The position numbers were made by a program, and so were the translations under genes. Under the pieces are notes generated by a model, which saw only the letters and a list, made by a program, of their open reading frames with translations, did no database searches and was not told where the DNA came from. A DNA stretch of 64,000 nt, from the NCBI GenBank assembly GCA_017434755.1, contig JAFRER010000006.1:97886-161885 (forward strand), read 5' to 3'. Positions 1 to 64,000 of this stretch are shown in pieces (the first letter of the stretch is position 1; each line of letters starts with the position of its first letter). Source of the DNA: Oscillospiraceae bacterium (GTDB taxonomy: Bacteria > Bacillota > Clostridia > Oscillospirales > Oscillospiraceae).

Positions 1-27
1 AGCACCGCACGTTTCGCACTGTTTCAT
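1..27 (-). CDS. 5' end of a zinc-ribbon protein (runs off window)
   Basis: Only the first nine codons are inside the window. They read MKQCETCGA, so a CxxC knuckle appears at residues 4-7, as at the N-terminus of the zinc-ribbon protein just upstream (90-1322). An AAAGGATGATCACCC ribosome-site region precedes the ATG at 27. It lies on the same strand as the 90-1322 gene, with one GGTTTACATAA box in between. The start and frame are inferred from so few codons that the call is tentative. Confidence 0.4.
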
Positions 28-61
28 GGGTGATCATCCTTTCTGTATAATTTGTCGCTTT

Positions 62-72
62 GGTTTACATAA
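62..72 (+). repeat. XerD-arm-like box GGTTTACATAA, copy 1
   Basis: Exact copy of the 11-base box that recurs at 3063, 4466, 7197 and 27304, with variants at 8647 and 45390. Read on the minus strand it is TTATGTAAACC, which matches the XerD-side arm of Bacillota dif (TTATGTAAACT in Bacillus subtilis) except for the last base. Unlike the other copies in the first 9 kb, no conserved hairpin lies directly to its left. Confidence 0.7.
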
Positions 73-89
73 TGTTATGAGGATCGCCC

Positions 90-1322
90 TCAGGACTCCT
101 TCCATGCCGGGTCGTCCAGCAGGCGCTGATAGAGGCCGGTCTGCTTGCCGGTCTTGTCCTTGAGCGTGAGCAGGGTGGCGAAGTGGTACCAGTTGCCGTT
201 CTCGTCGCGCAAGTGTGTCTCCTCCGCGAACTGTTCGTACTGGCTGAAGGCGGCGATCTCGTTGCGCCAGCAGTAGGTGTAGCTCTGCGCGCGTCCGTCG
301 GCGCCGAAGCAGATGCGGAAGATCTCCCGGTCTGCGGCCTTCGCGGAGCCTGTCTCAAGGCTTTCGCCCCAGACGGAAAGCGTGTAGATGTTCGCGCCTT
401 CGCCGCTCCGCGGGAAGGTGACCCGCTCCACGGTATGCCCGCCGAGGGCGAGAGTGTCGGTGTAGTTCTTCTTTGCGGCCAGATCGGTGTACATGTCGTT
501 CCTGCCGGGGACGATCCGCCGTTCCACCGAGAGCACGTCGTCCGTGTAGGCGACCTCGCGGGTGACCGCGGCCTTCCCCTCGGCGTTCTGCCGGGTAATC
601 GTCGCAAGCCTTCCGTCCGGCAGATAGACGAACTCGTAGCTGAACTCATATACCCCCTTGGAAAGCGACCGCACATACAGGATCTCGCGTGTCTCGGGAT
701 CGAAGCTGAGCAGGAGGGACTTGCTGCCGCCCGAATAGGTGAAAACGAGCTCCTGATCGCTGCTCGCGCCGACGGCGGCGGTCTGTCCGGTCCCGGTCTC
801 CGGGGGAGTTCCCTCCGGCGGCGTTTCGTCCGGTTCCTGTTCCTCCGGCGGCAGCGTATCGGCCTCCGGCGGGGCTGTGTCCGCCGGTGCGGGGGTCGGC
901 GTCGGAGTTGGCTTAGGCGTCGGGGCGGGCGGGGGCAAAGGGGTCGCTTCGGGGCTTGCGGTCGCGGCGGGAGTTGGTTTCGGCGTGGGCTTGGGCGGCG
1001 TGGGGATCGGCTTGTAAAGGCTCAGGAAAATGCTTCCGAGGATGAACAGCGCCGCCACGGAGATCAGGATGCCGGTGTGCTTCCGCTTCACAACGGCCTT
1101 CGCCTCTTCCTCCGGGTGGCTTACCTGCGGCCGGGAGATGCCGCACCGGTAGCAGTATTCCAGCTCGCTGCTGTTCTCCGTCCCGCAGTAGCGGCACTTC
1201 CATACGGTCTCCACCGTCTCTCCGGCCTTGGGCTTTACCGAGCGGGGCCTTTCGCTGCCGCAGCCGATACAGTACCGGTATTGATCGGGATTTTCCTTCC
1301 CGCATTTTTCACATTTCCACAT
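90..1322 (-). CDS. Double zinc-ribbon membrane protein with proline-rich stalk
   Basis: About 410 aa. Residues 1-26 and 41-66 each form a CxxC-x10-CxxC zinc ribbon (WKCEKCG...CIGCG and WKCRYCG...CYRCG). One transmembrane helix follows at about 81-103, then a long Pro/Thr/Glu-rich stalk (about 104-190) and a C-terminal domain of about 220 residues that I do not recognise. The predicted topology is cytoplasmic zinc ribbons with the large domain outside. The ATG at 1322 is chosen because GAGAGG sits upstream at good spacing and the zinc ribbon starts immediately; the longer ORF to 1376 has no comparable site. The stop lies 18 bases from box copy 1. Function unknown; related architectures occur at 3191 and 4506. 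Confidence 0.85.
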   Translation of the reverse strand: MWKCEKCGKENPDQYRYCIGCGSERPRSVKPKAGETVETVWKCRYCGTENSSELEYCYRCGISRPQVSHPEEEAKAVVKRKHTGILISVAALFILGSIFLSLYKPIPTPPKPTPKPTPAATASPEATPLPPPAPTPKPTPTPTPAPADTAPPEADTLPPEEQEPDETPPEGTPPETGTGQTAAVGASSDQELVFTYSGGSKSLLLSFDPETREILYVRSLSKGVYEFSYEFVYLPDGRLATITRQNAEGKAAVTREVAYTDDVLSVERRIVPGRNDMYTDLAAKKNYTDTLALGGHTVERVTFPRSGEGANIYTLSVWGESLETGSAKAADREIFRICFGADGRAQSYTYCWRNEIAAFSQYEQFAEETHLRDENGNWYHFATLLTLKDKTGKQTGLYQRLLDDPAWKES

Positions 1323-1521
1323 GGCGCATCCCTCTCGCGCATCATAGTCTCCGTGCCGCCGGAACCGCAGAAACATGCCTGTCTGAATGCCTGAGTCGAA
1401 TACTTAAAAACATAATACCATAAGCGCCGGAAAAAAACAGAGGAAATTTGCGCTTATATGCCGTTTTTACGGGGATCCGCGGCCGGGAGCGGGAAAAAGA
1501 CGCGCATGCTTCCGGGAAGGC

Positions 1522-1550
1522 TCGACAAGCGCGTCAGTTTGGTATAGAAT
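1522..1550 (+). promoter_or_regulatory. Sigma-A-type promoter for the 1623 lipoprotein
   Basis: TCGACA (1522-1527) and TAGAAT (1545-1550) are separated by 17 bases, about 70 bases before the ATG. The 300-base divergent spacer 1323-1622 shows nothing else I can assign. Confidence 0.6.
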
Positions 1551-1622
1551 AAGAAAACACTATCAGCATGGAAAGCCGGACCGGAGGGAGATCCCGCCGG
1601 CCGCGGTTTCCGGAGGTCGGAA

Positions 1623-2978
1623 ATGAAAAGGATCATATGCCTGCTGCTCGTCGCCGCGCTCGTGCTCAGTCTGGCGGGCTGCGGGATGGTTAGCGACAGG
1701 GTGCTCGCCGTGGAGAAGGCCATAGACGAGATCGGCGAGGTCACCCTCGAGAGCGCGGACAGGATCGCCGAGGCGCGGAAAGCCTTCGACAGACTGCCCG
1801 AAAAGGAAAAGAAGAACGTCTCCAACGCCCGCAAGCTCGTTGCGGCCGAGGAGGAACTGCAGGACCTGAAGAACAACGGGACCGTCACGGAGCTGATCGA
1901 TGCGCTCTGGGCGCTCCGGGACATCATCCCCGCCTCGGCGGAGGAGATCGAAAAGCTGCAGGCCCGCCTCGACGAGCTCCCGCAGAAGCTGCGCGACCGG
2001 GTGAACAACAGCGGCCGGCTGGAGGACGCGCGGGAGGTCCTCGCCGTGTCGGAGACGATCGAGGCCCTCGGCGACATCCTGCCCGCCCTGAAGGAGGTCC
2101 CCGCCAGGCTGAAAGAGGCCGGGGAGGAGAGCCTCGCGGACGTGCCGGAGATCCTGGCCGGGGCGAAGGAGAGCATCGACGAGGCGCTTTCCGCCTTTGA
2201 CGCTCTCGATCCGGAGCTGCAGCGGATGCTGGGCAACAGCACCCTCCTGGAGGATGCCAAGGACTGGTATCAGGCCGCGCAGTACGCCGTGGCGGAGAAG
2301 CACTTCGGCGAATGGGAGATGGAGAAGGCCCTGGAGCTTTACCGTCAGTTCCCGGAGGACTATAAGGAGACCGCTTCGCGGATCGCTTCCGCGGAGAACT
2401 TCCTGAACTGGCAGGCCGCGCGGGCGGATCTGCCGGGCAAATGGGTCTGGGACGGCCAGACTTCCGCGGGATCCGACGGCAAGACCTATCGGGCGGATTT
2501 CCCGGAGCTCACCATCCGCGAGCTTCAGCCGGACGATGCCTTCGCCGGCATTCGCTTCCGGGAGAAGCGGCTGCTGTATGTGGAGCTCGTGCCCGGGACG
2601 CTGAAGAAGGCGGAGCTGAGCCAGACGGTGCTGAACAAGCTGCATGAGCTCCGGCCGAAGTCCTTCACGGCGGCGAACATCGAGAGCTATCTCCACCTGG
2701 ACGACCATCTGGACGGCGGCCGCCAGGTCTACAGCGGGGACATCCCCACCGATACCGGCCCCTGGGAAGGCGCCCGCCTCGTTCTGCACGGCGGCATCCA
2801 CACCCATGGGACCTCCGGCGGCAGCAGCTGGGACCACCTGCTCCAGATGACCATCACCCTGCAGGAGGACGGCCGGCTGCGCGTGGAGTACTACGTGCGC
2901 GACCGCGACAAGGTGACCGACCCGAACGCCCTTCCCGCCATGGCCGAGACGGTGGTCTTCTACTACGACAAAAAGTGA
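1623..2978 (+). CDS. Lipoprotein of unknown function
   Basis: 451 aa. A signal peptide ends in the lipobox LAGC (Cys about residue 20), so the protein should be lipid-anchored on the outer face of the membrane. Residues about 25-265 are strongly charged and helical, with repeated segments built around LDALPEKLRDRV-like phrases, suggesting a helical-repeat or coiled-coil stalk. The C-terminal 190 residues look globular and include GGIHTHGTSGGSSWDH. The start has GGAGG seven bases upstream. It is transcribed away from the 90-1322 gene and ends 38 bases before a conserved hairpin. No family assigned. Confidence 0.85.
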   Translation: MKRIICLLLVAALVLSLAGCGMVSDRVLAVEKAIDEIGEVTLESADRIAEARKAFDRLPEKEKKNVSNARKLVAAEEELQDLKNNGTVTELIDALWALRDIIPASAEEIEKLQARLDELPQKLRDRVNNSGRLEDAREVLAVSETIEALGDILPALKEVPARLKEAGEESLADVPEILAGAKESIDEALSAFDALDPELQRMLGNSTLLEDAKDWYQAAQYAVAEKHFGEWEMEKALELYRQFPEDYKETASRIASAENFLNWQAARADLPGKWVWDGQTSAGSDGKTYRADFPELTIRELQPDDAFAGIRFREKRLLYVELVPGTLKKAELSQTVLNKLHELRPKSFTAANIESYLHLDDHLDGGRQVYSGDIPTDTGPWEGARLVLHGGIHTHGTSGGSSWDHLLQMTITLQEDGRLRVEYYVRDRDKVTDPNALPAMAETVVFYYDKK

Positions 2979-3016
2979 CCGGCCTGCAGCCGCACAGAGA
3001 ATACGGAAACAGACAC

Positions 3017-3073
3017 AAGGGCAGAGGATCGCTCCTCGGCCCTTGGTTTTTGCCCCCCGTTTGGTTTACATAA
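3017..3073 (+). repeat. Hairpin + GGTTTACATAA element, copy 2
   Basis: Hairpin 3017-3044 has arms AAGGGCAGAGGA / TCCTCGGCCCTT (one mismatch, loop TCGC), followed 18 bases later by GGTTTACATAA (3063-3073). It sits between two plus-strand lipoprotein genes. The hairpin plus GGTTTTTG could also terminate the upstream gene, but the arm sequence is shared with copies at 4424 and 27261, which independent terminators would not be. Confidence 0.75.
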
Positions 3074-3121
3074 CACAGATCAGGCCGCCTGCGGAGAAAT
3101 GCGGGAAAGGGGTGATTTTTC

Positions 3122-3150
3122 TTGCGTTCGGATACCGGCCTTGCTATAAT
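3122..3150 (+). promoter_or_regulatory. Promoter for the 3191 gene
   Basis: TTGCGT (3122-3127), a 17-base spacer and a perfect TATAAT (3145-3150), 40 bases before the ATG. It lies to the right of box copy 2, so the gene carries its own promoter between two hairpin-box elements. Confidence 0.65.
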
Positions 3151-3190
3151 GATAAAGCATTAAATTATTGCGTTCACGGAGGCCGCCGAA

Positions 3191-4399
3191 ATGAAAAAGA
3201 AGATAGCCGTACTGCTGATGCTCGTCATCCTTGTTGGCCTGCTCGCGGGCTGCGGGGGAAAATTGAGCGGGACCTATGTGCCCGTGGATGATTACTACTC
3301 CGAATACGATGCCCTTACGTTCAAAGGAAACAAGGTCACGTTCACCACCTGGGGCTTTGATACGTCCGGCACGTACAAGATCAAGGGCGATCAGATCACC
3401 TTAAAAGCCAATTTTTATGGCTATGAGGCCGAAGAGACCTTGAGCTTCAGCAAGAAAGGCAAGTCCATCTTCATCGACGGCGAGGAATATGTCAGAGGCA
3501 AGAAGCCGGACAGCATTTCGGCAGTTGAGGCTGTCGGTGCCATTACCGGCGTCTCCTCGCAGATCAACAGGGCAAAACGCACCGCCACCACCCTCCTTGT
3601 CATCTTTCTCGTGGTGCTTCCGATCATTGCGATCGCCGTGCTCGTGCTGATGCGCAAGAAGATCCCCTGGGTGGATTCCACGGTCGACAAGGTCTGCGCA
3701 TGGGCGAAAAAGACCTTCAACAAAGTGGCGGATCCCGAAACGAGAGCGCATATAAAGGAAGGCGCGGCGAAGGTCGGCAATAAGGTCTCCGTCGGCGCCG
3801 GAAAAGCGGCCGCAAAGGTCTCCTCCGGCGTAGCGTCCGGCACCGCCGCCTTCAAGGCGGAAATAGCAAAGAGGCAGGCCGCGAAGGGCTGGAAGTGCCC
3901 GAACTGCGGAACGTCCAACAGCCCCCAGAGCCGCTTCTGCACCAACTGCGGCACCGAAAAACCGGCGGACGTGCAGCCGGTACCGGTGACCGTGGCCACG
4001 GAGGTCGAGGAATTCCCGGAGGAACACCGTCCCGCCCAGGCCGCTCCCGCCCAGCCGAAGGGACCGGCCCAGGCCCCGGTGGACAGTACGGACAGTTCCC
4101 GGCTGCCTCCCGCGAGACGTTCCGTCACCGAGGATCGCTGCTGCGTCTGCGGCAAGCCGCTCGACGAGGAGCAGGTGAAGCTGTTCGACCATCCCTACGG
4201 CGTGGAGGCCCGCCTGTGCAAGAAGTGCCACACGGCCATGTTCATCCTCGCCTCCGGGACCGACATGAATCAGTTCAACAATGCGAACAGATACCTCAAG
4301 CACTATATCGCCACGGCGGACCCGGTGGTGGAAAAGAGCCTGAACAAGTTCATCAGCAAGGCCGAGGCGCGTATCTACAACGACATGATGGGAGAATAA
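3191..4399 (+). CDS. Lipoprotein-type membrane protein with zinc ribbon and C-terminal Cys domain
   Basis: 402 aa. The N-terminus has a signal peptide with lipobox LAGC, then a small beta-rich extracytoplasmic domain (GTYVPVDDYYSEYDAL...). A transmembrane helix lies at about 132-154. On the far side is a linker rich in Ala/Lys/Gly, a CPNCG-x10-CTNCG zinc ribbon (about 235-256) and a C-terminal domain (about 313-402) opening with RCCVCGKPL. That last domain is recognisably related to the C-terminus of the 4506-7049 protein. Topology would put the sensor-like domain outside and both Cys-rich modules inside. Function unknown; a surface sensor is one possibility. Confidence 0.87.
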   Translation: MKKKIAVLLMLVILVGLLAGCGGKLSGTYVPVDDYYSEYDALTFKGNKVTFTTWGFDTSGTYKIKGDQITLKANFYGYEAEETLSFSKKGKSIFIDGEEYVRGKKPDSISAVEAVGAITGVSSQINRAKRTATTLLVIFLVVLPIIAIAVLVLMRKKIPWVDSTVDKVCAWAKKTFNKVADPETRAHIKEGAAKVGNKVSVGAGKAAAKVSSGVASGTAAFKAEIAKRQAAKGWKCPNCGTSNSPQSRFCTNCGTEKPADVQPVPVTVATEVEEFPEEHRPAQAAPAQPKGPAQAPVDSTDSSRLPPARRSVTEDRCCVCGKPLDEEQVKLFDHPYGVEARLCKKCHTAMFILASGTDMNQFNNANRYLKHYIATADPVVEKSLNKFISKAEARIYNDMMGE

Positions 4400-4423
4400 G
4401 CTCCCGTCCCATAGAAAACACAC

Positions 4424-4476
4424 AGGGCAGAGGAACGTTCCTCTGCCCTTGTTCTTTCTGCGTGTGGTTTACATAA
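4424..4476 (+). repeat. Hairpin + GGTTTACATAA element, copy 3
   Basis: A perfect 26-base palindrome at 4424-4449 (half AGGGCAGAGGAAC) is followed 16 bases later by GGTTTACATAA (4466-4476). It separates the convergent genes at 3191 (+) and 4506 (-), so it may double as a bidirectional terminator. The arm is the same sequence as in copies 2 and 6. Confidence 0.8.
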
Positions 4477-4505
4477 TTCAAAAACGCCCGGAGGCCGCCG
4501 CGGCT

Positions 4506-7049
4506 TCATCTGCCGGCGAGATACTCGTCGGCGCTGTCGCTCAGCTTTGTCAGCCGCTCGGCGATCAGCGGATCCACGCCGCCCAGACGCGAACGCACAA
4601 AGGCCTGCGCCTGACGGATCTCCTGCGCATCCTCGCCGGAGCGGAGGATGTTCAGCTGCCCGTAGCACCCGGGATCCACGCGGGACTCGCGCCCGTCCTT
4701 CGCCCGGAGGAACACCTTGAAGTCCTCTCCCAGCACCTGCCCGCAGATGCAGCAGCGCGTGTCGGAGAAGGCGGGGAGCGGCGCGGCGGCCGGCGGACGG
4801 CCCGCGGTGTGGGCGGGAGCAGCCGTGCTTTTCGCCGCCGTGGCCCGTTCCGCCTGCCGGACGGGGCGAGCCGCCTTCGCGCGCTCTTTCCGGCTCCTGC
4901 GCGTCAGCAGGATGATGAGCAGCGCGATCAGCGCGGCAAGGAGGAACACGATAAGCAGGATCAGCAGCAGGTGCTGGCGCAGACCTGCGGCAAGGCGCCC
5001 GATCCGTGCGGCAAAGCCGCCCTTTTCAGCCTTTGCGCCGCCTGTGGTTTCCGTGCTCCCGCTTCCGGCCGGGGCAGAGTCGGTGCTCGCAGAGGAGCCT
5101 GTGTCCGGACTGCCGCCCGGAACAGCGGAGCCGTCCTGCCCGGAGCCCGTTCCGCCGCTGGCTGCACCGCCGGCTGTCCGCCCGCCGCCCGCGCTGAGGT
5201 CCCAGGACGGCACGTTCACGCCTCTCTGATAGCGCAGCAGCTGCCAGCTCTGCCTTCCGTTATAGCTGTATGGCTTCACCACCGCAGCGCCCGAGTGCTC
5301 AAGCGTGAGGCGTCCGTCCCCCGAGGCGGTGCCGGCGTCCATTTTGTAGAAAGCGGTGTCAACGCCGTCGGTCTTATGATATTCCATGATGTCGAGCCGG
5401 TAGATATCGAAAAGCAGGCGGTAGGTCCCGTCGCCGAGGTCCTCCATGCTGCGCACGATGCTCAGCCGGTTGTACGACTCGCCCGACGCGGCGGGGAACC
5501 AGAACATGCCGCTGTCGTAGAAGCTGGGATAGGGCCCGTAGATGTTCTCGTAGAGATAGGTCGAGCGGGGATACTGCGCGGCCTCCTGCTGGGTGAAGCT
5601 GAAGCCGAAGAACCGCTGCCAGACCTCGGCCGCCTCGGAGAACGGCAGTGTGAAGTAAGCACCTCTTGCCGTCTGGTTCACGCCCAGCGCATCCGGACGG
5701 TTGATGGCGCACCAGAGATGCGCGAAGCCCACCAGATCGTCCAGATAGGTGAAATGCGCGCAGTCCGTGTCGAAGCGGCGGCGGGAGAAAACGGCCTGCT
5801 CCCCGAAGTTCGAGAGGAAGATGTTCGCCTCGTACTGCTGCTCCGCGCTCATCTGCACGGGGGTGCCGAGAGTCTGCCCCGCCTGGTCCCAGAGCTGCGT
5901 GTTGAGGAAGGCCGGCCAGCCCATGGCGCGGATCTGCCGGAGCGAATAGAACACGAGGCGCGTGCTTGATTCGTCCTGGCTCCAGGAGAACAGCTCCCCG
6001 TCGCGGGTGAGCTGCTGCTTGTCCGTGCCGCCGCCGGCGGTCATCGATTGTTTCATCACGGGGATGCTCACGAACTCCCCGTCGCCCATGTCGTAGTAGG
6101 TAACGGTGAAGGAAGTGCCGGTGCTGAGGCGGCAGAAGAAGCCCGGATAGGGCGAGTTTTCATAGCGGTAGGGCTGCTCGCCGGCGGAGCCGCGGAAGAG
6201 CACCTCGCCGTTCACGCAGGAGAAGACGAAGGTCTTCGCCGTGATCTGCGTCGGCCCGCCGTTGAAGGCGATCAGCTCGGGCACGCCGTCGCGGTCCATG
6301 TCCAGCAGGCAGAAGCCGGGCTCCGCGTAGCCGAGAGCCGCCTGCCCGTCCGTGAGGTCCGTGTTGAGAAACTCCAGATCCGTGTTGAGGAATTCGTAGT
6401 TCAGAAGGAAGTTGCCGTATACCGCCGGCCAGGACTTGTCGGATCTGTCAAAGGCGGGAGCCGGGTCCTCGGCCTTCGGGGCGGAGGCGATCTGCGTGCC
6501 GGCCGTGACGCTGAAGAAGCTGTCCCAGCCCATGCTGAGGATCTGGGAGCGCGAGTAGAAGGTGAGATAGTTCTTATAGCCCTTCACCTCGCTGTCGGGG
6601 ACCTCCCGCTCCGTGAGGGTCCGGCCGTTGAGCTCGTAGTACACGGTGCGGAACACGCCGTTGTTCCCGTCCGTGCAGAACAGGCCCGGCCACGCGGGAT
6701 CGTCCACATAGTACAGGTGGCACTCGCGGAATCCGATCTGCCCCACGCTCGAAACGCCGAAGAAGTGCGTGAACACCGTCACGTAGCGCCCGGCGAGGGC
6801 GGGACTGCCGTTGAAGGCCAGGAGCGCCGGCTCGCCGTCGTGATCGAAGTCATACAGGCAGAAACCCGGCTCCACGCCGTTTTCCGGCGGGAAGTATTCG
6901 TTGGTATAGGTGCTTTCGTTCGCCGGATCCGTGACGAACACGCGGAAAGCGTCCGACCAGCCCTCGTCGGCGGAGGCCCGGACGGGCGGCACGAGCGAAA
7001 CTGCCAGCAGCACCGCCAGCAGGATGGGAAGCAGGCGTTTTTTGACCAT
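4506..7049 (-). CDS. Large exported membrane protein with DxDxDG repeats and Cys-rich tail
   Basis: About 847 aa. A signal peptide (MVKKRLLPILLAVLLA) leads into a large exported region with two similar modules, each carrying an FG-GAP/calcium-loop-like motif: YDFDHDGEPALLAFNG (about 63) and LDMDRDGVPELIAFNG (about 246). A Gly/Ser-rich stretch (about 640-690) precedes a transmembrane helix (about 693-715) and a basic cytoplasmic linker. The last 84 residues (RCCICGQVLG...) are homologous to the C-terminus of the 3191 protein. The start at 7049 is chosen because the signal peptide begins there; the ORF extends upstream without one. The stop faces box copy 3. Ligand and role unknown. Confidence 0.85.
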   Translation of the reverse strand: MVKKRLLPILLAVLLAVSLVPPVRASADEGWSDAFRVFVTDPANESTYTNEYFPPENGVEPGFCLYDFDHDGEPALLAFNGSPALAGRYVTVFTHFFGVSSVGQIGFRECHLYYVDDPAWPGLFCTDGNNGVFRTVYYELNGRTLTEREVPDSEVKGYKNYLTFYSRSQILSMGWDSFFSVTAGTQIASAPKAEDPAPAFDRSDKSWPAVYGNFLLNYEFLNTDLEFLNTDLTDGQAALGYAEPGFCLLDMDRDGVPELIAFNGGPTQITAKTFVFSCVNGEVLFRGSAGEQPYRYENSPYPGFFCRLSTGTSFTVTYYDMGDGEFVSIPVMKQSMTAGGGTDKQQLTRDGELFSWSQDESSTRLVFYSLRQIRAMGWPAFLNTQLWDQAGQTLGTPVQMSAEQQYEANIFLSNFGEQAVFSRRRFDTDCAHFTYLDDLVGFAHLWCAINRPDALGVNQTARGAYFTLPFSEAAEVWQRFFGFSFTQQEAAQYPRSTYLYENIYGPYPSFYDSGMFWFPAASGESYNRLSIVRSMEDLGDGTYRLLFDIYRLDIMEYHKTDGVDTAFYKMDAGTASGDGRLTLEHSGAAVVKPYSYNGRQSWQLLRYQRGVNVPSWDLSAGGGRTAGGAASGGTGSGQDGSAVPGGSPDTGSSASTDSAPAGSGSTETTGGAKAEKGGFAARIGRLAAGLRQHLLLILLIVFLLAALIALLIILLTRRSRKERAKAARPVRQAERATAAKSTAAPAHTAGRPPAAAPLPAFSDTRCCICGQVLGEDFKVFLRAKDGRESRVDPGCYGQLNILRSGEDAQEIRQAQAFVRSRLGGVDPLIAERLTKLSDSADEYLAGR

Positions 7050-7153
7050 AGCGTACCTCGGATGCAGCAAGTCTTGTATTCTGCGAAGATTATACCATCC
7101 CGCCCTGCGCAGCACAAGCGATCCGGCGCCCGCCGGAAGCGGAAAATGAAACG

Positions 7154-7207
7154 GCAGGGGACCGGTGAAGTCCTCTGCTGTCTGCCTTGTCTGTTTGGTT
7201 TACATAA
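7154..7207 (+). repeat. Hairpin + GGTTTACATAA element, copy 4
   Basis: Hairpin 7154-7178 (arms GCAGGGGAC / GTCCTCTGC, one G-U pair) retains the GCAGRGGA core of copies 2, 3 and 6. GGTTTACATAA follows at 7197-7207, 18 bases on. It lies between two minus-strand genes, downstream of the 7246-8538 stop and upstream of the 7049 start. Confidence 0.72.
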
Positions 7208-7245
7208 TTTTTAAAAGCCGTCCCGCAAATGCAGCTTGTAGGCGC

Positions 7246-8538
7246 TCAGCCCTCCATCGTGAACACCGTCAGCACCGGCGAGCCGTAGCCGAAGAGGTCC
7301 GCTCCCAGCTGCGTCAGCTGGATGCAGTCGCCGATCCGCGCAAGAGCATAGGAGGCGTTCTGCTGCCGGCCGTTTGTGTCGGTGTAGCTGAAGCTTACCG
7401 TGCTGCCGCTCTCGTCAAAGGAGAAGGTCCCCGTTACGCTGCTGCGCTGGCCGAAGCCGTTGTCCGCGCCGAGGGCGGTGAAGCTGCCGTCGGTCCCGAG
7501 CGTCAGCTCGCGGGAGAGAACGCAGCTCGAAGTATCGAAGCCTGCGTTTTCCTCCTCCGTCCAGGAGAACACCGGCAGCGAGTAGTTCTGCAGGGTGTAT
7601 TCGCTGCGCCAGGTCCGGCCCCGTACATCCGCCGCCGCGCCCTGCTCCCCGCCGAGGAAGATCCCCGTCGGCGCCGGGAACGAGCCGTCCGCTCCGTAGC
7701 CGATCTGGTAGGTGTTGAAATAGATGACGAGCTCCCGGTTTTCCACATAGAACTCAAGGTCCTCCAGCCGCAGATCCGTCGGGTATTTGGGTTCCATCTC
7801 CCGCTCCACGGTGGCCGCGTTCGCCTTCGCGCGGATGAATTCCGTCAGATCCGTGCCGCTGCCGAGAGTCGAGGCGATCTTCTCCAGTGTGATCGGCATC
7901 CCGGTCTGCAGGTCGTAGTTCACGCATTCGGCGTCAATGTTGTGCACCCCGCCCATGTACCAGTCCGTGAACAGCGCCGCGCTGAAGATGTCCTCGTCAA
8001 ACTCCTTCACATCCGCGGATACGGTGTTCGTGAAGGCGACCCAGCCCCAGCCTTCGGTCTCGGCCGAGGCCTTCAGCTCCTCCGCATAGGAGATGGTGTC
8101 CTGCACAAACGAGTTGTTGAGGCTGTAGACATAGTCCGCAAGACCCTTGCGCAGCTCGTCGTTCACGCCGACATACCGGTACGGCTCGCCGCTCAGCTGC
8201 ACAAGGTCGTACCAGAGCTCCACCAGCATAACGTCTTTCCCGTCATAGAGCGAGAAATCATAGCGGGTGATCTCGATGCCGTCCCCCTCATAGACCTTCT
8301 CCGCCTTTGCCTTCTCCTCGGAGAACACGTACTGTTCCGGCTGCACCTCAGCGGGAGCGGTCTCCTCCGGTGCGGGTTCCGCAGCGGGAGTCGCCGCGGG
8401 AACGGGAGATGCCGTCCGCGCAGGCTCCGGCACAGCGGGGCGCTTCCCGGAAGGGGAGATCTGCGACGGAAGGATCCCGCAGCCCGAAAGGGCGGCGAGC
8501 ATCCCCAGCAGCAGGATGAATGCGATCGTTCTTTTCAT
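7246..8538 (-). CDS. Lipoprotein with DUF3298/RsiV-like C-terminal domain
   Basis: 430 aa. A signal peptide with lipobox LSGC is followed by a Pro/Ala/Glu-rich linker (to about residue 65). The body has features of the DUF3298 fold seen in RsiV and PdaC: GGVHNIDAECVNYDLQTGMPITLE and, about 80 residues later, LVIYFNTYQIGYGADG. In RsiV this domain binds lysozyme; here no anti-sigma helix is present, so a cell-wall or ligand-sensing role is only inference. The C-terminal 120 residues look like a beta-rich extension. The ATG at 8538 has GGAGG upstream. It is a single gene between box copies 4 and 5. Confidence 0.83.
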   Translation of the reverse strand: MKRTIAFILLLGMLAALSGCGILPSQISPSGKRPAVPEPARTASPVPAATPAAEPAPEETAPAEVQPEQYVFSEEKAKAEKVYEGDGIEITRYDFSLYDGKDVMLVELWYDLVQLSGEPYRYVGVNDELRKGLADYVYSLNNSFVQDTISYAEELKASAETEGWGWVAFTNTVSADVKEFDEDIFSAALFTDWYMGGVHNIDAECVNYDLQTGMPITLEKIASTLGSGTDLTEFIRAKANAATVEREMEPKYPTDLRLEDLEFYVENRELVIYFNTYQIGYGADGSFPAPTGIFLGGEQGAAADVRGRTWRSEYTLQNYSLPVFSWTEEENAGFDTSSCVLSRELTLGTDGSFTALGADNGFGQRSSVTGTFSFDESGSTVSFSYTDTNGRQQNASYALARIGDCIQLTQLGADLFGYGSPVLTVFTMEG

Positions 8539-8611
8539 GGCTTTGCACCTCCTGTATCTGACTGCGGGTATCATACCACCCGCACATCCGCCGTTCATGA
8601 CGAAAACGTGA

Positions 8612-8674
8612 ACAGGGAAGGCCTTTTGCAAGGTCCTCCCTGTTTTGGTTAACATAATATATACGTTCTCTTAT
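8612..8674 (+). repeat. Hairpin + dif-like site, copy 5
   Basis: Hairpin 8612-8643 (outer arms ACAGGGA / TCCCTGT with internal mismatches) is followed three bases later by GGTTAACATAA (8647-8657), then TATATA (8658-8663). This is the copy most like a complete Bacillota dif: the XerD-side arm and the six-base centre match the consensus, while the XerC-side arm (8664-8674) matches poorly. It overlaps the stop codon of the 8671 gene. Confidence 0.7.
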
Positions 8675-9072
8675 TCCGCGGATCCCGTGCCGGTCCCTTC
8701 CGCTTCGGGGGAAGGCTCCCCCGCCGCTTCGGCGGCCTTGGCGGCTTCCGCCTCGAGCGCGGCCTGCCGTATGGCCTTAGCTCGGGCGGTCCGGTGCTTA
8801 TAGATCGCGTTGCATACCAGCGCGCCCAGAAGCGCGAACACAACGGACAGCAGGGCGCCCACGATCAGCCCGTTCATAACGAAGCTCGCGTAGGGCGAGG
8901 CGGAGCGGAGCATGATGAGCAGATAGATCATCTGGAACACGATCCCGATCGCGAAGGGGATCAGCCAGCCCCTCGTCCGGAAGCACGCGAGGAGAAAAGC
9001 TATGACGAGAAAACCGAGGAAGAACAGGTTGTAGCCGACGCCGGACAGCAGATAATACACGTAGTTGTTCAT
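8671..9072 (-). CDS. Small multi-pass membrane protein
   Basis: 133 aa. Three to four hydrophobic helices fill residues 1-95 (MNNYVYYLLSGVGYNLFFLG onward), followed by a short basic stretch (YKHRTARAKAIRQ) and an Ala/Glu-rich tail ending GTGSAE. GAGGA lies seven bases before the ATG at 9072. It is the last gene at the right end of the box-delimited run, its stop touching dif-like copy 5. No family recognised. The spacer from 9073 to 9320 shows no gene or clear site. Confidence 0.75.
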   Translation of the reverse strand: MNNYVYYLLSGVGYNLFFLGFLVIAFLLACFRTRGWLIPFAIGIVFQMIYLLIMLRSASPYASFVMNGLIVGALLSVVFALLGALVCNAIYKHRTARAKAIRQAALEAEAAKAAEAAGEPSPEAEGTGTGSAE

Positions 9073-9320
9073 ACGGATGTCCTCTTTCCGTTTGATGTTT
9101 GGATGTGTTTGCCGTGTTTCTGTTCAGCAGAAGTATAGCACAGGACCGGCCGAAAGCACAAGAAGCTTTCTGCGGGGCCTCCTATGGAGATGTACCCCGC
9201 GGAGCGGCGTGACGGGGGGAGAAGGAAACCGTGACCAGAGTGTATGATGAGCATGAGAAGGTCCCGCATCGCGCGGAGACGGCGGGGAAAGCTCACAGGA
9301 TCGGATAACGGCAAAAGCTT

Positions 9321-9842
9321 ATGAAGGAGAACGGCACATTGCGGATCATTGACTGGCCGGCCATAAAGCTGGAATACAAGATCTCGGATATTTCCTATAA
9401 GGCGCTGGCGGAAAAGCACCACGTGAACCTGAAGCACCTCGAGAGAAAAGCGTCCCGCGAGGGATGGGTCGCGGAAAAGAAAGCCTTTCAGGCAGGCCAC
9501 GTCAGAGAGCCCGGCCGGGATGTCCCCATGAGCCTCGTGAGCGAGAGGTCGCTGCTCATCGAGGAATACAGCGAGAGGCTCCTGTCGGAGGTCATGCGGC
9601 AGCACATGCTGGTGGTCGAAAAAGCGGACGAGCTGCTCAACTACGGGGAGCCCTTCAGCCCGCGGGATATGAAGCTCGTGGCTGATCTGATGGGCAAAAT
9701 ACTGGATAACCGGAAGAAGATCCTTGCCGCCGCAAAAGAGCTGAAACAAACGGATGACCAAAAACTGATCATCGAGTGGGTGAACAACGAGTGGGACGAG
9801 CCGGTTTATGAGGAAGACGCGGATGGTGTGCCGCGCCCGTGA
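9321..9842 (+). CDS. Phage terminase small-subunit-like DNA-binding protein
   Basis: 173 aa. The N-terminal 55 residues (DWPAIKLEYKISDISYKALAEKHHVNLKHLERKASREGWV) have the helix-turn-helix pattern of small terminase/phBC6A51-type proteins that recognise phage packaging sites. The C-terminal part is helical and charged. No large terminase, portal or other phage gene is near, so this is either a solitary domesticated protein or a prophage leftover. No convincing ribosome site precedes the ATG at 9321; the true start may be slightly downstream. Confidence 0.7.
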   Translation: MKENGTLRIIDWPAIKLEYKISDISYKALAEKHHVNLKHLERKASREGWVAEKKAFQAGHVREPGRDVPMSLVSERSLLIEEYSERLLSEVMRQHMLVVEKADELLNYGEPFSPRDMKLVADLMGKILDNRKKILAAAKELKQTDDQKLIIEWVNNEWDEPVYEEDADGVPRP

Positions 9843-9867
9843 CATTTGCGGAGATCTGCGTTATAAT
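9839..9867 (+). promoter_or_regulatory. Promoter for the HD hydrolase
   Basis: GTGACA (9839-9844), 17 bases, then TATAAT (9862-9867), overlapping the end of the preceding gene and 37 bases before the ATG at 9904. Confidence 0.6.
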
Positions 9868-9903
9868 GATCCTGTTATTCTATGGGAACGGAAGGCGGAT
9901 ACG

Positions 9904-10548
9904 ATGAACGACCTGGTGAAAAAAGCGGATGCGTTCGCCGCGAAGGTGCATGAAGGGCAGACCGATAAGGCCGGCCTCCCGTACATGACCCATCCCCGTG
10001 CGGTGGCGGCCATGATCGAGGACGAAACGGCGAAGGTCGCGGCCCTCCTGCACGACACGGTGGAGGACACGGACGTCACCCTTGAGGAGATACGGGCGGA
10101 ATTCGGCGACGAGATCGCGGCCGCGGTGGATCTTCTCACGCACCGCCCCGGCGTGGACTATTTCGAATATGTCGCCGGGGTAAAGAATGACCCGGTCGCC
10201 TGGCGGGTGAAGCTGGCCGACCTTACCCACAACATGGACCTGTCGAGGATCCCGGCTCCCACCGATGCCGACTTTGCGCGCATAGAGAAATACAAAAAGG
10301 CCTACGCGATCCTGACGGAGGGTCTGGTCCGGCCGGACGGGACCTCAGATGTCCTTACGGAGAGGGAGATCCTGCATGCCGCGTCGCAGTTCAGGCTGAA
10401 CGACGATTCCGGCATCATCTCCGGCAAGGAAAGCGGATATGATCACAGCCTTACGCCGGAGGAATCAAGGGAGCGGATAAGGCGGATGAGGGAGGAGATC
10501 CTGAAACGCCTCGAGGAGCTCGGTTACGGCAAAGCGGATAAAAAATAA
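9904..10548 (+). CDS. HD-domain phosphohydrolase, RelA/SpoT-hydrolase-like
   Basis: 214 aa. Residues 1-150 match the small HD family related to the (p)ppGpp hydrolase domain of SpoT and MESH1: HEGQTDKAGLPYMTHP (first metal His), VAALLHDTVEDTD (the HD pair and ED motif) and RVKLADLTHNMD. No synthetase, TGS or ACT domain is present, so it is a small alarmone-hydrolase-type enzyme or a related nucleotidase. The last 60 residues are a charged helical extension. Start chosen at 9904 for the GGAAGGCGG ribosome site. Confidence 0.85.
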   Translation: MNDLVKKADAFAAKVHEGQTDKAGLPYMTHPRAVAAMIEDETAKVAALLHDTVEDTDVTLEEIRAEFGDEIAAAVDLLTHRPGVDYFEYVAGVKNDPVAWRVKLADLTHNMDLSRIPAPTDADFARIEKYKKAYAILTEGLVRPDGTSDVLTEREILHAASQFRLNDDSGIISGKESGYDHSLTPEESRERIRRMREEILKRLEELGYGKADKK

Positions 10549-10573
10549 GACGCAATTGCTTGCGTCTTTTTTT
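10548..10573 (+). terminator. Intrinsic terminator between convergent genes
   Basis: AGACGCAA-TTGC-TTGCGTCT followed by eight or more T. The stem starts at the stop codon of the HD gene. It may also serve the convergent lipoprotein gene ending at 10594. Confidence 0.85.
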
Positions 10574-10593
10574 TATTCGGAAGTATTCCGCTC

Positions 10594-11979
10594 TTATTCG
10601 CAGAGGAACAGCCGTCCCTCAACGGAGACGATCTCGAAGCTATCCGGATCCTTGATCATGGTCTCCTGCGTTTTCCCGTCGCTCAGGATCGTGGCGGCCG
10701 AAAAGATCATGCCGTACCGCGGAGCCTCGTCGGGATAGCTCAGAAGCCATGCGTTGATCATATCGTCGTAATCCCGGTGGAAGCTCTCCTTCCCGGTCAC
10801 GGTGTAGCTGCGGTTTTCCAGATCCACCTGGATGCCTTTGTTGTTTTTGAACGCGAGCAGCCTCCACTTGATCCCGACATTCACATAGCAGTCGCCCAGC
10901 TTATCCTCGGCCGGGGTATATTCGGGCTTGAGGTAGAAGCCGGACAGCACCACCACCCTTGTGATGTTTCCCTTGGCGTCCCGTTCCGTGCCGTTCTGGA
11001 TATAGAGCTCCGGAATGTCCACGTATTCGAAATAATCGAGGAAGTTCTCCTTCGTGATCGTCACTTCCACGCTGGGGATGGGCTCGGGCTCGGGCATCTT
11101 CTCTTCGATCAGGGCCTGCGCCTCGTCGAAGTCGTCGTTGACAAGAGCTTCCAGAACATCCCTGAACGGCTCATACGTCGCCGGCAGGCCTTCAACGGTC
11201 TTCCGGGGCGCGGCGTCTCCTCCGTCATCCGCAGGGAGAACGGTCAGATACAGCGTGCCCTCGGCGGAGAGCAGCTCAAAGCTCTCCGGATCGTTGATCG
11301 TGGTAAACTGCGTTTTCCCGTCGCTCAGAACGGGAGTGCTCGGAAACGTAAGGCCGTACATCGCGGGCTCGTTCTCCGCATAGTGAAAATAGCGTCCCGC
11401 CAGCATATCCTGTTTCAGCGAATACTCCCTGGGCCGTTCGGTGATGGTGTAGCTGCGGTTTTCAAGATCCACGTCTATGCCCTGGTTGCCTATGAAATAC
11501 AGGCTGTGATACTTGAGCCCGATCCCTACATGGCAGTCGTCCAGCCGCTCTTCGGCCACGGCATATCCGGGCTTGAGGTAGAAGCCGGAGAGCACAAGGA
11601 TCATCGTGATCTTTCCCGAAGAGTCCCTGTGCGTGCCGCTCAGATAGATATCCGGAATATCGATATACTCGAAATAATCGAAGAAATTCTCCTTTGTGAT
11701 CGTCACTTCCTCAACGGGCAGGGGCTCGGGCTCGGGCCTCATGTCCTCGATCAGCGCCAGAGCTCCCTCGTAGTCCTCCCCGGCAAGGGCGTCCAGCGCA
11801 GCCCGGAACGGCTCATATTCCGCGGGGAAGACCTCCGCGGGCGCTTCAGTCTCCTGCACCGCTTCCGGCTCTACAGCGGCGGGCGTCTCGGCAGGTGCGG
11901 CGGTGGTCGTGCTGCTGCCGCAGGCCCCCAGGGAGAGGCACAGGGACAGCGCAAGGATGAGAATGATGATCTTTTTCAT
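10594..11979 (-). CDS. Lipoprotein with two tandem homologous domains
   Basis: 461 aa. Lipobox LGAC (Cys about residue 20), then a Thr/Ala/Pro-rich linker. Two copies of a domain of about 155 residues follow, the first from about residue 93 (VTITKENFFDYFEYIDIP) and the second from about 308 (VTITKENFLDYFEYVDIP). Both share LSGFYLKP, DLENRSYT and a closing LSDGKTQ...MIKDP/TINDPxSFE phrase. A shorter AxxALxxxDxxxAxALIE helical segment precedes each. The internal repeat shows a gene-internal duplication. Probably surface-exposed; function unknown. Confidence 0.85.
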   Translation of the reverse strand: MKKIIILILALSLCLSLGACGSSTTTAAPAETPAAVEPEAVQETEAPAEVFPAEYEPFRAALDALAGEDYEGALALIEDMRPEPEPLPVEEVTITKENFFDYFEYIDIPDIYLSGTHRDSSGKITMILVLSGFYLKPGYAVAEERLDDCHVGIGLKYHSLYFIGNQGIDVDLENRSYTITERPREYSLKQDMLAGRYFHYAENEPAMYGLTFPSTPVLSDGKTQFTTINDPESFELLSAEGTLYLTVLPADDGGDAAPRKTVEGLPATYEPFRDVLEALVNDDFDEAQALIEEKMPEPEPIPSVEVTITKENFLDYFEYVDIPELYIQNGTERDAKGNITRVVVLSGFYLKPEYTPAEDKLGDCYVNVGIKWRLLAFKNNKGIQVDLENRSYTVTGKESFHRDYDDMINAWLLSYPDEAPRYGMIFSAATILSDGKTQETMIKDPDSFEIVSVEGRLFLCE

Positions 11980-12077
11980 GATCGGCTCCTCAAATCAGTT
12001 GATGAAAAAAGTATAGCATCCGGCGCGGGAATCGGCAACAGGGGAGAGCCGCGGGGATCCCTTTGCCGGACCGGAAC

Positions 12078-12293
12078 TCACGGGACCTGTTCAATGATCA
12101 TTTCCGATGATCCCGGCTCAAGCGAATTGTCTTCGTCATAATGGATGTGATCGCCCGGAACGCCGTCGGCAAGCGCCAGAAGCTGCCTTGCCAGCGAAAG
12201 CAATCCTTCTCTGTTCGCCGATATCACCGCTTTGCCGTCCGCAGCTTTTACCCGGATCTCCGATCCGTCTTCCCATTCGATCTTCGTTGTCTG
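12078..12293 (-). pseudogene. Imm32-like small protein without a start codon
   Basis: The minus-strand frame right after the DUF6440 stop reads TTKIEWEDGSEIRV...GLLSLARQLLAL...GDHIHYDEDNSLEPGSSEMII, 71 codons to the stop at 12078. The HIHYD...LExGSxE pattern resembles the Imm32-type small immunity family. There is no ATG, GTG or TTG in this frame near the expected start: the codon before TTK is CAG, directly after the TGA of DUF6440. The nearby GTG is in another frame. Either the start was lost by a small deletion, or the two ORFs are joined by stop readthrough, or a sequence error is present. Confidence 0.55.
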
Positions 12294-12485
12294 TCACTCC
12301 TTCTTCGTAATGACGGCTTTTCCTTCGGAGTCAAGAAGCGGCGTGATGCCGGCGCCGTAACCGGCTTTCCAGGCAAGGTAATGTACACCGGTCTCTTTAT
12401 CCACGATGATCTGGCGCGTGCCGGATTCAAGCCACGCGCTTCCGTCTTTGTAGATCACTTCGAATCTGCTTTGCTTGTTAGCCAT
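12294..12485 (-). CDS. DUF6440 family protein
   Basis: 63 aa. The sequence RFEVIYKDGSAWLESGTRQI IVDKETGVHYLAW followed by GAGITPLLDSEGKAVI matches the pattern of DUF6440 proteins: a short beta-rich fold with an IVDKETGVxYL core and a TPLLDxxGKPVI end. The ATG at 12485 has GGAGGAAC upstream; the longer ORF to 12521 lacks one. Role unknown. It lies directly before the start-less Imm32-like frame, which suggests a paired origin. Confidence 0.75.
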   Translation of the reverse strand: MANKQSRFEVIYKDGSAWLESGTRQIIVDKETGVHYLAWKAGYGAGITPLLDSEGKAVITKKE

Positions 12486-12517
12486 GTTCTGTTCCTCCCA
12501 TATAATAGATCTATCGG

Positions 12518-13168
12518 TCATAGCCCGGTAAAAGACTTGATTTCCTTCTCCAGGAGACGGAAAACATTTGCGACCAGATAACCATCGGCGATCGCATGAT
12601 TCAGGCGAACGGTCACGGGCATGACCAGCCTGCCGTTTTCCTCCCTGTATTTTCCCCAGTTGATGATCGGCGCAAAAAACAAATGACCATCGGGCAGTTC
12701 GACATTCAGTGCGTCATAAGAAAGCCACGATATATACGACGCATCGAACCAGTTGGGGTGGTTCGCCATATCCAATCCGTATTCTCTCGTCTTTTTTGCC
12801 TCTTCAACATCCCGCAATGCGGCAGCATAGAACTTTTCATAGTCCTCATCGTATTCCGTATACACGGGAGTGCAGGTTTCCGTATCTTCATGAAAAACAT
12901 ACTGCGTAGGATTGATCACGTCATAACAGATCAGTTCATCAGTCTGCCAGAGATAACCCATTCTGTAATCGTCGCGTGAATTGAGCACCTTTGAAAGGAT
13001 ATAAAGAAAGTTGATATAAAACTTTGTCCCGGTCTTCCCGGAATATGCAGCAAGTTCGGTCACATCGATCCTCGCCGTCATGGAAGTCGAGCATTTGCAA
13101 TCTTCCGAAAAGTGACGGAACACACCTTTTCTATAATAGGTCTCTCTGTCAATTACCTTATAGTTCAT
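12518..13168 (-). CDS. Chloramphenicol O-acetyltransferase-like protein (CatA type)
   Basis: 216 aa, the usual CatA length. N-terminal DRETYYRKGVFRHFSED, a central FYINFLYILSKVLN and the C-terminal active-site region LNHAIADGYLVANVF fit the family. The catalytic His of HHxxxDG is present (NHAIADG), but the preceding His is Asn and the Cys is Ala, as in many chromosomal CatA-like proteins of unproven specificity. It would transfer acetyl from acetyl-CoA to a hydroxylated acceptor; resistance is not guaranteed. The start at 13168 overlaps the upstream CPBP gene by 11 bases and has AGGA eight bases away, indicating translational coupling. Confidence 0.83.
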   Translation of the reverse strand: MNYKVIDRETYYRKGVFRHFSEDCKCSTSMTARIDVTELAAYSGKTGTKFYINFLYILSKVLNSRDDYRMGYLWQTDELICYDVINPTQYVFHEDTETCTPVYTEYDEDYEKFYAAALRDVEEAKKTREYGLDMANHPNWFDASYISWLSYDALNVELPDGHLFFAPIINWGKYREENGRLVMPVTVRLNHAIADGYLVANVFRLLEKEIKSFTGL

Positions 13169-14039
13169 CTTCGTTATCCTCATGATCTGCGATTTGCCGG
13201 GATTCATGGAGCTGCCTTTCTTTCTTATCCGCTGCAAGCCACAAGACAACGGATGCTGTCAGCCAGATAACTCTGTGGACATTTGCCGCTGTGCTTCCGG
13301 GAAAGCCGTCAAATAATGCGTTCCAGTCATATACCGCGCCGATCGCATCGATAAAAGTATGATACAGCGCGCAGGCAATCACGCTTTTTGTCGATTTGTA
13401 GATCGCTGCCAAAGCAAACGCCCAGATAAAGATCGTGATGGCGAATCCGATGACACTGTCTCCGTAATGGTTGGATGTCGGGTCTGTAAACACCGGGAAA
13501 TGCCAGACGAACCAGATCGCGGCGGTAAGAAGGACTGAAAACGGATACGGCATCCTTTTATCCAGTTCCGGCTGCAGCAGGCCCCGCCAGCCGGTTTCTT
13601 CGGCGATGCCGACAAACGGTATCATGATCAGGAAACCGAGAGGGAACATATACCAGGGCGAGCCGTTGGGCGTTCCGAACAGGATCGCGTAAACAAAAGC
13701 GAGCAGACAGAACCCGCCTGTGATCAGGATGGTCTTCCGCTTGTCCTCCGTGCGGAAGATGTCGCGGAACATCTGCCGGAGACCGGTCTTTTCAATGAAC
13801 AGGGAAATGATCAGCACCGCCACAAAAGGCGTCGGCGTTGAGAATAACAGTCCGATTGCCGCATACAGGAGATAACCGGCTGTCATTTTTCCCGTTTCGC
13901 TGTGCTCGATCGAATACGGCAGCAGCCACACGTTGAGGGTGATATAGCAAAAAGCAGACAGAAGGATCACCAGCAGCAGATACCACCACAATCTGTTTAA
14001 CTGAACTTTGTTCGGGTTTGATGCTGTTGCATTTCTCAT
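13158..14039 (-). CDS. CPBP intramembrane metalloprotease
   Basis: 293 aa with seven to eight hydrophobic helices. The CPBP/Abi glutamate motif EETGWRG (about residue 143), the WHFP motif (about 178) and a later ALYHTFID provide the expected metal-binding and catalytic residues. The family cleaves membrane substrates or gives immunity to bacteriocins. The ATG at 14039 with GGAGA upstream is preferred over the longer ORF. It is the first gene of a two-gene operon with the CAT-like gene. Confidence 0.85.
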   Translation of the reverse strand: MRNATASNPNKVQLNRLWWYLLLVILLSAFCYITLNVWLLPYSIEHSETGKMTAGYLLYAAIGLLFSTPTPFVAVLIISLFIEKTGLRQMFRDIFRTEDKRKTILITGGFCLLAFVYAILFGTPNGSPWYMFPLGFLIMIPFVGIAEETGWRGLLQPELDKRMPYPFSVLLTAAIWFVWHFPVFTDPTSNHYGDSVIGFAITIFIWAFALAAIYKSTKSVIACALYHTFIDAIGAVYDWNALFDGFPGSTAANVHRVIWLTASVVLWLAADKKERQLHESRQIADHEDNEDEL

Positions 14040-14116
14040 AAAAAGATCTCCAAAGACCGATTTTTCGCACACATGTATCCTATCACACCCGCCGTTGGTC
14101 CGCAACAGCGCTCTGC

Positions 14117-14386
14117 CCTCTGTACTGATCTATCCTGTCTGTTTCCTGTTCTATACTGACCTATACTTAACTAACCTATACTAACCTATCCTATACTATC
14201 CTTACCTGTGTATCCATTTTGGATCCAAATTGGATACAGGTCGTATACAAGTCGTATACAGAGGACAGATGCACTGACCTGACCTATACTAACCTATACT
14301 ATCCTGACCTGCGTCAACGGGTCGTATCGTTTTCGTGACGCATCCGTGACCGGTTCGTGACTAGTCCGTGACGGCATGCCCTAGCG
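14117..14386. repeat. Repeat-rich spacer with three degenerate repeat families
   Basis: The 435-base spacer 14040-14474 has no gene. It holds (a) many copies of CTATACT / ACCTATAC-type words at 14150-14210 and again at 14278-14310, (b) GTCGTATAC twice in tandem (about 14238-14262) next to GGATCC/TTGGATACA words, and (c) four xCGTGAC units about 10-11 bases apart at 14332-14375. The arrangement looks iteron-like, but no replication gene is near. Edges are approximate. Confidence 0.6.
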
Positions 14387-14412
14387 AGGAATCTGATAGA
14401 GTCTGCTGAGTG

Positions 14413-14441
14413 TTGCCCGAACGATGCGGGAATGATACAAT
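14413..14441 (+). promoter_or_regulatory. Promoter for the 14475 gene
   Basis: TTGCCC (14413-14418), 17 bases, TACAAT (14436-14441) preceded by TG two bases upstream (extended -10). It directly follows the repeat-rich spacer, which could therefore act as an operator region. Confidence 0.6.
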
Positions 14442-14474
14442 GATCATAGTATAAACCATTGGAGGCCTTGTAGA

Positions 14475-15122
14475 ATGATCAGGGATATTGCCTCGTTCAC
14501 GAACAGAATGGATTCCTTTCTCGCCCGGAGCAGGGACAGGTGGCAGTATGGAAACGGAATCCTTTACAGGATGTGCCGGGAGGATCCGAAGCATGACGAT
14601 CCGGACGTCGCAGCTGCAAAGGTGTGGCTGATTGGCAGAAGCTATGCCGCCGCCATCGAGAGGAGAAAGAACGCGGACGGATTCTCCGGGGATTTCTACC
14701 ACGATGTGGTTGCTCCGAAGATGACGAGCATCAGCAACGAACTCGACAGCAGGTTGGAGAAGATCAACGCCACGGAATGTCCTGACGAGAACGCGGCTGA
14801 TCTTATCCTTAGCACACATCATTTGCTTATGAAGGCTTTTTATGAGATAACCGGACTTGAGAAAAGGTCTCTCGCAGCTAAGTATCTGCATTTCCACTGC
14901 CCGGCCGCATTTTATATTTACGACAGCATCGCAAGCCGGGAGGCAAGGAAACTGGTTTCGCTGGATAGGGGAGAGTCGGAGAGCTTCCGCATAGAAGACG
15001 TTGATCCGGAATACCGTGATTTCTTCCTGAGATGCCTCGAGATCAAGGCAGCAACTCTGGAACTGTACGGAAGGGAACTGACACCGCGTGAGGTAGACAG
15101 AGTCCTGTTGGGGAATACGTAA
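14475..15122 (+). CDS. Hypothetical protein flanking the restriction island
   Basis: 215 aa, no signal or membrane segment, mostly helical. Notable phrases are KVWLIGRSYAAAIERR and KYLHFHCPAAFYIYDSIASREA, which look conserved-family-like, but I cannot name the family. GGAGG lies nine bases before the ATG. It is transcribed towards the Vsr/restriction operon, sharing a strong terminator with it, and follows a repeat-rich spacer. Being next to a defence island makes a defence or DNA-related role possible, but the sequence does not show it. Confidence 0.75.
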   Translation: MIRDIASFTNRMDSFLARSRDRWQYGNGILYRMCREDPKHDDPDVAAAKVWLIGRSYAAAIERRKNADGFSGDFYHDVVAPKMTSISNELDSRLEKINATECPDENAADLILSTHHLLMKAFYEITGLEKRSLAAKYLHFHCPAAFYIYDSIASREARKLVSLDRGESESFRIEDVDPEYRDFFLRCLEIKAATLELYGRELTPREVDRVLLGNT

Positions 15123-15136
15123 GAAGAGGATAGAAG

Positions 15137-15168
15137 AACAGCCGTGTGATTGTTCACACGGCTGTTTT
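15137..15168. terminator. Bidirectional hairpin terminator
   Basis: AACAGCCGTGTGA-TTGT-TCACACGGCTGTT, a perfect 13-base stem, followed by TT on the plus strand and preceded by TTCT. It lies between the convergent 14475 gene and vsr. The adjacent TTTTACACATAATAT is a loose relative of the GGTTTACATAAT box (two inserted bases) and may be coincidence. Confidence 0.75.
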
Positions 15169-15610
15169 ACACATAATATCTGTTTTCAACGTAAACTGAA
15201 CTCAGTTCGTTTATCACTCTCTGCATAGTTTCTTCAAAACGTTTCTTCGTCAGTTCGCATTCCCAAATCACTATAACATGCCAGCCCATGCTTTCAAGCT
15301 CTTCGATGCTCTTCCTGTCTCTTGCTGAGTTGAGCTCAAATTTCTTCTGCCAGTATTCTTCATTCGTCTTCGGCGACGTAGCATATCCGCAGAAAGGATG
15401 CCTGTGCCAGAAGCATCCGTGGATAAATATCACAGTATGATATTTTGGAAGGACGATATCCGGCCTTCCGGGATATCTTTTATCATTTTTTCTGAAACGA
15501 AAGCCTTTTGAAAACAGATACTTCCGAACCTGTACTTCAATGGTTGTATCATGTCCTTTTATAGAAGCCATATTTCGGCTACGGCTTTCTGGAGAATGAT
15601 TATCTGACAT
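15167..15610 (-). CDS. vsr: Very short patch repair endonuclease Vsr
   Basis: 147 aa, full length. The family pattern is clear: SRNMASIKGHDTTIEVQVRKYLF, FRFRKNDKRYPGRPDIVLPKY (catalytic Asp), FIHGCFWHRHPFC (zinc Cys/His), PKTNEEYWQKKF and GWHVIVIWECEL. Vsr nicks 5' of the T in T:G mismatches that arise by deamination of 5-methylcytosine, so it protects the sites modified by the methyltransferase at 17260. It starts 16 bases after the restriction gene and is the last gene of the operon. Confidence 0.95.
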   Translation of the reverse strand: MSDNHSPESRSRNMASIKGHDTTIEVQVRKYLFSKGFRFRKNDKRYPGRPDIVLPKYHTVIFIHGCFWHRHPFCGYATSPKTNEEYWQKKFELNSARDRKSIEELESMGWHVIVIWECELTKKRFEETMQRVINELSSVYVENRYYV

Positions 15611-15626
15611 TTTTTACACAGTTTTA

Positions 15627-17243
15627 TCAATTAATGCTTTCGTATGATGTTTGGGGTATAGCGGCTTTTTCATATTCTGGGGATGAAGCAATATAGAAAC
15701 TTGAAGTGCTTTCCAGGTTGTTTAAATCTGATAACTGTACTTCCTGATTAACGCTGAAAATGTCGCGAATCTGATCATGACTATATCCTTTTTCCGCATA
15801 ATCCTGAGCAAAATTAATAAAAATGTCCACAGGCATTGCAGAGCCGCGAACTCCTGTATCAAGAATGATTTCAGATAGCTGTCGGTTAATATAAGAACCG
15901 AAAGAACCAGCAATATATGAAAAGAATGCCAGCGGGAGCTCAGTATGTCCATAAGACTTATAACTAGGTATGTAAACATCTTCCATCACACGTTTATGAT
16001 CACCGGTTATGCTATACCCATTTTTATAAGCTTTATTATCAATAATACCGCAGTATCCAAACTCTTCTGAAGCGATGAACACATCCGGAGTGTTTCCAAT
16101 TGGCCCTACATGCTCTGCTCTCATATGGAAAACATTCTTAAACAATTCACATGTTGCGATTTCAAAATCTCGCGCGCCTGAAGTACCCATATGAGCCAAT
16201 TCACGGTAGGAGAGGAAAAAGTCATCGATATTGCCGTGGGGATAGTTCTGGATCAGAAACCTCTCAACGGTTCTCTCATCAACCCCTGTGTTGTTAGACA
16301 CTTTTTCAACTATTTCCGATGTAATGTCTGTGATTGGCATTCTTAAAGCCAGAAGAACAAATTCGCGACGAATGCGCGTCTCAATCATTTCTCTTTGAGA
16401 CTGAACATTTTCCCTGTTGAAGTTGCGCCTGTCCATAGCAATATGGCCACGACCGTATTGCCGAAGATAGTTTTCAGTGAGTTCAGGATGAGGAATAAAT
16501 GCGGGATTATCTTCTATAAACAAATCGACGGATGCTTCTTTTCCCTGGCGAACACTGATTGTTTGCCAACCTCTGTCAACATACTGGGTTAGACTTATAT
16601 AGTTAAAGAAAGTATTGGCAATATTACTGTACGTTTTAGTAGAAGTATCATTTATGAAATCTTCTGTGACGTTCTGTCTGTAACGTAGAATGTGGGAAAC
16701 TACATCTTCAAATACCTCAGCAGAATCTGAGACAGCCCTGTGAATAACGATTCCATACATTTCTTCCATAGTCAGCATGTTTTCTAGCCTGGGATCGCGC
16801 AAAAGCCGAAAAATAAACTGGAATGGATGTACCTTAATACTATGATTAATGCTTCCTGTGCCCGACCATGTTGCCGCAGAAGGATACTGATATCTTCTTA
16901 GCTGAAGGCGCATAGCCTCTACAAAGCTAACATTTGCTTTGACAATTTCTTCACCTATAATGGTCAGTCTGCACTTCCTGTTCTCATCTTCAAGAAATAC
17001 AAGACCCAAATCCTTCATCTGTTTGAAAAGAGTTCTGGTACCGCCTCCGCCCTGACCTGCTCTCCTTGCGCGAAGTGATCCATGCTCCGTTATCTCTCTG
17101 CCACCAAGAACATCTTCGAATTCAAGTTGCAATTCCAGATTCCATTCTTTTCCCACGCAGACATCACTGTACGCAACCAAAGCCTGAAGGATTGTCGTAA
17201 GCTGACGTTTTTGACGAGAAACAAACCAGTGTTGATACGGCAT
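15627..17243 (-). CDS. Type II restriction endonuclease, AlwI-like family
   Basis: 538 aa. The N-terminal WFVSRQKRQLTTILQALVAY and the overall length fit the AlwI-like endonucleases, and a PD-(D/E)xK-type site is visible as TPDVFIASEEFGYCGIIDNKAY (Asp ... Asp-Asn-Lys). Its place between a cytosine methyltransferase and vsr makes it the cognate nuclease. GAGGAAAAC precedes the ATG at 17243. The recognition site cannot be read from the sequence; AlwI itself cuts GGATC at a distance. The AT content and codon use differ from the flanking GC-rich genes. Confidence 0.75.
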   Translation of the reverse strand: MPYQHWFVSRQKRQLTTILQALVAYSDVCVGKEWNLELQLEFEDVLGGREITEHGSLRARRAGQGGGGTRTLFKQMKDLGLVFLEDENRKCRLTIIGEEIVKANVSFVEAMRLQLRRYQYPSAATWSGTGSINHSIKVHPFQFIFRLLRDPRLENMLTMEEMYGIVIHRAVSDSAEVFEDVVSHILRYRQNVTEDFINDTSTKTYSNIANTFFNYISLTQYVDRGWQTISVRQGKEASVDLFIEDNPAFIPHPELTENYLRQYGRGHIAMDRRNFNRENVQSQREMIETRIRREFVLLALRMPITDITSEIVEKVSNNTGVDERTVERFLIQNYPHGNIDDFFLSYRELAHMGTSGARDFEIATCELFKNVFHMRAEHVGPIGNTPDVFIASEEFGYCGIIDNKAYKNGYSITGDHKRVMEDVYIPSYKSYGHTELPLAFFSYIAGSFGSYINRQLSEIILDTGVRGSAMPVDIFINFAQDYAEKGYSHDQIRDIFSVNQEVQLSDLNNLESTSSFYIASSPEYEKAAIPQTSYESIN

Positions 17244-17259
17244 GTTTTCCTCACTCCCT

Positions 17260-18300
17260 TTATGAAAGGCTTGCTTCTGTTGAAGGATACTCTATTCCGG
17301 CAAATGTTTTCAGCACTGCTTCAAAAATGATTTTTGCTCCCTGTGCAGGAACTGCCATGCCAATCTGTTTTCTTACAGATTCCTTACTGCCTTCGAATAC
17401 GAAATCATCGGGGAATGTCTGCAGCCTTGCACGTTCTCTGTTAGTGAGGGCACGGTTCTCAGACCAGTGGTATACATGTGTTCCGCCGCCGCCTGATCCT
17501 GTGATCGTGTAGGAAGGCTTGTCTGGATCAAGGCGTTTGTATATCTGGCTGATCTTCGTCCGTGTCTTTATCTGTAGCTCTACGGGAAGATCTGCTGTGA
17601 AAGCATTCTGACCGGGTTTGATATATTTCAGCCGTTCAACCACCTGAGCAGACTGCTTCGTAATCTCATTGTTTGGCGCATCAGCTGGAATCGGCGGGTT
17701 CTCAATTGCTTCGCGGCAACTCTTCGCCGGATACTCTGTAGGGGACGGGATCTTGAACTCGTAGGGCAGGTCTTCTCGTATACCTATAATGATCATTCTG
17801 TGCCTTGCCTGGGGGATGCCGTAATCTTCAAAATGATACAGATTCGGGCAGATTCTGTATCCTGCATTTCTCATATCGGATTGGATACGCTTGAATGCAA
17901 TACCATCGTTAGCAGAACGGATCCCGCCGACATTTTCCGCAAGGAACCATTTCGGTTTGTACTGTAGCAGGACACTTATGCCATATGTATACAGCGGCCC
18001 GAACTTCCCTTTGAATCCGAGCTGCTCTCCAACAACAGAAAAGTCGTTGCAGGGGAAGCCGAAGGCAAGAGCATCTATCGGGCCGAGCTTGTCAAGATCC
18101 AGCATATGTACGTCTTCGCAGTAAACACTCTCTGGATCGTCTGGACAGATGTTCCTTATATACGTCTGACATGTATCATAATCATAGTCATTTGCCCAGG
18201 CATGCTCTATCTTCATGCCGGGGACATCTGCGTTCATAGCACCCCATGCGAGGCCGCCCGGCCCGCAGAACAGTTCTCCGAGTTTAAAAACAGTATCCAT
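17260..18300 (-). CDS. DNA (cytosine-5)-methyltransferase
   Basis: 346 aa. All main motifs are visible: I (FCGPGGLAWG), IV with the catalytic Cys (GFPCNDFS), VI (ENVGG), VIII (QARHRMIIIG), IX (RERARLQTFPDDF) and X (QIGMAVP). The target-recognition region lies about residues 185-270 and includes TITGSGGGGTHVYHW. It modifies the host site against the nuclease encoded next to it. The ATG directly abuts the stop of the XRE regulator gene, so the two are probably translated in a coupled manner. Confidence 0.95.
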   Translation of the reverse strand: MDTVFKLGELFCGPGGLAWGAMNADVPGMKIEHAWANDYDYDTCQTYIRNICPDDPESVYCEDVHMLDLDKLGPIDALAFGFPCNDFSVVGEQLGFKGKFGPLYTYGISVLLQYKPKWFLAENVGGIRSANDGIAFKRIQSDMRNAGYRICPNLYHFEDYGIPQARHRMIIIGIREDLPYEFKIPSPTEYPAKSCREAIENPPIPADAPNNEITKQSAQVVERLKYIKPGQNAFTADLPVELQIKTRTKISQIYKRLDPDKPSYTITGSGGGGTHVYHWSENRALTNRERARLQTFPDDFVFEGSKESVRKQIGMAVPAQGAKIIFEAVLKTFAGIEYPSTEASLS

Positions 18301-18513
18301 TTATACTTTCTCCCCGCTGTTCATCACAAAGTATTTTTCAAACTTCACGCCCAGAACTGAAGCTATCTTTTCAAGATCGCTGACCGTGAAGGATTCTCTT
18401 TTCATCTTTGCATTCAGGCTCTGCGGGGATTTCCCGAGTCTCCTTGCAAGCTCTGCCTCGCTTACGCCGCACCTGACGCACAGCACTTTGATGTGTTCGC
18501 TTACAGTCATCAT
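18301..18513 (-). CDS. XRE-family helix-turn-helix regulator
   Basis: 70 aa. A single Cro/C1-type HTH: LCVRCGVSEAELARRLGKSPQSLNAKMKR followed by FTVSDLEKIASVLG. Its size and position before the methyltransferase fit a controller protein that delays restriction on entry into a new host. The ATG at 18513 (or the adjacent ATG) has GGAGG at ideal spacing, whereas the further upstream GTG does not. An AT-rich promoter region lies upstream (18530-18600). Confidence 0.85.
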   Translation of the reverse strand: MMTVSEHIKVLCVRCGVSEAELARRLGKSPQSLNAKMKRESFTVSDLEKIASVLGVKFEKYFVMNSGEKV

Positions 18514-18598
18514 GCGCTTCACCTCCGTTAACTAATGATTATAAATGTTTTCTTTGATGATTTCAAGATTTACTATTAGCTTATATATTGGCTGATAT

Positions 18599-18634
18599 AA
18601 AAAGCAACGGACAGAAAGTTGCTCGTTGCTTTTT
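18599..18634 (-). terminator. Terminator after the 18652 gene
   Basis: AAAAAGCAAC ... GTTGCTTTTT with an inner AACTTTC-type loop. On the minus strand it follows the 18652 stop by 18 bases and ends in a T-run, separating this gene from the restriction operon. Confidence 0.7.
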
Positions 18635-18651
18635 GGAAAAGTATATTTAGT

Positions 18652-18885
18652 TTATAAAAACTCTTCAGTTAATAGTATCATTAGTTTCTTTGCGTCATCA
18701 TTGGACAACTGAATGGACTGGCTTATTTTTCCGGGAATCTCTCTCTGCTCACGGCCATATGTGTCGATTTGAAGATACTTTTCACCATCTTCTTCAAAAA
18801 CAGTATAAGTGGCGGATACAGGGGTATGAATTGAGTTCTTATTCTTATCAATGCGTCTAATATTTTTCCAATCAATTCTTGCCAT
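18652..18885 (-). CDS. Small conserved protein linked to defence genes
   Basis: 77 aa. MARIDWKNIRRIDKNKN, then EDGEKYLQIDTYGREQREIPGKISQSIQL. The KxLQIDTYGSxxRxxPGKxSQSIQ pattern is shared by small proteins beside restriction and DUF262 genes that databases often label methionyl-tRNA formyltransferase, clearly wrongly given the size. GGAG lies seven bases before the ATG at 18885; the upstream TTG is less likely. It has its own terminator and lies between the DUF262 gene and the XRE regulator. Function unknown. Confidence 0.8.
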   Translation of the reverse strand: MARIDWKNIRRIDKNKNSIHTPVSATYTVFEEDGEKYLQIDTYGREQREIPGKISQSIQLSNDDAKKLMILLTEEFL

Positions 18886-18917
18886 AATCAATCTCCTTTT
18901 CTAATCTTTCATTACTT

Positions 18918-20585
18918 TCATACCCTTTTCCAAATACTTAGGGCATACGTTGCCAATTCAGCCTGTCTTGCATCAATCTCATCAGGGCCCCAGCTGGTTT
19001 GAAGCGCAATCTCCTCGTTAGGTCTGATTTGTGAAGATGCAAAAAATGAACGTTTAAAATCAAAAGGCTTGTTTTGCATTTCCTTATTTAGCGTTGCATC
19101 AAGCAAAGAAAGGTTGCCGAGTCGCCAAAGATATTCAGTATGAACCTCTTCAGATATTTCAGTCCAATGCTCCGGATTCTGCGGCATGATATGCTCTATA
19201 TGAACTTTGTTGTTGTCTATTACTACCTCACTTGTCGGGCAGAGATAAGAATGGATTTTCCTGTATATATAGCGTACAGCCGTCTTATCGTATGTCGTGT
19301 TCTTCGCTTTCCAAGTCTTGAACTGCTGGGCAAACTGATCATCGGGCATCATGTTTTCCTGTATCTCAGCCTGAATAGCATGCTTGTCAACGAGTTTCTG
19401 GTCAAATATTCTTTTTGCTGTCTTTGCAAATGCCACTTCAGCGGCGTTGGAAACCAATCCTCCGATTGCAAAGTTTCTGAAAACAAGAGTTTCTATGGTA
19501 GAAACGACATCTGCAATATCGGCTTCGCTGTAATTGTTGGCCTCCAGAGCAAGAACGATAGGATAAAAGGTTGTTGCTTTCAGATCCTTTAATGCTACTA
19601 GACTTGCTTTCAGCCTTTCATCTGTATAATAGTCGCAGTCCGAAGGACTTGACAAATCGTGATAAACCGGGGCAAACGAAGCCATTTGAATGGAAAAGTA
19701 TTTGCTGAGCCTCGGAGTGCTGATTACGTGAATAATTCTTTTGTACAGGTCTTTTTCTCTTGTAAAATCCTGTCGGGAATTCCAGAGATGACGGATGAAC
19801 TTTGTCGGATCTATGCCATCGAGTGCACTAATCATTTCCGTCCAGTTTTTCTCTGCCTCTTTTACATCATTGGCCTTGCTGAAAAGGTAATTCTTCAAGA
19901 GGTCTGCGGTTTCCAGATCTTTTCCTCTGGCATTAAGGGTTTCAAAAATGATGAAAGCCTCATTCAGTTTCGTTGCTTCCATATAAAGAACCTTAAAGTT
20001 GTCTATGAAAGTATGACTGATGAGATCCAGCTCATCCAAAAGATCCACTTCATCATCGATGTTGCTGATTCTTTCATTTATTTTGTTCTCAAAAAACAGA
20101 AAAGCCTTTCTCATTCTTTCCTGAGATGTCTTTTTCTGCTTGTTAACTGGATTCGGATAGCCGGTCTGAATGTTGGTAATGAAATAATCTTTGTCATCAT
20201 TACCAAGCACCAGATGAAGATCGTTGCTGTTTCTTGTCTTTCGCCCAATTAGAGAGGCAATATCTTGAACCATAGCATCAGCATCATCAGTATCTTTGAT
20301 CAATTCGTTTTCAGAATAAAACTTAGATAAGACTCTAAGAAATATCACAGAGGTGATAGATCTCTGTTGTCCATCAATTATAAAAAGCTTTGAATCATTC
20401 TCGTTATGAATAACGATCTGCCCAAAAAAGTGATAGTCCTTATCAGAAACAGAAGCTTCCAGATCAGCCCAAAAATCTTCAAGTTCTGTTTCTTCCCAAG
20501 CATATTCACGCTGATATGTAGGTATGTAGAGCCTTTTACTTAAGTATTCCTTGATCGGCATAATGCTGTTGTTTTGAAGCGCCAT
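18918..20585 (-). CDS. DUF262/DUF1524 protein, GmrSD-like
   Basis: 555 aa. The N-terminal DUF262 domain shows IPTYQREYAWEE and the ParB-like nucleotide-binding motif IIDGQQRSITSV (about residue 75). The C-terminal DUF1524 domain has the HNH-type signature VHIEHIMPQNPEHW. This domain pair defines GmrSD type IV systems, which cut DNA with modified (for example glucosylated) bases in an NTP-dependent way, and also many standalone anti-phage proteins. AGAGAGG precedes the ATG at 20585. It is part of the AT-rich defence island and probably under separate control from the restriction operon. Confidence 0.9.
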   Translation of the reverse strand: MALQNNSIMPIKEYLSKRLYIPTYQREYAWEETELEDFWADLEASVSDKDYHFFGQIVIHNENDSKLFIIDGQQRSITSVIFLRVLSKFYSENELIKDTDDADAMVQDIASLIGRKTRNSNDLHLVLGNDDKDYFITNIQTGYPNPVNKQKKTSQERMRKAFLFFENKINERISNIDDEVDLLDELDLISHTFIDNFKVLYMEATKLNEAFIIFETLNARGKDLETADLLKNYLFSKANDVKEAEKNWTEMISALDGIDPTKFIRHLWNSRQDFTREKDLYKRIIHVISTPRLSKYFSIQMASFAPVYHDLSSPSDCDYYTDERLKASLVALKDLKATTFYPIVLALEANNYSEADIADVVSTIETLVFRNFAIGGLVSNAAEVAFAKTAKRIFDQKLVDKHAIQAEIQENMMPDDQFAQQFKTWKAKNTTYDKTAVRYIYRKIHSYLCPTSEVVIDNNKVHIEHIMPQNPEHWTEISEEVHTEYLWRLGNLSLLDATLNKEMQNKPFDFKRSFFASSQIRPNEEIALQTSWGPDEIDARQAELATYALSIWKRV

Positions 20586-20703
20586 AATGAAGACCTCTCT
20601 TTGCATTCGCTGTTATTGAATTATTATATATTCAAAAAGGTCCTCGATCAAGATCAATAATAACAAGAGCAATGTTACCTTTATAACGCTAAGCGTGAGA
20701 TAA

Positions 20704-20746
20704 AAAGCAAACAGGAACGGAAGATACTTCCGTTCCTGTTTGCTTT
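20704..20746 (-). terminator. Long perfect hairpin terminator
   Basis: A perfect 20-base-pair stem with the three-base loop ATA (arm begins AAAGCAAACAGGAACGGAAG). It follows the 20753 gene on the minus strand. It marks the right edge of the island's main transcription units. Confidence 0.85.
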
Positions 20747-20752
20747 GGTGCC

Positions 20753-20950
20753 TTACTGTTTCTCGTTCTTTTCGGCTGCTTTGCAGAAAGCGTCACGGAC
20801 CTCGGGATACTCCGGGAAGAGGCTGTAGAAAATGTCCCCGACATTCCGCAGGACATCAGCAGTGGTAACGGTGTCTGACTTGCAGGGTGTCGACTCGATC
20901 GAGGAGATAAGGCTGTCGATTGTTTCCTGTATTTCCTTGTTGATCCTCAT
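20753..20950 (-). CDS. Small hypothetical protein
   Basis: 65 aa, acidic, helical, with no signal peptide: MRINKEIQETIDSLISSIES at the start and a DVLRNVGDIFYSLFPEYPEVRDAFCKAAEKN end. A strong AGGAGG lies seven bases before the ATG, and a long terminator follows. No family recognised. Confidence 0.7.
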   Translation of the reverse strand: MRINKEIQETIDSLISSIESTPCKSDTVTTADVLRNVGDIFYSLFPEYPEVRDAFCKAAEKNEKQ

Positions 20951-21040
20951 GATTTGATCCTCCTTTCGCTCACTGTTCGTTTATATAAAAACACACGGAC
21001 TGTCCCATAAAACGGACGGAAAAATGTGCAGCCGTGGAAA

Positions 21041-21106
21041 GATTCTTCGACTGCGCTCAGGATGACAGGGGAAAAAAGAAAAAGACGGGTGAAAACACCC
21101 GTCTTT
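21041..21106 (+). repeat. Short palindromic repeat with adjacent terminator hairpin
   Basis: GATTCTTCGACTGCGCTCAG + GATGACAGG (21041-21069) is a short copy, in reverse orientation, of the widespread GTCATCCTGAGCG...CGAAGGATC palindromic repeat whose long copies lie at 31-36 kb. The hairpin AAAGACGGGTG-AAAA-CACCCGTCTTT (21081-21106) follows. Both lie in the 371-base spacer 20951-21321, which has no credible gene; an ORF through it only reads the repeat. Confidence 0.75.
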
Positions 21107-21266
21107 CCCATTCTGCCGAGAGCACTTAAAAGGAGGTAACATCGCTTCCAAATATGTACGATCGAACTCTGGTATTATGATAGCACTTAACAGGTAAAAT
21201 AACAATCAAAATATCGAAGTTTCCCGAACTTTTTTCCGGGAGGGGGAAAAACCCCTGTAAAAGAAG

Positions 21267-21294
21267 GGACCGCCGGCCTTTCGGCTGACGGTCC
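21267..21294 (-). terminator. Terminator of the 21322 gene
   Basis: GGACCGCCGGCC-TTTC-GGCTGACGGTCC with one internal mismatch. On the minus strand it ends in CTTCTTTTAC. Confidence 0.7.
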
Positions 21295-21321
21295 TTCGCT
21301 TTCTCCGCTCGTGGAGCGCGC

Positions 21322-21531
21322 TCAGAGGGCGTTTACTCTCCGCTCGATCTCCTTGGCGGCTTCCTCGGGAACGATCTTTTTCTTCACGACGAGGTCGAAG
21401 ATCTCACCGCAGGTCTTGCTGTTGAAGAGCTTGATCGGGTACTTCAGCAGGTTGGGGGCGAGCTCCTTGACGATGGCGGCTTTCCGCTCGTCCGCGAAGA
21501 AGTCCTTCACCTTGGTGCTTCTGAAATCCAT
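21322..21531 (-). CDS. Small hypothetical protein
   Basis: 69 aa, basic and helical: MDFRSTKVKDFFADERKAAI then FNSKTCGEIFDLVVKKKIVPEEAAKEIERRVN. The ATG at 21531 has a near-perfect AAAGGAGGACC ribosome site, so it is very likely expressed. No signal or membrane segment. I do not recognise a family. Confidence 0.75.
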   Translation of the reverse strand: MDFRSTKVKDFFADERKAAIVKELAPNLLKYPIKLFNSKTCGEIFDLVVKKKIVPEEAAKEIERRVNAL

Positions 21532-21730
21532 TCTGGTCCTCCTTTCGGTCCGGTATTTGTTTTTGCATGGCATCAGTATAGCACATCCCGCCCCCGCTTT
21601 GAGAACGAATTGTAAATACGCGGGAGCATCCTGTGAAAGCTGGCATGCTGCCCCCGGATATGGTATACTGTCGGGGAAAGAGGATCCCCGCCGGAGCGTG
21701 ATGCGGATGACGGGAAAACAGGAGGAGCGG

Positions 21731-22510
21731 ATGGACGAAAGGGAAAGATGGGACCGTGCCGCGGGGGAATACCGGCGGGTGTTCGACCTCGGCCTAAGCG
21801 ACTATAACGCGGCGCTCCTCCGCTTCTGGACGGAGAGGGGCATGCTGTGGCCCGGGGCCCGCGTGATCGACATCGGCTGCGGTGTGGGCAGGTACGGCAC
21901 CCTGTTTGCCGAGCTGGGCTGCGACGTCACCCTGACGGACATCTCGGACGAGATGCTCCGCCATGCCGCGGAGAACATGGCCCGGTACAGGACCCCGTGG
22001 ACGGTATACCGCTGCGACTTCAGCGAGGCGACGGGGAAGGAGCCCGTTTTTGAAGGGGGCTTCGACCTTGCGGTCTGCACCATGTCTCCCGCCGTGCACG
22101 ACGCGGCGACCGTCCGGAAGATGAGCGGCATGAGCCGCGGCTGGTGCTTTCTCTCCCGCTTCAGCGACTGGCGGCAGCCCTTCCGCGACGGCCTGATGAG
22201 CCGGATCGGCATGGAGCCGCGCAGGGCGCTGAACGACCCGCAGGCCGACTGCGAGGCGATGATCGCGGCGGTCCGGGAGGCGGGCTTCGAGCCGGAGGTC
22301 CTGTACACGGACTATAACTGGTCGGACAGGCGGACCCCGGAGGAGATGGCGGACTATATGATGCGCTTCTTCTTCGCAGAGGACAGGGATGCGGACGGGA
22401 TCCGCGAACGGCTCCTGCTTGCGGCGCGCGAGGAAGCGGACGCCGACGGCACGGTGGACGACGCGGTGTTCACCAAGGCGGCCTGGATCTTCTGGCGCAC
22501 GAACGCCTAA
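21731..22510 (+). CDS. SAM-dependent methyltransferase, class I
   Basis: 259 aa. The Rossmann methyltransferase core is clear: VIDIGCGVGRYGTLFAELG (motif I, about 45-63), VTLTDISDEML (motif II acidic residue) and FDLAVCTMSPAV (motif IV region). The substrate is not evident; UbiE/small-molecule type is most likely. GGAGGAGCGG immediately precedes the ATG at 21731. Two separate pieces of this gene recur in a degenerate remnant at 23602-23725, downstream of the LRR gene. Confidence 0.88.
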   Translation: MDERERWDRAAGEYRRVFDLGLSDYNAALLRFWTERGMLWPGARVIDIGCGVGRYGTLFAELGCDVTLTDISDEMLRHAAENMARYRTPWTVYRCDFSEATGKEPVFEGGFDLAVCTMSPAVHDAATVRKMSGMSRGWCFLSRFSDWRQPFRDGLMSRIGMEPRRALNDPQADCEAMIAAVREAGFEPEVLYTDYNWSDRRTPEEMADYMMRFFFAEDRDADGIRERLLLAAREEADADGTVDDAVFTKAAWIFWRTNA

Positions 22511-22551
22511 AGACATGAATATGCAAATCTTTCGGAAAGAGAGCCGATGAT

Positions 22552-23601
22552 ATGGAAAACAAAAAAAGAGGCAAATGCGGCCCGGAGCTTACATGGAAAC
22601 TCCGAGGTAGGGCACTGATCATCTCCGGAATGGGTGAGATGGATGATCACGAGCTGCCGGAACGTGAGATCAATACCGGGGAGATGAGAGTCTATATTAA
22701 GCCCAAGTCATGGATACCCCTTGATATCAGGCGCCTGATCATAAAAAAGGGCGTGACGGGGATCGGGAAAAGGGCTTTCGCAGACTGCAGCAGCCTTGAA
22801 AAAGTGGTCATTCCGGAAGGTGTGACACATATCGGGGATTCAGCCTTCTCGGAGTGCCGCGGGCTGAAGGAAGTGACGATCCCGGCAAGCGTAAGTAGAA
22901 TAGAGAAATGGGCTTTCGCCTCGTGCTGGGGCCTGAAGGATGTGTATTATGCCGGAAGCGAGGATGAGTGGAACAGCATCGAAGGCATCTCTGCGGAAGA
23001 GGACCTCCTGAAGGCGCGGAAGCACTTCAGGAAGTCGCTGAAAGGGGCCGATGATATGGAAGCAACAAAGAGCGGAAAATGCGGCCCGGATCTGTACTGG
23101 GAACTGCACGGCACGACCCTGCGCATATTCGGCACGGGGAGGATGGCGTGGTATGCTACCGATCCGAGGGATGATTCTGATCCGAAGCCATGGGAGGACG
23201 ATCCGATCGAAAAGGTCATCATGGAGAAAGGCGTGACGAGCATAGGAGTCGGCGCTTTCTTCCGGCTCGGCACCTTGAAGAGCGTGAAGATACCGAACGG
23301 CGTTTTAAGCATAGGAGCATGTGCTTTTGCCATGTGCCGCAGCCTGAAAAGCATAAATATTCCGGATGGCGTGACGGAGATGGGATTCAGGGCCTTCGAC
23401 GGATGCAGCGAACTCACGTACGCTGTTATCCCGAAAAGTCTGAAGAAAATAGGAAACAGCGCTTTCGGCTCGTGTCAGTCTCTGAAGGATGTGTATTATG
23501 CCGGCAGTAAAAATGAATGGAACCGCATCGAGGGCATCTCCGCGGAAAAGGACCTCCTGAATGCGCAGAAGCACTTCAACCGCACCGTCCCGGAGGCCTG
23601 A
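22552..23601 (+). CDS. BspA-like leucine-rich repeat protein with duplicated halves
   Basis: 349 aa. Two homologous halves (from about residues 4 and 170) each begin with GKCGPxLxWxLxGxxLxIxGxGxM and continue into LRR_5 repeats such as VTGIGKRAFADCSSLEKVVIPEGVTHIGDSAF. Each half ends with LKDVYYAGSxxEWNxIEGISAEEDLLxARKHF. No signal peptide is visible, unusual for BspA proteins that are often surface-attached. The doubled structure, together with methyltransferase fragments on both sides, shows a local segmental duplication. Confidence 0.88.
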   Translation: MENKKRGKCGPELTWKLRGRALIISGMGEMDDHELPEREINTGEMRVYIKPKSWIPLDIRRLIIKKGVTGIGKRAFADCSSLEKVVIPEGVTHIGDSAFSECRGLKEVTIPASVSRIEKWAFASCWGLKDVYYAGSEDEWNSIEGISAEEDLLKARKHFRKSLKGADDMEATKSGKCGPDLYWELHGTTLRIFGTGRMAWYATDPRDDSDPKPWEDDPIEKVIMEKGVTSIGVGAFFRLGTLKSVKIPNGVLSIGACAFAMCRSLKSINIPDGVTEMGFRAFDGCSELTYAVIPKSLKKIGNSAFGSCQSLKDVYYAGSKNEWNRIEGISAEKDLLNAQKHFNRTVPEA

Positions 23602-23725
23602 CGGAAGATGAGCGGCATGAGCCGCGGCTGGTGCTTTCTCTCCCGCTTCAGCGGACGCAGACGGCATGGTGGATGACGCGGTGTTCACCAAAGCGGCCTG
23701 GATCTTCTGGCGCCCGAACGCATGA
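23602..23725 (+). pseudogene. Methyltransferase gene remnant
   Basis: Bases 23602-23653 nearly match an internal part of the 21731 methyltransferase gene (about 22114-22165, coding KMSGMSRGWCFLSRFS). They are joined directly to a segment like its last 74 bases (about 22437-22510, coding ADxDGxVDDAVFTKAAWIFW), with the intervening 270 bases missing and the frame broken at the join. It is therefore the decayed second copy from a duplication that also doubled the LRR gene. Confidence 0.75.
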
Positions 23726-23779
23726 ACACGAAAGACACAGAAAAAACCGGAAAACAGAAACGGAAAAGAGGAGTTTGCC

Positions 23780-24328
23780 ATGGAAAGAAAGATTAGCTGG
23801 GAAAGCGGATGCTACGACGGGATTCTTCGTGTATACGAAAAGGCGGAAAAGGACCCTGCCGCGGCTGCGGTGCTGCGTTCGCTTGAAGAGTCGGCTCTGG
23901 AGGAAGGCAACAGGTATTCGCAGATTTTCCAGATCGAAGGCAAGGTCATTACACCGGATATCTTCCCGCAGCTGCCTGAACAGCTGAAAGAACAGATACT
24001 TCAGGAGTTGGGCAGAAAGGGCCTTTCGGAGTGCTGCGCTATGAAGGCGGAGCCTGTGATCAAGGTGACACTGTCGCAGTTTTTCTCCTATTTTCCCGCA
24101 TGCACGACGCTATTCATCCTGGATATGTTTGAGCAGCTGGAACAGCAGTACAGGGTTCGTTTCCCGGAAGCGGAACTGAGGCTTCAGATACCGGTCGGAA
24201 GTAGCAAGGATATTACAAGGCTGCGGATGATGAACGGCCTGCTCTATCCCTGGATAAAAATGAACGGGACCGTGACGAACCGGATGGCGGGTCCCCTTGC
24301 GAACAGTCTGAATAAAGCGGAAGAATAA
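23780..24328 (+). CDS. Hypothetical protein
   Basis: 182 aa, soluble, alpha/beta in appearance. It begins MERKISWESGCYDGILRVYE and contains CTTLFILDMFEQLEQQYRVRFPEAELRLQIP. GAGGAG lies six bases before the ATG. The next gene (24393) follows on the same strand within about 65 bases, so they may be co-transcribed. No family recognised and no catalytic motif seen. Confidence 0.7.
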   Translation: MERKISWESGCYDGILRVYEKAEKDPAAAAVLRSLEESALEEGNRYSQIFQIEGKVITPDIFPQLPEQLKEQILQELGRKGLSECCAMKAEPVIKVTLSQFFSYFPACTTLFILDMFEQLEQQYRVRFPEAELRLQIPVGSSKDITRLRMMNGLLYPWIKMNGTVTNRMAGPLANSLNKAEE

Positions 24329-24392
24329 CGAAAGGCACAAAGCAGGGCAGGGACGATGTTTCATGGGTTTGAATGAAGAGGAGAAACAGAGC

Positions 24393-24998
24393 ATGAGTCT
24401 GCTTAGCAAAGAAAAACTGAGAGAGCTGACAGAGCTTGCAAAGGCCTATGCCGAGGAGCGCCTTGCTGCGAACGCAGCAAAACCCTATGCGTCGCGGGAA
24501 GATGAGAGGCCCGGCAGAACCGCTTTTTCTCAATCGCAATACAGATACAGCATTCAGAGCTCCGAGGTGATCGAACTCGACAGTGTGATGGGCGATCTCT
24601 CCGACAAAAGCGCCGTTCAGAGAGCAAAGGAGTTCGTGAACCGTCACAGGAAAAAGACCTTTGTGGAAAAGCTCCTGGAGCACGCCGGGGAGAAGAACAT
24701 GTCATCCAAAGACCTGTACAAGTCGGCGCAGATCGACCGGAAACTGTTCTCCAAGATGCAGAACGATCCGGCATACAAGCCTTCACGCGACACGTGCCTG
24801 GCGCTGGCTTATGCGCTCGGGCTCAGCTTTGACGAAGCGGCAGACCTTCTCTCCCGCGCAGGATACAGCTTCTCGGAAAGCAGCAGACGGGATATCCTTC
24901 TTCAGTATTTTTTCATGAAGGGTTGCTGCGATCTCGACACGGTAAACGAAGTGCTGTATACGCTCGGGGAGAGGATCCTCGGAGGAAGCCGCTTCTGA
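24393..24998 (+). CDS. Phage-type XRE-like helical regulator
   Basis: About 201 aa. The C-terminal half matches a common family: FVEKLLEHAGEKNMSSKDLYKSAQIDRKLFSKM, then YKPSRDTCLALAYALGLSFDEAADLLSRAGYSFS and an end like DILLQYFFMKGCCDLDTVNEVL. This helix-turn-helix-like module is frequent in Clostridia beside macrodomain, TerD and phage-defence genes. The N-terminal half is a charged linker. I choose the ATG at 24393 for its GAGGAG site; an in-frame ATG at 24363 is possible. Confidence 0.75.
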   Translation: MSLLSKEKLRELTELAKAYAEERLAANAAKPYASREDERPGRTAFSQSQYRYSIQSSEVIELDSVMGDLSDKSAVQRAKEFVNRHRKKTFVEKLLEHAGEKNMSSKDLYKSAQIDRKLFSKMQNDPAYKPSRDTCLALAYALGLSFDEAADLLSRAGYSFSESSRRDILLQYFFMKGCCDLDTVNEVLYTLGERILGGSRF

Positions 24999-25094
24999 GC
25001 TGTCGCCTTTAAAGCGACCAGTTCCATACTCCTTTCTGTTACACTTGGTCTGCAGAGTAAAAGCAGCCATGTGCGGACGGAAAGGAGTATTTTT

Positions 25095-26534
25095 ATGACA
25101 GTACGTGATGCAATAAAAGCCTATGCGGGCAGTGTGAACGAACACAGGAACGAACTGTTTTTTCCTCTTATTGCGGAGGACTGCGTGTATTTCAGCAGAG
25201 GAAAGGAGCGCGCCCGCGGAAAAGAGGCGATATGTGCGATCCTTCATGATATCTCCGACCACTGGGAGGATACGTATATCCATGTCTGGCCTGCGGAGAT
25301 AACGGAAAGCGGCAATGCCTCCTATGCGGCGGGGGAGCCCTGTGCCGTGGTCGCAATGATGGATGAATACAGCTGCGCGGGCTTTTTCACCATGGCCCTC
25401 AACGAAGAAGGACAGGTCGGCACGATGGATTTCAGCGTCGATTCGTCTGTCCGCTTCAAGGTGGACGGTGCGGAGGAAACGGCGTTCTCTCATACGCACT
25501 TCCCGAAGGATGCCGCGGACGCGCTCGTCATACGCGCCGTGGGAAAGGGAGTATTCGCCCGGGATGAGTACCTCGGCCTCCACTATGTGGAAACGGACGT
25601 GGGGATCGAGCTCACAAGGGAACTCTTCAATTACATAGAGAAGTATGTGTTCGAGGATTTCAACAATAAGATGTTCAATGCCGCGGCCTATATGTTTGCC
25701 ATCGGCATGGCGTATGACTTTTACCGGCGGACGGGCGTGCTGCTCTTCAGATTCGATGCCCCTGCCGCAGACGAGAGGGACGTCCCGAAGGTTCCCGATG
25801 AATACACCGCCTGGATCCGCGAAGGCTATGAGACCGGAAAGGACCTTTTCACCGCATATCTGGAATACAAAGACAACCGCGGCAATGACGGGACCGATTA
25901 TGACAGGGAGCTGCGAAATTCCTTCATAGCGCTGTTCAATATGGGCACCATAAAAGCCGACAGGGATATAGACAGAGGACTGCTGAACACGGAACTGGAA
26001 GACACTATCGCGCCGAGACTCGCCCGTGTCGGACCCGACGGGACCATGCTCGAAAGCATAGGACCTCTCGACTTTATCCCGGAGATCCTAAGCATCAGCT
26101 CCGAAGTCGCGTCGGAGATGTATGCGAAACTGAAAGAGTTCGGAGAAAGCAGGCTCTATACCTGCGAGAATATCGTGAGGAACACGCTGGTCTTCTGCGC
26201 CTATGCGGGGATAGGTGCCGTCCTGCTCTGGAAAGAGAACGGAAAGAAACTTCCCGAGGGGAATATCGTGGAGATCCTCTGCAGGCCCCGCGGCCTTTAC
26301 TACATGGATGAGCATGTCCATGACAGGCTGGGTATGCCCTATGAGACAGAGGAGGCGCAGGCGCTGGCAAAGCATCTGTTCCTGCTGAGAGATGTTCTCA
26401 TGGAAGTGCTCCGAAGAGGAGGATTCGACCCGATAGAGATGAACGAAAACTTCAAGGGCATGTACGACTACGGAATGGTGTGGGCGATGGAGCACCTCGG
26501 AATAAAGCACCATGCCGGCGGAACAGGCGAATGA
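25095..26534 (+). CDS. Protein with N-terminal SnoaL-like domain, unknown
   Basis: 479 aa, no signal peptide. Residues 1-125 look like an NTF2/SnoaL-type cone fold (IKAYAGSVNEHRNELFFPLIAEDCVYFSRGKERARGKEAI, then HVWPAEITESGNASYAAGE). The remaining 350 residues are unfamiliar; they contain DFNNKMFNAAAYMFAIGMAYDFY and ENIVRNTLVFCAYAGIGAVLLW and are mostly helical. AAAGGAG precedes the ATG at 25095. The spacer 24999-25094 shows no hairpin. It stands alone before the hicAB promoter. Function unknown. Confidence 0.75.
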   Translation: MTVRDAIKAYAGSVNEHRNELFFPLIAEDCVYFSRGKERARGKEAICAILHDISDHWEDTYIHVWPAEITESGNASYAAGEPCAVVAMMDEYSCAGFFTMALNEEGQVGTMDFSVDSSVRFKVDGAEETAFSHTHFPKDAADALVIRAVGKGVFARDEYLGLHYVETDVGIELTRELFNYIEKYVFEDFNNKMFNAAAYMFAIGMAYDFYRRTGVLLFRFDAPAADERDVPKVPDEYTAWIREGYETGKDLFTAYLEYKDNRGNDGTDYDRELRNSFIALFNMGTIKADRDIDRGLLNTELEDTIAPRLARVGPDGTMLESIGPLDFIPEILSISSEVASEMYAKLKEFGESRLYTCENIVRNTLVFCAYAGIGAVLLWKENGKKLPEGNIVEILCRPRGLYYMDEHVHDRLGMPYETEEAQALAKHLFLLRDVLMEVLRRGGFDPIEMNENFKGMYDYGMVWAMEHLGIKHHAGGTGE

Positions 26535-26559
26535 GCGGCAGGGATCCCGAAAAGCAGAG

Positions 26560-26610
26560 TTGACAAAACCGGAAAGAATGCTATAGTATATGTAACTGAA
26601 TGTCAGTTAC
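26560..26610 (+). promoter_or_regulatory. hicAB promoter and palindromic operator
   Basis: TTGACA (26560-26565) and TATAGT (26582-26587) are 16 bases apart. A perfect palindrome, GTAACTGA-ATG-TCAGTTAC (26592-26610), overlaps the expected transcription start and ends 15 bases before hicA. This is where HicB, or the HicAB complex, would bind for autoregulation. Confidence 0.75.
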
Positions 26611-26625
26611 GGAAGAAAGGCACAT

Positions 26626-26892
26626 ATGAGCAAAGAGGAAAAAATGATCGAGAGGCTCAAAGCCCTTCCGTCCGATTACACATTCACGGAGGCGCGGACG
26701 CTGGCAGGCCGCTTCGGATATAAGGAAATGAGCAAAGGGAGCACTTCCGGCTCAAGGGTCCTGTTCTGCCGCGAGCGGGACGGCCGCAAGATCCTTCTGC
26801 ACAAGCCGCATCCCGGCGATGTTATGAAGCTGTATGCCGTCCGGCAGCTGCTGGCCGCGTTCAGGGGGAACGGAGATATCGATGAAGAATAA
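26626..26892 (+). CDS. hicA: HicA-like toxin
   Basis: 88 aa. Short basic protein with FTEARTLAGRFGYKEMSKGSTSGSRVLFCRE followed by ILLHKPHPGDVMKLYAVRQLL. This is the double-stranded-RNA-binding-like HicA fold, an mRNA interferase; the usual GSH catalytic tripeptide is replaced by GSR here, as in some divergent members, so activity is not assured. It overlaps hicB by 11 bases. Confidence 0.8.
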   Translation: MSKEEKMIERLKALPSDYTFTEARTLAGRFGYKEMSKGSTSGSRVLFCRERDGRKILLHKPHPGDVMKLYAVRQLLAAFRGNGDIDEE

Positions 26893-27226
26893 TATGATCG
26901 AATACAAGGGCTATTGGACAAAGGTCGAATTCAGCGCGGAGGACAGGGTACTCTACGGGAAGATAGAGGGCATCGCCGATCTGGTGAACTTCGAATGCGA
27001 GGATCCCGGCAGGGTCGAGGAGGAGTTCCGGCAGGCGGTCGACGATTATCTTGCATTCTGCAGAGATCTCGGGAAAGACCCGGAAAAGCCGTACAAAGGC
27101 GTGTTCAACGTGCGCGTCTCTCCGGAGCTTCACCGCAGGGCTGCCGCCGCAGCAGACAGCCGGGGCGAAACGCTTAACGCCTTCGTTGCGCAGGCGATCA
27201 GCGCCGCGGTGGACGGGAGAACCTGA
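26882..27226 (+). CDS. hicB: HicB-like antitoxin
   Basis: 114 aa. The N-terminal partial RNase H-like domain is seen as YKGYWTKVEFSAEDRVLYGKIEGI ... FECEDPGRVEEEFRQAVDDYLAFC. The C-terminal ribbon-helix-helix is FNVRVSPELHRRAAAAADSRGETLNAFVAQAI. It neutralises HicA and represses the operon through the palindrome at 26592. The ATG at 26882 has GGAG six bases upstream, inside hicA. A conserved hairpin-box element follows 35 bases after the stop. Confidence 0.85.
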   Translation: MKNNMIEYKGYWTKVEFSAEDRVLYGKIEGIADLVNFECEDPGRVEEEFRQAVDDYLAFCRDLGKDPEKPYKGVFNVRVSPELHRRAAAAADSRGETLNAFVAQAISAAVDGRT

Positions 27227-27260
27227 AAGCGTCCGGTCGGTTTCAGCGGAGCAAATGACA

Positions 27261-27314
27261 AAGGGCAGGGGAGTTATCCTCTGCCCTTTATATCGCTTAG
27301 GCTGGTTTACATAA
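27261..27314 (+). repeat. Hairpin + GGTTTACATAA element, copy 6
   Basis: Hairpin 27261-27288 has arms AAGGGCAGGGGA / TCCTCTGCCCTT (one G-U pair, loop GTTA), nearly the same sequence as copies 2 and 3 some 23 kb away. GGTTTACATAA follows at 27304-27314 after 15 bases. It sits directly behind hicAB, a module type often carried in mobile cassette arrays. Confidence 0.78.
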
Positions 27315-27419
27315 TTTTCTTTCTTTTTCGAGCCATATGCGGGATATATGATAATGCGTATAATATATGTATTTCCTTTTTCCGGGTGTGTATGCTATGC
27401 TTCCCACATATTTGACAGG

Positions 27420-27678
27420 GCGTTGAGGAAGACAGGCCGCGAAAGAATGCAGTCACAGAGAGCCGGGGGCGGTGGAAGCCCGGTACGGGCGCTTTCGAAC
27501 GGGAACACTTCGGAGCCGCGAACCCAAAGCGTTTTGCGAGTAGGGGAGCCGTGTACCCCGCGTTAAGGGGCAGGGGATTGTCAGATCCCGACGAGTGACC
27601 GCTTCGGCGGTAAAAAAGGTGGCACCACGGATGCGCAGCTTTCCGTCCTTTTGGGATGGAGAAGCTGCCGATTTTTTT
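27420..27678 (+). ncRNA. T-box riboswitch (probably asparagine) of asnB
   Basis: Stem I features include AGAGAGC and GGTGGAAGCCCGG; the T-box sequence AGGTGGCACCACGG lies at about 27616-27630. The terminator is GCAGCT...GGGATGGAGAAGCTGC plus seven T (27635-27678). Uncharged tRNA would stabilise the antiterminator and allow asnB transcription. The triplet AAC at 27504-27506, just before ACTTCGGAGC, sits where the specifier is expected and would read Asn, fitting the downstream gene. The 5' edge is approximate. Confidence 0.9.
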
Positions 27679-27697
27679 ATCCGGAGGTGCATTTTTC

Positions 27698-29281
27698 ATG
27701 TGTTGTGTAATGGGTTTTTCCTCGCCGCTGTATTCGGAGGAGCAGATCCGGCCGTATTTCGCGCGGACCAGGTCCCGCGGGCCGGACGATACGAGGTTTG
27801 AGAAAGCGGGAGACGGTCTTCTTTCCTTTCACCGTCTCGCCATCATGGGGCTGCACGACAGCGGCATGCAGCCCTTCAGCCTCGGCAGGAACAAGGTGGT
27901 CTGCAACGGCGAGCTCTACGGCTGGCGCAGGCAGAGACGGGATCTCGAATCCAAGGGCTATACCTTTGCCAGCGGGTCCGACTGCGAGCTGCTCCTGCCG
28001 CTGTATAAGGAGTACGGGCTCGACATGTTCAAAGTTCTGGACGCGGAGTTCGCCCTGATCCTCTATGACGGCGAGCGGGACGTGATGATCGCGGGGCGGG
28101 ACCCCATCGGCATCCGGCCGCTGTATTACGGATACTTTTCCGACGGCAGCATCGCCTTCGCCAGCGAGGCGCAGAACCTTGTGGGCCTGTGCGGGAAGAT
28201 CATGCCCTTCCCGCCGGGACATTACTGGGACGGCACAAAGTTCGTGCGTTACGCCGATCTCACCACCGTGGACGAATACCTGCCGGACGATCTGGAAACC
28301 ATCTGCGCGAACATCCGCGAGAAGCTGATCGCCGGCGTGGAGAAGCGGCTGGACGCGGACGCGCCCCTGGGCTTCCTGCTCTCGGGCGGGCTGGATTCAA
28401 GCCTTGTCTGCGCCATCTCGGCAAAGCTGCTGGGCCGCAAGATCCGGACCTTCGCCATCGGCATGGACATCGACCCCATCGACCTCAAATACGCGCAGAT
28501 CGCCGCGGACTACATGGGCGCGGAGCACACGGCCTTCCACATGACGCGGGAGGACGTGCTCGAGGCGCTGGACGAGGTCATCCGCATGCTCGGCACCTGG
28601 GACATCACCACCATCCGCGCCAGCCTGGGCATGTATCTGTGCTGCAAGGCCATCCATGAGAACACGGACATCCGCGTGCTGATGACGGGCGAGATCTCCG
28701 ATGAGCTCTTCGGCTACAAGTACACGGACTTCGCCCCCTCGGCGGAGGCCTTCCAGACCGAGGCGAAGAAGCGGATCGACGAGCTGCACATGTACGACGT
28801 CCTGCGGGCCGACCGCTGCATCTCCGTCAACTCGCTGGAGGCGCGGGTGCCCTTCGGCGACCTGGACTTCGTGAGATACGTGATGCGCATCGACCCGAAG
28901 CTCAAGATCAACACCTACGGCATGGGCAAATACCTCCTGCGCCACGCCTTCGAGAAGGACGGCATCCTCCCGGACGAGATCCTCTGGCGGCAGAAGGCGG
29001 CCTTTTCCGACGCCGTGGGCCACTCGATGGTGGACGACCTGAAGGAGTATGCCGAAACGGTGTACAGCGACGAGGCCTTCCGCGAAGGCTGCAAAAAGTA
29101 TTCCTACCGCCCGCCCTTCACGAAGGAGAGCCTGCTCTACCGGGACATCTTCGAGAAGCACTATCCCGGCCAGGCGGAGATGATCGCCGATTTCTGGATG
29201 CCGAACCCCGACTGGGAGGGCTGCAAGGTGGACGATCCCTCCGCAAGGGTGCTCTCCAACTACGGCGCCAGCGGCAAGTGA
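27698..29281 (+). CDS. asnB: Asparagine synthetase (glutamine-hydrolysing)
   Basis: 527 aa, full length. The N-terminal glutaminase begins MCCVMGF with the nucleophile Cys at residue 2 (most homologues have MCGI or MCSI), followed by SFHRLAIMG and VVCNGELYGW. The synthetase domain has the PP-loop FLLSGGLDSSLVCAI (about 225-240), TGEISDELFGY and LEARVPFGDLDFV. It makes asparagine from aspartate, glutamine and ATP. GGAGG precedes the ATG; the T-box leader couples expression to tRNA-Asn charging. Confidence 0.95.
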   Translation: MCCVMGFSSPLYSEEQIRPYFARTRSRGPDDTRFEKAGDGLLSFHRLAIMGLHDSGMQPFSLGRNKVVCNGELYGWRRQRRDLESKGYTFASGSDCELLLPLYKEYGLDMFKVLDAEFALILYDGERDVMIAGRDPIGIRPLYYGYFSDGSIAFASEAQNLVGLCGKIMPFPPGHYWDGTKFVRYADLTTVDEYLPDDLETICANIREKLIAGVEKRLDADAPLGFLLSGGLDSSLVCAISAKLLGRKIRTFAIGMDIDPIDLKYAQIAADYMGAEHTAFHMTREDVLEALDEVIRMLGTWDITTIRASLGMYLCCKAIHENTDIRVLMTGEISDELFGYKYTDFAPSAEAFQTEAKKRIDELHMYDVLRADRCISVNSLEARVPFGDLDFVRYVMRIDPKLKINTYGMGKYLLRHAFEKDGILPDEILWRQKAAFSDAVGHSMVDDLKEYAETVYSDEAFREGCKKYSYRPPFTKESLLYRDIFEKHYPGQAEMIADFWMPNPDWEGCKVDDPSARVLSNYGASGK

Positions 29282-29475
29282 GGCCCCGCACCATACGGAG
29301 CGGATGCGGACTTAACGGATTAAATATGTTTTCCGTATGATTCTGCGAATTTATCCCGTATTTCACAAGGCGGCGCGTTTGTGATACTCTTTTTCCGTTG
29401 AAAACCAGTTCACGATACCCGGCTGCCGCACCAACTGCCGTACGGCAGCATCATCTTTTTAAGGGGGAACTTCAA

Positions 29476-31569
29476 ATGAGTACTGTACCGGAACTTTTCG
29501 GAAGCATGGTCTTTGACGACAAGGTCATGCGCGCGCGGCTTTCGGCCGATGTATACCACAGCCTGAAGGAGACCATCCGCAAGGGCAAGAAGCTTGACCT
29601 GTCTGTCGCCAACGCGGTGGCGGACGCCATGTGCGCCTGGGCCGTTGAAAACGGCGCCACCCACTTCACCCACTGGTTCCAGCCGCTTACCGGCATCACC
29701 GCCGAGAAGCACGACGGCTTCATCTCTCCCGCGCCGGACAGCCACGTGATCATGAAGTTCTCCGGCAAGGAGCTGATCACCGGCGAGCCGGACGCCTCCA
29801 GCTTCCCCAGCGGCGGCCTGCGGGCCACCTTCGAGGCCAGGGGCTATACGGCCTGGGACCCCACCTCCTATGCCTTCATCAAGGAGAAGACCCTCTGCAT
29901 CCCCACGGCCTTCTGCTCCTACGGCGGCGAGGCGCTGGATAAGAAAACGCCCCTGCTGCGCTCCATGGAGGCGCTGAACAGGGAGGCGCTGCGGGTGCTG
30001 CATCTGTTCGGCAACGCGGACGTCAAACGCGTGGTCACCAACGTGGGCCCCGAGCAGGAGTACTTCCTCGTGGACCGGGAGATGTACCTGAAGCGGAAGG
30101 ACCTCATCTATACGGGCAGAACGCTCTTCGGCGCCAAGCCCCCCAAGGGCCAGGAGCTCGAGGACCATTACTTCGGCGCCATCAAGCCCCGCGTGAAGGC
30201 CTTTATGGAGGAGCTCAACGAGGAGCTCTGGAAGCTCGGCATCTATGCCAAGACCGAGCATAACGAGGTGGCCCCGTGCCAGCACGAGCTCGCCCCGATC
30301 TTCACGGTGACCAACGTGGCCGCCGACCATAACCAGCTTACCATGGAGATCATGAAGAAAGTCGCCCGCAAGCATGACCTCATGTGTCTCCTGCATGAAA
30401 AGCCCTTCGCGGGTGTGAACGGCAGCGGCAAGCACAACAACTGGTCCATGTCCACCGACACGGGCGTGAACCTGCTCAGCCCCGGCGACACGCCCTATGA
30501 GAACGCGCAGTTTCTCGTCTTCCTCACGGCGGTCATCAAGGCCGTGGACGAGTATCAGGGACTGCTGCGGCTGAGCGTCGCCTCGGCGGGCAACGACCAC
30601 CGTCTCGGCGCCAACGAGGCGCCTCCGGCCGTCATCTCCATCTTCCTCGGGGATGAGCTCACCGCCGTGCTCGACGCCATCGAGAAGGACGCGCCTTACA
30701 TCGGAGCGGAGAAGCGCCCCCTGCGCCTTGGCGCGGACGTGCTGCCTCTCTTCTCCCGCGACTCCACCGACCGCAACAGGACCTCGCCCTTCGCCTTTAC
30801 CGGCAACAAGTTCGAGTTCCGCATGGTCGGCTCCAACGATTCCATCTCCTGCGCCAACATCATGCTCAACGCCGCCGTGGCCGAGGCGCTCAAGCAGTTC
30901 GCCGATCAGCTGGAGAGCGGGGAAGGGGACTTCGACACGCGCCTGCATGAGCTGATCAGGGAGAACATCTCCGCCCACAAGCGGATCCTCTTCAACGGCA
31001 ACGGCTATGACGATTCCTGGATCAGGGAGGCCACCGAGGTCCGCGGCCTGCTGAACCTGCGCACCACGCCGGACGCGATGCAGGCCGTCCTGCACCCGGA
31101 GAACGTGGACATGCTCATCCGCCACGGGATCTTCACTGAGAGGGAGATCATGTCCCGCTATGAGATCTCGCTGGAAAACTACGTGCGCACCGTGCGCATC
31201 GAGGCGCTCACCATGGTGGACATGGCCCGCCGGGAGATCCTGCCGGCCGTCATCCGCTGGCGCTCCGAGCTCGCTGCCGCGCTGGGCGTGTCCAAATCGG
31301 TGATGCCGGGCGCCCCCTGCGCCTGCGAGGTGAAGACCCTGACGCGTCTTGCCGAGCTGACCGACGGGATCGACGCCGCCATCGAGACGCTGGCCGCATG
31401 CATCACGGAAGGCGAGAGCGGCGACATCACGGCCCAGGCCTTCTTCATCCGCGATAAGGTGATCCCGGATATGGACGCGCTGCGCAAGCTCTGCGACGAG
31501 GCCGAGACCCTCACCGCCGCCGACCGCTGGCCCTTCCCGACCTACGGCGACCTGCTCTTCGGCGTGTGA
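29476..31569 (+). CDS. glnN: Glutamine synthetase type III
   Basis: 697 aa, the usual GSIII length. Visible motifs: [54 protein letters not shown] (metal Glu), [27 protein letters not shown] and [17 protein letters not shown]. It amidates glutamate with ammonia and feeds asnB with glutamine. AAGGGGG lies before the ATG at 29476. The spacer 29282-29475 contains a CATACGGA / TCCGTATG inverted repeat about 29290-29338 that may end asnB transcription; no GlnR operator was recognised. Confidence 0.96.
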
Positions 31570-31590
31570 TCGGAAGCTGAACAGAAAAAC

Positions 31591-31624
31591 AGAACGGGAG
31601 TGCGGTTTCGCACTCCCGTTCTCT
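31591..31624 (+). terminator. glnN terminator
   Basis: AGAACGGGAGTGC-GGTTTC-GCACTCCCGTTCT then CTT. The same stem (GGGAGTGC / GCACTCCC) occurs at 33262-33290 and half of it at 35779-35787, each time directly before a GTCATCC repeat, so it travels with the repeat. Confidence 0.85.
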
Positions 31625-31625
31625 T

Positions 31626-31812
31626 GTCATCCTAAGTGCAGTGCAGCGGAGTCCAAGGATCTTCCCCCCCCTGTCATCCTGAGCGGAGCCTGTTCGGTCC
31701 AAATCTTTGATTTGGGGTCAACCGAACGGCCGCAACAGCTTCCCGGCGAGTTCAAGCACAGCGAGGGACGAGCCGCTGGAAGCGAACTGCCCGAAGCGAT
31801 TCGAAGGATCTT
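31626..31812 (+). repeat. Palindromic repeat cluster A (short + long-loop copy)
   Basis: A short copy, GTCATCCTAAG...CCAAGGATCTT (31626-31663), is followed by a long-loop copy (31673-31812). In the long copy the GTCATCCTGAGCGGAG and TCGAAGGATCTT arms enclose about 110 bases. These contain the hairpins GTTCGGT...ACCGAAC with inner CCAAATC-TTT-GATTTGG, and a second GC-rich fold. The inner part is identical in clusters B and C. Confidence 0.88.
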
Positions 31813-31825
31813 GCCCGTATCATCC

Positions 31826-31854
31826 TTGCTGACAGCCGGGTTTCATGATACAAT
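31826..31854 (+). promoter_or_regulatory. Promoter for the ATP-grasp gene
   Basis: TTGCTG (31826-31831), 17 bases, TACAAT (31849-31854) with TG two bases upstream. It begins 14 bases after repeat cluster A. Confidence 0.6.
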
Positions 31855-31921
31855 AAAACTCTCTTATTCCGCAGCATTCGGTTTGCGCAGCCTGCCTGAT
31901 CGGCGTTTACGGAGGTCCGCC

Positions 31922-33103
31922 ATGAATTTCATTTTTATCTCGCCGGCCTATCCCGTCACCTGCACACGCTTCTGCGAGCGCCTGAGCGAACTGGGCGTGA
32001 ACGTGCTCGGGATCGGAGATGTTGCCTATGATGCCCTGAACGGTCCGCTGAAGAGCGCTCTCACGGAGTATTACTATGTTCAGTCGCTGGAAGACTATGA
32101 ACAGGTATACCACGCCGTGGCGTATTTCGTATACCATTACGGCCGGGCGGACTGGCTGGAATCGCTGAACGAATACTGGCTCCCCATGGAAGCGCGGCTT
32201 CGCGCGGATTTCAACGTTCCCCACGGCACCCGGGAGTCCGGGATCGATACCCTGATCCGGAAGTCGGAAATGAAGAGAGTCTTCCTCAAGGCGGGCATCC
32301 CCACCGCGCGCCAGCACATCGTATCGGATCTTGCATCCGGGCGGGCCTTCGCCGCGCAGACGGGTTATCCCGTGATCGTGAAGCCGGATATCGGCGTGGG
32401 GGCAAACGGTGCGCAGAAGCTGAAGACGGAGGAGGAACTGTCCGCGTTTTACGAGGAGCTTCCGGACGGACCCTATGTCATGGAGGAATTCCTGTACGGG
32501 GATATCTGCACCTACGACGCGGTGATCGGCCCGGACGGCGAGCCGCTGTTCGAATCCTCAAGCACCTATGCCCCCGTCCTCGACTCGGTGCAGAAGGACG
32601 AGGATATCATCATTTACGCGGCAGCCGAAGTCCCTCCGCAGCTGCTGGATCTGGGAAGGCGGACAGTCAGGGCCTTCGGTGTGGACAGCCGCTTTGTCCA
32701 CTTTGAGTTCATTCAGCTGGCAAAGGACATGGACGGCATCGGAAAAGCGGGGGATTATGCCGTGATGGAGGTCAACATGCGCCCCGCGGGCGGGCATGAT
32801 CCCGATCTGATGAATTATGCCCGGTCGGCAGACGTTTTCCGGATCTATGCGGAAATGGTCACCTTCGGAAAGAGGCTCCTCCCGGAATCGGAGGACCGCT
32901 ATATCTGTGCCTACGCCGCCCGCAAGGACGGCCATGTCTTCACCCATACCCACGAGGAGATCATGGCCCGCTACGGCGAAGACATCGTGCTGCAGGAGGA
33001 GATGCCGCCGATCGACTGGCCCTCTATGGGACGCTATGTGTATATCGCGCGGTTCAGAACGAAAGAGGAGATGGACCGGTACTGTGATTTTGTACTGGGC
33101 TGA
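31922..33103 (+). CDS. ATP-grasp carboxylate-amine ligase-like protein
   Basis: 393 aa. N-terminal Rossmann-like region (FIFISPAYPVTCTRFCERLSELGVNVLGIGD), then the ATP-grasp fold: AQTGYPVIVKPDIGVGANGA (glycine-rich ATP loop), YVMEEFLYGDICTYDAVIG and the metal site VMEVNMRPAGGHDPDLMNY. Such enzymes ligate a carboxylate to an amine through an acyl phosphate. The substrate is unknown; placement after glnN and asnB only hints at amino-acid chemistry. GGAGG precedes the ATG. It is flanked on both sides by long repeat copies. Confidence 0.88.
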   Translation: MNFIFISPAYPVTCTRFCERLSELGVNVLGIGDVAYDALNGPLKSALTEYYYVQSLEDYEQVYHAVAYFVYHYGRADWLESLNEYWLPMEARLRADFNVPHGTRESGIDTLIRKSEMKRVFLKAGIPTARQHIVSDLASGRAFAAQTGYPVIVKPDIGVGANGAQKLKTEEELSAFYEELPDGPYVMEEFLYGDICTYDAVIGPDGEPLFESSSTYAPVLDSVQKDEDIIIYAAAEVPPQLLDLGRRTVRAFGVDSRFVHFEFIQLAKDMDGIGKAGDYAVMEVNMRPAGGHDPDLMNYARSADVFRIYAEMVTFGKRLLPESEDRYICAYAARKDGHVFTHTHEEIMARYGEDIVLQEEMPPIDWPSMGRYVYIARFRTKEEMDRYCDFVLG

Positions 33104-33111
33104 TCCGTCTT

Positions 33112-33370
33112 TGTCATCTTGAGCGGAGCCTGTTCGGTCCAAATCTTTGATTTGGGGTCAACCGAACGGCCGCAACAGCTTCCCGGCGAGTTCAAGCACA
33201 GCGAGGGACGAGCCGCTGGAAGCGAACTGCCCGAAGCGTAGTCGAAGGATCTGAAATAAAGAGAACGGGAGTGCATTTCAGCACTCCCGTCTTTGTCATC
33301 CTGAGCGTAGTCGAAGGATCTTTTCCCCCCCTGTCATCCTGAGCGTAGCGCAGCGGAGTCGAAGGATCTT
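33112..33370 (+). repeat. Palindromic repeat cluster B (one long, two short copies)
   Basis: The long-loop copy 33112-33252 has the same inner sequence as cluster A. The terminator hairpin GAACGGGAGTGC...GCACTCCCG comes next, then short copies at 33295-33322 (GTCATCCTGAGCGTAGTCGA...) and 33333-33370. The cluster begins nine bases after the ATP-grasp stop and ends nine bases before the DUF3021 gene, filling the whole gap between convergent genes. Confidence 0.9.
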
Positions 33371-33378
33371 ATTGCTTT

Positions 33379-33834
33379 TTACGTCTCCTGCTCATCCGTC
33401 CCGTGCAGCCGCTGGAAGGCCAGAAGCTCCTCGTTCGCGTGCTTCGCCTGGGCGCTGTTCACTGCCCAGGAAAACAGGAAGACCAGCACGAATATCACCA
33501 GCACGCTCCCGGCGATCCCCAGCACCACGGCGGGGCGGGAGGTGTCAAATACCGGGATGGCGAACGCAAGCCCCAGCATCACGGCCTCCGTCAGCAGAAA
33601 CTGCAGGACCTTGCGCAGGATCATCCCGCGGGGCGAAAGCTCCTTCCGCGACCACATCACGAGGCTCGGGACCATGCAGCAGGCGGCGTAGAACATGGGG
33701 GAGAGAAGGCTGTCATATCCGAACTGCGCCTCCGGGGCGAAGAGGGAGCCCAGAATATATATGGCAAAGGTGATCAGCGTGGTAAGCGTGAAAAACAGCA
33801 AAAGGATACGGAGCATGAACTGTTTGAATGCCAT
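33379..33834 (-). CDS. DUF3021 membrane protein
   Basis: 151 aa with four hydrophobic helices (LLLFFTLTTLITFAIYILG, then MFYAACCMVPSLVMW, VMLGLAFAIPVF and VLVIFVLVFLFSWAVN). The length and layout match DUF3021, whose genes are nearly always paired with a LytTR regulator in Bacillota. It starts six bases after the LytTR stop. The pair is thought to form a membrane-linked regulatory unit; signal unknown. Confidence 0.88.
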   Translation of the reverse strand: MAFKQFMLRILLLFFTLTTLITFAIYILGSLFAPEAQFGYDSLLSPMFYAACCMVPSLVMWSRKELSPRGMILRKVLQFLLTEAVMLGLAFAIPVFDTSRPAVVLGIAGSVLVIFVLVFLFSWAVNSAQAKHANEELLAFQRLHGTDEQET

Positions 33835-33840
33835 ATGCCG

Positions 33841-34281
33841 TCACTCTCCTTTCAGGGCGGACCGAAGATCCTTGACGTAGCTGCGGGAGATGATCACTTC
33901 CTCCTCCGACTGCAGCACGGCGGTGAGGCGCCCGTTCAGCGCGGGCCGGATCGAGCGGATCTTCATCAGGTTCAGCAGCATGGACTTGGAGACCCGCAGG
34001 AAGTGTTTCGCCCGCAGCAGGCTCTCCAGCTCGTAGAGGCGGGACGGCGTCTCGTAGACATGCTCCTTCGTGTAGAGGAAGGTCTTCCCGTCCACCGACT
34101 CGATGTAGTAGATCTCGGCCAGGGGCACCTCGTACTGCCTCTCGTCCCGCACGCCGGACAGGCTGCCCTGCCGGGACTTGACGAACGCCGCGATCTCCCG
34201 CACTTCCTCCGTGACGGCGCGGCAGCAGATCAGAACATATTCCTGCTCTCCCGCACCGGTCTGTTTGATCTTAAGGTCCAT
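33841..34281 (-). CDS. LytTR DNA-binding regulator
   Basis: 146 aa. A C-terminal LytTR domain fills residues about 45-145: VPLAEIYYIESVDGKTFLYT, FLRVSKSMLLNLMKIRSIRP and VIISRSYVKDLRSALKG. There is no receiver domain, as in the LytTR proteins coupled to DUF3021. It lies between the membrane hydrolase (24 bases upstream) and DUF3021, giving a three-gene minus-strand operon. The cognate operator was not identified. Confidence 0.92.
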   Translation of the reverse strand: MDLKIKQTGAGEQEYVLICCRAVTEEVREIAAFVKSRQGSLSGVRDERQYEVPLAEIYYIESVDGKTFLYTKEHVYETPSRLYELESLLRAKHFLRVSKSMLLNLMKIRSIRPALNGRLTAVLQSEEEVIISRSYVKDLRSALKGE

Positions 34282-34305
34282 GGTCTGACCCGGCGCGCCG
34301 GCGGA

Positions 34306-35670
34306 TCAGTAGATGTCCTGCACGGAAAACGCGCCTGTTCCTTTCAGCGTGTGATCGAAGAATTCCGGCACGAGCGTGTTCACGATGGTCATCGTTTCCT
34401 CGCAGCCGCGCTCGCCGCTGCCCAGCATCTTCCCGAGGAAGGGGGACAGCAGAGGCAGGTCGGTGAAGTCCATGTGCTTCGTATCGCGGATCGTGACGGC
34501 ATAGCCCTCGGCCGCGCCGCGGATCACCTCGTCGTTGGGGTAGCGGCCGCCCTGCGCCAGATATTCCTTACGGTCATTATACGTTTCCCAGTTGTTGAAT
34601 TCAAGCACGGGAAGGGGATAGGCCTCCTCGCGGATAGTGAGCTTTCCGTTCTCCACGCCCGTGTACTCGCCCAGCATCGTCCCGTCCAGGTCGATGACGG
34701 CGCTGATGTCGCTGCGCTCACGGCCCAGCTGCACCGCGGTGGCGCCGCCCATGGAGTGGCCCATCAGACCGATCTTCGTGAAGTCGGTCATTTTCAGAAC
34801 ATTGAGGATCGTTTCGGCGTCGTTTGCCGGCAGATACCAGGCGCTGTCGAGGGAGCCGGATGCGCCGGCTGCCTCGAGGGTGTCAACAGCGAAGTTCATG
34901 TCCGCCGTGCGCAGGTCCATCCATTCGCGGAAGACTTTAAGGTTGGCCTCGGCGTTGTCGTTCGGGTCGCCGTTCGCGGCCATAGCGGTCCGGAAGAAGC
35001 CCGTATCGACGAGTACGGTCTTCCCGGCTGTGTCTTCGGTGAAGAAGGCGTGGTGCGGGTGGTCGAGAGCCGCCACCACATAGCCCCTGCTCACCAGCTC
35101 CATATAGGTGGAGGTGTTGCTCTGGTAGTAGCCGAAGGCGCCGTGGGAGAACACCACCAGCGGGAAGCTCTCGCCCTCCGCCGCGTCGGCGGGGTAGTAG
35201 AAGTGCACCGGCACCTCGCGGAAACTGCCGTCCTGCTCGAAGGAGTCGGTCCGGGAGCTGTCGATCAGGATCGCGGAGACCTCGGCCACCGGATGCTCGC
35301 CGGAGACGGGCAGGCCCTTGTAACCGGTGAAAACGAAGGCCGGCACGAGCAGCAGCCCGATGAAGAGGATGCTGAACACGCAGTTGAAGACGGCGGTGCC
35401 GGTTTTCTTAACAGTGCCTTCCTTTTTGCGGCCGCCCAGCCACTTCAGCAGCGCGATCAGCGCCAGCAACGCCAGGAAGCCCAGCAGGGGCACGAGACGC
35501 CATTTCTGCCCGAAGGGGAGCAGCAGCGCGATCAGTACGACGGCGATCTCCGCCAGGCGGACAAACAGCCGGTTTTTCAGCCAGACCTTTTTCTCTTTTT
35601 CTTTGCCGCGGCCCTTCACGGCCAGAACGATCTCCAGTACGGAGAATAGCACGAACAATATCAGACCCAT
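34306..35670 (-). CDS. Membrane-anchored alpha/beta hydrolase
   Basis: 454 aa. About four transmembrane helices fill residues 1-125. The extracytoplasmic part is an alpha/beta hydrolase: FPLVVFSHGAFGYYQS (oxyanion region), YVVAALDHPHHAFFT, and the nucleophile elbow IGLMGHSMGGATAVQLG. A late KHMDFTDLP supplies the His. Platelet-activating-factor acetylhydrolase and dienelactone-hydrolase types are the closest matches, so an ester lipid or small ester is the likely substrate. The ATG at 35670 is chosen over the GTG three codons upstream for its AGG spacing. Confidence 0.85.
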   Translation of the reverse strand: MGLILFVLFSVLEIVLAVKGRGKEKEKKVWLKNRLFVRLAEIAVVLIALLLPFGQKWRLVPLLGFLALLALIALLKWLGGRKKEGTVKKTGTAVFNCVFSILFIGLLLVPAFVFTGYKGLPVSGEHPVAEVSAILIDSSRTDSFEQDGSFREVPVHFYYPADAAEGESFPLVVFSHGAFGYYQSNTSTYMELVSRGYVVAALDHPHHAFFTEDTAGKTVLVDTGFFRTAMAANGDPNDNAEANLKVFREWMDLRTADMNFAVDTLEAAGASGSLDSAWYLPANDAETILNVLKMTDFTKIGLMGHSMGGATAVQLGRERSDISAVIDLDGTMLGEYTGVENGKLTIREEAYPLPVLEFNNWETYNDRKEYLAQGGRYPNDEVIRGAAEGYAVTIRDTKHMDFTDLPLLSPFLGKMLGSGERGCEETMTIVNTLVPEFFDHTLKGTGAFSVQDIY

Positions 35671-35792
35671 TGTTTTCACCTGTCCTTTTCAGATTGCAGG
35701 GCCATTCTATCGGCTTTTCGGACTTTTGCAAGCAATTGGGCACCAAGATGCATTTTCCGCCGCTAAGATGCATTTTTTGCACTCCCGCCTTT

Positions 35793-35978
35793 GTCATCCT
35801 GAGCGGAGCGCAGCGATTCGAAGGATCTTCCCTCCCTGTCATCCTGAGCGGAGCCTGTTCGGTCCAAATCTTTGATTTGGGGTCAACCGAACGGCCGCAA
35901 CAGCTTCCCGGCGAGTTCAAGCACAGCGAGGGACGAGCCGCTGGAAGCGAACTGCCCGAAGCGGAGTCGAAGGATCTT
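35793..35978 (+). repeat. Palindromic repeat cluster C (short + long-loop copy)
   Basis: A short copy (35793-35829) and a long-loop copy (35838-35978) whose inner segment equals those at 31681-31798 and 33121-33238. Half of the GGGAGTGC/GCACTCCC terminator precedes it. It lies between the promoter region of the hydrolase operon (which contains AAGATGCATTTT twice, 35747-35775) and the acyltransferase terminator. Confidence 0.9.
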
Positions 35979-35991
35979 AAAATAAAAAAAC

Positions 35992-36018
35992 CGGCCTGCA
36001 TCGGAAAGATGCAGGCCG
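35992..36018 (-). terminator. Terminator of the acyltransferase gene
   Basis: CGGCCTGCATC-loop-GATGCAGGCCG; on the minus strand it is followed by TTTTTTTATTTT, 14 bases after the stop. Confidence 0.88.
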
Positions 36019-36031
36019 TTCTATGTCCTCT

Positions 36032-37303
36032 TCAGGCGAAGCCCTCTTTGCAGGGGCGCCCGATGGCGCGGCGGTGGGCGAAATAGAGCTCCTCGGTGGC
36101 CAGGGCCATCTTGGTCACGGCGAACGCGCAGTCGTGGGGATAGATATACCAGGTGTCCTCCAGCGTGTTCAGGTCCACGCAGTCGCCGTGCTTGCCCAGG
36201 TATTCGTATTCGATGTGGCAGGAATAGAGACTCGGCACCGGCTTGATCATCTCAAAGGGATCCCCGTCTATGTCCGTTCCCCTTACGGTGAAGCCGTTCA
36301 TGTCGTGCACCATGGTCCCCTCGCCGAGGCGGATGAACTTCTTCGCGTTGGGCAGCGAGTCTACCGTCACGGGCAGCTCGCCCGTGCTGTAGGTCCCTGC
36401 CTCCACCTCCGCGCGGACGTTCCGCCTTTCCCATTCATACCAGTCGGGAATGTGGGAAAACTCCGTCTCCCCGCTGTCGGCCGAGAGGCTGCCGTCCTCC
36501 GCCATGGTCCAGCTCTTGCCGCACGCTCCGCAGCGGAGCTGCGCGCCTGCGCTGCTCATGCGGTATTCCTTCCCGCAGGCGGGGCACTGGTAGAGCACCT
36601 TGTGCAGGCCTTCAGCCCGCCACGGCTTGGTGATCTTTATGCCGCTGTCTTTGAGCCAGGCGAAATCGTCGTAGCGGAACGTTTCGAGGATCCTCCCGTT
36701 CACTTCGTCGACGGTGGCGTCGCTGAGCTCCTCCGCCGTATAGAGCAGCGAAAACTCCGCCTCTGTGGGGGCAACGCCCCGGTCGCGCAGATTCCAGAAG
36801 GGGGAGTTTACATGGTGCCCGTGGCAGATCAATGAGGCCACCGGCACGCCCAGCAGCTTGCACAGCTTGCCCAGCGATTCGGGCAGCACGGCGGTGGTGC
36901 CGCACAGGGAGTAGCGGGCCTCGGGGTAGATCACGGCGATGTTGCCGTTTTCGATGACCCTTCTCAGCTGGCGTACCAGGGTCAGGTCATTGGTGAACTT
37001 CCGCTTGCAGATGCAGCCGATGCTCCGCAGGAGCCCCTCCCGGCCGATGAAGCCGTCGATCGCCACAACGTAGTTTGCCCGGTAGGGGAACACGGCCTTG
37101 GTGGCCACCTTGAAGTCCATGAAGGCGTTATGGTTGCACAGCAGCACGTAGGGCGGCCTGAGCGCCTCCGTGCCCTTTCGCGTGAGGATGTTGCGGTGCT
37201 TCTCCAGATCCGGTATGCTGAGGATCCACTCCAGCGGCTGCAGATACCACTTTGTGGGAACGGGAGGCTTCTTCATGTCGAAGCGTTCGAATTCCTGTTT
37301 CAT
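36032..37303 (-). CDS. PlsC-like acyltransferase with zinc ribbon
   Basis: 423 aa. The N-terminal acyltransferase domain has the HX4D motif in CNHNAFMDFKVA (about residue 57) and the later YPEARYSLCG block, so it probably acylates lysophosphatidate or a similar acceptor. A CPACG-x15-CGACG zinc ribbon follows (about 238-260), and a C-terminal domain of about 160 residues of unknown role. Typical PlsC proteins are about 240 aa, so the zinc ribbon and extra domain are an elaboration found in Clostridia. Single gene, divergent from the BMP-fusion gene. Confidence 0.85.
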   Translation of the reverse strand: MKQEFERFDMKKPPVPTKWYLQPLEWILSIPDLEKHRNILTRKGTEALRPPYVLLCNHNAFMDFKVATKAVFPYRANYVVAIDGFIGREGLLRSIGCICKRKFTNDLTLVRQLRRVIENGNIAVIYPEARYSLCGTTAVLPESLGKLCKLLGVPVASLICHGHHVNSPFWNLRDRGVAPTEAEFSLLYTAEELSDATVDEVNGRILETFRYDDFAWLKDSGIKITKPWRAEGLHKVLYQCPACGKEYRMSSAGAQLRCGACGKSWTMAEDGSLSADSGETEFSHIPDWYEWERRNVRAEVEAGTYSTGELPVTVDSLPNAKKFIRLGEGTMVHDMNGFTVRGTDIDGDPFEMIKPVPSLYSCHIEYEYLGKHGDCVDLNTLEDTWYIYPHDCAFAVTKMALATEELYFAHRRAIGRPCKEGFA

Positions 37304-37516
37304 GCTTCCTCCGCCGGACGGGCTGATCGCCTGCCCGGCCGGTTATTCTGTTAATGTTCTTTTACAGTTTAGCATGCGGAAGACGTTTTTGCCAGTGGAA
37401 AGAAGAAATGTGTTCGGGAAACTGCATCCTGATGCACCGGGTCCCGGGCCTCACGGCATTTGCGGCTGAACGCTTCCCGGCTGCTGCATATGTCGGTGCC
37501 GGCGGTGAGTGCCCGC

Positions 37517-37545
37517 TTGCCATTTGCCGTTTTCAGTAGTATAGT
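37517..37545 (+). promoter_or_regulatory. Promoter for the ParB-like/BMP gene
   Basis: TTGCCA (37517-37522), 17 bases, TATAGT (37540-37545), 35 bases before the ATG at 37581. The rest of the 277-base divergent spacer shows no further site I can assign. Confidence 0.6.
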
Positions 37546-37580
37546 GGTCTGCAATCATTCTGCTCGGAAGGATCGCCGGT

Positions 37581-39524
37581 ATGGAACGGATCAATGCAAG
37601 AGAAGTTTATCTGAAAGCCCAAAGCCTCGGACACAAAGAGATAAGAGACCTTGAAAGCCACGGCCTGTCTCCTTATCCCGCCGTGCTGGAAGAAGTGTTT
37701 CCCGCTGCCTCTCACACCGCGGGGACTGTGCTTCCGATCGTCGAGATCCCCGCCGACCGCATCATCGGCACGGTCTCGGCCGGGAGAACGGGCGTGTTCT
37801 CTTCGTCCTTCATGCCGCTGCCGGACGCGGGCAGCGAGTTCGCTTCAAAATGGATCGCGCTTTGTGAAGCGCATCTTTCGGATACGGGAATACACGATCC
37901 GATCGAATGTGTGGAATACCTCGGGGATTTTTATGTCAGAGAGGGCCACAAGCGGGTCAGCGTTCTGCGCTATTTCGGTGCGGTCAGGATCCCCGCGAAG
38001 GTCCGGCGCCTGCTTCCGCCGGAAAAGAACAGTCCCCGGGAGATCGCCTATTACGAGTTTCTTGATTTCTACAGGGATTCCCATGTTTACGATATTCAGT
38101 TCACCGTGCCCGGAGACTATGCGAAGCTACTCTTCGCTCTGGGGAAGAAAGGGGGCGAAGAGTGGTCCGGATCGGAAACGAAGAGATTCGTTTCGGTATA
38201 CAGCCGCTTCAGGGAAGCCTTCCAGTCCCTCAGCGCCAAGGACCGCTCGCTCAGCGCTGAGAACGCGCTGCTGCTGTTTTTGAAGGTCTATCCGTATGAA
38301 CAGCTGGCTGCCATGTCCTCTCCGGAGATAAAAAAGGCGCTTGCCGGCCTCTGGCAGGATATCCGGACCTCGTCGGAATCCGAAGCGATCACGGTTAAAA
38401 CGGCGCCGGAAGAGGAAAAGAAAAAGAGCGTGATATCCAAGCTGATCTCCGCATCCCCGAAGAATCTGAACATTGCGCTCATCTGCCAGGGCGACACGGA
38501 AAAAAGCCCGTGGACGCGCGGTCATGTCGAGGGGATGAACTATCTCGCGGAAACCCTCGGCGACAGTATTTCCGTGAAGACCTATTTCCACGCGGACACG
38601 GCCAAAGAGGCCGAGACGCTGATCGACGCCGCCGTGTCGGACGGTGCGGGACTGGTGTTCACCGCAACGCCGCAGCTTCTGGATGTTACACTCAAGGCCG
38701 CCGTGATGCATCCGAAGATCCGCTTCTACAACTGCTCTGCCTGCCAGCACTTTTCCAGCGTGAAAAGCTATTACTGCCGCATCTACGAGGGCAAATTCAT
38801 CACGGGAATGATCGCGGGGGCCCTGGCGGATAACGACCTTGTGGGCTATATCGGTTCATACCCGATCATGGGAGTGCCTGCTGCTGTAAACGCTTTTGCG
38901 CTCGGCGCGAGGATGACCAATCCCCGGGTGAGGATCCTTCTGGAATGGAGCTCCACGGAGTATGACTGCGTGAAGAAACTGCGGGAAAAGGGCGTGAAAG
39001 TGATCTCGAACCGCGACATCCCGACGCCGGACCCTCAGAATCTGAACCAGAGCTATATCGGCATCTTTATGATCGATGAGGCGGGCGGACTCACGCCCAT
39101 CGCCTCGCCGGTCTGGATGTGGGGAAGGCTCTATGAGAACATCGTCCGTGCCGTCCTCACGAACAGCACGGATAAAAACGAGCAGGCCGTGAACTACTGG
39201 TGGGGCATGGATCTGGGCGTGATCGACGTTGCCCTCTCGGACTTCGTACCGGAAGGTGTGCGGAGGCTGGCCGAGATCTTTTCCGGAAAACTGAAAAACG
39301 GCGATTTTGATATTTTTGCACAGAAGATCACCGCGCAGGACGGCTCCATCATCTCGGACGGCGCGGTGCCGCTTTCCTCGCTCGAGATACTGAAGATGGA
39401 CAGGCTTATGGACGCCGTTGAGGGGCATATTCCCGAATACGGCGAGCTGCTGCCGTTTTCCCGCGGGCTTGTCCGCGCGCTGGGCGTCCACCGGGAACGC
39501 ATCCCGCCCGAAACGGAGAGCTGA
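37581..39524 (+). CDS. Cytoplasmic ParB-like + BMP-family fusion protein
   Basis: 647 aa. No signal peptide or lipobox, so it should stay in the cytoplasm. Residues about 45-140 contain a ParB/sulfiredoxin-like module with DFYVREGHKRVSVLRYFG. A helical connector leads to a BMP (purine-nucleoside-binding PnrA/Med type) periplasmic-binding fold from about residue 294: NIALICQGDTEKSPWTRGHVEGM, FYNCSACQHFSS, GYIGSYPIMGVPAAVNAFALGA. A binding fold normally found outside the cell is thus joined to a domain often linked to DNA or nucleotides. An intracellular ligand sensor is a fair guess. The next gene starts one base after its stop. Confidence 0.85.
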   Translation: MERINAREVYLKAQSLGHKEIRDLESHGLSPYPAVLEEVFPAASHTAGTVLPIVEIPADRIIGTVSAGRTGVFSSSFMPLPDAGSEFASKWIALCEAHLSDTGIHDPIECVEYLGDFYVREGHKRVSVLRYFGAVRIPAKVRRLLPPEKNSPREIAYYEFLDFYRDSHVYDIQFTVPGDYAKLLFALGKKGGEEWSGSETKRFVSVYSRFREAFQSLSAKDRSLSAENALLLFLKVYPYEQLAAMSSPEIKKALAGLWQDIRTSSESEAITVKTAPEEEKKKSVISKLISASPKNLNIALICQGDTEKSPWTRGHVEGMNYLAETLGDSISVKTYFHADTAKEAETLIDAAVSDGAGLVFTATPQLLDVTLKAAVMHPKIRFYNCSACQHFSSVKSYYCRIYEGKFITGMIAGALADNDLVGYIGSYPIMGVPAAVNAFALGARMTNPRVRILLEWSSTEYDCVKKLREKGVKVISNRDIPTPDPQNLNQSYIGIFMIDEAGGLTPIASPVWMWGRLYENIVRAVLTNSTDKNEQAVNYWWGMDLGVIDVALSDFVPEGVRRLAEIFSGKLKNGDFDIFAQKITAQDGSIISDGAVPLSSLEILKMDRLMDAVEGHIPEYGELLPFSRGLVRALGVHRERIPPETES

Positions 39525-39525
39525 C

Positions 39526-40200
39526 ATGAAGATACTTGCAGTTTCGGATGAAGAAAAACCGGGTCTGTGGGATTACTATGTTCCGGGAAAGCTCGACACC
39601 TATGATCTCATCCTTTCCTGCGGAGACCTGAAAGCGGACTACCTGACGTTCCTCGTAACGATGAGCCGCGCAAGGCTCCTGTATGTCCACGGCAATCATG
39701 ACGGGTCTTATGCGTCTTTCCCCCCGGAGGGCTGCGAGAATATCGACGGGCATCTGGTGATCTTCAACGGCGTTCGAATCCTCGGACTCGGCGGCTGCCT
39801 CTGGTATCATGACGGGCCGCATCAGTACACTGAAAAACAGATGCGCCGCAGGATAGCCGGATTGTCCCGCAGCATAAAAAAAGCCGGCGGGGTGGACATC
39901 GTGGTCACGCATGCTCCGCCGAAAGGGCTGGGAGATATGGACAGCCCCGCCCATCGCGGATTCGAGGCGCTTGTCAGCCTGATCGAAACATACCGGCCGA
40001 AATACCTGATCCATGGCCATACCCATCTGAATTACGGAGTGAATATACCGCGGGTGACCCGGTACATGGAAACGGAGATCATCAATGCCTCCGGTATGGT
40101 TGAGCTAGACTATCCCGCTCCGGCGGACAGAGCCGGAGAACTGATCCGGCTCACAAAAGAACGTCGCAGAGACAAAAATCACGGCTTCGGACAGTTCTGA
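39526..40200 (+). CDS. Metallophosphoesterase
   Basis: 224 aa. Calcineurin-type motifs: MKILAVSDE (normally DxH, here D-E), LILSCGDLKADY, LLYVHGNHDG (GNHD), DIVVTHAPPKGLGD and YLIHGHTHLNYG (GHxH). Missing the first metal His in SDE is unusual but the remaining ligands are intact. The substrate is unknown; 2',3'- or 3',5'-cyclic nucleotides or protein phosphates are possible. Translationally coupled to the BMP-fusion gene, which may supply its ligand or regulation. Confidence 0.88.
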   Translation: MKILAVSDEEKPGLWDYYVPGKLDTYDLILSCGDLKADYLTFLVTMSRARLLYVHGNHDGSYASFPPEGCENIDGHLVIFNGVRILGLGGCLWYHDGPHQYTEKQMRRRIAGLSRSIKKAGGVDIVVTHAPPKGLGDMDSPAHRGFEALVSLIETYRPKYLIHGHTHLNYGVNIPRVTRYMETEIINASGMVELDYPAPADRAGELIRLTKERRRDKNHGFGQF

Positions 40201-40256
40201 ATCCCATCCGTCCTTTTATCCGCGATCAAAGCCGGGACAATGTTGTTTCCTAAATA

Positions 40257-40288
40257 AAAGAGCCGCCGGGCATTCCGGCGGCTCTTTT
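40257..40288. terminator. Bidirectional terminator
   Basis: AAAAGAGCCGCCGG-GCATT-CCGGCGGCTCTTTT, serving both the phosphoesterase operon (+) and guaA (-), whose stop is ten bases away. Confidence 0.9.
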
Positions 40289-40297
40289 GCTGTTTTT

Positions 40298-41833
40298 TTA
40301 TTCGTATTCCACTGTGGCGGGGGGCTTGGAGGTGATGTCGTAGAACACGCGGTTCACGCCGCGCACCTCGTTCACGATCCGCACGGAGACCCGGTCGAGC
40401 AGCTCCCAGGGCAGGCGGGAAAATTCCGCCGTCATGAAGTCCCCGGTCTTCACGCTGCGCAGGGCGATGGCGTAGTCATAGCTCCGGCCGTCTCCCATCA
40501 CGCCCACCGAGCGCACGTTGGTAAGGGCGGCGAAGTACTGCGAGGGCTTGACTTCCGGTCCGGCGCGGCCGATCTCCTCCCGGAAGATGGCGTCCGCCTC
40601 CCGCAGGATGGCGAGCTTTTCCTCCGTCACCTCGCCGATCACGCGGATGGCGAGTCCCGGGCCGGGGAAGGGCTGGCGGGAGACCAGCGCTTCGGGCAGG
40701 CTGAGCTCGCGGCCCAGCTGGCGCACCTCGTCTTTGAACAGCAGCCGCAGCGGCTCGACGATCCCCCTGAAGTCGGTGTGCTCAGGCAGCCCGCCCACGT
40801 TGTGGTGGCTCTTGATCACGGCGGCCTCTCCCTTGCCGGACTCGATCACGTCCGGGTAGATCGTGCCCTGAACGAGGAAGTCCGCCCCGCCGATCCGGCG
40901 CGCCTCCTCCTCGAACACACGTACGAACTCCTCGCCGATGATCTTCCGCTTCGTCTCGGGGTCGCTGACGCCGGCCAGACGGGTGAGGAAGCGCTCCTTC
41001 GCGTCCACCCTTATGAAATTCAGCCTGCGTTTGGAGAAGACGGCCTCCACCTCGTCGGCCTCGCCCTTGCGCATAAGCCCGTGGTCCACGAACACGCAGG
41101 TGAGCCGCTCGCCGATGGACTCTGAAAGCAGCGCCGCCGCCACCGAGGAATCCACGCCGCCGGACAGGGCCAGCAGGGCCCTTCCGTCGCCGATCTCCTC
41201 CCGCAAAGCTTTCACGGTCCGTGTCCGGAAGTCCGCCATGGTCCATTCGCTCCGCGCGCCGCAGATCCGGTAGAGGAAGTTGTGCAGGATCTCCCGGCCC
41301 CTCTCGGTGTGGTCCACCTCCGGGTGGAACTGCACGCCGTAGAAGCGGCGCTCTCCGTCGCAGATCGCGGCGGTGGGGCAGGCGGCGCTTCTGGCCGCGG
41401 GATAGAAGCCGGCGGGGACCTTTGACAGATAGTCGCCGTGGCTCATCCATGTCACGCTCTTCTCGCCGATGCCGCGGAAAAGCGGGCATGTTGGATCAAA
41501 GCGGGTGACGGTCCTGCCGTATTCCCGAGCGCTCGCATCCTGTGCCGCGGTGACTTCTCCGCCCAGCATCTGCGCCATCAGCTGGCATCCGTAGCAGATT
41601 CCGAGAACGGGAACGCCCAGTGAAAACACGGCCGGATCGGGCTTCGGCGAATCCGGCAGATACACGCTGCCCGGCCCTCCGGTAAAGATGATCCCCAGCG
41701 GATCGAAGGCCCGAATGGCCTCGATCGGCATGTCATGCGGATGCACCTCGCAATAAACGCGCAGTTCTCTTACTCGCCGGGCGATCAGTTGGTCATACTG
41801 ACCGCCGAAATCAAGGATCAGGATCTTCTGCAT
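40298..41833 (-). CDS. guaA: GMP synthase (glutamine-hydrolysing)
   Basis: 511 aa, full length. The class I glutaminase domain has [29 protein letters not shown] (catalytic Cys) and [11 protein letters not shown]. The ATP-pyrophosphatase domain has [18 protein letters not shown], and the C-terminal dimerisation domain is present ([15 protein letters not shown] ... [15 protein letters not shown]-type end). It converts XMP to GMP in the cytoplasm. It starts six bases after the pyrG stop, so both are one operon joining GTP and CTP synthesis. Confidence 0.97.
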
Positions 41834-41839
41834 ATCCGG

Positions 41840-43438
41840 TCATCTTCCTTTCAGGGAGGCCTCGATCAGTCCGGTGAAGAGCGGATGCGGATGATTGGGG
41901 CGGCTCTTGAATTCGGGATGGAACTGCACCCCGACGAAAAATCGTTTGTCGCTGTACTCGGTCGCCTCCACGATATGCCCGTCGGGGGAGATGCCGCAGA
42001 GTGTCATCCCGGCCGAGGAGAGCAGTTCGCGGTAATCGTTGTTGAATTCGTAGCGGTGCCTGTGCCGTTCGGAGATGAGCTCAGCGCTGTAGCACTCCGC
42101 CATGCGGGTTCCCGGCTCGATCCGGCAGGGCCACGCTCCGAGACGCAGGGTGCCGCCCTTGGAGACCTCGTCGCTCTGGTCGGGCAGAAAATCGATCACC
42201 TTGTGGGGTGAAAGCGGGTCAAATTCACCGGAGTTTGCGTCCGCGAAACCGCAGACATTCCGGGCGAATTCGATCACTGCCACCTGCATCCCGAGGCATA
42301 TGCCGAGGTAGGGGACGTCCTTCTCCCGCGCGTATTTTGCCGTGACGATCATGCCCTCGATGCCGCGGCTGCCGAAGCCGCCTGGAACGATCAGCCCGTC
42401 GCATCCGCCGAGCAGATCATCGACCGTCTCCTCCGTTATCTTCTCGCTGTCGATCCAGCGGATCTCCACATGCGCGCCGAAGGAGTAACCCGCGTGCCGC
42501 AGGGCCTCCGCCACGGAGAGGTAGGCGTCGTGCAGCTGGACGTATTTACCCACGAGCCCGATGGTGACGGTCTTTTCAAGGGAGCCGATGCGCGCGACCA
42601 TCTCGCGCCAGTCGTCCAGGTCCGGCTCCTTCGTTTTCAGGCCGAGCTCGCGGCAGACGATCCCCGAAAGGTTGTGCTCCTCGAGCATCAGCGGCGCCTC
42701 ATAGAGGGAGGGGAGTGTGATGTTCTCGATGACGCAGTCGGGCTTTACGTTGCAGAACATGGCGATCTTGCGGAAGATCTCTGGCTCCAGCGGCTCGTCG
42801 CAGCGCAGCACGATGATGTCCGGCGCGATACCCATGCCCTGCAGCTCCTTGACGGAGTGCTGCGTGGGTTTGGTTTTGTGCTCCTCGCTGCCGTGCAGGA
42901 AGGGGACAAGGGTCACGTGGATATAGAGGGTGTTCTCTCTTCCGCGCTCCAGACCCACCTGACGGGCCGCCTCAAGGAAAGGCTGGCTCTCGATATCGCC
43001 GGTGGTGCCGCCGATCTCCGTGATGATCACGTCCGCTTCCGTCTTCTTTTCGAGGCTGTAGATAAAGTCCTTGATCTCCTGCGTGATGTGCGGGATCACC
43101 TGCACCGTCTGGCCCAGATACTCGCCGCGCCGCTCCTTGTTCAGCACGTTCCAGTACACCTTGCCGGTGGTGAGGTTTGAGAATTTGTTGAGGTCCTCGT
43201 TGATGAACCGCTCGTAGTGCCCGAGGTCGAGGTCGGTCTCGCTGCCGTCCTCGGTGACGAAGACCTCCCCGTGCTGGTAGGGGCTCATCGTCCCGGGGTC
43301 CACGTTTATATACGGGTCGAGCTTCTGCGCGGCCACCTTCAGCCCGCGACTTTTCAGCAGCCGGCCGAGCGATGCCGCCGTGATCCCCTTGCCGAGGCCG
43401 GAGACCACGCCGCCCGTGACAAATATGAATCTGGCCAT
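41840..43438 (-). CDS. pyrG: CTP synthase
   Basis: 532 aa, full length. Synthetase domain: [48 protein letters not shown]; glutaminase domain: [30 protein letters not shown] (catalytic Cys) and [17 protein letters not shown]. It aminates UTP to CTP with glutamine. GGAGGAAAC precedes the ATG; an attenuator-like hairpin immediately upstream suggests pyrimidine control. Confidence 0.97.
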
Positions 43439-43456
43439 AAGTGTTTCCTCCGGAAT

Positions 43457-43512
43457 AAAAAATCGTTCTCCGATGCCTTAAGGGGGCACAATGCCCCTGA
43501 CACCGCAGAACG
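43457..43512 (-). promoter_or_regulatory. pyrG leader terminator/attenuator
   Basis: On the minus strand a long stem (CGTTCTGCGGTGTC with GGCATCGGAGAACG) encloses the hairpin AGGGGCA-TTG-TGCCCCCT and ends in GATTTTTTATT, just before the pyrG ribosome site. In Bacillus subtilis pyrG, low CTP causes G addition at the transcript start, and the G-run pairs with a pyrimidine run in the terminator. The CCCCCT run here would fit, but the start site is not shown. Confidence 0.6.
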
Positions 43513-43721
43513 GTCCGAAAAAACACTTTTCTATTATGGAAAAAGATTAGCACGGCCCGCAGGTGCTGTCAAGAAGGGAATGTGCTTTCCTCCATACGGC
43601 CGCCGTATGGAATTTATCATGCGGGGGATATATAAATGATTCAGTTTTGTCCGGATCCGGGATAATCCGAGATCAGGAGCCATTCGTTGTCCTGAACGGA
43701 ATGGTGAGGGTCCCCCGCGTC

Positions 43722-43755
43722 TTGCTTACGTTTTTTTTGTATGATATGATATAAT
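43722..43755 (+). promoter_or_regulatory. Promoter for the membrane glycosyltransferase-like gene
   Basis: TTGCTT (43722-43727), 17 bases, TATGAT (43745-43750), overlapping a perfect TATAAT (43750-43755). In the rest of spacer 43513-43721 I see only the small hairpin CATACGGC-CGCCGTATG (about 43595-43611). Confidence 0.55.
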
Positions 43756-43791
43756 CAACTGTTCAATTCTAACGATCGGGAGGGGAGATCC

Positions 43792-45354
43792 ATGGCAAAA
43801 AGCGTGCGCGGGAAAAAATGGCTGCCTGCCGTCCTTGCTTTCATACTGACCCTCCTGGTGCTTGTCTCCAACCTGAACAACGACACCGACTGGGGAGACG
43901 ACAATGCCGCCTATATCACGCAGGGGATCGCTCTGGCGGAGGGCCGCCTGGACGAACAGGCGCACCTCAATCCCTTCCTCCACCCCACCCCTCTGCCGAA
44001 GGAGGCGGACGGCACCCTGATCTACGCCATGGGATATCCGGTCATCCTCTCGCTCGTCTACCGTCTGGCGGGCTTCGACCGGGAGACTTTCTCCACGCTT
44101 TTTTTGTACAAACTGCCCTCCGTTCTGGCAATGGCCGGCTGCGCGGCGATCCTGTATGTCTTCTACCGTCGGCGCCTCCCGGCCTGGTTGTCCTTCCTGT
44201 TCAGCGTGCTGTTCTGTATCAACCCGCTGATGCTGAACCTGGTGGACTCCATGTATTCCGATTCGGTCTTTCTCTTCTTCCTGCTTCTCTCCTTCAACAT
44301 GACGGAAGCATTCCTTGATGCATTCGAGGAGGAAAAAGCCGGAAAAGCCGTCTTTCTCGGGATCCTGCTCGGTCTGAGCATGGGGATGGTCGCTTATGTC
44401 AGACTCAGCGGATTTGCTTACTGCATCGCGATCGCTCTCATGTGCCTTCTCCGGCTTCGAAAAACGCCTCCGCGCGGACGGCGTGTGCTGACAGCGCTGC
44501 TGCCCTGGGTGGTCCTGGCTGTTTTCATGCTCATCTTCAACGGCCTGCTGTTCCCGAAAGCGACTTCGAATCTGAGTGATTATTCCCAGACATCCCTCAG
44601 AATGATCCTGAGCAATATCTGGCACTACGCCTCTACTACTATTGGCTGGCTTTCCAAGCTGTTCGGACAATGGATTCCTCGTCCTGTCCGGCTCATTATC
44701 GGGGGGATCGCGGCGGTTTTTTTCCTGCTTGGTTTGTGGACAGCCAGCAGAAAGGAGATCCCGTATTTCTTTTTTCTGGCCGGCACCTATATCGGCGTGA
44801 TCCTGCTGCCGTATACGCAGGGACTTCGGTACTGCTATCCCGTGCTGCACATCATCCTGCTGTACGTCGGATACGGATTGCTTGCGCTCGGAGAGCGGCT
44901 TCAGAAGAGGGAGACAAGGAGCTGCAGTGTACTGAAATGCGCGTGTCTGGTGTGCGTCTGGATCCTTTTCGCCGTGAATGTTGCCACCTCCTGCTCTGGC
45001 AGCTTTTTCGGCATGCTGCGCGGCGAAGGTCCTCCAGTCCGGGAAGAACCCTCGCCTTTCTCCGTGGAGTGCACGGAGATGTACCGGTATATCCGGGAAA
45101 AAATCCCCGGGGAATGCGAGGTCACATTTTACAAACCCCGGCTGCTGTATCTTGTCACCCAAAGGATGAGCTTCAAGATGGGCGTCAACGGCCACGAACT
45201 CTCCCAAGCGGACTACTATCTGAAGCGTACGGATATCACTGTGGACGAGGAGACTCCGGAATTGCTTAAATTTGACGGCAGTTTACGGGAACTGTACTCC
45301 TCCGGCTGCCTGACGCTATATTCCGTCGATGACGGGGTGAAGCCGGACGCGTAA
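43792..45354 (+). CDS. GT-C-fold membrane glycosyltransferase-like protein
   Basis: 520 aa with about ten to eleven membrane helices, then a soluble C-terminal tail. The first extracytoplasmic loop has DTDWGDDNAAYITQG, the acidic pair typical of GT39/GT83-type (PMT, ArnT) enzymes that use polyprenyl-phosphate sugars. The family transfers sugars to lipids or proteins outside the membrane. No partner genes are nearby, so the acceptor is unknown. GGGAGGGG precedes the ATG. Confidence 0.8.
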   Translation: MAKSVRGKKWLPAVLAFILTLLVLVSNLNNDTDWGDDNAAYITQGIALAEGRLDEQAHLNPFLHPTPLPKEADGTLIYAMGYPVILSLVYRLAGFDRETFSTLFLYKLPSVLAMAGCAAILYVFYRRRLPAWLSFLFSVLFCINPLMLNLVDSMYSDSVFLFFLLLSFNMTEAFLDAFEEEKAGKAVFLGILLGLSMGMVAYVRLSGFAYCIAIALMCLLRLRKTPPRGRRVLTALLPWVVLAVFMLIFNGLLFPKATSNLSDYSQTSLRMILSNIWHYASTTIGWLSKLFGQWIPRPVRLIIGGIAAVFFLLGLWTASRKEIPYFFFLAGTYIGVILLPYTQGLRYCYPVLHIILLYVGYGLLALGERLQKRETRSCSVLKCACLVCVWILFAVNVATSCSGSFFGMLRGEGPPVREEPSPFSVECTEMYRYIREKIPGECEVTFYKPRLLYLVTQRMSFKMGVNGHELSQADYYLKRTDITVDEETPELLKFDGSLRELYSSGCLTLYSVDDGVKPDA

Positions 45355-45389
45355 AAGCCCCGCCGCTGTGCTTTGATCATTTTCGAACA

Positions 45390-45400
45390 AGTTTACATAA
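45390..45400 (+). repeat. Solo XerD-arm-like box AGTTTACATAA, copy 7
   Basis: Identical to the reverse complement of the last 11 bases of Bacillus subtilis dif. It is enclosed by the inverted repeat TTTGATC (45372-45378) / GATCAAA (45410-45416) rather than preceded by the conserved hairpin. It lies between the stop of the glycosyltransferase-like gene and the folA terminator. Confidence 0.65.
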
Positions 45401-45418
45401 TATTTGAACGATCAAATG

Positions 45419-45457
45419 AAAGAGCCCTGCATCGTTTTGCGATGCAGGGCTCTTTTT
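45419..45457 (-). terminator. Terminator of the thyA-folA operon
   Basis: AAAGAGCCCTGCATCG-TTTTG-CGATGCAGGGCTCTTT, T-rich on both sides, so it can act in either direction; 34 bases after the folA stop. Confidence 0.9.
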
Positions 45458-45490
45458 ATGTGAAAAAACAATGGCTCATAAAACAATGGA

Positions 45491-45973
45491 TCAGTCCGTG
45501 CGCTTGCGGTAGGTGCAGAAGCAGTAGCGCAGGCCGTTCTCCTCCTGCCATTCGCCGGCCTCGCAGTCCCAGTCCGGGAGTTCGTCGAGGTTCGGGAACC
45601 AGCTGTCTGACTCGGGCGCAAGGTCGATCTTCGTGATATGCACGGTGTCGAGGAAGGGGAAGAACTGACGGTAAACGCTCGCACCGCCGATGACGAGACA
45701 GCGTTCCTGCTTTTCTGCGGCTGCCAGCGCCTCTTCCGTGCTGTGCACCACTTCGGCTCCTTCGATCTCGATATCCTGCCGTGTTACGACGATATTGTGG
45801 CGGCCTTTGAGCGGTCTGCCGCCTGGGAAATCGCCCAATGTGCGCCGTCCCACGATGACCGCGGCGCCAGCGGTGATCTCGCGGAAGTGGGCCCGGTCTG
45901 CCTTCAGCACCACGGGCTGGGTGCCGTTTTTGCCGATACCCCAGTCGGAATAGACTGCTACTATAGCTTCCAT
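45491..45973 (-). CDS. folA: Dihydrofolate reductase
   Basis: 160 aa. MEAIVAVYSDWGIGKNG, LKADRAHFREITAGAAVIVGRRT (NADPH site), LVIGGASVYRQFFPFLD and the C-terminal beta strands are typical. It regenerates tetrahydrofolate after thymidylate synthesis, and lies ten bases after thyA in the same operon. The substrate-site acid is Asp in LKADRAHF. Confidence 0.95.
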   Translation of the reverse strand: MEAIVAVYSDWGIGKNGTQPVVLKADRAHFREITAGAAVIVGRRTLGDFPGGRPLKGRHNIVVTRQDIEIEGAEVVHSTEEALAAAEKQERCLVIGGASVYRQFFPFLDTVHITKIDLAPESDSWFPNLDELPDWDCEAGEWQEENGLRYCFCTYRKRTD

Positions 45974-45983
45974 GATTGCCTCC

Positions 45984-46814
45984 TTATACCGCCACCGGGA
46001 TCTTGGCGGTGAACTCGGAATACTCGTAGCCCTCCACCTTGAAGGAATCTCTCGTGAAGGCGTAGAAATCCTTCACTGCGGGATCGATGAGGAACTTCGG
46101 CGCGGGCTTGGGGTCGTTCGCAATGATCTCCTCGATCAGCGGGACGTGTCGGTCGTAAATGTGCGCGTCCGCGATCACGTGGATGAACTCGCCCGGCTCA
46201 AAGCCGGAGACCTGCGCCATCATCATCGTCAGAACCGCATACTGCACCACGTTCCAGTTGTTTGCGGCCAGCATGTCCTGACTGCGCTGGTTGAGGATGG
46301 AGTTGAGCCTTTTGCCGGAGACGTTGAAGGTCATCGAGTAGGCGCAGGGATAGAGCGCCATCTCACTCAGGTCCGCGAAGGTGTAGATGTTGGTCATGAT
46401 GCGGCGCGAGGCGGGATTGTTCTTCAGGTCCCAGAGTACCTTGTCCACCTGGTCCATGTCGCCCTCGGGATAGTGGTGCTTCACGCCGAGCTGGTACCCG
46501 TAGGCCTTGCCGATGGAACCGTTCTCGTCGGCCCATGCGTCCCATACGCGGGCGCGGAGGTCATGGACGTTGTTGCTCTTCTTCTGCCAGATCCACAGCA
46601 GCTCGTCGATCGCACTCTTCCAGTAGGTGCGGCGGATGGTAAGGATCGGGAACTCCTCGGAAAGGTCGTAGCGGTTCACGATACCGAATCTCTTTACGGT
46701 ATGCGCCGGAGCGCCGTCCTCCCAGCGGGGGCGCACCTCCCGGTCCGTGTCCCAGACGCCGTTGGTCAGAATGTCGCGGCAGTTCTGGATGAATATCTCG
46801 TCGGCTCTGCTCAT
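45984..46814 (-). CDS. thyA: Thymidylate synthase, divergent subgroup
   Basis: 276 aa. Overall ThyA pattern: RRTYWKSAIDELLWIWQKKSNNVHDL, VWDAWAD, GSIGKAYGYQLG, LNQRSQDMLAANNWNVVQYAVL and ADAHIYDRH. The catalytic Cys is in ALYPCAYSMTFNV; the usual PCHxxxQF is altered (His to Ala, Gln to Thr), and the N-terminal dUMP-phosphate Arg region is also unusual. The Asn that selects dUMP (WNVVQ, equivalent to PFN) is kept. It makes dTMP from dUMP and methylene-tetrahydrofolate. The ATG at 46814 is preferred to the longer ORF. Confidence 0.9.
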   Translation of the reverse strand: MSRADEIFIQNCRDILTNGVWDTDREVRPRWEDGAPAHTVKRFGIVNRYDLSEEFPILTIRRTYWKSAIDELLWIWQKKSNNVHDLRARVWDAWADENGSIGKAYGYQLGVKHHYPEGDMDQVDKVLWDLKNNPASRRIMTNIYTFADLSEMALYPCAYSMTFNVSGKRLNSILNQRSQDMLAANNWNVVQYAVLTMMMAQVSGFEPGEFIHVIADAHIYDRHVPLIEEIIANDPKPAPKFLIDPAVKDFYAFTRDSFKVEGYEYSEFTAKIPVAV

Positions 46815-46946
46815 ATCAGCACCTCGTTCTTTACAGATAGTGTTTTCACCGCAGAACATTTTAGCACAGGCCCCGCCCCGATGGCAAGGTCATGCGCAGA
46901 AAAGCAGAAAAGCCCTGCACCGCAGCGGATGCAAGGCTTTTTATGA

Positions 46947-47021
46947 TGGTGACCCGGACGAGAATCGAACTCGTGTTACCGCCGTGAAAGGGCGGTGTCT
47001 TAGCCGCTTGACCACCGGGCC
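46947..47021 (-). tRNA. tRNA-Glu (TTC)
   Basis: Minus-strand cloverleaf with acceptor GGCCCGG / CCGGGTC, anticodon loop CCTTTCACG giving TTC, T-arm GTTCGAATC and encoded CCA (46947-46949). Confidence 0.96.
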
Positions 47022-47051
47022 GTATGAAAAGGCGCAGTTTACGCTGCGCCT

Positions 47052-47128
47052 TGGTAGCGGCACCTGGATTCGAACCGGGGACACTGCGGGTATGAACCGC
47101 ATGCTCTAGCCAACTGAGCTATGCCGCC
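47052..47128 (-). tRNA. tRNA-Met (CAT), elongator type
   Basis: Minus-strand cloverleaf: acceptor GGCGGCA / TGCCGCT, anticodon loop TTCATAC, T-arm GGTTCGAATCC and encoded CCA. The anticodon stem lacks the three G-C pairs of initiator tRNA, so elongator Met is likely; an Ile2 (modified CAU) tRNA is less likely. Confidence 0.93.
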
Positions 47129-47258
47129 AAATATTTGCCTGAACAGCGTAAGGTATTCTAACAGAGCAGCGGGTGCTTGTCAACAGTTTTTTCTGCATGA
47201 AAGGGAAGTGCGGGGCCGTTTTTCGCGGCCCCGTTTCAAGCTCTTGAGAAACAGTCCC

Positions 47259-47690
47259 TCAGCTGTGTGCGGAGATGTATTCCTCGAGGAACTCCGCCGC
47301 GTCGCCCACGTATTCGCCGCAGGGCCTCTTCTTGAGTTCCTTCCCCGGCACAGGCTCGAGGCCGAGCAGCCTCTTGCAGACGATCTCGCCGTTCCGCTCC
47401 CGGAACTTCCCGGCAAGCTCCTGAATTCGCGCGTTATGCTCGCCCTTGGCGGCCCTGTCCGCGGGATCTGCGTTCCCGTAAAGGAAGCCCAGCACCATGG
47501 CCATGCCGCTCACCGCGCCGCAGACTTCCCGCATGCCGCCGATGCCGCCGCCGAAGGAGCTGCTCAGCTTGGCAAGGGGCTCCTGATCAAGGGGAAGCAG
47601 GTCCTCAAAGGCCAGCACCACGGACTGCGAACAGTTGTATCCCTGCCGGTGCAGGGCCATCGCTTTTTCTCTTCTTGATGATTCTTCCAT
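47259..47690 (-). CDS. C_GCAxxG_C_C family protein
   Basis: 143 aa. YNCSQSVVLAF, SSFGGGIGGMREVCGAVSGMAMVLG, and later ERNGEIVCKRLLG and RPCGEYV give the four spaced Cys of the C-GCAxxG family (here C-GAVxxG). These proteins often accompany redox or metal genes in anaerobes; biochemical role unknown. Its start is 33 bases after the cardiolipin synthase stop. Confidence 0.9.
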   Translation of the reverse strand: MEESSRREKAMALHRQGYNCSQSVVLAFEDLLPLDQEPLAKLSSSFGGGIGGMREVCGAVSGMAMVLGFLYGNADPADRAAKGEHNARIQELAGKFRERNGEIVCKRLLGLEPVPGKELKKRPCGEYVGDAAEFLEEYISAHS

Positions 47691-47723
47691 TATATCCTCC
47701 CTGCGGCGGATGCCGCATCTTTT

Positions 47724-49295
47724 TTACAGCAGGGGCGCGATAAACTTCGCAAGCGTGCCCACAAGCTTGCGGGTGAATTTCTCGTTTTTGACGGTCTCCT
47801 CCGTCACGGCGCGGCATTTCGCCAGTGTTTGCTGAAAATCGGCTTCCACGTCGGCAATGCAGGGAGTCTTGTACAGGTAGGTGGCGCACTCGAAGTGGTG
47901 GTAGAGGCTGCGGTAGTCGAGGTTGATCGTGCCGACCACTGCCTTCACATCGTCGCTGACAAAAACCTTCGCGTGCACGAAGCCCGGCGTGTATTCATAA
48001 ATCTTCACGCCTGCGGCGAGAAGCGCCTTGTAATGTGACTTGGCAAGAGCATAAGGGAGGCTCTTGTCCGGAATGCCCGGAAGGATCATCTTCACGTCCA
48101 CCCCGCGCTGTGCGGCGAAGCGGAGCGCCGTCTCAAGCTCCCCGTCGAGGATCAGATAGGGCGTCATGATATGCACATAGCTCTCCGCACGGTTCAGGAT
48201 ATCCATATACACCGCCTCGCCGACCTTGTATCCGTCCAGCGGGCTGTCTCCGTAGGGCATCACGAAGCCGGCGGCATTGACCGGCGCATCGGTCTGCCTG
48301 TTGATAAAACGCTCGTAATCCGGCTCCTTGCTGCCGATGTTCCACATCTGCAGGAAAAGAAGCGTGAAGCTCTTTACAGCTTCACCCTTCAGCATGACGG
48401 CCGTGTCCTTCCAGTGGCCGAAGCGCTCGATGCGGTTGATGTATTCGTCCGCCAGATTGACGCCGCCGTTGAAGGCGACCTTCCCGTCGATCACCAGGAT
48501 CTTGCGGTGGTCACGGTAATTGTACTGGGACGAGAGGATGGGCTTGATGGGGGAAAAGGACTTTGCCCTGATCCCTTCCTTCTCCAGCAGCTTCCGGTAA
48601 TCGGCAGGCAGGGTGGACATCTCGCACATGCCGTCGTACATCACGCGCACGTCGAGGCCCTCCTTTGCCTTTCGGATCAGGACGTCGAGGATCTTTCCCC
48701 ACATGTAGCCCTCTTCAATGATGAAATACTCCATGAAGATATACTTCTCTGCCTTTTCCAGCTCCTCCAGCATGGCCGCGAATTTTTCCTCGCCGCTGGG
48801 GAAATAGGTCACGGCGGTATGACCGAAAAGAGGGAAGCAGCCGGTGCGGCAGAGGTATGTGCTCAGGTCTGACGAGCCGGACGGGTCGTCCGCCGGCGCA
48901 TCGGCGGCATCCTGCGGCTGCGGAAGGATAGTTCTGGTCAGATCGATCTGCTCGCGCAGCAGCTTCTTTGTCATCCGGTGCCCCACATTCGTCTGCGTGA
49001 AGAGCAGGAAGACGGTCCCCGCAATGGGCAGGATGGAGATGAGCAGCATCCAGGTGAGCTTCGCAGAGTTGTCCATGCTGCAGTTGAACAGATAGAGCAC
49101 CATCACGAGGGAGAAGATCCTCCAGATATAGATGATGCTCGGGAATCTGTCGGCAAGATAGAAATAGCCGGAGATCAGCATGGCGAGCTCAAGGGCAAAC
49201 AGGAGAAAGATCAGGATGAACCTGCTGAACACGAGCTTCAGGATACCTTTTTTCTGCGGTTTCGCCAGCCGGACCACATTTTCTTCGTTTTCCAT
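47724..49295 (-). CDS. cls: Cardiolipin synthase
   Basis: 523 aa. Two N-terminal membrane helices (about 20-60) precede the double phospholipase D domain: first HxKx4D in YRDHRKILVIDGKVAFNGG, second in GFVHAKVFVSDDVKAVVGTINLD. It joins two phosphatidylglycerols into cardiolipin at the membrane. Length is normal for bacterial Cls. Confidence 0.95.
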   Translation of the reverse strand: MENEENVVRLAKPQKKGILKLVFSRFILIFLLFALELAMLISGYFYLADRFPSIIYIWRIFSLVMVLYLFNCSMDNSAKLTWMLLISILPIAGTVFLLFTQTNVGHRMTKKLLREQIDLTRTILPQPQDAADAPADDPSGSSDLSTYLCRTGCFPLFGHTAVTYFPSGEEKFAAMLEELEKAEKYIFMEYFIIEEGYMWGKILDVLIRKAKEGLDVRVMYDGMCEMSTLPADYRKLLEKEGIRAKSFSPIKPILSSQYNYRDHRKILVIDGKVAFNGGVNLADEYINRIERFGHWKDTAVMLKGEAVKSFTLLFLQMWNIGSKEPDYERFINRQTDAPVNAAGFVMPYGDSPLDGYKVGEAVYMDILNRAESYVHIMTPYLILDGELETALRFAAQRGVDVKMILPGIPDKSLPYALAKSHYKALLAAGVKIYEYTPGFVHAKVFVSDDVKAVVGTINLDYRSLYHHFECATYLYKTPCIADVEADFQQTLAKCRAVTEETVKNEKFTRKLVGTLAKFIAPLL

Positions 49296-49417
49296 AGATG
49301 CTTTTTCCCTTTCGTCACAATAGGGGAAGGCCTTTCCGGGATGAGCAGGGCAGCCGGTATAAGCACTGCTTTTTTATGATTATACTTTGGAAAAGCAAAG
49401 GATTCAATACTCCGCAC

Positions 49418-49447
49418 AAAAAAGGCCGATCCTCACGGACCGGCCTT
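49418..49447 (-). terminator. Terminator of the DUF362 gene
   Basis: AAGGCCG ... CGGCCTT stem; on the minus strand it is followed by a TTTTTT run, 13 bases after the stop. Confidence 0.85.
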
Positions 49448-49459
49448 CATGGCTGTGAT

Positions 49460-50581
49460 TCAGATCTTGATCAGTTCATATTCTCTCGTGCCCAGGCCGA
49501 TTTCCTCACCGTGGATGAGGCCGGGCTCCCACTCAGCATCCGGATGGTTCATGTGGAAGTACTCGTGGTTGCTGTCCTCATTCCAGAAGGACTTGATGTG
49601 CCGGTCGAGGCGGCTTCCCGCAAGCACGGGCATTTTATTGCAGAGGTCGACACAGGCCTGATCGAGTGCCACGGGGTCGAGGGAGGCCAGCATGCCGACA
49701 TTCGGAATGATGGGCATGTCGTTTTCGGCGTGGCAGTCGCAGAAGGGGGATACGTCGCAGATCAGCGAGATGTGGAAGGCGGGGCGGCCGTGCACCACCG
49801 CGTAGGCATATTCGGAGATCTTGCAGGAGAGCACCTCCGCGGAGTTGGAGACCTCCGGCTCGATCGCATCTTTGGGGCAGACCGCGAGACAGCGCCCGCA
49901 GCCGACGCACTTGCTGTGGTCGATGTGCGCCTTTCCGTTTTCAATGACGGGACCTCCGTGGGCGCAGATCCGGGCGCAGGAGCCGCAGCCGATGCAAAGA
50001 CCGGGGTCGACCAGAGGCTTGCCGTCGCAGTGCTGCTCCATCTTGCCGGCGCGGGAGCCGCTGCCCATGCCGAGGTTCTTCAGCGCACCGCCGAAGCCGG
50101 CCTCCTCGTGGCCCTTGAAGTGGCTGAGGGAGATGACGATATCGGCGTCCATGATGGCCTGGCCGATTTTGGCCTCCTTCACAAGGGGAAGATTGATCGG
50201 TACGAGGGCCTCGTTGGTGCCCTTGACGCCGTCGGCAATGATGACGTGGGCGCCGGTCTGCAGCGGGGAGAAGCCGTTGAGGTAGGCGGTGTCCATATGG
50301 TCGAGGGCGTTTTTCCGGCTGCCGACGTAGAGGGTGTTGCAGTCGGTGAGGAAAGCCTTGCCGCCGAGCTGGCGGACATAGTCCACAACGACCTTGGCAT
50401 ACTGCGGCCGCAGATGGGCGAGGTTGCCCAGTTCGCCGAAGTGGATCTTGATGGCGGCATATTTGTCCGTGAAGTCGATGTTCTCAAATCCGGCGGTCTT
50501 CATGAGCCGGTGCAGTTTCTGGGGGAGTGTCTCATTAGGGGTGGCGTGGAAATCGGTGAACCATACTTTTGAAGCTGACAT
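49460..50581 (-). CDS. DUF362 protein with two 4Fe-4S clusters
   Basis: 373 aa. The N-terminal DUF362 region shows KVWFTDFHATPNETLP and HMDTAYLNGFSPLQTGAHVIIADGV. Two ferredoxin clusters follow: CIGCGSCARICAHGG and CVGCGRCLAVCPKDA (about 190-235). The C-terminal part has MLASLDPVALDQACVDLCNK. The family is common in strict anaerobes and presumed to act in electron transfer, but the partner is not known. Divergent membrane-protein gene lies 36 bases upstream on the same strand. Confidence 0.93.
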   Translation of the reverse strand: MSASKVWFTDFHATPNETLPQKLHRLMKTAGFENIDFTDKYAAIKIHFGELGNLAHLRPQYAKVVVDYVRQLGGKAFLTDCNTLYVGSRKNALDHMDTAYLNGFSPLQTGAHVIIADGVKGTNEALVPINLPLVKEAKIGQAIMDADIVISLSHFKGHEEAGFGGALKNLGMGSGSRAGKMEQHCDGKPLVDPGLCIGCGSCARICAHGGPVIENGKAHIDHSKCVGCGRCLAVCPKDAIEPEVSNSAEVLSCKISEYAYAVVHGRPAFHISLICDVSPFCDCHAENDMPIIPNVGMLASLDPVALDQACVDLCNKMPVLAGSRLDRHIKSFWNEDSNHEYFHMNHPDAEWEPGLIHGEEIGLGTREYELIKI

Positions 50582-50617
50582 GTTAAGAACTCCTTTACTA
50601 TTTCGTTTACTGTTTTC

Positions 50618-51277
50618 TTATGAATCCATGCCCGCCTTCTTCAGGCAGGCTTTCACGATGCGGGCTGAGAAGGGCATGACGGATTCCGCAACCGGGCCCA
50701 CGAGAAAAGCGCAGATCACCGTGCCGACGCCGAACTTCCCGCCGAGCAGGAAGCCGATCAGCACAAAGCACACGTCCGTCGCGATGCGGACGATGCCGAA
50801 GCGCCATTTCGTTTTGTCACTGATGACCACGGCGACGAGATCGTTCGGTCCGGTGCCGGCCTCCGAGCGGATGACAAGGGACATGCCGGAGGCGAGGATG
50901 ACGCAGCCGATGATCAGAACGACTATTTTTATCACGAGAGGGGCAGCACCGATCCCGAGGCCACGCAGCACGAGGGTGAAAAAGTCGATGATCGGACCGC
51001 CGCAGAACATGCAGACCAGCGTGCCGAGCTTAACATAGCTCCTGTCTACGATAAGGAGCACTATGACTATCAGGAAGCAGATGACCATATGCACCGTGCC
51101 GTGGGTGGGGAAGAAACCAATCCGCATGACGAGCCGACGGAGCCCCTGGATGAGCACATTGAAGGGGTCTGCCCCGAGGTCCGCCAGCAGGAACAGCGTC
51201 ACGCCCAGATGCGCGATGATGAGGCCGACGAACAGGAGAAACAGTCGAATGACGGTTTCGCGGACGTTTATCTTCAT
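50618..51277 (-). CDS. YczE/YyaS/YitT-type integral membrane protein
   Basis: 219 aa, six membrane helices. IAHLGVTLFLLADLGADPFNVLIQGL, GTVHMVICFLIVIVLLI and GMSLVIRSEAGTGPNDLVAVVISD fit the YczE/YitT-type family. Function unproven. GGGAGGATCC precedes the ATG at 51277. The upstream AT-rich region (about 51300-51335) has ATATAAT-type words that could be its promoter. It is probably co-transcribed with the DUF362 gene. Confidence 0.85.
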   Translation of the reverse strand: MKINVRETVIRLFLLFVGLIIAHLGVTLFLLADLGADPFNVLIQGLRRLVMRIGFFPTHGTVHMVICFLIVIVLLIVDRSYVKLGTLVCMFCGGPIIDFFTLVLRGLGIGAAPLVIKIVVLIIGCVILASGMSLVIRSEAGTGPNDLVAVVISDKTKWRFGIVRIATDVCFVLIGFLLGGKFGVGTVICAFLVGPVAESVMPFSARIVKACLKKAGMDS

Positions 51278-51531
51278 CAGGATCCTCCCGGGGTTTTTTC
51301 AGAATATATCATAATTACTTATATTATATCATGCCGCGATCCTCGAGGCAACAGAAATTCAAAACACCGGGCGAAAGGATGGTTTTTTATATATCCTCTG
51401 TTTTTTTGCATGCATACAGCAAAAAGTGGTGTTTTAAGAACATAATCCTGAAGCTTTTTTAAATATTAGAACCCGTATCCTCCTTTTCGGAAACACTTTT
51501 CGCCTTTTCGGAAGAGCTTTGCTTTCTCCCG

Positions 51532-51593
51532 TTGACATCCTTTTTATCTCTGCTTATACTGCGACCATAAGATTAAACGAACGCTTAATCGTT
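51532..51593 (+). promoter_or_regulatory. Metal-efflux operon promoter and candidate operator
   Basis: TTGACA (51532-51537), 17 bases, TATACT (51555-51560). Downstream, overlapping the likely start site, two nested inverted repeats occur: GATTAA (51571-51576) / TTAATC (51585-51590) and AACGA (51576-51580) / TCGTT (51589-51593). A metal-sensing repressor would be expected to bind here; none is encoded nearby. Confidence 0.75.
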
Positions 51594-51615
51594 CTGCTGA
51601 AGGGAGGATATCGAT

Positions 51616-51834
51616 ATGAAGAAGAGCTACAAGATCGAAGTGGACTGCGCCAACTGCGCCAGCAAAATGGAAGACGCCGCGAAGAAGACGCCCGGCGTGA
51701 AGGACGCCGTCGTCAATTTCATGGCGCTGAAGATGAACGTGGAATTCGAGGAGGGTGCCGATCCCAAGGCCGTGATGAAGGACGTGCTGAAAAACTGCAA
51801 AAAGGTCGAGGACGACTGCGAGATCTACCTCTGA
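51616..51834 (+). CDS. Heavy-metal-associated domain protein (metallochaperone)
   Basis: 72 aa, a single HMA fold: YKIEVDCANCASKMEDAAKKTPGVKDAVVNF then LKMNVEFEEGADP. The CxxC (DCANCAS) binds the metal. The acidic residue before the first Cys and the closing DDCEIYL, with a further Cys, resemble Zn/Cd/Pb-type HMA domains more than copper chaperones. The ATPase encoded next has no HMA domain, so this small protein probably delivers metal to it. GGGAGG precedes the ATG. Confidence 0.9.
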   Translation: MKKSYKIEVDCANCASKMEDAAKKTPGVKDAVVNFMALKMNVEFEEGADPKAVMKDVLKNCKKVEDDCEIYL

Positions 51835-51856
51835 GAGGAATAACGGGAACATTGCA

Positions 51857-51886
51857 AATGCGTATGATTCTGTCATACGCATTTTT
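51857..51886 (+). terminator. Internal terminator between chaperone and ATPase
   Basis: AATGCGTATGA-TTCTG-TCATACGCATT followed by TTT lies 23 bases after the chaperone stop and 14 before the ATPase start. As no promoter is evident between, partial readthrough would give more chaperone than pump. Confidence 0.75.
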
Positions 51887-51899
51887 CAAAGGTGATATC

Positions 51900-53861
51900 A
51901 TGACGAAGAAACAGAAAAAGATGCTCTGGCGCATTATTACAGCCGCGGTGCTGATGGTCGCGCTGCACTTTGCCGTGAAAGCCTTCGGGGAAAAGGTGCA
52001 CGAGCCGCTATGGTTCCTCCTGTACCTGATCCCGTATCTCACCGTCGGCTACGACATCCTGCTCAAGGCGGGAAAGGGCATCCGGAATAAACAGGTATTC
52101 GACGAGAATTTCCTCATGGCCGTTGCGACCATAGGAGCTATCGCCATTGCGCTCATCAACAAAAGCGGGGATTATACCGAGGCCATCGCCGTCATGCTCT
52201 TCTATCAGGTGGGCGAGCTGTTTCAAAGCTATGCCGTGGGCAAAAGCCGGAAAAACATCAGCGCCCTCATGGACATCCGTCCGGACTACGCCAATGTGGA
52301 GCGGGACGGGGAGCTTGAGCAGGTGGATCCAGATGAGGTGGAAATCGGCACCGTCATCGTCGTAAAGCCTGGGGAGAAGATCCCCATCGACGGCGTGGTG
52401 GTCGAGGGTGTGAGCACGCTGGACACCAGCGCCCTCACGGGCGAGAGCGTCCCGCGCGAGGTGCGGCCGGAGGACGAGGTCATCAGCGGCTGCATCAACC
52501 TCAGCGGCCTGCTGCGGCTGCGCACTACGAAGGAATTTGGAGAGTCCACGGTCTCAAAGATCCTCGATATGGTGGAGAACGCGACCTCGCTGAAATCGCG
52601 CTCCGAGGCCTTCATTTCCCGCTTCGCCCGTGTGTATACCCCTGCTGTCTGCATCAGTGCGCTGGCGCTGGCAGTACTTCCTCCACTGTTCCTCCTCCTG
52701 CGGGGACAGGCTCCCGGCTGGGGCGACTGGATCTACCGCGCGCTGACCTTCCTTGTCATTTCCTGCCCCTGCGCGCTGGTGATCTCCATCCCGCTGAGCT
52801 TCTTCGCGGGAATCGGCGGCGCGAGCAGGGAGGGTGTGCTCGTCAAGGGCTCGAATTATCTGGAGGCTCTCTCCAAGGTGCAGACCGTGGCTTTTGACAA
52901 GACCGGTACGATGACAAAGGGCGTGTTCGAAGTCAACGGCATCCATCACAGCAGCATGGACAACGACGGGCTTCTCGAACTTGCCGCCCATGCGGAGCTG
53001 TACTCCACGCATCCCATAGCCCTGAGCATACGCAGAGCCTGGCTGGACGGAGCAGTCTTCCGGGATGACGGAGACCCCGCGGAAAAGGCAGACACTTCAG
53101 GAAGAACGATCGACACAGACCGCGTTTCCGATGTGAAGGAGATCGGAGGAAACGGCATCACGGCGCTGGTGGACGGCAGGCTGGTCGCCTGCGGGAACAC
53201 GAAGCTGATGGACAGCCTCGGCATTGCATACATAGACTGCCACGAGCTTGGAACGATCGTCCATGTGGCGGTGGACGGCGCCTATGCCGGACACCTGCTC
53301 ATATCCGACATCATCAAGCCCACAGCGAAGGAGGCGATCAAAGCTCTCCACGCCGCCGGCGTGACGAAGACCGTCATGCTTACGGGAGATGCGAAAAAGG
53401 TGGGCGAAGCGGTCGCAGAGGAGATCGGCATCGACAAGGTGAAGGCCGAGCTCCTGCCGGGCGATAAGGTCGCGGCGGTGGAGGAGCTGCTGGCGAAAAA
53501 ACCGGAGCGCTCCGTCCTGGCCTTTGTGGGCGACGGCATCAACGACGCACCGGTGCTGACGCGCGCCGATGTGGGCATCGCTATGGGTGCTCTCGGCTCG
53601 GATGCTGCCATCGAGGCGGCGGACGTGGTGCTGATGGACGATGATCCGAAGAAGATCTCCCTCGCCATTCGTATCGCAAAAAAATGCATGCGCATCGTCT
53701 ATGAGAACATCTGGTTCGCTATCGGGGTGAAGCTGATCTGCCTTGTACTCGGCGCGCTGGGCATCGCCAATATGTGGCTGGCGATCTTCGCGGATGTGGG
53801 CGTGATGGTGCTGGCCGTGCTCAACGCCATCCGCGCGCTGTTCACGAAGAATCTTCGATAG
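51900..53861 (+). CDS. P1B-2-type Zn/Cd/Pb-transporting ATPase
   Basis: 653 aa. Motifs: TGES (actuator), CPCALVIS (membrane metal site, about 287), DKTGTMTKG (phosphorylated Asp, about 333), MLTGDAKKVGEAVAEEIGI, GDGINDAPVLTRADVGIAMG and, in the last helix region, WLAIFADVGVMVLAVLNAIR. CPC plus the DxG motif in helix 8 identifies the zinc/cadmium/lead group (CadA/ZntA) rather than copper pumps. No N-terminal HMA domain, replaced by the separate upstream gene. It exports metal at the expense of ATP. AAAGGTGAT precedes the ATG. Confidence 0.95.
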   Translation: MTKKQKKMLWRIITAAVLMVALHFAVKAFGEKVHEPLWFLLYLIPYLTVGYDILLKAGKGIRNKQVFDENFLMAVATIGAIAIALINKSGDYTEAIAVMLFYQVGELFQSYAVGKSRKNISALMDIRPDYANVERDGELEQVDPDEVEIGTVIVVKPGEKIPIDGVVVEGVSTLDTSALTGESVPREVRPEDEVISGCINLSGLLRLRTTKEFGESTVSKILDMVENATSLKSRSEAFISRFARVYTPAVCISALALAVLPPLFLLLRGQAPGWGDWIYRALTFLVISCPCALVISIPLSFFAGIGGASREGVLVKGSNYLEALSKVQTVAFDKTGTMTKGVFEVNGIHHSSMDNDGLLELAAHAELYSTHPIALSIRRAWLDGAVFRDDGDPAEKADTSGRTIDTDRVSDVKEIGGNGITALVDGRLVACGNTKLMDSLGIAYIDCHELGTIVHVAVDGAYAGHLLISDIIKPTAKEAIKALHAAGVTKTVMLTGDAKKVGEAVAEEIGIDKVKAELLPGDKVAAVEELLAKKPERSVLAFVGDGINDAPVLTRADVGIAMGALGSDAAIEAADVVLMDDDPKKISLAIRIAKKCMRIVYENIWFAIGVKLICLVLGALGIANMWLAIFADVGVMVLAVLNAIRALFTKNLR

Positions 53862-53948
53862 GCCTTCTGCCGGGGATTGACGGCACGCTCCGGTGCGCTT
53901 ATGATGACATTTGAAGGTGAAAGACCCGCAGGAAACGGAGGCTCGGAT

Positions 53949-54683
53949 ATGGTCGGAACAAAGTATTACGAAATCCTTCAGAGAGGCTTGCCTGAGGGGC
54001 TGACCGTCGCACGGCTGGTCCACGGCGTCTCCTGGACGGCCGCCGTGCTCAGCGACGGAAGCACGGGTGTCGCCATGCACACCTCGGGAGAGACCGTGCC
54101 GCGGATGTTTGCAGATATGACCGGCCTGCCCCTGACCGAGGCCGGGAAAGCACTGATGTCCTGGAACATGGAGGAGGCGAGCGAGGCTCTTGCTGCGGTG
54201 AACGCGTATTACAACAGCCGCGCGGAGGACTTCGTAAAGCAGGAAGCAAAAACGCTGGATGGTCTTGACCTGCGCGGGAGGACCGTGGGCATGGTCGGAA
54301 AGATGATCGGCCACGGGAACATGACTGCGGAGGACTTCGATTGCGTGAAGAAGCTCTATGTCATGGACCGGGAGGAAAAGCCGGATACCCTGCCCGACAG
54401 TGCCAGCGAATACTATCTGCCGCTCTGCGATCTCGTGATCATAACGGGGAGCGCGGCCATCAACAAAACCCTTCCGCGGCTGCTGGAACTGAGCCGGAAC
54501 GCGCAGGTGATCCTGACAGGGCCGAGCGTGAGCTGCTGCCCGGCACTGATGGAACTGGGGATCGATCGGCTGCACGGCCGTTTTTTCACACAGCCGGAGA
54601 CCATGCTCGCGGCGATCGTGGAAAAGAGAACTTCCGTAAACGGATTCTCGCTCCCGTATCTGGTGGACAGGATAATAACATGA
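53949..54683 (+). CDS. DUF364/DUF4213 putative heavy-metal chelation protein
   Basis: 244 aa. The N-terminal DUF4213-like part contains VHGVSWTAAVLSDGSTGVAMHTSGET; the C-terminal Rossmann-like DUF364 has GRTVGMVGKMIGH, YLPLCDLVIITGSAAINKTLPRLLEL and VILTGPSVSCCPALMELGIDRL. The family is proposed to chelate metal or metal cofactors. Its position right after the P1B ATPase supports a metal link. The ATG at 53949 has GGAGG seven bases upstream. Confidence 0.9.
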   Translation: MVGTKYYEILQRGLPEGLTVARLVHGVSWTAAVLSDGSTGVAMHTSGETVPRMFADMTGLPLTEAGKALMSWNMEEASEALAAVNAYYNSRAEDFVKQEAKTLDGLDLRGRTVGMVGKMIGHGNMTAEDFDCVKKLYVMDREEKPDTLPDSASEYYLPLCDLVIITGSAAINKTLPRLLELSRNAQVILTGPSVSCCPALMELGIDRLHGRFFTQPETMLAAIVEKRTSVNGFSLPYLVDRIIT

Positions 54684-54728
54684 TCGGGCTGCGCTCTTGC
54701 AGAGCAGATACGGCTTCATACAGGGCAT

Positions 54729-54761
54729 GAAAAACGGGCATCGTTCAGATGCCCGTTTTTT
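54729..54761. terminator. Bidirectional terminator
   Basis: AAAAACGGGCATC-GTTCA-GATGCCCGTTTTTT between the convergent DUF364 gene and metI. Confidence 0.92.
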
Positions 54762-54771
54762 GATCTTATTC

Positions 54772-55485
54772 TTATTCCAATTTGTTTTTGAGTCTTTTAT
54801 CCGAGCGGATCGCGAGCTTCGTGCCGCAGGTCTGGAACAGCTGGACCAGCAGGATAAGCAGGATGACTGCGAAGATCATGATCAGGTATTTATACCGGTA
54901 GTATCCGTAATTCAGGGCGATCTTTCCCAGACCGCCGCCTCCGATTATTCCGCTCATGGCGGAGTATCCGAGGACGGTCGTGATGGCGATCGTGGCGTTG
55001 GACAGCAGCGAGGGGATGCTCTCGGGGATCATGACCTTGGTTATGATCTGCAGCGGCGAGGCGCCCATGCTCTGAGCCGCTTCTATAATATTGGGATCGA
55101 CGTCCCGGAGGCTGCTCTCGGTGAGCCGCGCGATGAACGGGAAGGCAGCGATCACGAGAGGCACGATGGTCGCCGGAGTGCCAACGACCGTTCCGACGAT
55201 GGTCCGCGTGATCGGGAATACGAGCACCATCAGGATGAGGAAGGGGACCGAGCGCAGAAGATTGATGATCACGCCCAGGGTCTTCAGGATCCAGGACGGC
55301 AGCGGCAGAACGCCGTTTTTATCCCCGGCGACAAGAAGCACGCCGAGCGGAAGGCCGATGAGGATGGCGAAGAAGGTGGAGAGAACGGTCACGTACACGG
55401 TCTCCCAGATGGCAAGCGGGAACTCGGAGAGAAAGACTTTTACCGCGGTCTCCCACGCCTCGGAAGTAAAAGCGTTTTCAAACAT
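54772..55485 (-). CDS. metI: Methionine ABC transporter permease
   Basis: 237 aa, five to six helices. The permease signature EAAQSMGASPLQIITKVMIPESIPSLL (EAA loop contacting MetN) is clear, plus YVTVLSTFFAILIGLPLGVLL and TVLGYSAMSGIIGGGGLGKIAL. It forms the membrane channel for methionine uptake. Its start overlaps the metN stop by eight bases, showing translational coupling. Confidence 0.96.
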   Translation of the reverse strand: MFENAFTSEAWETAVKVFLSEFPLAIWETVYVTVLSTFFAILIGLPLGVLLVAGDKNGVLPLPSWILKTLGVIINLLRSVPFLILMVLVFPITRTIVGTVVGTPATIVPLVIAAFPFIARLTESSLRDVDPNIIEAAQSMGASPLQIITKVMIPESIPSLLSNATIAITTVLGYSAMSGIIGGGGLGKIALNYGYYRYKYLIMIFAVILLILLVQLFQTCGTKLAIRSDKRLKNKLE

Positions 55486-56491
55486 TCACGGGCACCTCCC
55501 TTGCGATCACGCCGGGCATCTGCTGCAGATAGTCGATGGCAGTCTGCACGTTCTCCGGCCCGCCCGTGATACCGAGAAGCATGGAACCGTAGGAGCCGTC
55601 TCCTATGCTTCTCGTGGACGCGTAGGAGATGTTCGCGGCGATGCCCTTGTCGATCGCCAGCTGGGCGATCAGCGGGGTTGCCGTCGCTTTGGCGCCGTTG
55701 AACACCACCCGGATGAAGACCTCCTCGCTGTCGCGCGCGATGACGGGGTCGGTATCCCCCTCGGGGAAGACGAGTTTTCTTGCCGCTTCCGTCTTCGGGT
55801 TGGAGAACACCTCGCCCACTTCACCCTGCTCTACTACGGTACCGTTCTCCAGGATCGCAACATGTCTGCAGACGGATTCGACCACGCTCATCTGGTGGGT
55901 GATGACGATGATGGTGATGCCGAGCTTCCCGTTTATCTCGCTGAGCAGATCGAGGATGGAACGCGTGGTGGTGGGATCGAGCGCGCTGGTGGCCTCGTCA
56001 CAGAGCAGGACCTCCGGCGAGGTGGCCAGCGCTCTGGCGATCGCCACTCTCTGCTGCTGGCCGCCGGAAAGCTGAGCCGGATAGACGTTCGCCTTATCTG
56101 CCAGACCGACCACCTCGAGCAGTTCCGTCGCTCTTTTCACGGCCTCTCTGCCCCGGATCCCGGCCAGCTCCATCGGGAAGCACACATTCTTCAGCACGGT
56201 GCGCTGCATGAGCAGATTGAAGCCCTGAAAGATCATCGTGATCTTTCTTCTGGCCTCACGAAGCGCCTTCCCGTCGAGCTGCACCATATCCGTGCCGTCG
56301 ATCACGACAGTCCCTTCCGTCGGCCTTTCGAGCATGTTGATGCACCGCACGAGCGTGCTCTTGCCGGCTCCGCTCATGCCGATGATGCCGAAGATATCGC
56401 CGTCCGGTATCGAAATATCCACATTCTTCAGGGCTTCAACGGCACCGTCGGCTGTTTTGTAAGTTTTGGAGAGATTCTTTATCTCTATCAT
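55478..56491 (-). CDS. metN: Methionine ABC transporter ATPase with NIL domain
   Basis: 337 aa. Walker A GMSGAGKSTLVRC, Q-loop FQGFNLLMQRTVLKNV, signature LSGGQQQRVAIARALA, Walker B VLLCDEATSALDP and switch His ITHQMSVVE. The C-terminal 75 residues (VRVVFNGAKATATPLIAQLAID...) are the NIL ligand-binding domain through which methionine inhibits transport. It energises uptake with MetI and MetQ. Confidence 0.96.
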   Translation of the reverse strand: MIEIKNLSKTYKTADGAVEALKNVDISIPDGDIFGIIGMSGAGKSTLVRCINMLERPTEGTVVIDGTDMVQLDGKALREARRKITMIFQGFNLLMQRTVLKNVCFPMELAGIRGREAVKRATELLEVVGLADKANVYPAQLSGGQQQRVAIARALATSPEVLLCDEATSALDPTTTRSILDLLSEINGKLGITIIVITHQMSVVESVCRHVAILENGTVVEQGEVGEVFSNPKTEAARKLVFPEGDTDPVIARDSEEVFIRVVFNGAKATATPLIAQLAIDKGIAANISYASTRSIGDGSYGSMLLGITGGPENVQTAIDYLQQMPGVIAREVPVNV

Positions 56492-56558
56492 CCTGCAAGT
56501 TATCCTCCCAAAGGCGGGTGTTTCTCCCGCCTTTGATCTTTGCGGTCAGGACCGCAGT

Positions 56559-57404
56559 TTATTTGATTTCGCTGAGACTGGTGAGCTTTCCGGAATAGAT
56601 GCCGAGCGGCTCCACATGGATGCCGGCCACGGAGACGATATGGGTCCCGTTCTGGGCATTGAAGTCATTGAGATAGGGAACATGCTGGAAATAGTTCGCG
56701 TCGATCTCGCTGCTTTCCACAACGTTGTTGGGCTGGACATAGTCGGTGAACTCCACGATCTTGAGGGTGATGCCCTTCTGGGCAAGGATGTCCTTCGCAA
56801 CGGCAAGCACCTCAGCATGGGGAGTTGGGGAGGCGGCGACCGAAATCTCGGCGCCATTCAGCGCTTCGTAATCGATCGAGGGATCGAAGCCGTCGGTGGG
56901 ATCCTCCACAACGGAGATCACGGCGCCGTCATAGGTTGCGGTGATGTAATCGGCCACCTGTTTGCTCAGAAGAGCGGCGGCAAGAGCCTGGACGATGGGT
57001 TCGTTCTCCCTGCCTTCCTTCACGCACAGGATGTTCACGTAAGCCGAGGAGGAACCCTCGAGTCCCAGCGCGTCGGCGGACGGGTTGAGTCCCGCCTCAA
57101 GGGCGTAGTTGCAGTTGATGACGGCGAAGTCCACGTCTTTGCGAACGTTGGCAAGCTGCGCGGCTTCGACTTCGTTGAACTTGATGTTGTACGGGTTTTC
57201 CGCGATATCCAGGACCGTGGCCGTGATGCCGGCACCGTCCTTGAGCTTGATATATCCGAGATCCTCAAGGAGCAGGAGCGCTCTGGCCTCGTTGGTGGTG
57301 TCATTCGGGATGGCGATGGTGATGGATTTGGAGCTGCTGCTTCCGCAGGCGCAGAGAGTGAATATGAGGACCGTAACGATGACGGCGGCAATTATTTTTT
57401 TCAT
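56559..57404 (-). CDS. metQ: Methionine-binding lipoprotein MetQ, circularly permuted
   Basis: 281 aa. Lipobox LCAC follows the signal peptide. The order of the family's halves is reversed. The segment that normally forms the middle and C-terminus comes first (ITIAIPNDTTNEARALLLLEDLG, TVLDIAENPYNIKF, NYALEAGLNPSADAL). The normal N-terminal segment comes last (ISVAASPTPHAEVLAVAKDIL, VEFTDYVQPNNVV, DANYFQHVPYLNDFN, GIYSGKLTSLSEIK). Canonical MetQ reads ...YSKKIKSLDEL then xxVPNDPTN..., so the cut is exactly between these two. AAAGGAG precedes the ATG at 57404. Confidence 0.93.
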   Translation of the reverse strand: MKKIIAAVIVTVLIFTLCACGSSSSKSITIAIPNDTTNEARALLLLEDLGYIKLKDGAGITATVLDIAENPYNIKFNEVEAAQLANVRKDVDFAVINCNYALEAGLNPSADALGLEGSSSAYVNILCVKEGRENEPIVQALAAALLSKQVADYITATYDGAVISVVEDPTDGFDPSIDYEALNGAEISVAASPTPHAEVLAVAKDILAQKGITLKIVEFTDYVQPNNVVESSEIDANYFQHVPYLNDFNAQNGTHIVSVAGIHVEPLGIYSGKLTSLSEIK

Positions 57405-57475
57405 GTTTATTACTCCTTTGATCAATTGTTGTTGTTTATATGTGATGTGACCCTGTCAGAAGGGCATGTGGTGAT

Positions 57476-57556
57476 TCAGCTGCAGCATATGCCCGAAGGC
57501 ATTCGCCGGCCCGGCATTCGGTCACGGATCAGGTAATAAAACACAGGCTTTTTCAT
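57476..57556 (-). CDS. Small ORF between attenuator and metQ
   Basis: 26 codons (MKKPVFYYLIRDRMPGRRMP, then SGICCS) with a strong AGGAGG nine bases before the ATG. It lies after the leader terminator and 71 bases before metQ. It may be a second leader peptide, a microprotein, or a chance ORF behind a spurious ribosome site. Confidence 0.4.
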   Translation of the reverse strand: MKKPVFYYLIRDRMPGRRMPSGICCS

Positions 57557-57577
57557 CTTTTTCTTCCTCCTGAAAAC

Positions 57578-57607
57578 AAAAAACGGGAAGCTCCGAAGAG
57601 CTTCCCG
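57578..57607 (-). terminator. metQNI leader terminator (attenuator)
   Basis: On the minus strand, CGGGAAGCTC-TTCG-GAGCTTCCCG followed by TTTTTTGTTTT. It begins 25 bases after the Met-rich leader ORF and about 170 bases before metQ, so transcription must pass it to reach the transporter. CTTCC at 57624-57628 could pair with its GGGAAG arm, and CAGATGA / TCATCTG (57632-57639 and 57610-57616) can form a preceding hairpin. Confidence 0.88.
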
Positions 57608-57631
57608 GCAGATGACAGTATGATCGGAAGA

Positions 57632-57733
57632 TCATCTGGAAAGCGGATCGGATAAGGCAGCACGAACAGACATACGCATGCAACGCATGCCCATGCACAT
57701 TTCCATCATCATGCTGCGGGATCCGAAAATCAT
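57632..57733 (-). CDS. Methionine-rich leader peptide of metQNI
   Basis: 33 codons starting at the ATG at 57733, with AAAGGA eight bases upstream. It reads MIFGSRSMMMEMCMGMRCMR and then MSVRAALSDPLSR. Nine residues are Met, eight of them between codons 8 and 21, including a run of three. It begins about 30 bases after a near-consensus promoter and ends just before an intrinsic terminator. This is the layout of leader peptides in classic ribosome-mediated attenuation (trp, his, leu), here with Met codons before a methionine importer. Confidence 0.75.
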   Translation of the reverse strand: MIFGSRSMMMEMCMGMRCMRMSVRAALSDPLSR

Positions 57734-57763
57734 GCCCGTTTTCCTTTCGTTTTTGATAAGCAA

Positions 57764-57792
57764 ATCATAGCTGGGCGTTCCGCGTTCGTCAA
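57764..57792 (-). promoter_or_regulatory. metQNI promoter
   Basis: TTGACG (57787-57792) and TATGAT (57764-57769) on the minus strand with exactly 17 bases between. It would start transcription near 57757, giving a leader RNA of about 350 bases before metQ. Confidence 0.85.
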
Positions 57793-57890
57793 CTGTTTTT
57801 TTCTTTTTCCACAATTCTGACGAACTTTACCCTCCGGATCGGGAAAAGATTGGTAAAAAATCCAAAGCTTTTTGTACGGGAAAGAATCAA

Positions 57891-57920
57891 TTGAAATCAT
57901 CGTTTTCCTGTGGTTATACT
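57891..57920 (+). promoter_or_regulatory. Promoter for the racemase gene
   Basis: TTGAAA (57891-57896), 18 bases, TATACT (57915-57920), 24 bases before the ATG. Confidence 0.7.
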
Positions 57921-57944
57921 AAAGAAAAAGAAAGGAGGCGGAGC

Positions 57945-58595
57945 ATGAAGGTTGCTGTGATAGCCGGCACGCCGGTGGATACCCGGATGGGCGTGGATTA
58001 CCTGCATCGGAAGGATCCCTCGATCGGGACGCTTTCCTATCCCTGCGCAGCAGATCCGCGGGGATGCCATCTGTTCCAGATCTCCGGGACAGAGGAAAAA
58101 CAGACTTATATCGAAACGATCTACCGCAAGGCAATCGGAGACGGAACGGAGCTTTTTTTCGTCTACTGCAATTCGCTTTCATCCTCCGTGGATTTCGACA
58201 GCATATCCGATAAGTACGGCGTGCTGACCGTAACGCCCATGTCCGCCTACGGCCGGATCGCCGAAAAGTATGACACGATCGGGGTGCTGGCGGCAAACAA
58301 CCAGTGCACGAAGGGGATTGAGGACCGCTTCACGGCGGTGAACCGGAAGGGGACCGTCATCGGGATCGGAAATCTGAAGCTTACCGAAGCTGTCGAGCAG
58401 GGGAGAGATCCCGCGGAGATCGCGGAGCGATTCGCGTTCGGCCGGATGTGCGGGATGTTCGAGGCAAACGGGTGCGAGGCGATCGTCCTCGGCTGCACGC
58501 ACTTCCCTTATTTCATCAAAGAACTCTCGGCGCTGACCGCATTGCCTGTCATCGACCCCGCGGATATCATGTATGAAAGCCTGACCGGACGCTGA
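57945..58595 (+). CDS. Aspartate/glutamate racemase family protein
   Basis: 216 aa. Two catalytic-type Cys regions are present: FVYCNSLSSSVDFD (about residue 71) and IVLGCTHFPYFIKEL (about 185), as expected for PLP-independent Asp/Glu racemases. VLAANNQCTKGIEDRF is a variant of the usual TxxTxxSxxY block. It would interconvert an amino acid's enantiomers or a related hydantoin; exact substrate unknown. AGGAGGCGGAGC precedes the ATG. Monocistronic; the spacer to larC has no hairpin. Confidence 0.87.
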   Translation: MKVAVIAGTPVDTRMGVDYLHRKDPSIGTLSYPCAADPRGCHLFQISGTEEKQTYIETIYRKAIGDGTELFFVYCNSLSSSVDFDSISDKYGVLTVTPMSAYGRIAEKYDTIGVLAANNQCTKGIEDRFTAVNRKGTVIGIGNLKLTEAVEQGRDPAEIAERFAFGRMCGMFEANGCEAIVLGCTHFPYFIKELSALTALPVIDPADIMYESLTGR

Positions 58596-58631
58596 TACCG
58601 GATGCCGGGCTGACAGATATTATTATAATAC

Positions 58632-58660
58632 TTGAAGAAAACTATGCCCTGTGATAGAAT
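58632..58660 (+). promoter_or_regulatory. larC promoter
   Basis: TTGAAG (58632-58637), 17 bases, TAGAAT (58655-58660) with TG two bases upstream. The leader of about 75 bases has a CGGTGCGGATC / GCATCGTCCGG-type imperfect hairpin. Confidence 0.6.
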
Positions 58661-58743
58661 CAATATCGGACGGTGCGGATCAGCTTCCGCATCGTCCGGT
58701 TCCATATTCAGACTAAGTATTCTTTTTCGGAGGTGCTGAACCG

Positions 58744-59922
58744 ATGAAAACCATTTTTCTGGACTGCGGCATGGGCGCGGCGGGGGACATGCTCGCGGCG
58801 GCCCTGCTGGAACTGCTTCCCGAACCGGAGCGGATGCTGGACAGACTGAACGGACTCGGACTGCCGGGCGTCGTTTATGAGCGTGAGATCGTAAAGCGGA
58901 ACGGGATAAGCGGTTCGCAGATGCATGTCCGGATCGAAGGCGACGAAGAGGGCAGCGGGCACGAACACGCACATGTCCATGGTCACACCGGACTCAGGGA
59001 TATAGAGCAGCGTGTCGGCTCGATGGACATTCCCGCCCCCGTGAAAGATGACATTCTCGCCGTGTTCCGCCTGGTTGCGGACGCGGAGAGCAAGGTGCAC
59101 GGAAAGCCCGTGCCGGAGATCCATTTCCATGAGGTCGGCTCGGTCGATGCGATCGCGGACATTACGGCCGTCTGCATGATACTGGATGAACTTGCTCCCG
59201 ATGCGATCCTTTCCTCGCCGGTCCACGTCGGCTGCGGCACGGTGCGCTGCGCCCACGGCGTTCTGCCGGTGCCTGCTCCCGCAACGGCCGAGATCCTCAA
59301 AGGAGTACCGATCTACGGCGGCAGGATAGAAGGGGAACTGTGCACGCCGACGGGCGCCGCGCTTCTGAAGCACTTCGTCACCCGTTTCGGGGATATGCCC
59401 GCCATGGAGGTCGGGAAGATTGGCTACGGCATGGGAAAGAAAGAATTCGAGCGGGCGAACTGCCTCCGCGCTTTTCTCGGTAAGACGGCCGATAACAGGG
59501 ATACGGTCTGTATCCTTTCCTGCAACGTGGACGACATGAGCGCCGAGGACATCGGCTTTGCGCTGGAAAGATTGCTCGAGGCCGGCGCGAGAGATGCGTT
59601 TACCGTCCCGGTCGGCATGAAGAAGAACCGCCCCGGCATCATGATCTGCGTGATCTGCGACGTGCCGGAGAGCGACAGGCTGGCCGCCGAACTGTTCAAA
59701 TATACCTCCACCATAGGCATACGCAGGATGGAGAGTGAAAGATACGTGCTGGAACGCAGCGAGAACTGCCTGGACACACGATACGGTACGGTTAGAGTGA
59801 AACGGTCGCACGGATACGGCACCGACAAGGAAAAGATCGAATACGAGGATCTTGCGCGCATTGCCCGTGAGCAGGGCAGGAGCGTGACCGAGATTCGGAA
59901 AGAACTGGAGAAGAAACTATGA
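58744..59922 (+). CDS. larC: Nickel-pincer cofactor insertion protein LarC
   Basis: 392 aa. FLDCGMGAAGDMLAAALLEL at the start, the His-rich metal region HEHAHVHGHTGLRDIE, IHFHEVGSVDAIADI, and GVLPVPAPATAEILKGVP are hallmarks. LarC inserts nickel into the pyridinium-based pincer nucleotide used by lactate racemase and related enzymes. Here LarC1 and LarC2 parts are one continuous frame, with no programmed frameshift as in Lactiplantibacillus plantarum. No larA, larB or larE is in the window. The stop overlaps the next start (ATGA). Confidence 0.93.
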   Translation: MKTIFLDCGMGAAGDMLAAALLELLPEPERMLDRLNGLGLPGVVYEREIVKRNGISGSQMHVRIEGDEEGSGHEHAHVHGHTGLRDIEQRVGSMDIPAPVKDDILAVFRLVADAESKVHGKPVPEIHFHEVGSVDAIADITAVCMILDELAPDAILSSPVHVGCGTVRCAHGVLPVPAPATAEILKGVPIYGGRIEGELCTPTGAALLKHFVTRFGDMPAMEVGKIGYGMGKKEFERANCLRAFLGKTADNRDTVCILSCNVDDMSAEDIGFALERLLEAGARDAFTVPVGMKKNRPGIMICVICDVPESDRLAAELFKYTSTIGIRRMESERYVLERSENCLDTRYGTVRVKRSHGYGTDKEKIEYEDLARIAREQGRSVTEIRKELEKKL

Positions 59923-60449
59923 GCAGGAATACGAAGAAACTGTGCTATGCCGCGGTGTGCCTTGCATTGGCCATGGTCCTCCCGTTCCTGACGGGACAGA
60001 TCCCGCAGATCGGGCAGGCGCTCAGTCCCATGCATATTCCGGTGTTCCTCTGCGGCTTCCTCTGCGGATGGCCCTGGGGATTGGCCGTGGGCTTCATCGC
60101 GCCGCTGATGCGTTCGGTCCTTTTCGGCATGCCGGCCATCTTTCCGGGAGCCTGCGCCATGGCTTTTGAACTGGCGACCTACGGCGCCGTGAGCGGCATC
60201 CTGTATAAGGTGCTGCCGAAGAAGATCCTCTACATTTACGTGACGCTGATCATCGGCATGCTGTGCGGCCGCATCGTCTGGGGCATCGCACGCTATGTGT
60301 TCGCAGGCCTGCAGGGCTCGTCTTTCCCGATGTCGGCCTTTGTGGCCGGGGCCTTCACCAATGCGATCCCCGGCATCATCCTTCACATCGTGCTCATCCC
60401 GCTGATCGTGATCGCCCTGCAGCGGGCGAAACTCGTTTTGAACGAATAG
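59919..60449 (+). CDS. ECF transporter S component
   Basis: 176 aa, five to six membrane helices. MSRNTKKLCYAAVCLALAMVLP, then IPVFLCGFLCGWPWGLAVGFIAPLMRSVLFGMP and FVAGAFTNAIPGIILHIVLIP match small substrate-binding (S) components of energy-coupling-factor importers. It overlaps larC by four bases, so a substrate tied to LarC is likely: nickel or a niacin-type precursor of the pincer cofactor are candidates. The energising EcfAAT module must be elsewhere. Confidence 0.85.
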   Translation: MSRNTKKLCYAAVCLALAMVLPFLTGQIPQIGQALSPMHIPVFLCGFLCGWPWGLAVGFIAPLMRSVLFGMPAIFPGACAMAFELATYGAVSGILYKVLPKKILYIYVTLIIGMLCGRIVWGIARYVFAGLQGSSFPMSAFVAGAFTNAIPGIILHIVLIPLIVIALQRAKLVLNE

Positions 60450-60462
60450 ACAGACCGACAGC

Positions 60463-60498
60463 AAAAGGACCGTTCCCATCCGGGAGCGGTCCTTTTTT
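60463..60498. terminator. Bidirectional terminator
   Basis: AAAAGGACCGTTCCC-ATCC-GGGAGCGGTCCTTTTTT between the convergent larC operon and the CDF gene. Confidence 0.92.
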
Positions 60499-60518
60499 GC
60501 ATCTGTAGAGCGGAAAGC

Positions 60519-61670
60519 TTATTCTTCCGCAAAATCCGTGTCCATGGCGACCTGCAGCGCATAACCCGGGAAAGCCTTCCGGACTTCGGCCACCACCTGC
60601 TCGTACACGGCCCTGCGGTCCTTCGCATCGAAGCTGACCACGATGTCAAAGCGCATGGCTTTCTCCTCCTTGAGCAGATAGAAACCGTGCATCTGCAGCA
60701 CGTGCGGGACGGAACGGACGATCTCCAGCACCTTCCGCTGCGTCTCGATGACCTCCGGGTCCGTGGTGTTCACGGAATACACGCCGATGGCTGTGAGGAT
60801 CACACGGTGCTCCGCATACACCTTCATCTGGATGTTTCGGATGAGCTGATCCAGCTGCGAAGCGGAGTAGGTGTCCGGTACCTCGATGTGGACGGAACCG
60901 TTCCAGGTGTCCGGACCGTAGTTGTTCAGCACGAGATCATAGGCGCCGTTCACATCCGGAAAAGCGAGTACGGTCTCCTTGATGGCCTTTGCAAGCTCAA
61001 CGTCGTTGCGCTCGCCGAGGATCTGCGAGATCGTGTCCCGCAGCATCTCGAGTCCGGACTTGATGATGACGAGGGAGATGATCGCGCCGAGCCATGCCTC
61101 CAGCGACACGCCGAAGAGCAGAAAGATGCAGGCGGCGACCAGGGTGGAGGCGGAAATGATCGAATCCAGCGTGGCATCCTCCCCGGAGTTTACGAGCGAG
61201 TCGGAATGGACCTTCACGCCCACGCCCTTCACATAGCGGCCGAGCAGGATCTTTACGACCACGGCCACCGCCACGATGATCAGGGATACGGTCGTATATT
61301 CCGGCGTCTCCGGATGAAGGATCTGCTTGACGGATTCCACGAGAGAGGTGATGCCCGCATACAGCACGATCACGGATATGATCATGGCGCTCAGGTATTC
61401 GATCCTCCCGTAGCCGAAGGGATGCTTCTTGTCCGGCTCCTTGCCGGCCAGCTTTGTTCCCACGATGGTGATCAGGGAACTGCCGGCATCGGAGATGTTG
61501 TTGACGGCGTCGAGGACAATGGCGATGGAGTTCGTCATCAGGCCGATCACGGCCTTGAATCCCGCAAGGAACACATTGGCGATGATGCCGATGATGCTGG
61601 TGCGGACAATGGTTCTTTCACGGGAGGCATCGGCTTCGCCGGCAGCCTGTATTTCCAAGATGTCCTTCAC
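60519..61670 (-). CDS. Cation diffusion facilitator, possibly Mn-type
   Basis: 383 aa, six helices plus a C-terminal cytoplasmic domain. Helix 2 has LDAVNNISDAGSSL (NxxxD), the loop HPFGYGRIEYLSA, and helix 5 NSGEDATLDSIIS (DxxxD). Zinc exporters have HxxxD in both; the N/D pattern is more like manganese or iron exporters. It exchanges metal for protons. The start is GTG, overlapping the flavodoxin stop (GTGA), and it belongs to the peroxide-stress operon, where manganese balance would make sense. Confidence 0.87.
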   Translation of the reverse strand: MKDILEIQAAGEADASRERTIVRTSIIGIIANVFLAGFKAVIGLMTNSIAIVLDAVNNISDAGSSLITIVGTKLAGKEPDKKHPFGYGRIEYLSAMIISVIVLYAGITSLVESVKQILHPETPEYTTVSLIIVAVAVVVKILLGRYVKGVGVKVHSDSLVNSGEDATLDSIISASTLVAACIFLLFGVSLEAWLGAIISLVIIKSGLEMLRDTISQILGERNDVELAKAIKETVLAFPDVNGAYDLVLNNYGPDTWNGSVHIEVPDTYSASQLDQLIRNIQMKVYAEHRVILTAIGVYSVNTTDPEVIETQRKVLEIVRSVPHVLQMHGFYLLKEEKAMRFDIVVSFDAKDRRAVYEQVVAEVRKAFPGYALQVAMDTDFAEE

Positions 61671-62089
61671 GTCTGGGTTTCCTCCGCAATCGTTTTCGCG
61701 AAGGCGGCCGCCGCGGCAAGGTCTTCTTCATTCGGCCTGCCTTTGTGCATGCCCTTGAATTCGCCCTTGCAGTGGAACTCGCGCTCATCCATGGGGATTC
61801 CGGCCTTGTCCGCCTCTGCCTTCACCTTTTTCCAGGTGGAGTTGAGCATGGCGGCCGAACCAAAATTGACGATCCTGCCGACCTTGTTCTTGTCGAGCGT
61901 GCGGAGGAATGCGCGCACTTCCGGATCGATGCTGAAAGCATACCAGGAGTTTCCGAGAAAGAGAACGTCTACCGCCTCCGCGACGGGTTCGCTGATGGGA
62001 AGCGCCTCGGCCCCGACGGCTGCCGCAACGGCTTCCGCGAGCTTTTTGGTATTGCCGGTCTTCGTATAGTAACGTACGGCGATCTTCAT
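61667..62089 (-). CDS. Flavodoxin-like protein
   Basis: 140 aa. IAVRYYTKTGNTKKLAEAV is the FMN phosphate loop, and VLFLGNSWYAFSIDPEVRAFLRTL the second flavin-contact region. It is a short-chain flavodoxin/flavodoxin-like electron carrier. The ATG at 62089 is preferred to that at 62095 because AGGAGG would lie only two bases from the latter. It sits 33 bases after the glutathione peroxidase. Confidence 0.87.
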   Translation of the reverse strand: MKIAVRYYTKTGNTKKLAEAVAAAVGAEALPISEPVAEAVDVLFLGNSWYAFSIDPEVRAFLRTLDKNKVGRIVNFGSAAMLNSTWKKVKAEADKAGIPMDEREFHCKGEFKGMHKGRPNEEDLAAAAAFAKTIAEETQT

Positions 62090-62122
62090 GGTCATGACCT
62101 CCTCAATCAGATGTTTTTCCGC

Positions 62123-62668
62123 TTACAGTGCGGCTTCAACGGCGGCGCGGACGTCCTTCATGTCCACGGTGGGCTCGAAACGGGCGATGACCTTTCCCTC
62201 GCGGTCGACAAGGAACTTGGTGAAGTTCCAGCCGATGTAGGTCTTGTCGCCGTACTGCTTGTTGTTCATATCGGCGAACTTCTTCAGCATGGCGTTCTTC
62301 ACACCCTTGCCGAAGCCGGTGAAGGGTTTCTCGGAGGCGAGGAAAGCGTAAAGGGGATCGGCGGTCTCGCCGTTGACATCGATCTTCTTGAACTGCGGGA
62401 ACTCAGTGCCGAACTTGATGGTGCAGAAATCGTGGATCTCATCGTCGCTGCCGGGGGCCTGGTTGGCAAACTGGTTGCAGGGGAAGTCGAGGATCTCAAG
62501 GCCCTTGTCCTTCAGATCCCGGTACATGGCCTCAAGGGGCTCGTAGTGCGGGGTGAAGCCGCAGCCGGTGGCGGTGTTGACGATGAGCAGCACCTTGCCC
62601 TGATACTCCGACAGGCTGACGTCGCTGCCCTGTCTGTCTTTCACGGTGAAATCGTAAACGGTCTTCAT
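62123..62668 (-). CDS. Glutathione peroxidase family protein
   Basis: 181 aa, full length. VNTATGCGFTPHY carries the peroxidatic Cys (Cys, not selenocysteine), FPCNQFANQAPG the Gln region with the usual resolving Cys nearby, and WNFTKFLVDREG the Trp/Asn. It reduces hydroperoxides with thioredoxin more probably than glutathione in this group. It overlaps the marR-type regulator by four bases, showing coupled expression. Confidence 0.95.
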   Translation of the reverse strand: MKTVYDFTVKDRQGSDVSLSEYQGKVLLIVNTATGCGFTPHYEPLEAMYRDLKDKGLEILDFPCNQFANQAPGSDDEIHDFCTIKFGTEFPQFKKIDVNGETADPLYAFLASEKPFTGFGKGVKNAMLKKFADMNNKQYGDKTYIGWNFTKFLVDREGKVIARFEPTVDMKDVRAAVEAAL

Positions 62669-63132
62669 TTTTCTATCTCCTTTTTAATGATTTTTTCTTT
62701 CTGATTCTCCAGCAGCTCATAGAGCAGGGAGTAAAGCCGGGAAGTCTTTTCCTCCGAAAGGTCGATGCAGCCGGCCACCCGAAGCGGAACATCCTTCGCC
62801 TTTTCCTGCAGGGCGCGGCCTTCCTCCGTCAGGAAGATCTCCACAACGCGGTCGTCCTCAGCGCTGCGGCGCCTTTTGATAAATCCCTCCTGTTCCAGCT
62901 TCTTCAGCAGGGGGGAGAGGGTGCCGTTATCCAGCATCAGGTTTTCGCCAATCCAGCTGACGGAGACGCCGTCCTGTTCCCACAGCACCAGAAAAACGAG
63001 GTACTGCGTGTAGGTCAGGCCGAGGGGCTTGAGATAAGGCGTATAGAGCCCGGTGACGTTTCTCGCGGCGGCGTAGAGCGGGAAACAGATCTGGTTTGCA
63101 AGCTTCATCGCCTCGTGATAATCGTATTCCAT
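62665..63132 (-). CDS. MarR-family regulator, OhrR-like
   Basis: 155 aa. The N-terminal LANQICFPLYAAARNV has Cys at residue 16, the position of the redox-sensing Cys of OhrR. The winged helix is WIGENLMLDNGTLSPLLKKLEQEGFIKRRRSAEDDRVVEIFLTEEG. It probably represses its own operon through a long palindrome at 63145-63185 and releases it on oxidation by organic peroxides. AAGGAGGAGCC precedes the ATG at 63132. Confidence 0.93.
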   Translation of the reverse strand: MEYDYHEAMKLANQICFPLYAAARNVTGLYTPYLKPLGLTYTQYLVFLVLWEQDGVSVSWIGENLMLDNGTLSPLLKKLEQEGFIKRRRSAEDDRVVEIFLTEEGRALQEKAKDVPLRVAGCIDLSEEKTSRLYSLLYELLENQKEKIIKKEIEK

Positions 63133-63144
63133 GGCTCCTCCTTC

Positions 63145-63195
63145 CATTTACATTTGATACAAATATATTTTATCAAATGTAAATGCGGGTGTCAA
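63145..63195 (-). promoter_or_regulatory. Promoter and 15-bp palindromic operator of the ohrR-type operon
   Basis: Perfect inverted repeat with 15-base arms (CATTTACATTTGATA, 63145-63159, and its complement 63171-63185) around an 11-base centre. On the minus strand, TTGACA (63190-63195) and TAAAAT (63167-63172) are 17 bases apart, so the operator covers the -10 and start site. Confidence 0.88.
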
Positions 63196-63204
63196 GCCCT
63201 TTTA

Positions 63205-63370
63205 TCAAAGCAAAAGAGAGCATCCTCATAGAAGGAATGCTCTCTACTGGCAAAGGACATGTACTTTGATACAATGAATCACTTTCGGGTGGAGGTGATT
63301 CACTTTCATAAAATAAGAATCATTTGAATCATGCCACAGATAAACACCGTGGCATGAGACGCTTTTTCAT
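63205..63370. other. Gene-free spacer with several hairpins
   Basis: Contains AGAGAGCATCC...GGAATGCTCTCT (about 63213-63244), GAATCAC...GTGATTC (about 63278-63303) and CATGCCAC...GTGGCATG (about 63331-63357). The last could end the GH2 gene on the minus strand. A 17-codon ORF starting near 63276 is too short to support. Confidence 0.5.
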
Positions 63371-63432
63371 AAGGACATGGAAGAGCTCATGGATTGCTCG
63401 CGATCAACAATGCCTGGCGAGTCGCTGGCCTT

Positions 63433-64000
63433 TTACCTCACAGTCAGCTCCACGCATTGTTCCGCCACGCTGGGCGTGCTGACCTTGACCTGGACCTTCC
63501 CCGCGCTGTCTCCCGCGCGGATCACGGCCAGCGCCTTCCCGTAATACGTGGTATGAGTCTTTTCGGTAAAGCACTCTCCCATGTTCGGCTTGGCAGAGCC
63601 GAGAGCCAGCAGGCTCCCCGCACCCTTCACCGTCACGGTAACGGGTACATCCTCCGAGGATTTAGTGATCCCTTCCCGGTCGGTGAGGTCGATCGCCAGA
63701 TAGCAGAGATCCTGCCCGTCGGCGCGCAGCGCGGTCCTGTCCGGACGGAGGCAAAGCTCTGTCGCACCTTCCGCGGTACGCATGGTCTCCCTTGCGATCT
63801 CCGCACCGTTTGCGTCATAGCTGATGGCGGTGATGGATCCCGGCTGGTAGATCACCTTCGGGAAGACCGCCTTGTATTCTTTGGTTTTCTTTCTGCCATA
63901 GGTCTTGCCGTTGACGATCAGCTCAGCCGCGGCGCCCGAGGCATAGACCGTGACCTTGGTCTTTTTCCCCTCGCAGCCCTTCCAGGACCAGCTCGCCACC
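63433..64000 (-). CDS. GH2 beta-galactosidase, C-terminal part (runs off window)
   Basis: The last 188 residues or so of a glycoside hydrolase family 2 protein. A DUF4982-type module (VTVYASGAAAELIVNGKTYG, then PKVIYQPGSITAISYDANG and a TAEGATELCLRPDR step) leads into the final Ig-like domain (LCYLAIDLTDREGITKSSEDV, GAGSLLALGSAKPNMGECFTE, YYGKALAVIRAGDSAGKVQV). The catalytic domain is beyond the window edge. It would release galactose or a related sugar from plant or host glycans. Confidence 0.88.
   Translation of the reverse strand, partial: VASWSWKGCEGKKTKVTVYASGAAAELIVNGKTYGRKKTKEYKAVFPKVIYQPGSITAISYDANGAEIARETMRTAEGATELCLRPDRTALRADGQDLCYLAIDLTDREGITKSSEDVPVTVTVKGAGSLLALGSAKPNMGECFTEKTHTTYYGKALAVIRAGDSAGKVQVKVSTPSVAEQCVELTVR

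Follow-up and report, generated by a model that had tools for sequence, protein, structure and literature searches.

The window, the whole stretch of 64,000 nucleotides analysed here, opens with a run of genes punctuated by a short repeated sequence. A zinc-ribbon protein is encoded on the minus strand at 90..1376, followed by a lipoprotein-like gene on the plus strand (1623..2978, judged by eye), a second plus-strand lipoprotein-like gene with a zinc ribbon (3191..4399), whose C-terminus is related to that of the next product, a minus-strand gene for a large exported protein with no Pfam match (4506..7049, by eye), a further minus-strand lipoprotein-like gene with a weak DUF3298 match below the cut-off (7246..8538, by eye), and a small membrane protein gene, also on the minus strand (8671..9072, by eye). 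A motif scan with the pattern GGTTWACATAA places five boxes among these genes, all on the plus strand, which we read as putative XerD half-sites: GGTTTACATAA at 62..72, 3063..3073, 4466..4476 and 7197..7207, and the variant GGTTAACATAA at 8647..8657. Their places and orientation, as well as the layout of the genes between them, are as the initial annotation had given them. A sixth exact box (GGTTTACATAA, plus strand) lies outside the interval considered there, at 27304..27314, and AGTTTACATAA, which agrees with the dif arm of B. subtilis at every base, lies at 45390..45400 on the same strand; the series thus extends past the five boxes.

The window holds eight sites at up to one mismatch against a shuffle mean of 0.56, and in the genome as a whole (2.3 Mb) GGTTWACATAA occurs 18 times against once for the reversed control. 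Half of these 18, nine sites, lie on the contig carrying the window (C17), five of them within 8.6 kb, a crowding that none of 20,000 simulations with 18 randomly placed sites reached. B. subtilis dif is ACTTCCTAGAATATATATTATGTAAACT, with its XerD arm reading AGTTTACATAATAT on the opposite strand, and the G variant of the box, TTATGTAAACC, is the end of the dif given for Syntrophus. Scored against the B. subtilis arm, the boxes here are identical at 9–11 of 11 bases. The initial proposal that the box corresponds to the XerD-side arm is well supported, both by this identity and by the placement of boxes ahead of xerD, described below, across the family as well as in five others of the order.

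The partner arm is another matter. No B. subtilis-like XerC arm was found at +17 beside the boxes, where the best candidates differ at 4–5 of 11 bases, and a XerD arm of dif lacking a recognisable XerC arm argues that the box is no recombination core; a XerC arm specific to this lineage could nevertheless be present there. A search for canonical dif (XerC arm, 6-bp centre, XerD arm) gave a sole match in this genome, which has three mismatches and is itself a tandem box, and matches in 15 of 60 genomes, all with three mismatches and about as frequent as those of the reversed control. Where dif is expected once per chromosome, the genome carries 27 sites exactly matching RGTTTACATAA. The box is instead the unit of a 14-bp direct repeat: in sequences picked without regard to tandem copies, +14 and –14 bp were the only spacings between neighbours with more than two counts, being seen 5 and 5 times in this genome (n = 68) and 5 and 5 times in relatives (n = 135).

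Four of the five boxes are preceded by a hairpin, as had been noted before; the exception is the box at 62. Two of these plus-strand hairpins are terminator-like, one following the gene at 1623–2978 (GGGCAGAGGA/TCCTCGGCCC, 3017..3044) and one lying between convergent genes (GGGCAGAGGA/TCCTCTGCCC, 4425..4448); the others lie at 7154..7178 (GCAGGGGA/TCCTCTGC) and 8611..8645 (AACAGGGA/TCCCTGTT), and a sequence search located a further GCAGGGGA/TCCTCTGC hairpin before the box at 27304 (27265..27284, plus strand; C17:125150-125169). The arms had been described as sharing a core, GCAGRGGA/TCCTCTGC; this core is perfect before the boxes at 4466 and 7197 (and also at 27304), has one base altered at 3063 and is missing at 8647. 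The accompanying argument, that separate terminators would not share arms, fails because six hairpins with no box, within 11 kb of the same contig (C17:26223-37009), have GCCCTCCC in common. Judged by eye, the hairpins beside the boxes sit at gene ends and have a GC-rich stem with a run rich in T after it, as intrinsic terminators do, and they look like ordinary terminators. The hairpin at 7154..7178 may terminate the minus-strand gene at 7246–8538, in which case the box at 7197 would lie between the stop codon and the hairpin. An Rfam search of window positions 1–10,000 gave no matches.

All three copies of the exact GCAGRGGA hairpin in the genome adjoin boxes. Of 199 hairpins, only nine lie 40 bp or less from a box. 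Folds are found upstream rather than downstream of exact boxes in a ratio of 14 to 7 (p = 0.19), which becomes 31 to 13 (p = 0.01) when sites with one mismatch are included. In three pairs of species, in a comparison set of one genome per species, tandem boxes are retained at the same place; the hairpin arms are alike in two of the pairs, so that retention of the box there is inseparable from retention of the hairpin, and clearly different in the third. The hairpin follows the boxes rather than preceding them in two of the three. We considered the hairpin as the specific partner of the box, a view that the arms shared by box-free hairpins, the small fraction of hairpins near a box and the varying order of the two leave unsupported.

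As for their placement, 25 of the 27 exact sites of this genome are intergenic, and 10 of the 24 with known geometry lie at convergent gene ends, which make up 16% of intergenic bases (p = 0.003). The orientation of the box agrees with GC skew at 18 of 31 sites in this genome (9 of 10 on C17) and at 59 of 94 in relatives; skew thus governs orientation at most weakly, and no clear rule of replication polarity emerges from these counts. Among the 94 sites found in 60 stretches of relatives, a crude finder flagged 59 as lying within open reading frames, where they may be coding coincidences. Twelve mostly complete genomes of the family and order hold 0–7 exact sites each, and a 397-kb contig of a congener (G488) has six sites against 15 reversed controls. 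The scatter of boxes seen in this species is not general across the family.

Boxes are linked to xerD across the family. Among the 29 xerD loci of the family that could be oriented, 25 have boxes upstream, in all 69 boxes against two reversed controls, and one has boxes downstream. Boxes found before proC head an operon that includes xerD. Outside the genus designated g1, a search of 47 genomes with two slightly different patterns at up to three mismatches (reversed control, 0) found the tandem box in nine, and in all nine it lies 0.15–2 kb upstream of xerD; these genomes represent six families, four belonging to the same family as the window (G350, G404, G371 and G439) and the rest to five others (G042, G038, G054, G047 and G037). 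Alignment of the upstream regions reveals a box A, tandem B boxes, a promoter resembling TTGATT-N17-TATATT, and an inverted box C, which in the family lies just 3' of the predicted –10 element, a position that would fit control by XerD of its own gene. The genome of the window encodes a XerD that scores over the cut-off of TIGR02225, and a XerC-like protein that falls short of its own cut-off. Upstream of its own xerD (L213) there are no boxes at up to one mismatch, just relics with two mismatches, at corresponding places. In four genomes, two of them of one genus, xerD lies roughly opposite dnaA, at 0.57, 0.48, 0.49 and 0.43 of the chromosome from it, and in the congener G488 it falls within the region over which the GC skew switches sign.

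We consider it fairly probable that the boxes are XerD half-sites that control xerD, and that the scattered copies in this species may be SMC-unloading sites. Each box would serve the host recombinase XerD as a half-site, the exact sites sitting between genes with a preference for convergent ends next to terminators; tandem boxes head the xerD operon in this family and five others, and XerD would control its own gene; and in this species extra sites would have accumulated, most densely on the contig of the window, which itself may lie near the terminus. By analogy, the scattered sites would most likely work as the XDS of B. subtilis do, with XerD unloading SMC near the terminus. A broader scenario is possible, and we offer it tentatively: across several families the xerD operon, lying at the terminus, would be headed by conserved half-sites, where XerD would repress the promoter of its own gene and also mark the place at which SMC is unloaded or dimers are resolved, in lieu of a canonical dif or masking one. 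In some species the half-sites would have increased in number at gene ends, as head-to-tail arrays with a 14-bp unit, to form an extended unloading zone.

In Bacillus subtilis, Karaboja et al. (2021) reportedly described XerD binding sites (XDS) at which SMC is unloaded. The XDS are XerD half-sites that need no XerC, several of them per chromosome, and to our knowledge XerD half-sites outside dif are known mainly from B. subtilis. Like XDS, the boxes here resemble a XerD arm (9–11 of 11 bases of B. subtilis dif), stand without a B. subtilis-like XerC arm and are multiple, and a link to the terminus, here via xerD, may be shared as well. They differ from XDS in being units of a 14-bp direct repeat, often next to the ends of genes, and in the conserved group that precedes xerD. 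They resemble the XerD arm of B. subtilis dif, but occur in many copies, and at a distance of 6 bp no XerC arm of the B. subtilis kind accompanies them. XerD is described as an SMC unloader in several papers (PMC12322038, PMC13342612, PMC13220808, PMC8242196). XerS/difSL (PMC5357621) offers a dif site linked to the recombinase gene, and in both systems the gene adjoins its presumed binding sites; in contrast to XerS/difSL, the genome here has XerD together with a XerC-like protein, the upstream boxes surround a promoter, and no canonical dif was found above control level. The portions of the literature covered by our search contained no account that we recognised of tandem XerD half-sites or of xerD autoregulation. 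If the proposed reading is right, little-studied Bacillota too would have XerD half-sites outside dif, and in a novel form: tandem units of 14 bp beside gene ends, together with a conserved group heading the xerD operon; the places where SMC complexes leave the chromosome could be predicted from sequence; and a coupling of XerD level with terminus organisation would be suggested.

An alternative that we regard as unlikely, though not negligible, holds that the boxes are operators of some other transcription factor serving xerD and further genes, their likeness to the dif arm being coincidence or descent. The boxes upstream of xerD are indeed grouped around the promoter like an operator set, and some tandem arrays stand directly before ribosome-binding sites (L165; L033 4576). 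However, it is the XerD arm of dif that the 11-bp box matches, the tandem pattern lies upstream of xerD in every one of the nine genomes outside the genus that have it, where a regulator would be expected at other targets too, and the exact sites in this genome favour convergent gene ends. It is quite improbable that the boxes are remnants of mobile or repetitive elements carrying a XerD arm, such as IMEX-like or insertion-sequence ends. By eye, a box lies within insertion-sequence-like repeats at three places (L025 8334, L037 672, L123 9939), and at three others it lies in or next to the inverted repeat GGGTGCAGAT...ATCTGCACCC or a degenerate version of this; yet the flanks of the array boxes have, by eye, no common sequence beyond box and stem, and the boxes clustered ahead of xerD make up a fixed cis region.

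The initial annotation interpreted the locus as a candidate gene-cassette array, in which hairpin and box together would form a recombination site, and a Xer-type recombinase could excise and insert the units. The common orientation of the five boxes, with one or two genes per interval, the resemblance among the hairpins at 3063, 4466, 7197 and 27304, the confinement of the exact core hairpin to boxes, and our failure to find the array as such in relatives are all in keeping with it. Integron cassettes with attC, and pdif or IMEX modules (for IMEX, PMC5357621), likewise have genes separated by repeated sites that carry an arm like those of tyrosine recombinases. Unlike the sites of those systems, the boxes have unpaired arms: each site consists of a single arm, with neither a B. 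subtilis-like XerC arm nor a second inverted core, and the hairpins are terminator-like. The tyrosine recombinase anticipated near the array did not appear, none of the genome's 10 Phage_integrase matches being on C17. The sites are spread genome-wide and mostly intergenic, a strong fold (≤ –15 kcal/mol) lies in the 50 bases upstream of just nine of the 25 exact intergenic boxes, arm-sharing hairpins exist without boxes, and the hairpin follows the boxes in two of the three conserved pairs. In named genomes the composite element turned up at a single locus (L044), where a box accompanies a terminator in a different MAG of the Oscillospiraceae. Paired arms, a nearby integrase, conservation of the array and the element elsewhere thus all fail to support cassettes, a reading that we now judge highly improbable. 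Least credible of all is that ordinary terminators happen to be followed by a chance AT-rich word: despite the terminator-like hairpins and the non-significant fold bias at exact boxes, this is refuted for the box by the 18 sites against one reversed control, by the crowding that no simulation reached and by the xerD linkage, while for the hairpins it holds.

A scan of the window found all five boxes of the array, 11-bp GGTTWACATAA-type sites that are candidate XerD half-sites, at 62, 3063, 4466, 7197 and 8647, where the initial annotation had placed them. With one mismatch allowed, the window holds eight such sites where shuffled sequence gives 0.56 on average, and the whole 2.3-Mb genome has 18 exact ones against a single match for the reversed control. 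Nine of the 18 lie on the 162-kb contig that carries the window, C17 (binomial p 1e-6), and when 18 sites were placed at random 20,000 times, five never fell within 8.6 kb. Genes were mapped by codon usage over 772 kb of retrieved sequence (coding fraction 0.873); on this map, 25 of the 27 exact RGTTTACATAA sites are intergenic and two lie within genes, and convergent gene pairs hold 10 of the 24 exact sites of known geometry, compared with 16% of intergenic bases (p 0.003). One-mismatch sites are placed unlike the exact ones, with 10 of 41 within genes and 16 of the 31 intergenic ones divergent, and therefore many of them may be unrelated.

Likeness of the box to the XerD arm of dif, also proposed initially, is borne out. 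PMC3025954 gives B. subtilis dif as ACTTCCTAGAATATATATTATGTAAACT, the XerD arm of which reads AGTTTACATAA on the reverse strand; the array boxes GGTTTACATAA and GGTTAACATAA are identical to this arm at 10 and 9 of 11 bases, respectively, and the G variant of the box is the end of the dif listed for Syntrophus aciditrophicus in PMC2731167. No XerC arm of the B. subtilis type was found 6 bp from the box at the examined sites, the best candidates differing at 4–5 of 11 bases, and canonical dif did not rise above control level in a search of this genome and 59 relatives. The repeating unit to which the boxes belong is a 14-bp direct repeat. When neighbours with up to three mismatches were counted around sites with at most one, in sequences not selected for tandem copies, 14 was the sole spacing with more than two counts, with five neighbours at +14 and five at −14 both in the own genome (68 sites) and in relatives (135 sites). 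Arrays reach five to six copies when up to four mismatches per unit are allowed (L026, L033, L037 and L169, the last selected for tandem copies).

Boxes of this kind also lie upstream of xerD. Among 120 family genomes, 119 with a match, the best 30 xerD loci were surveyed, 29 of which were oriented by script; in L237 this orientation failed, yet boxes are present. A box with at most one mismatch lies within 1.2 kb upstream of xerD in 25 of the 29 oriented loci and downstream in one, and the upstream regions of these 29 hold 69 boxes against two reversed-control matches. The loci without an upstream box are L232, L238 (449 bp upstream covered), L242 and L213, the xerD of the own genome, which retains two-mismatch relics only. 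Alignment of 21 of the 29 revealed a common order: box A, tandem B boxes 113–128 bp past it, a promoter-like sequence (TTGATT-N17-TATATT-like) and an inverted box C directly downstream of the −10. In many of the loci L217–L239 box A sits within a GTAATCA/TGATTAC inverted repeat, which a second protein might recognise.

Linkage to xerD is also seen outside the genus. Two tandem patterns were searched with up to three mismatches each, the first in the own genome plus 36 from its genus and 23 from elsewhere in the order, the second in the own genome plus 25 from outside the genus; neither reversed control produced a match. Beyond the genus, 9 of 47 different genomes (G044 being in both sets) gave 10 matches, two of them in one G042 region, and in all nine the tandem site lies upstream of xerD. 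The distance is 153 bp in G371, about 0.8 kb in G350 and G404 and about 2 kb in G439, all of the own family f1, and, in five further families, about 0.8 kb in G042 (f7), 0.9 kb in G047 (f12), 1.6 kb in G038 (f3) and 1.7 kb in both G037 (f2) and G054 (f19). A spoIIM-like gene intervenes in several of the nine, and proC (TIGR00112 above cut-off) in G038 and G054. In these two genomes (L159 and L285 of G038, L086 and L157 of G054) the tandem boxes precede proC, with xerD further downstream; a spoIIM-like gene between the proC-side boxes and xerD was matched in G038, not G054. Within the genus, which supplied 17 of the 20 loci retained from the first search, tandem sites are scattered, and xerD was found within the 1.5-kb flanks of none of the 17.

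Binding of half-sites by XerD is already known; as far as we searched the open-access literature, what is new is the arrangement of boxes in 14-bp tandem units, their bias towards convergent gene ends and the conserved group of them heading the xerD operon. The simplest account is that the boxes bind XerD alone. Box C beside the start site, together with the upstream boxes, suggests autorepression at xerD, and a position between convergent genes would keep boxes from interfering with promoters. The scattered boxes resemble the XerD binding sites of B. subtilis, through which XerD unloads SMC complexes according to PMC12322038, PMC13342612, PMC13220808 and PMC8242196.

The initial annotation read the array as candidate gene cassettes punctuated by one composite of hairpin and box, the shared hairpin arms arguing against separate terminators. 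The hairpins preceding four array boxes are real. Perfect copies of their GCAGRGGA core stand at 4466 and 7197 and, outside the array, at 27304; at 3063 the core differs by one base, and at 8647 it is missing. Exact GCAGRGGA hairpins occur only beside boxes (3 of 3 in the genome). Box-free neighbouring hairpins also share arms, the clearest case being a group of six with the common arm GCCCTCCC at C17:26223-37009, left of the window. Arm sharing is thus a local trait of this genome's terminators. Only nine of 199 GC-rich hairpins in the same 772 kb have a box within 40 bp. Of the 25 exact intergenic boxes, nine have a strong fold (at or below −15 kcal/mol over 50 bases) upstream and three have one downstream, the more stable side being upstream at 14 and downstream at 7 (p 0.19). 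In three congener pairs with tandem boxes at a matching place by a homologous gene (best tblastx segment 73–83% identical), the neighbouring hairpin differs markedly in one (L164/L176) and has similar arms in the other two, and it lies 3′ of the boxes in two of the three; there is therefore no fixed hairpin-then-box unit. The array genes are partly paralogous, since the proteins at 3191-4399 and 4506-7049 have related C-terminal segments (27% identity, E 2.6e-8). At C17:89145-89227, left of the window, a single terminator-like hairpin has boxes on both sides: GGTTTACATAA (− strand) and GGTTGACATAA (+ strand), both lying 3′ of the hairpin when read along the strand that carries them. The terminator core of the array, together with a box, recurs at L044 7855-7902 of an Oscillospiraceae MAG, where it lies downstream of a prfB-like gene.

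The scatter of boxes depends on the species. In 12 mostly complete genomes from the family and the order, exact RGTTTACATAAT occurs 0–7 times each, and nine have at least one copy; in the genus it is present in 35 of 36 relatives, 391 in total against three reversed-control matches, a control that ignores coding constraint. The congener G488 has six sites in 397 kb against 15 reversed controls. Of 94 sites inspected in relatives, one of which (G054) belongs to another family, a crude finder flagged 59 as inside reading frames. As to position, the distance from dnaA to xerD, or to the site upstream of xerD, is 0.57, 0.48, 0.49 and 0.43 of the chromosome in G239, G368, G350 and G404, the four genomes listing both on one contig, with sizes rounded, G350 in two contigs, and G350 and G404 from one genus. 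On contig C2 of G488, GC skew is positive to 160 kb, mixed at 160–280 kb and negative beyond, and xerD lies at 178.5 kb; few C17 genes have good matches on C2, and those are scattered. Read along the box, GC skew is positive at 18 of the 31 sites in the own genome, including 9 of the 10 on C17, and at 59 of 94 in relatives, a polarity that is weak at most.

By eye, boxes lie inside insertion-sequence-like repeats of the type TTCGTTCACTTT at L025 8334 (−), L037 672 (−) and L123 9939 (−), in two species, the present one and G012. Also by eye, an inverted repeat, GGGTGCAGAT...ATCTGCACCC, has the box or a one-mismatch version of it in its loop at L025 4839 (−), C5:25957 (−) and L027 3269 (−); two of these three repeats are degenerate, and they are possibly the ends of a mobile element. 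At 12000-22000 of the window, GC content is 0.42–0.51, down from 0.58–0.65, and the stretch is possibly acquired DNA.
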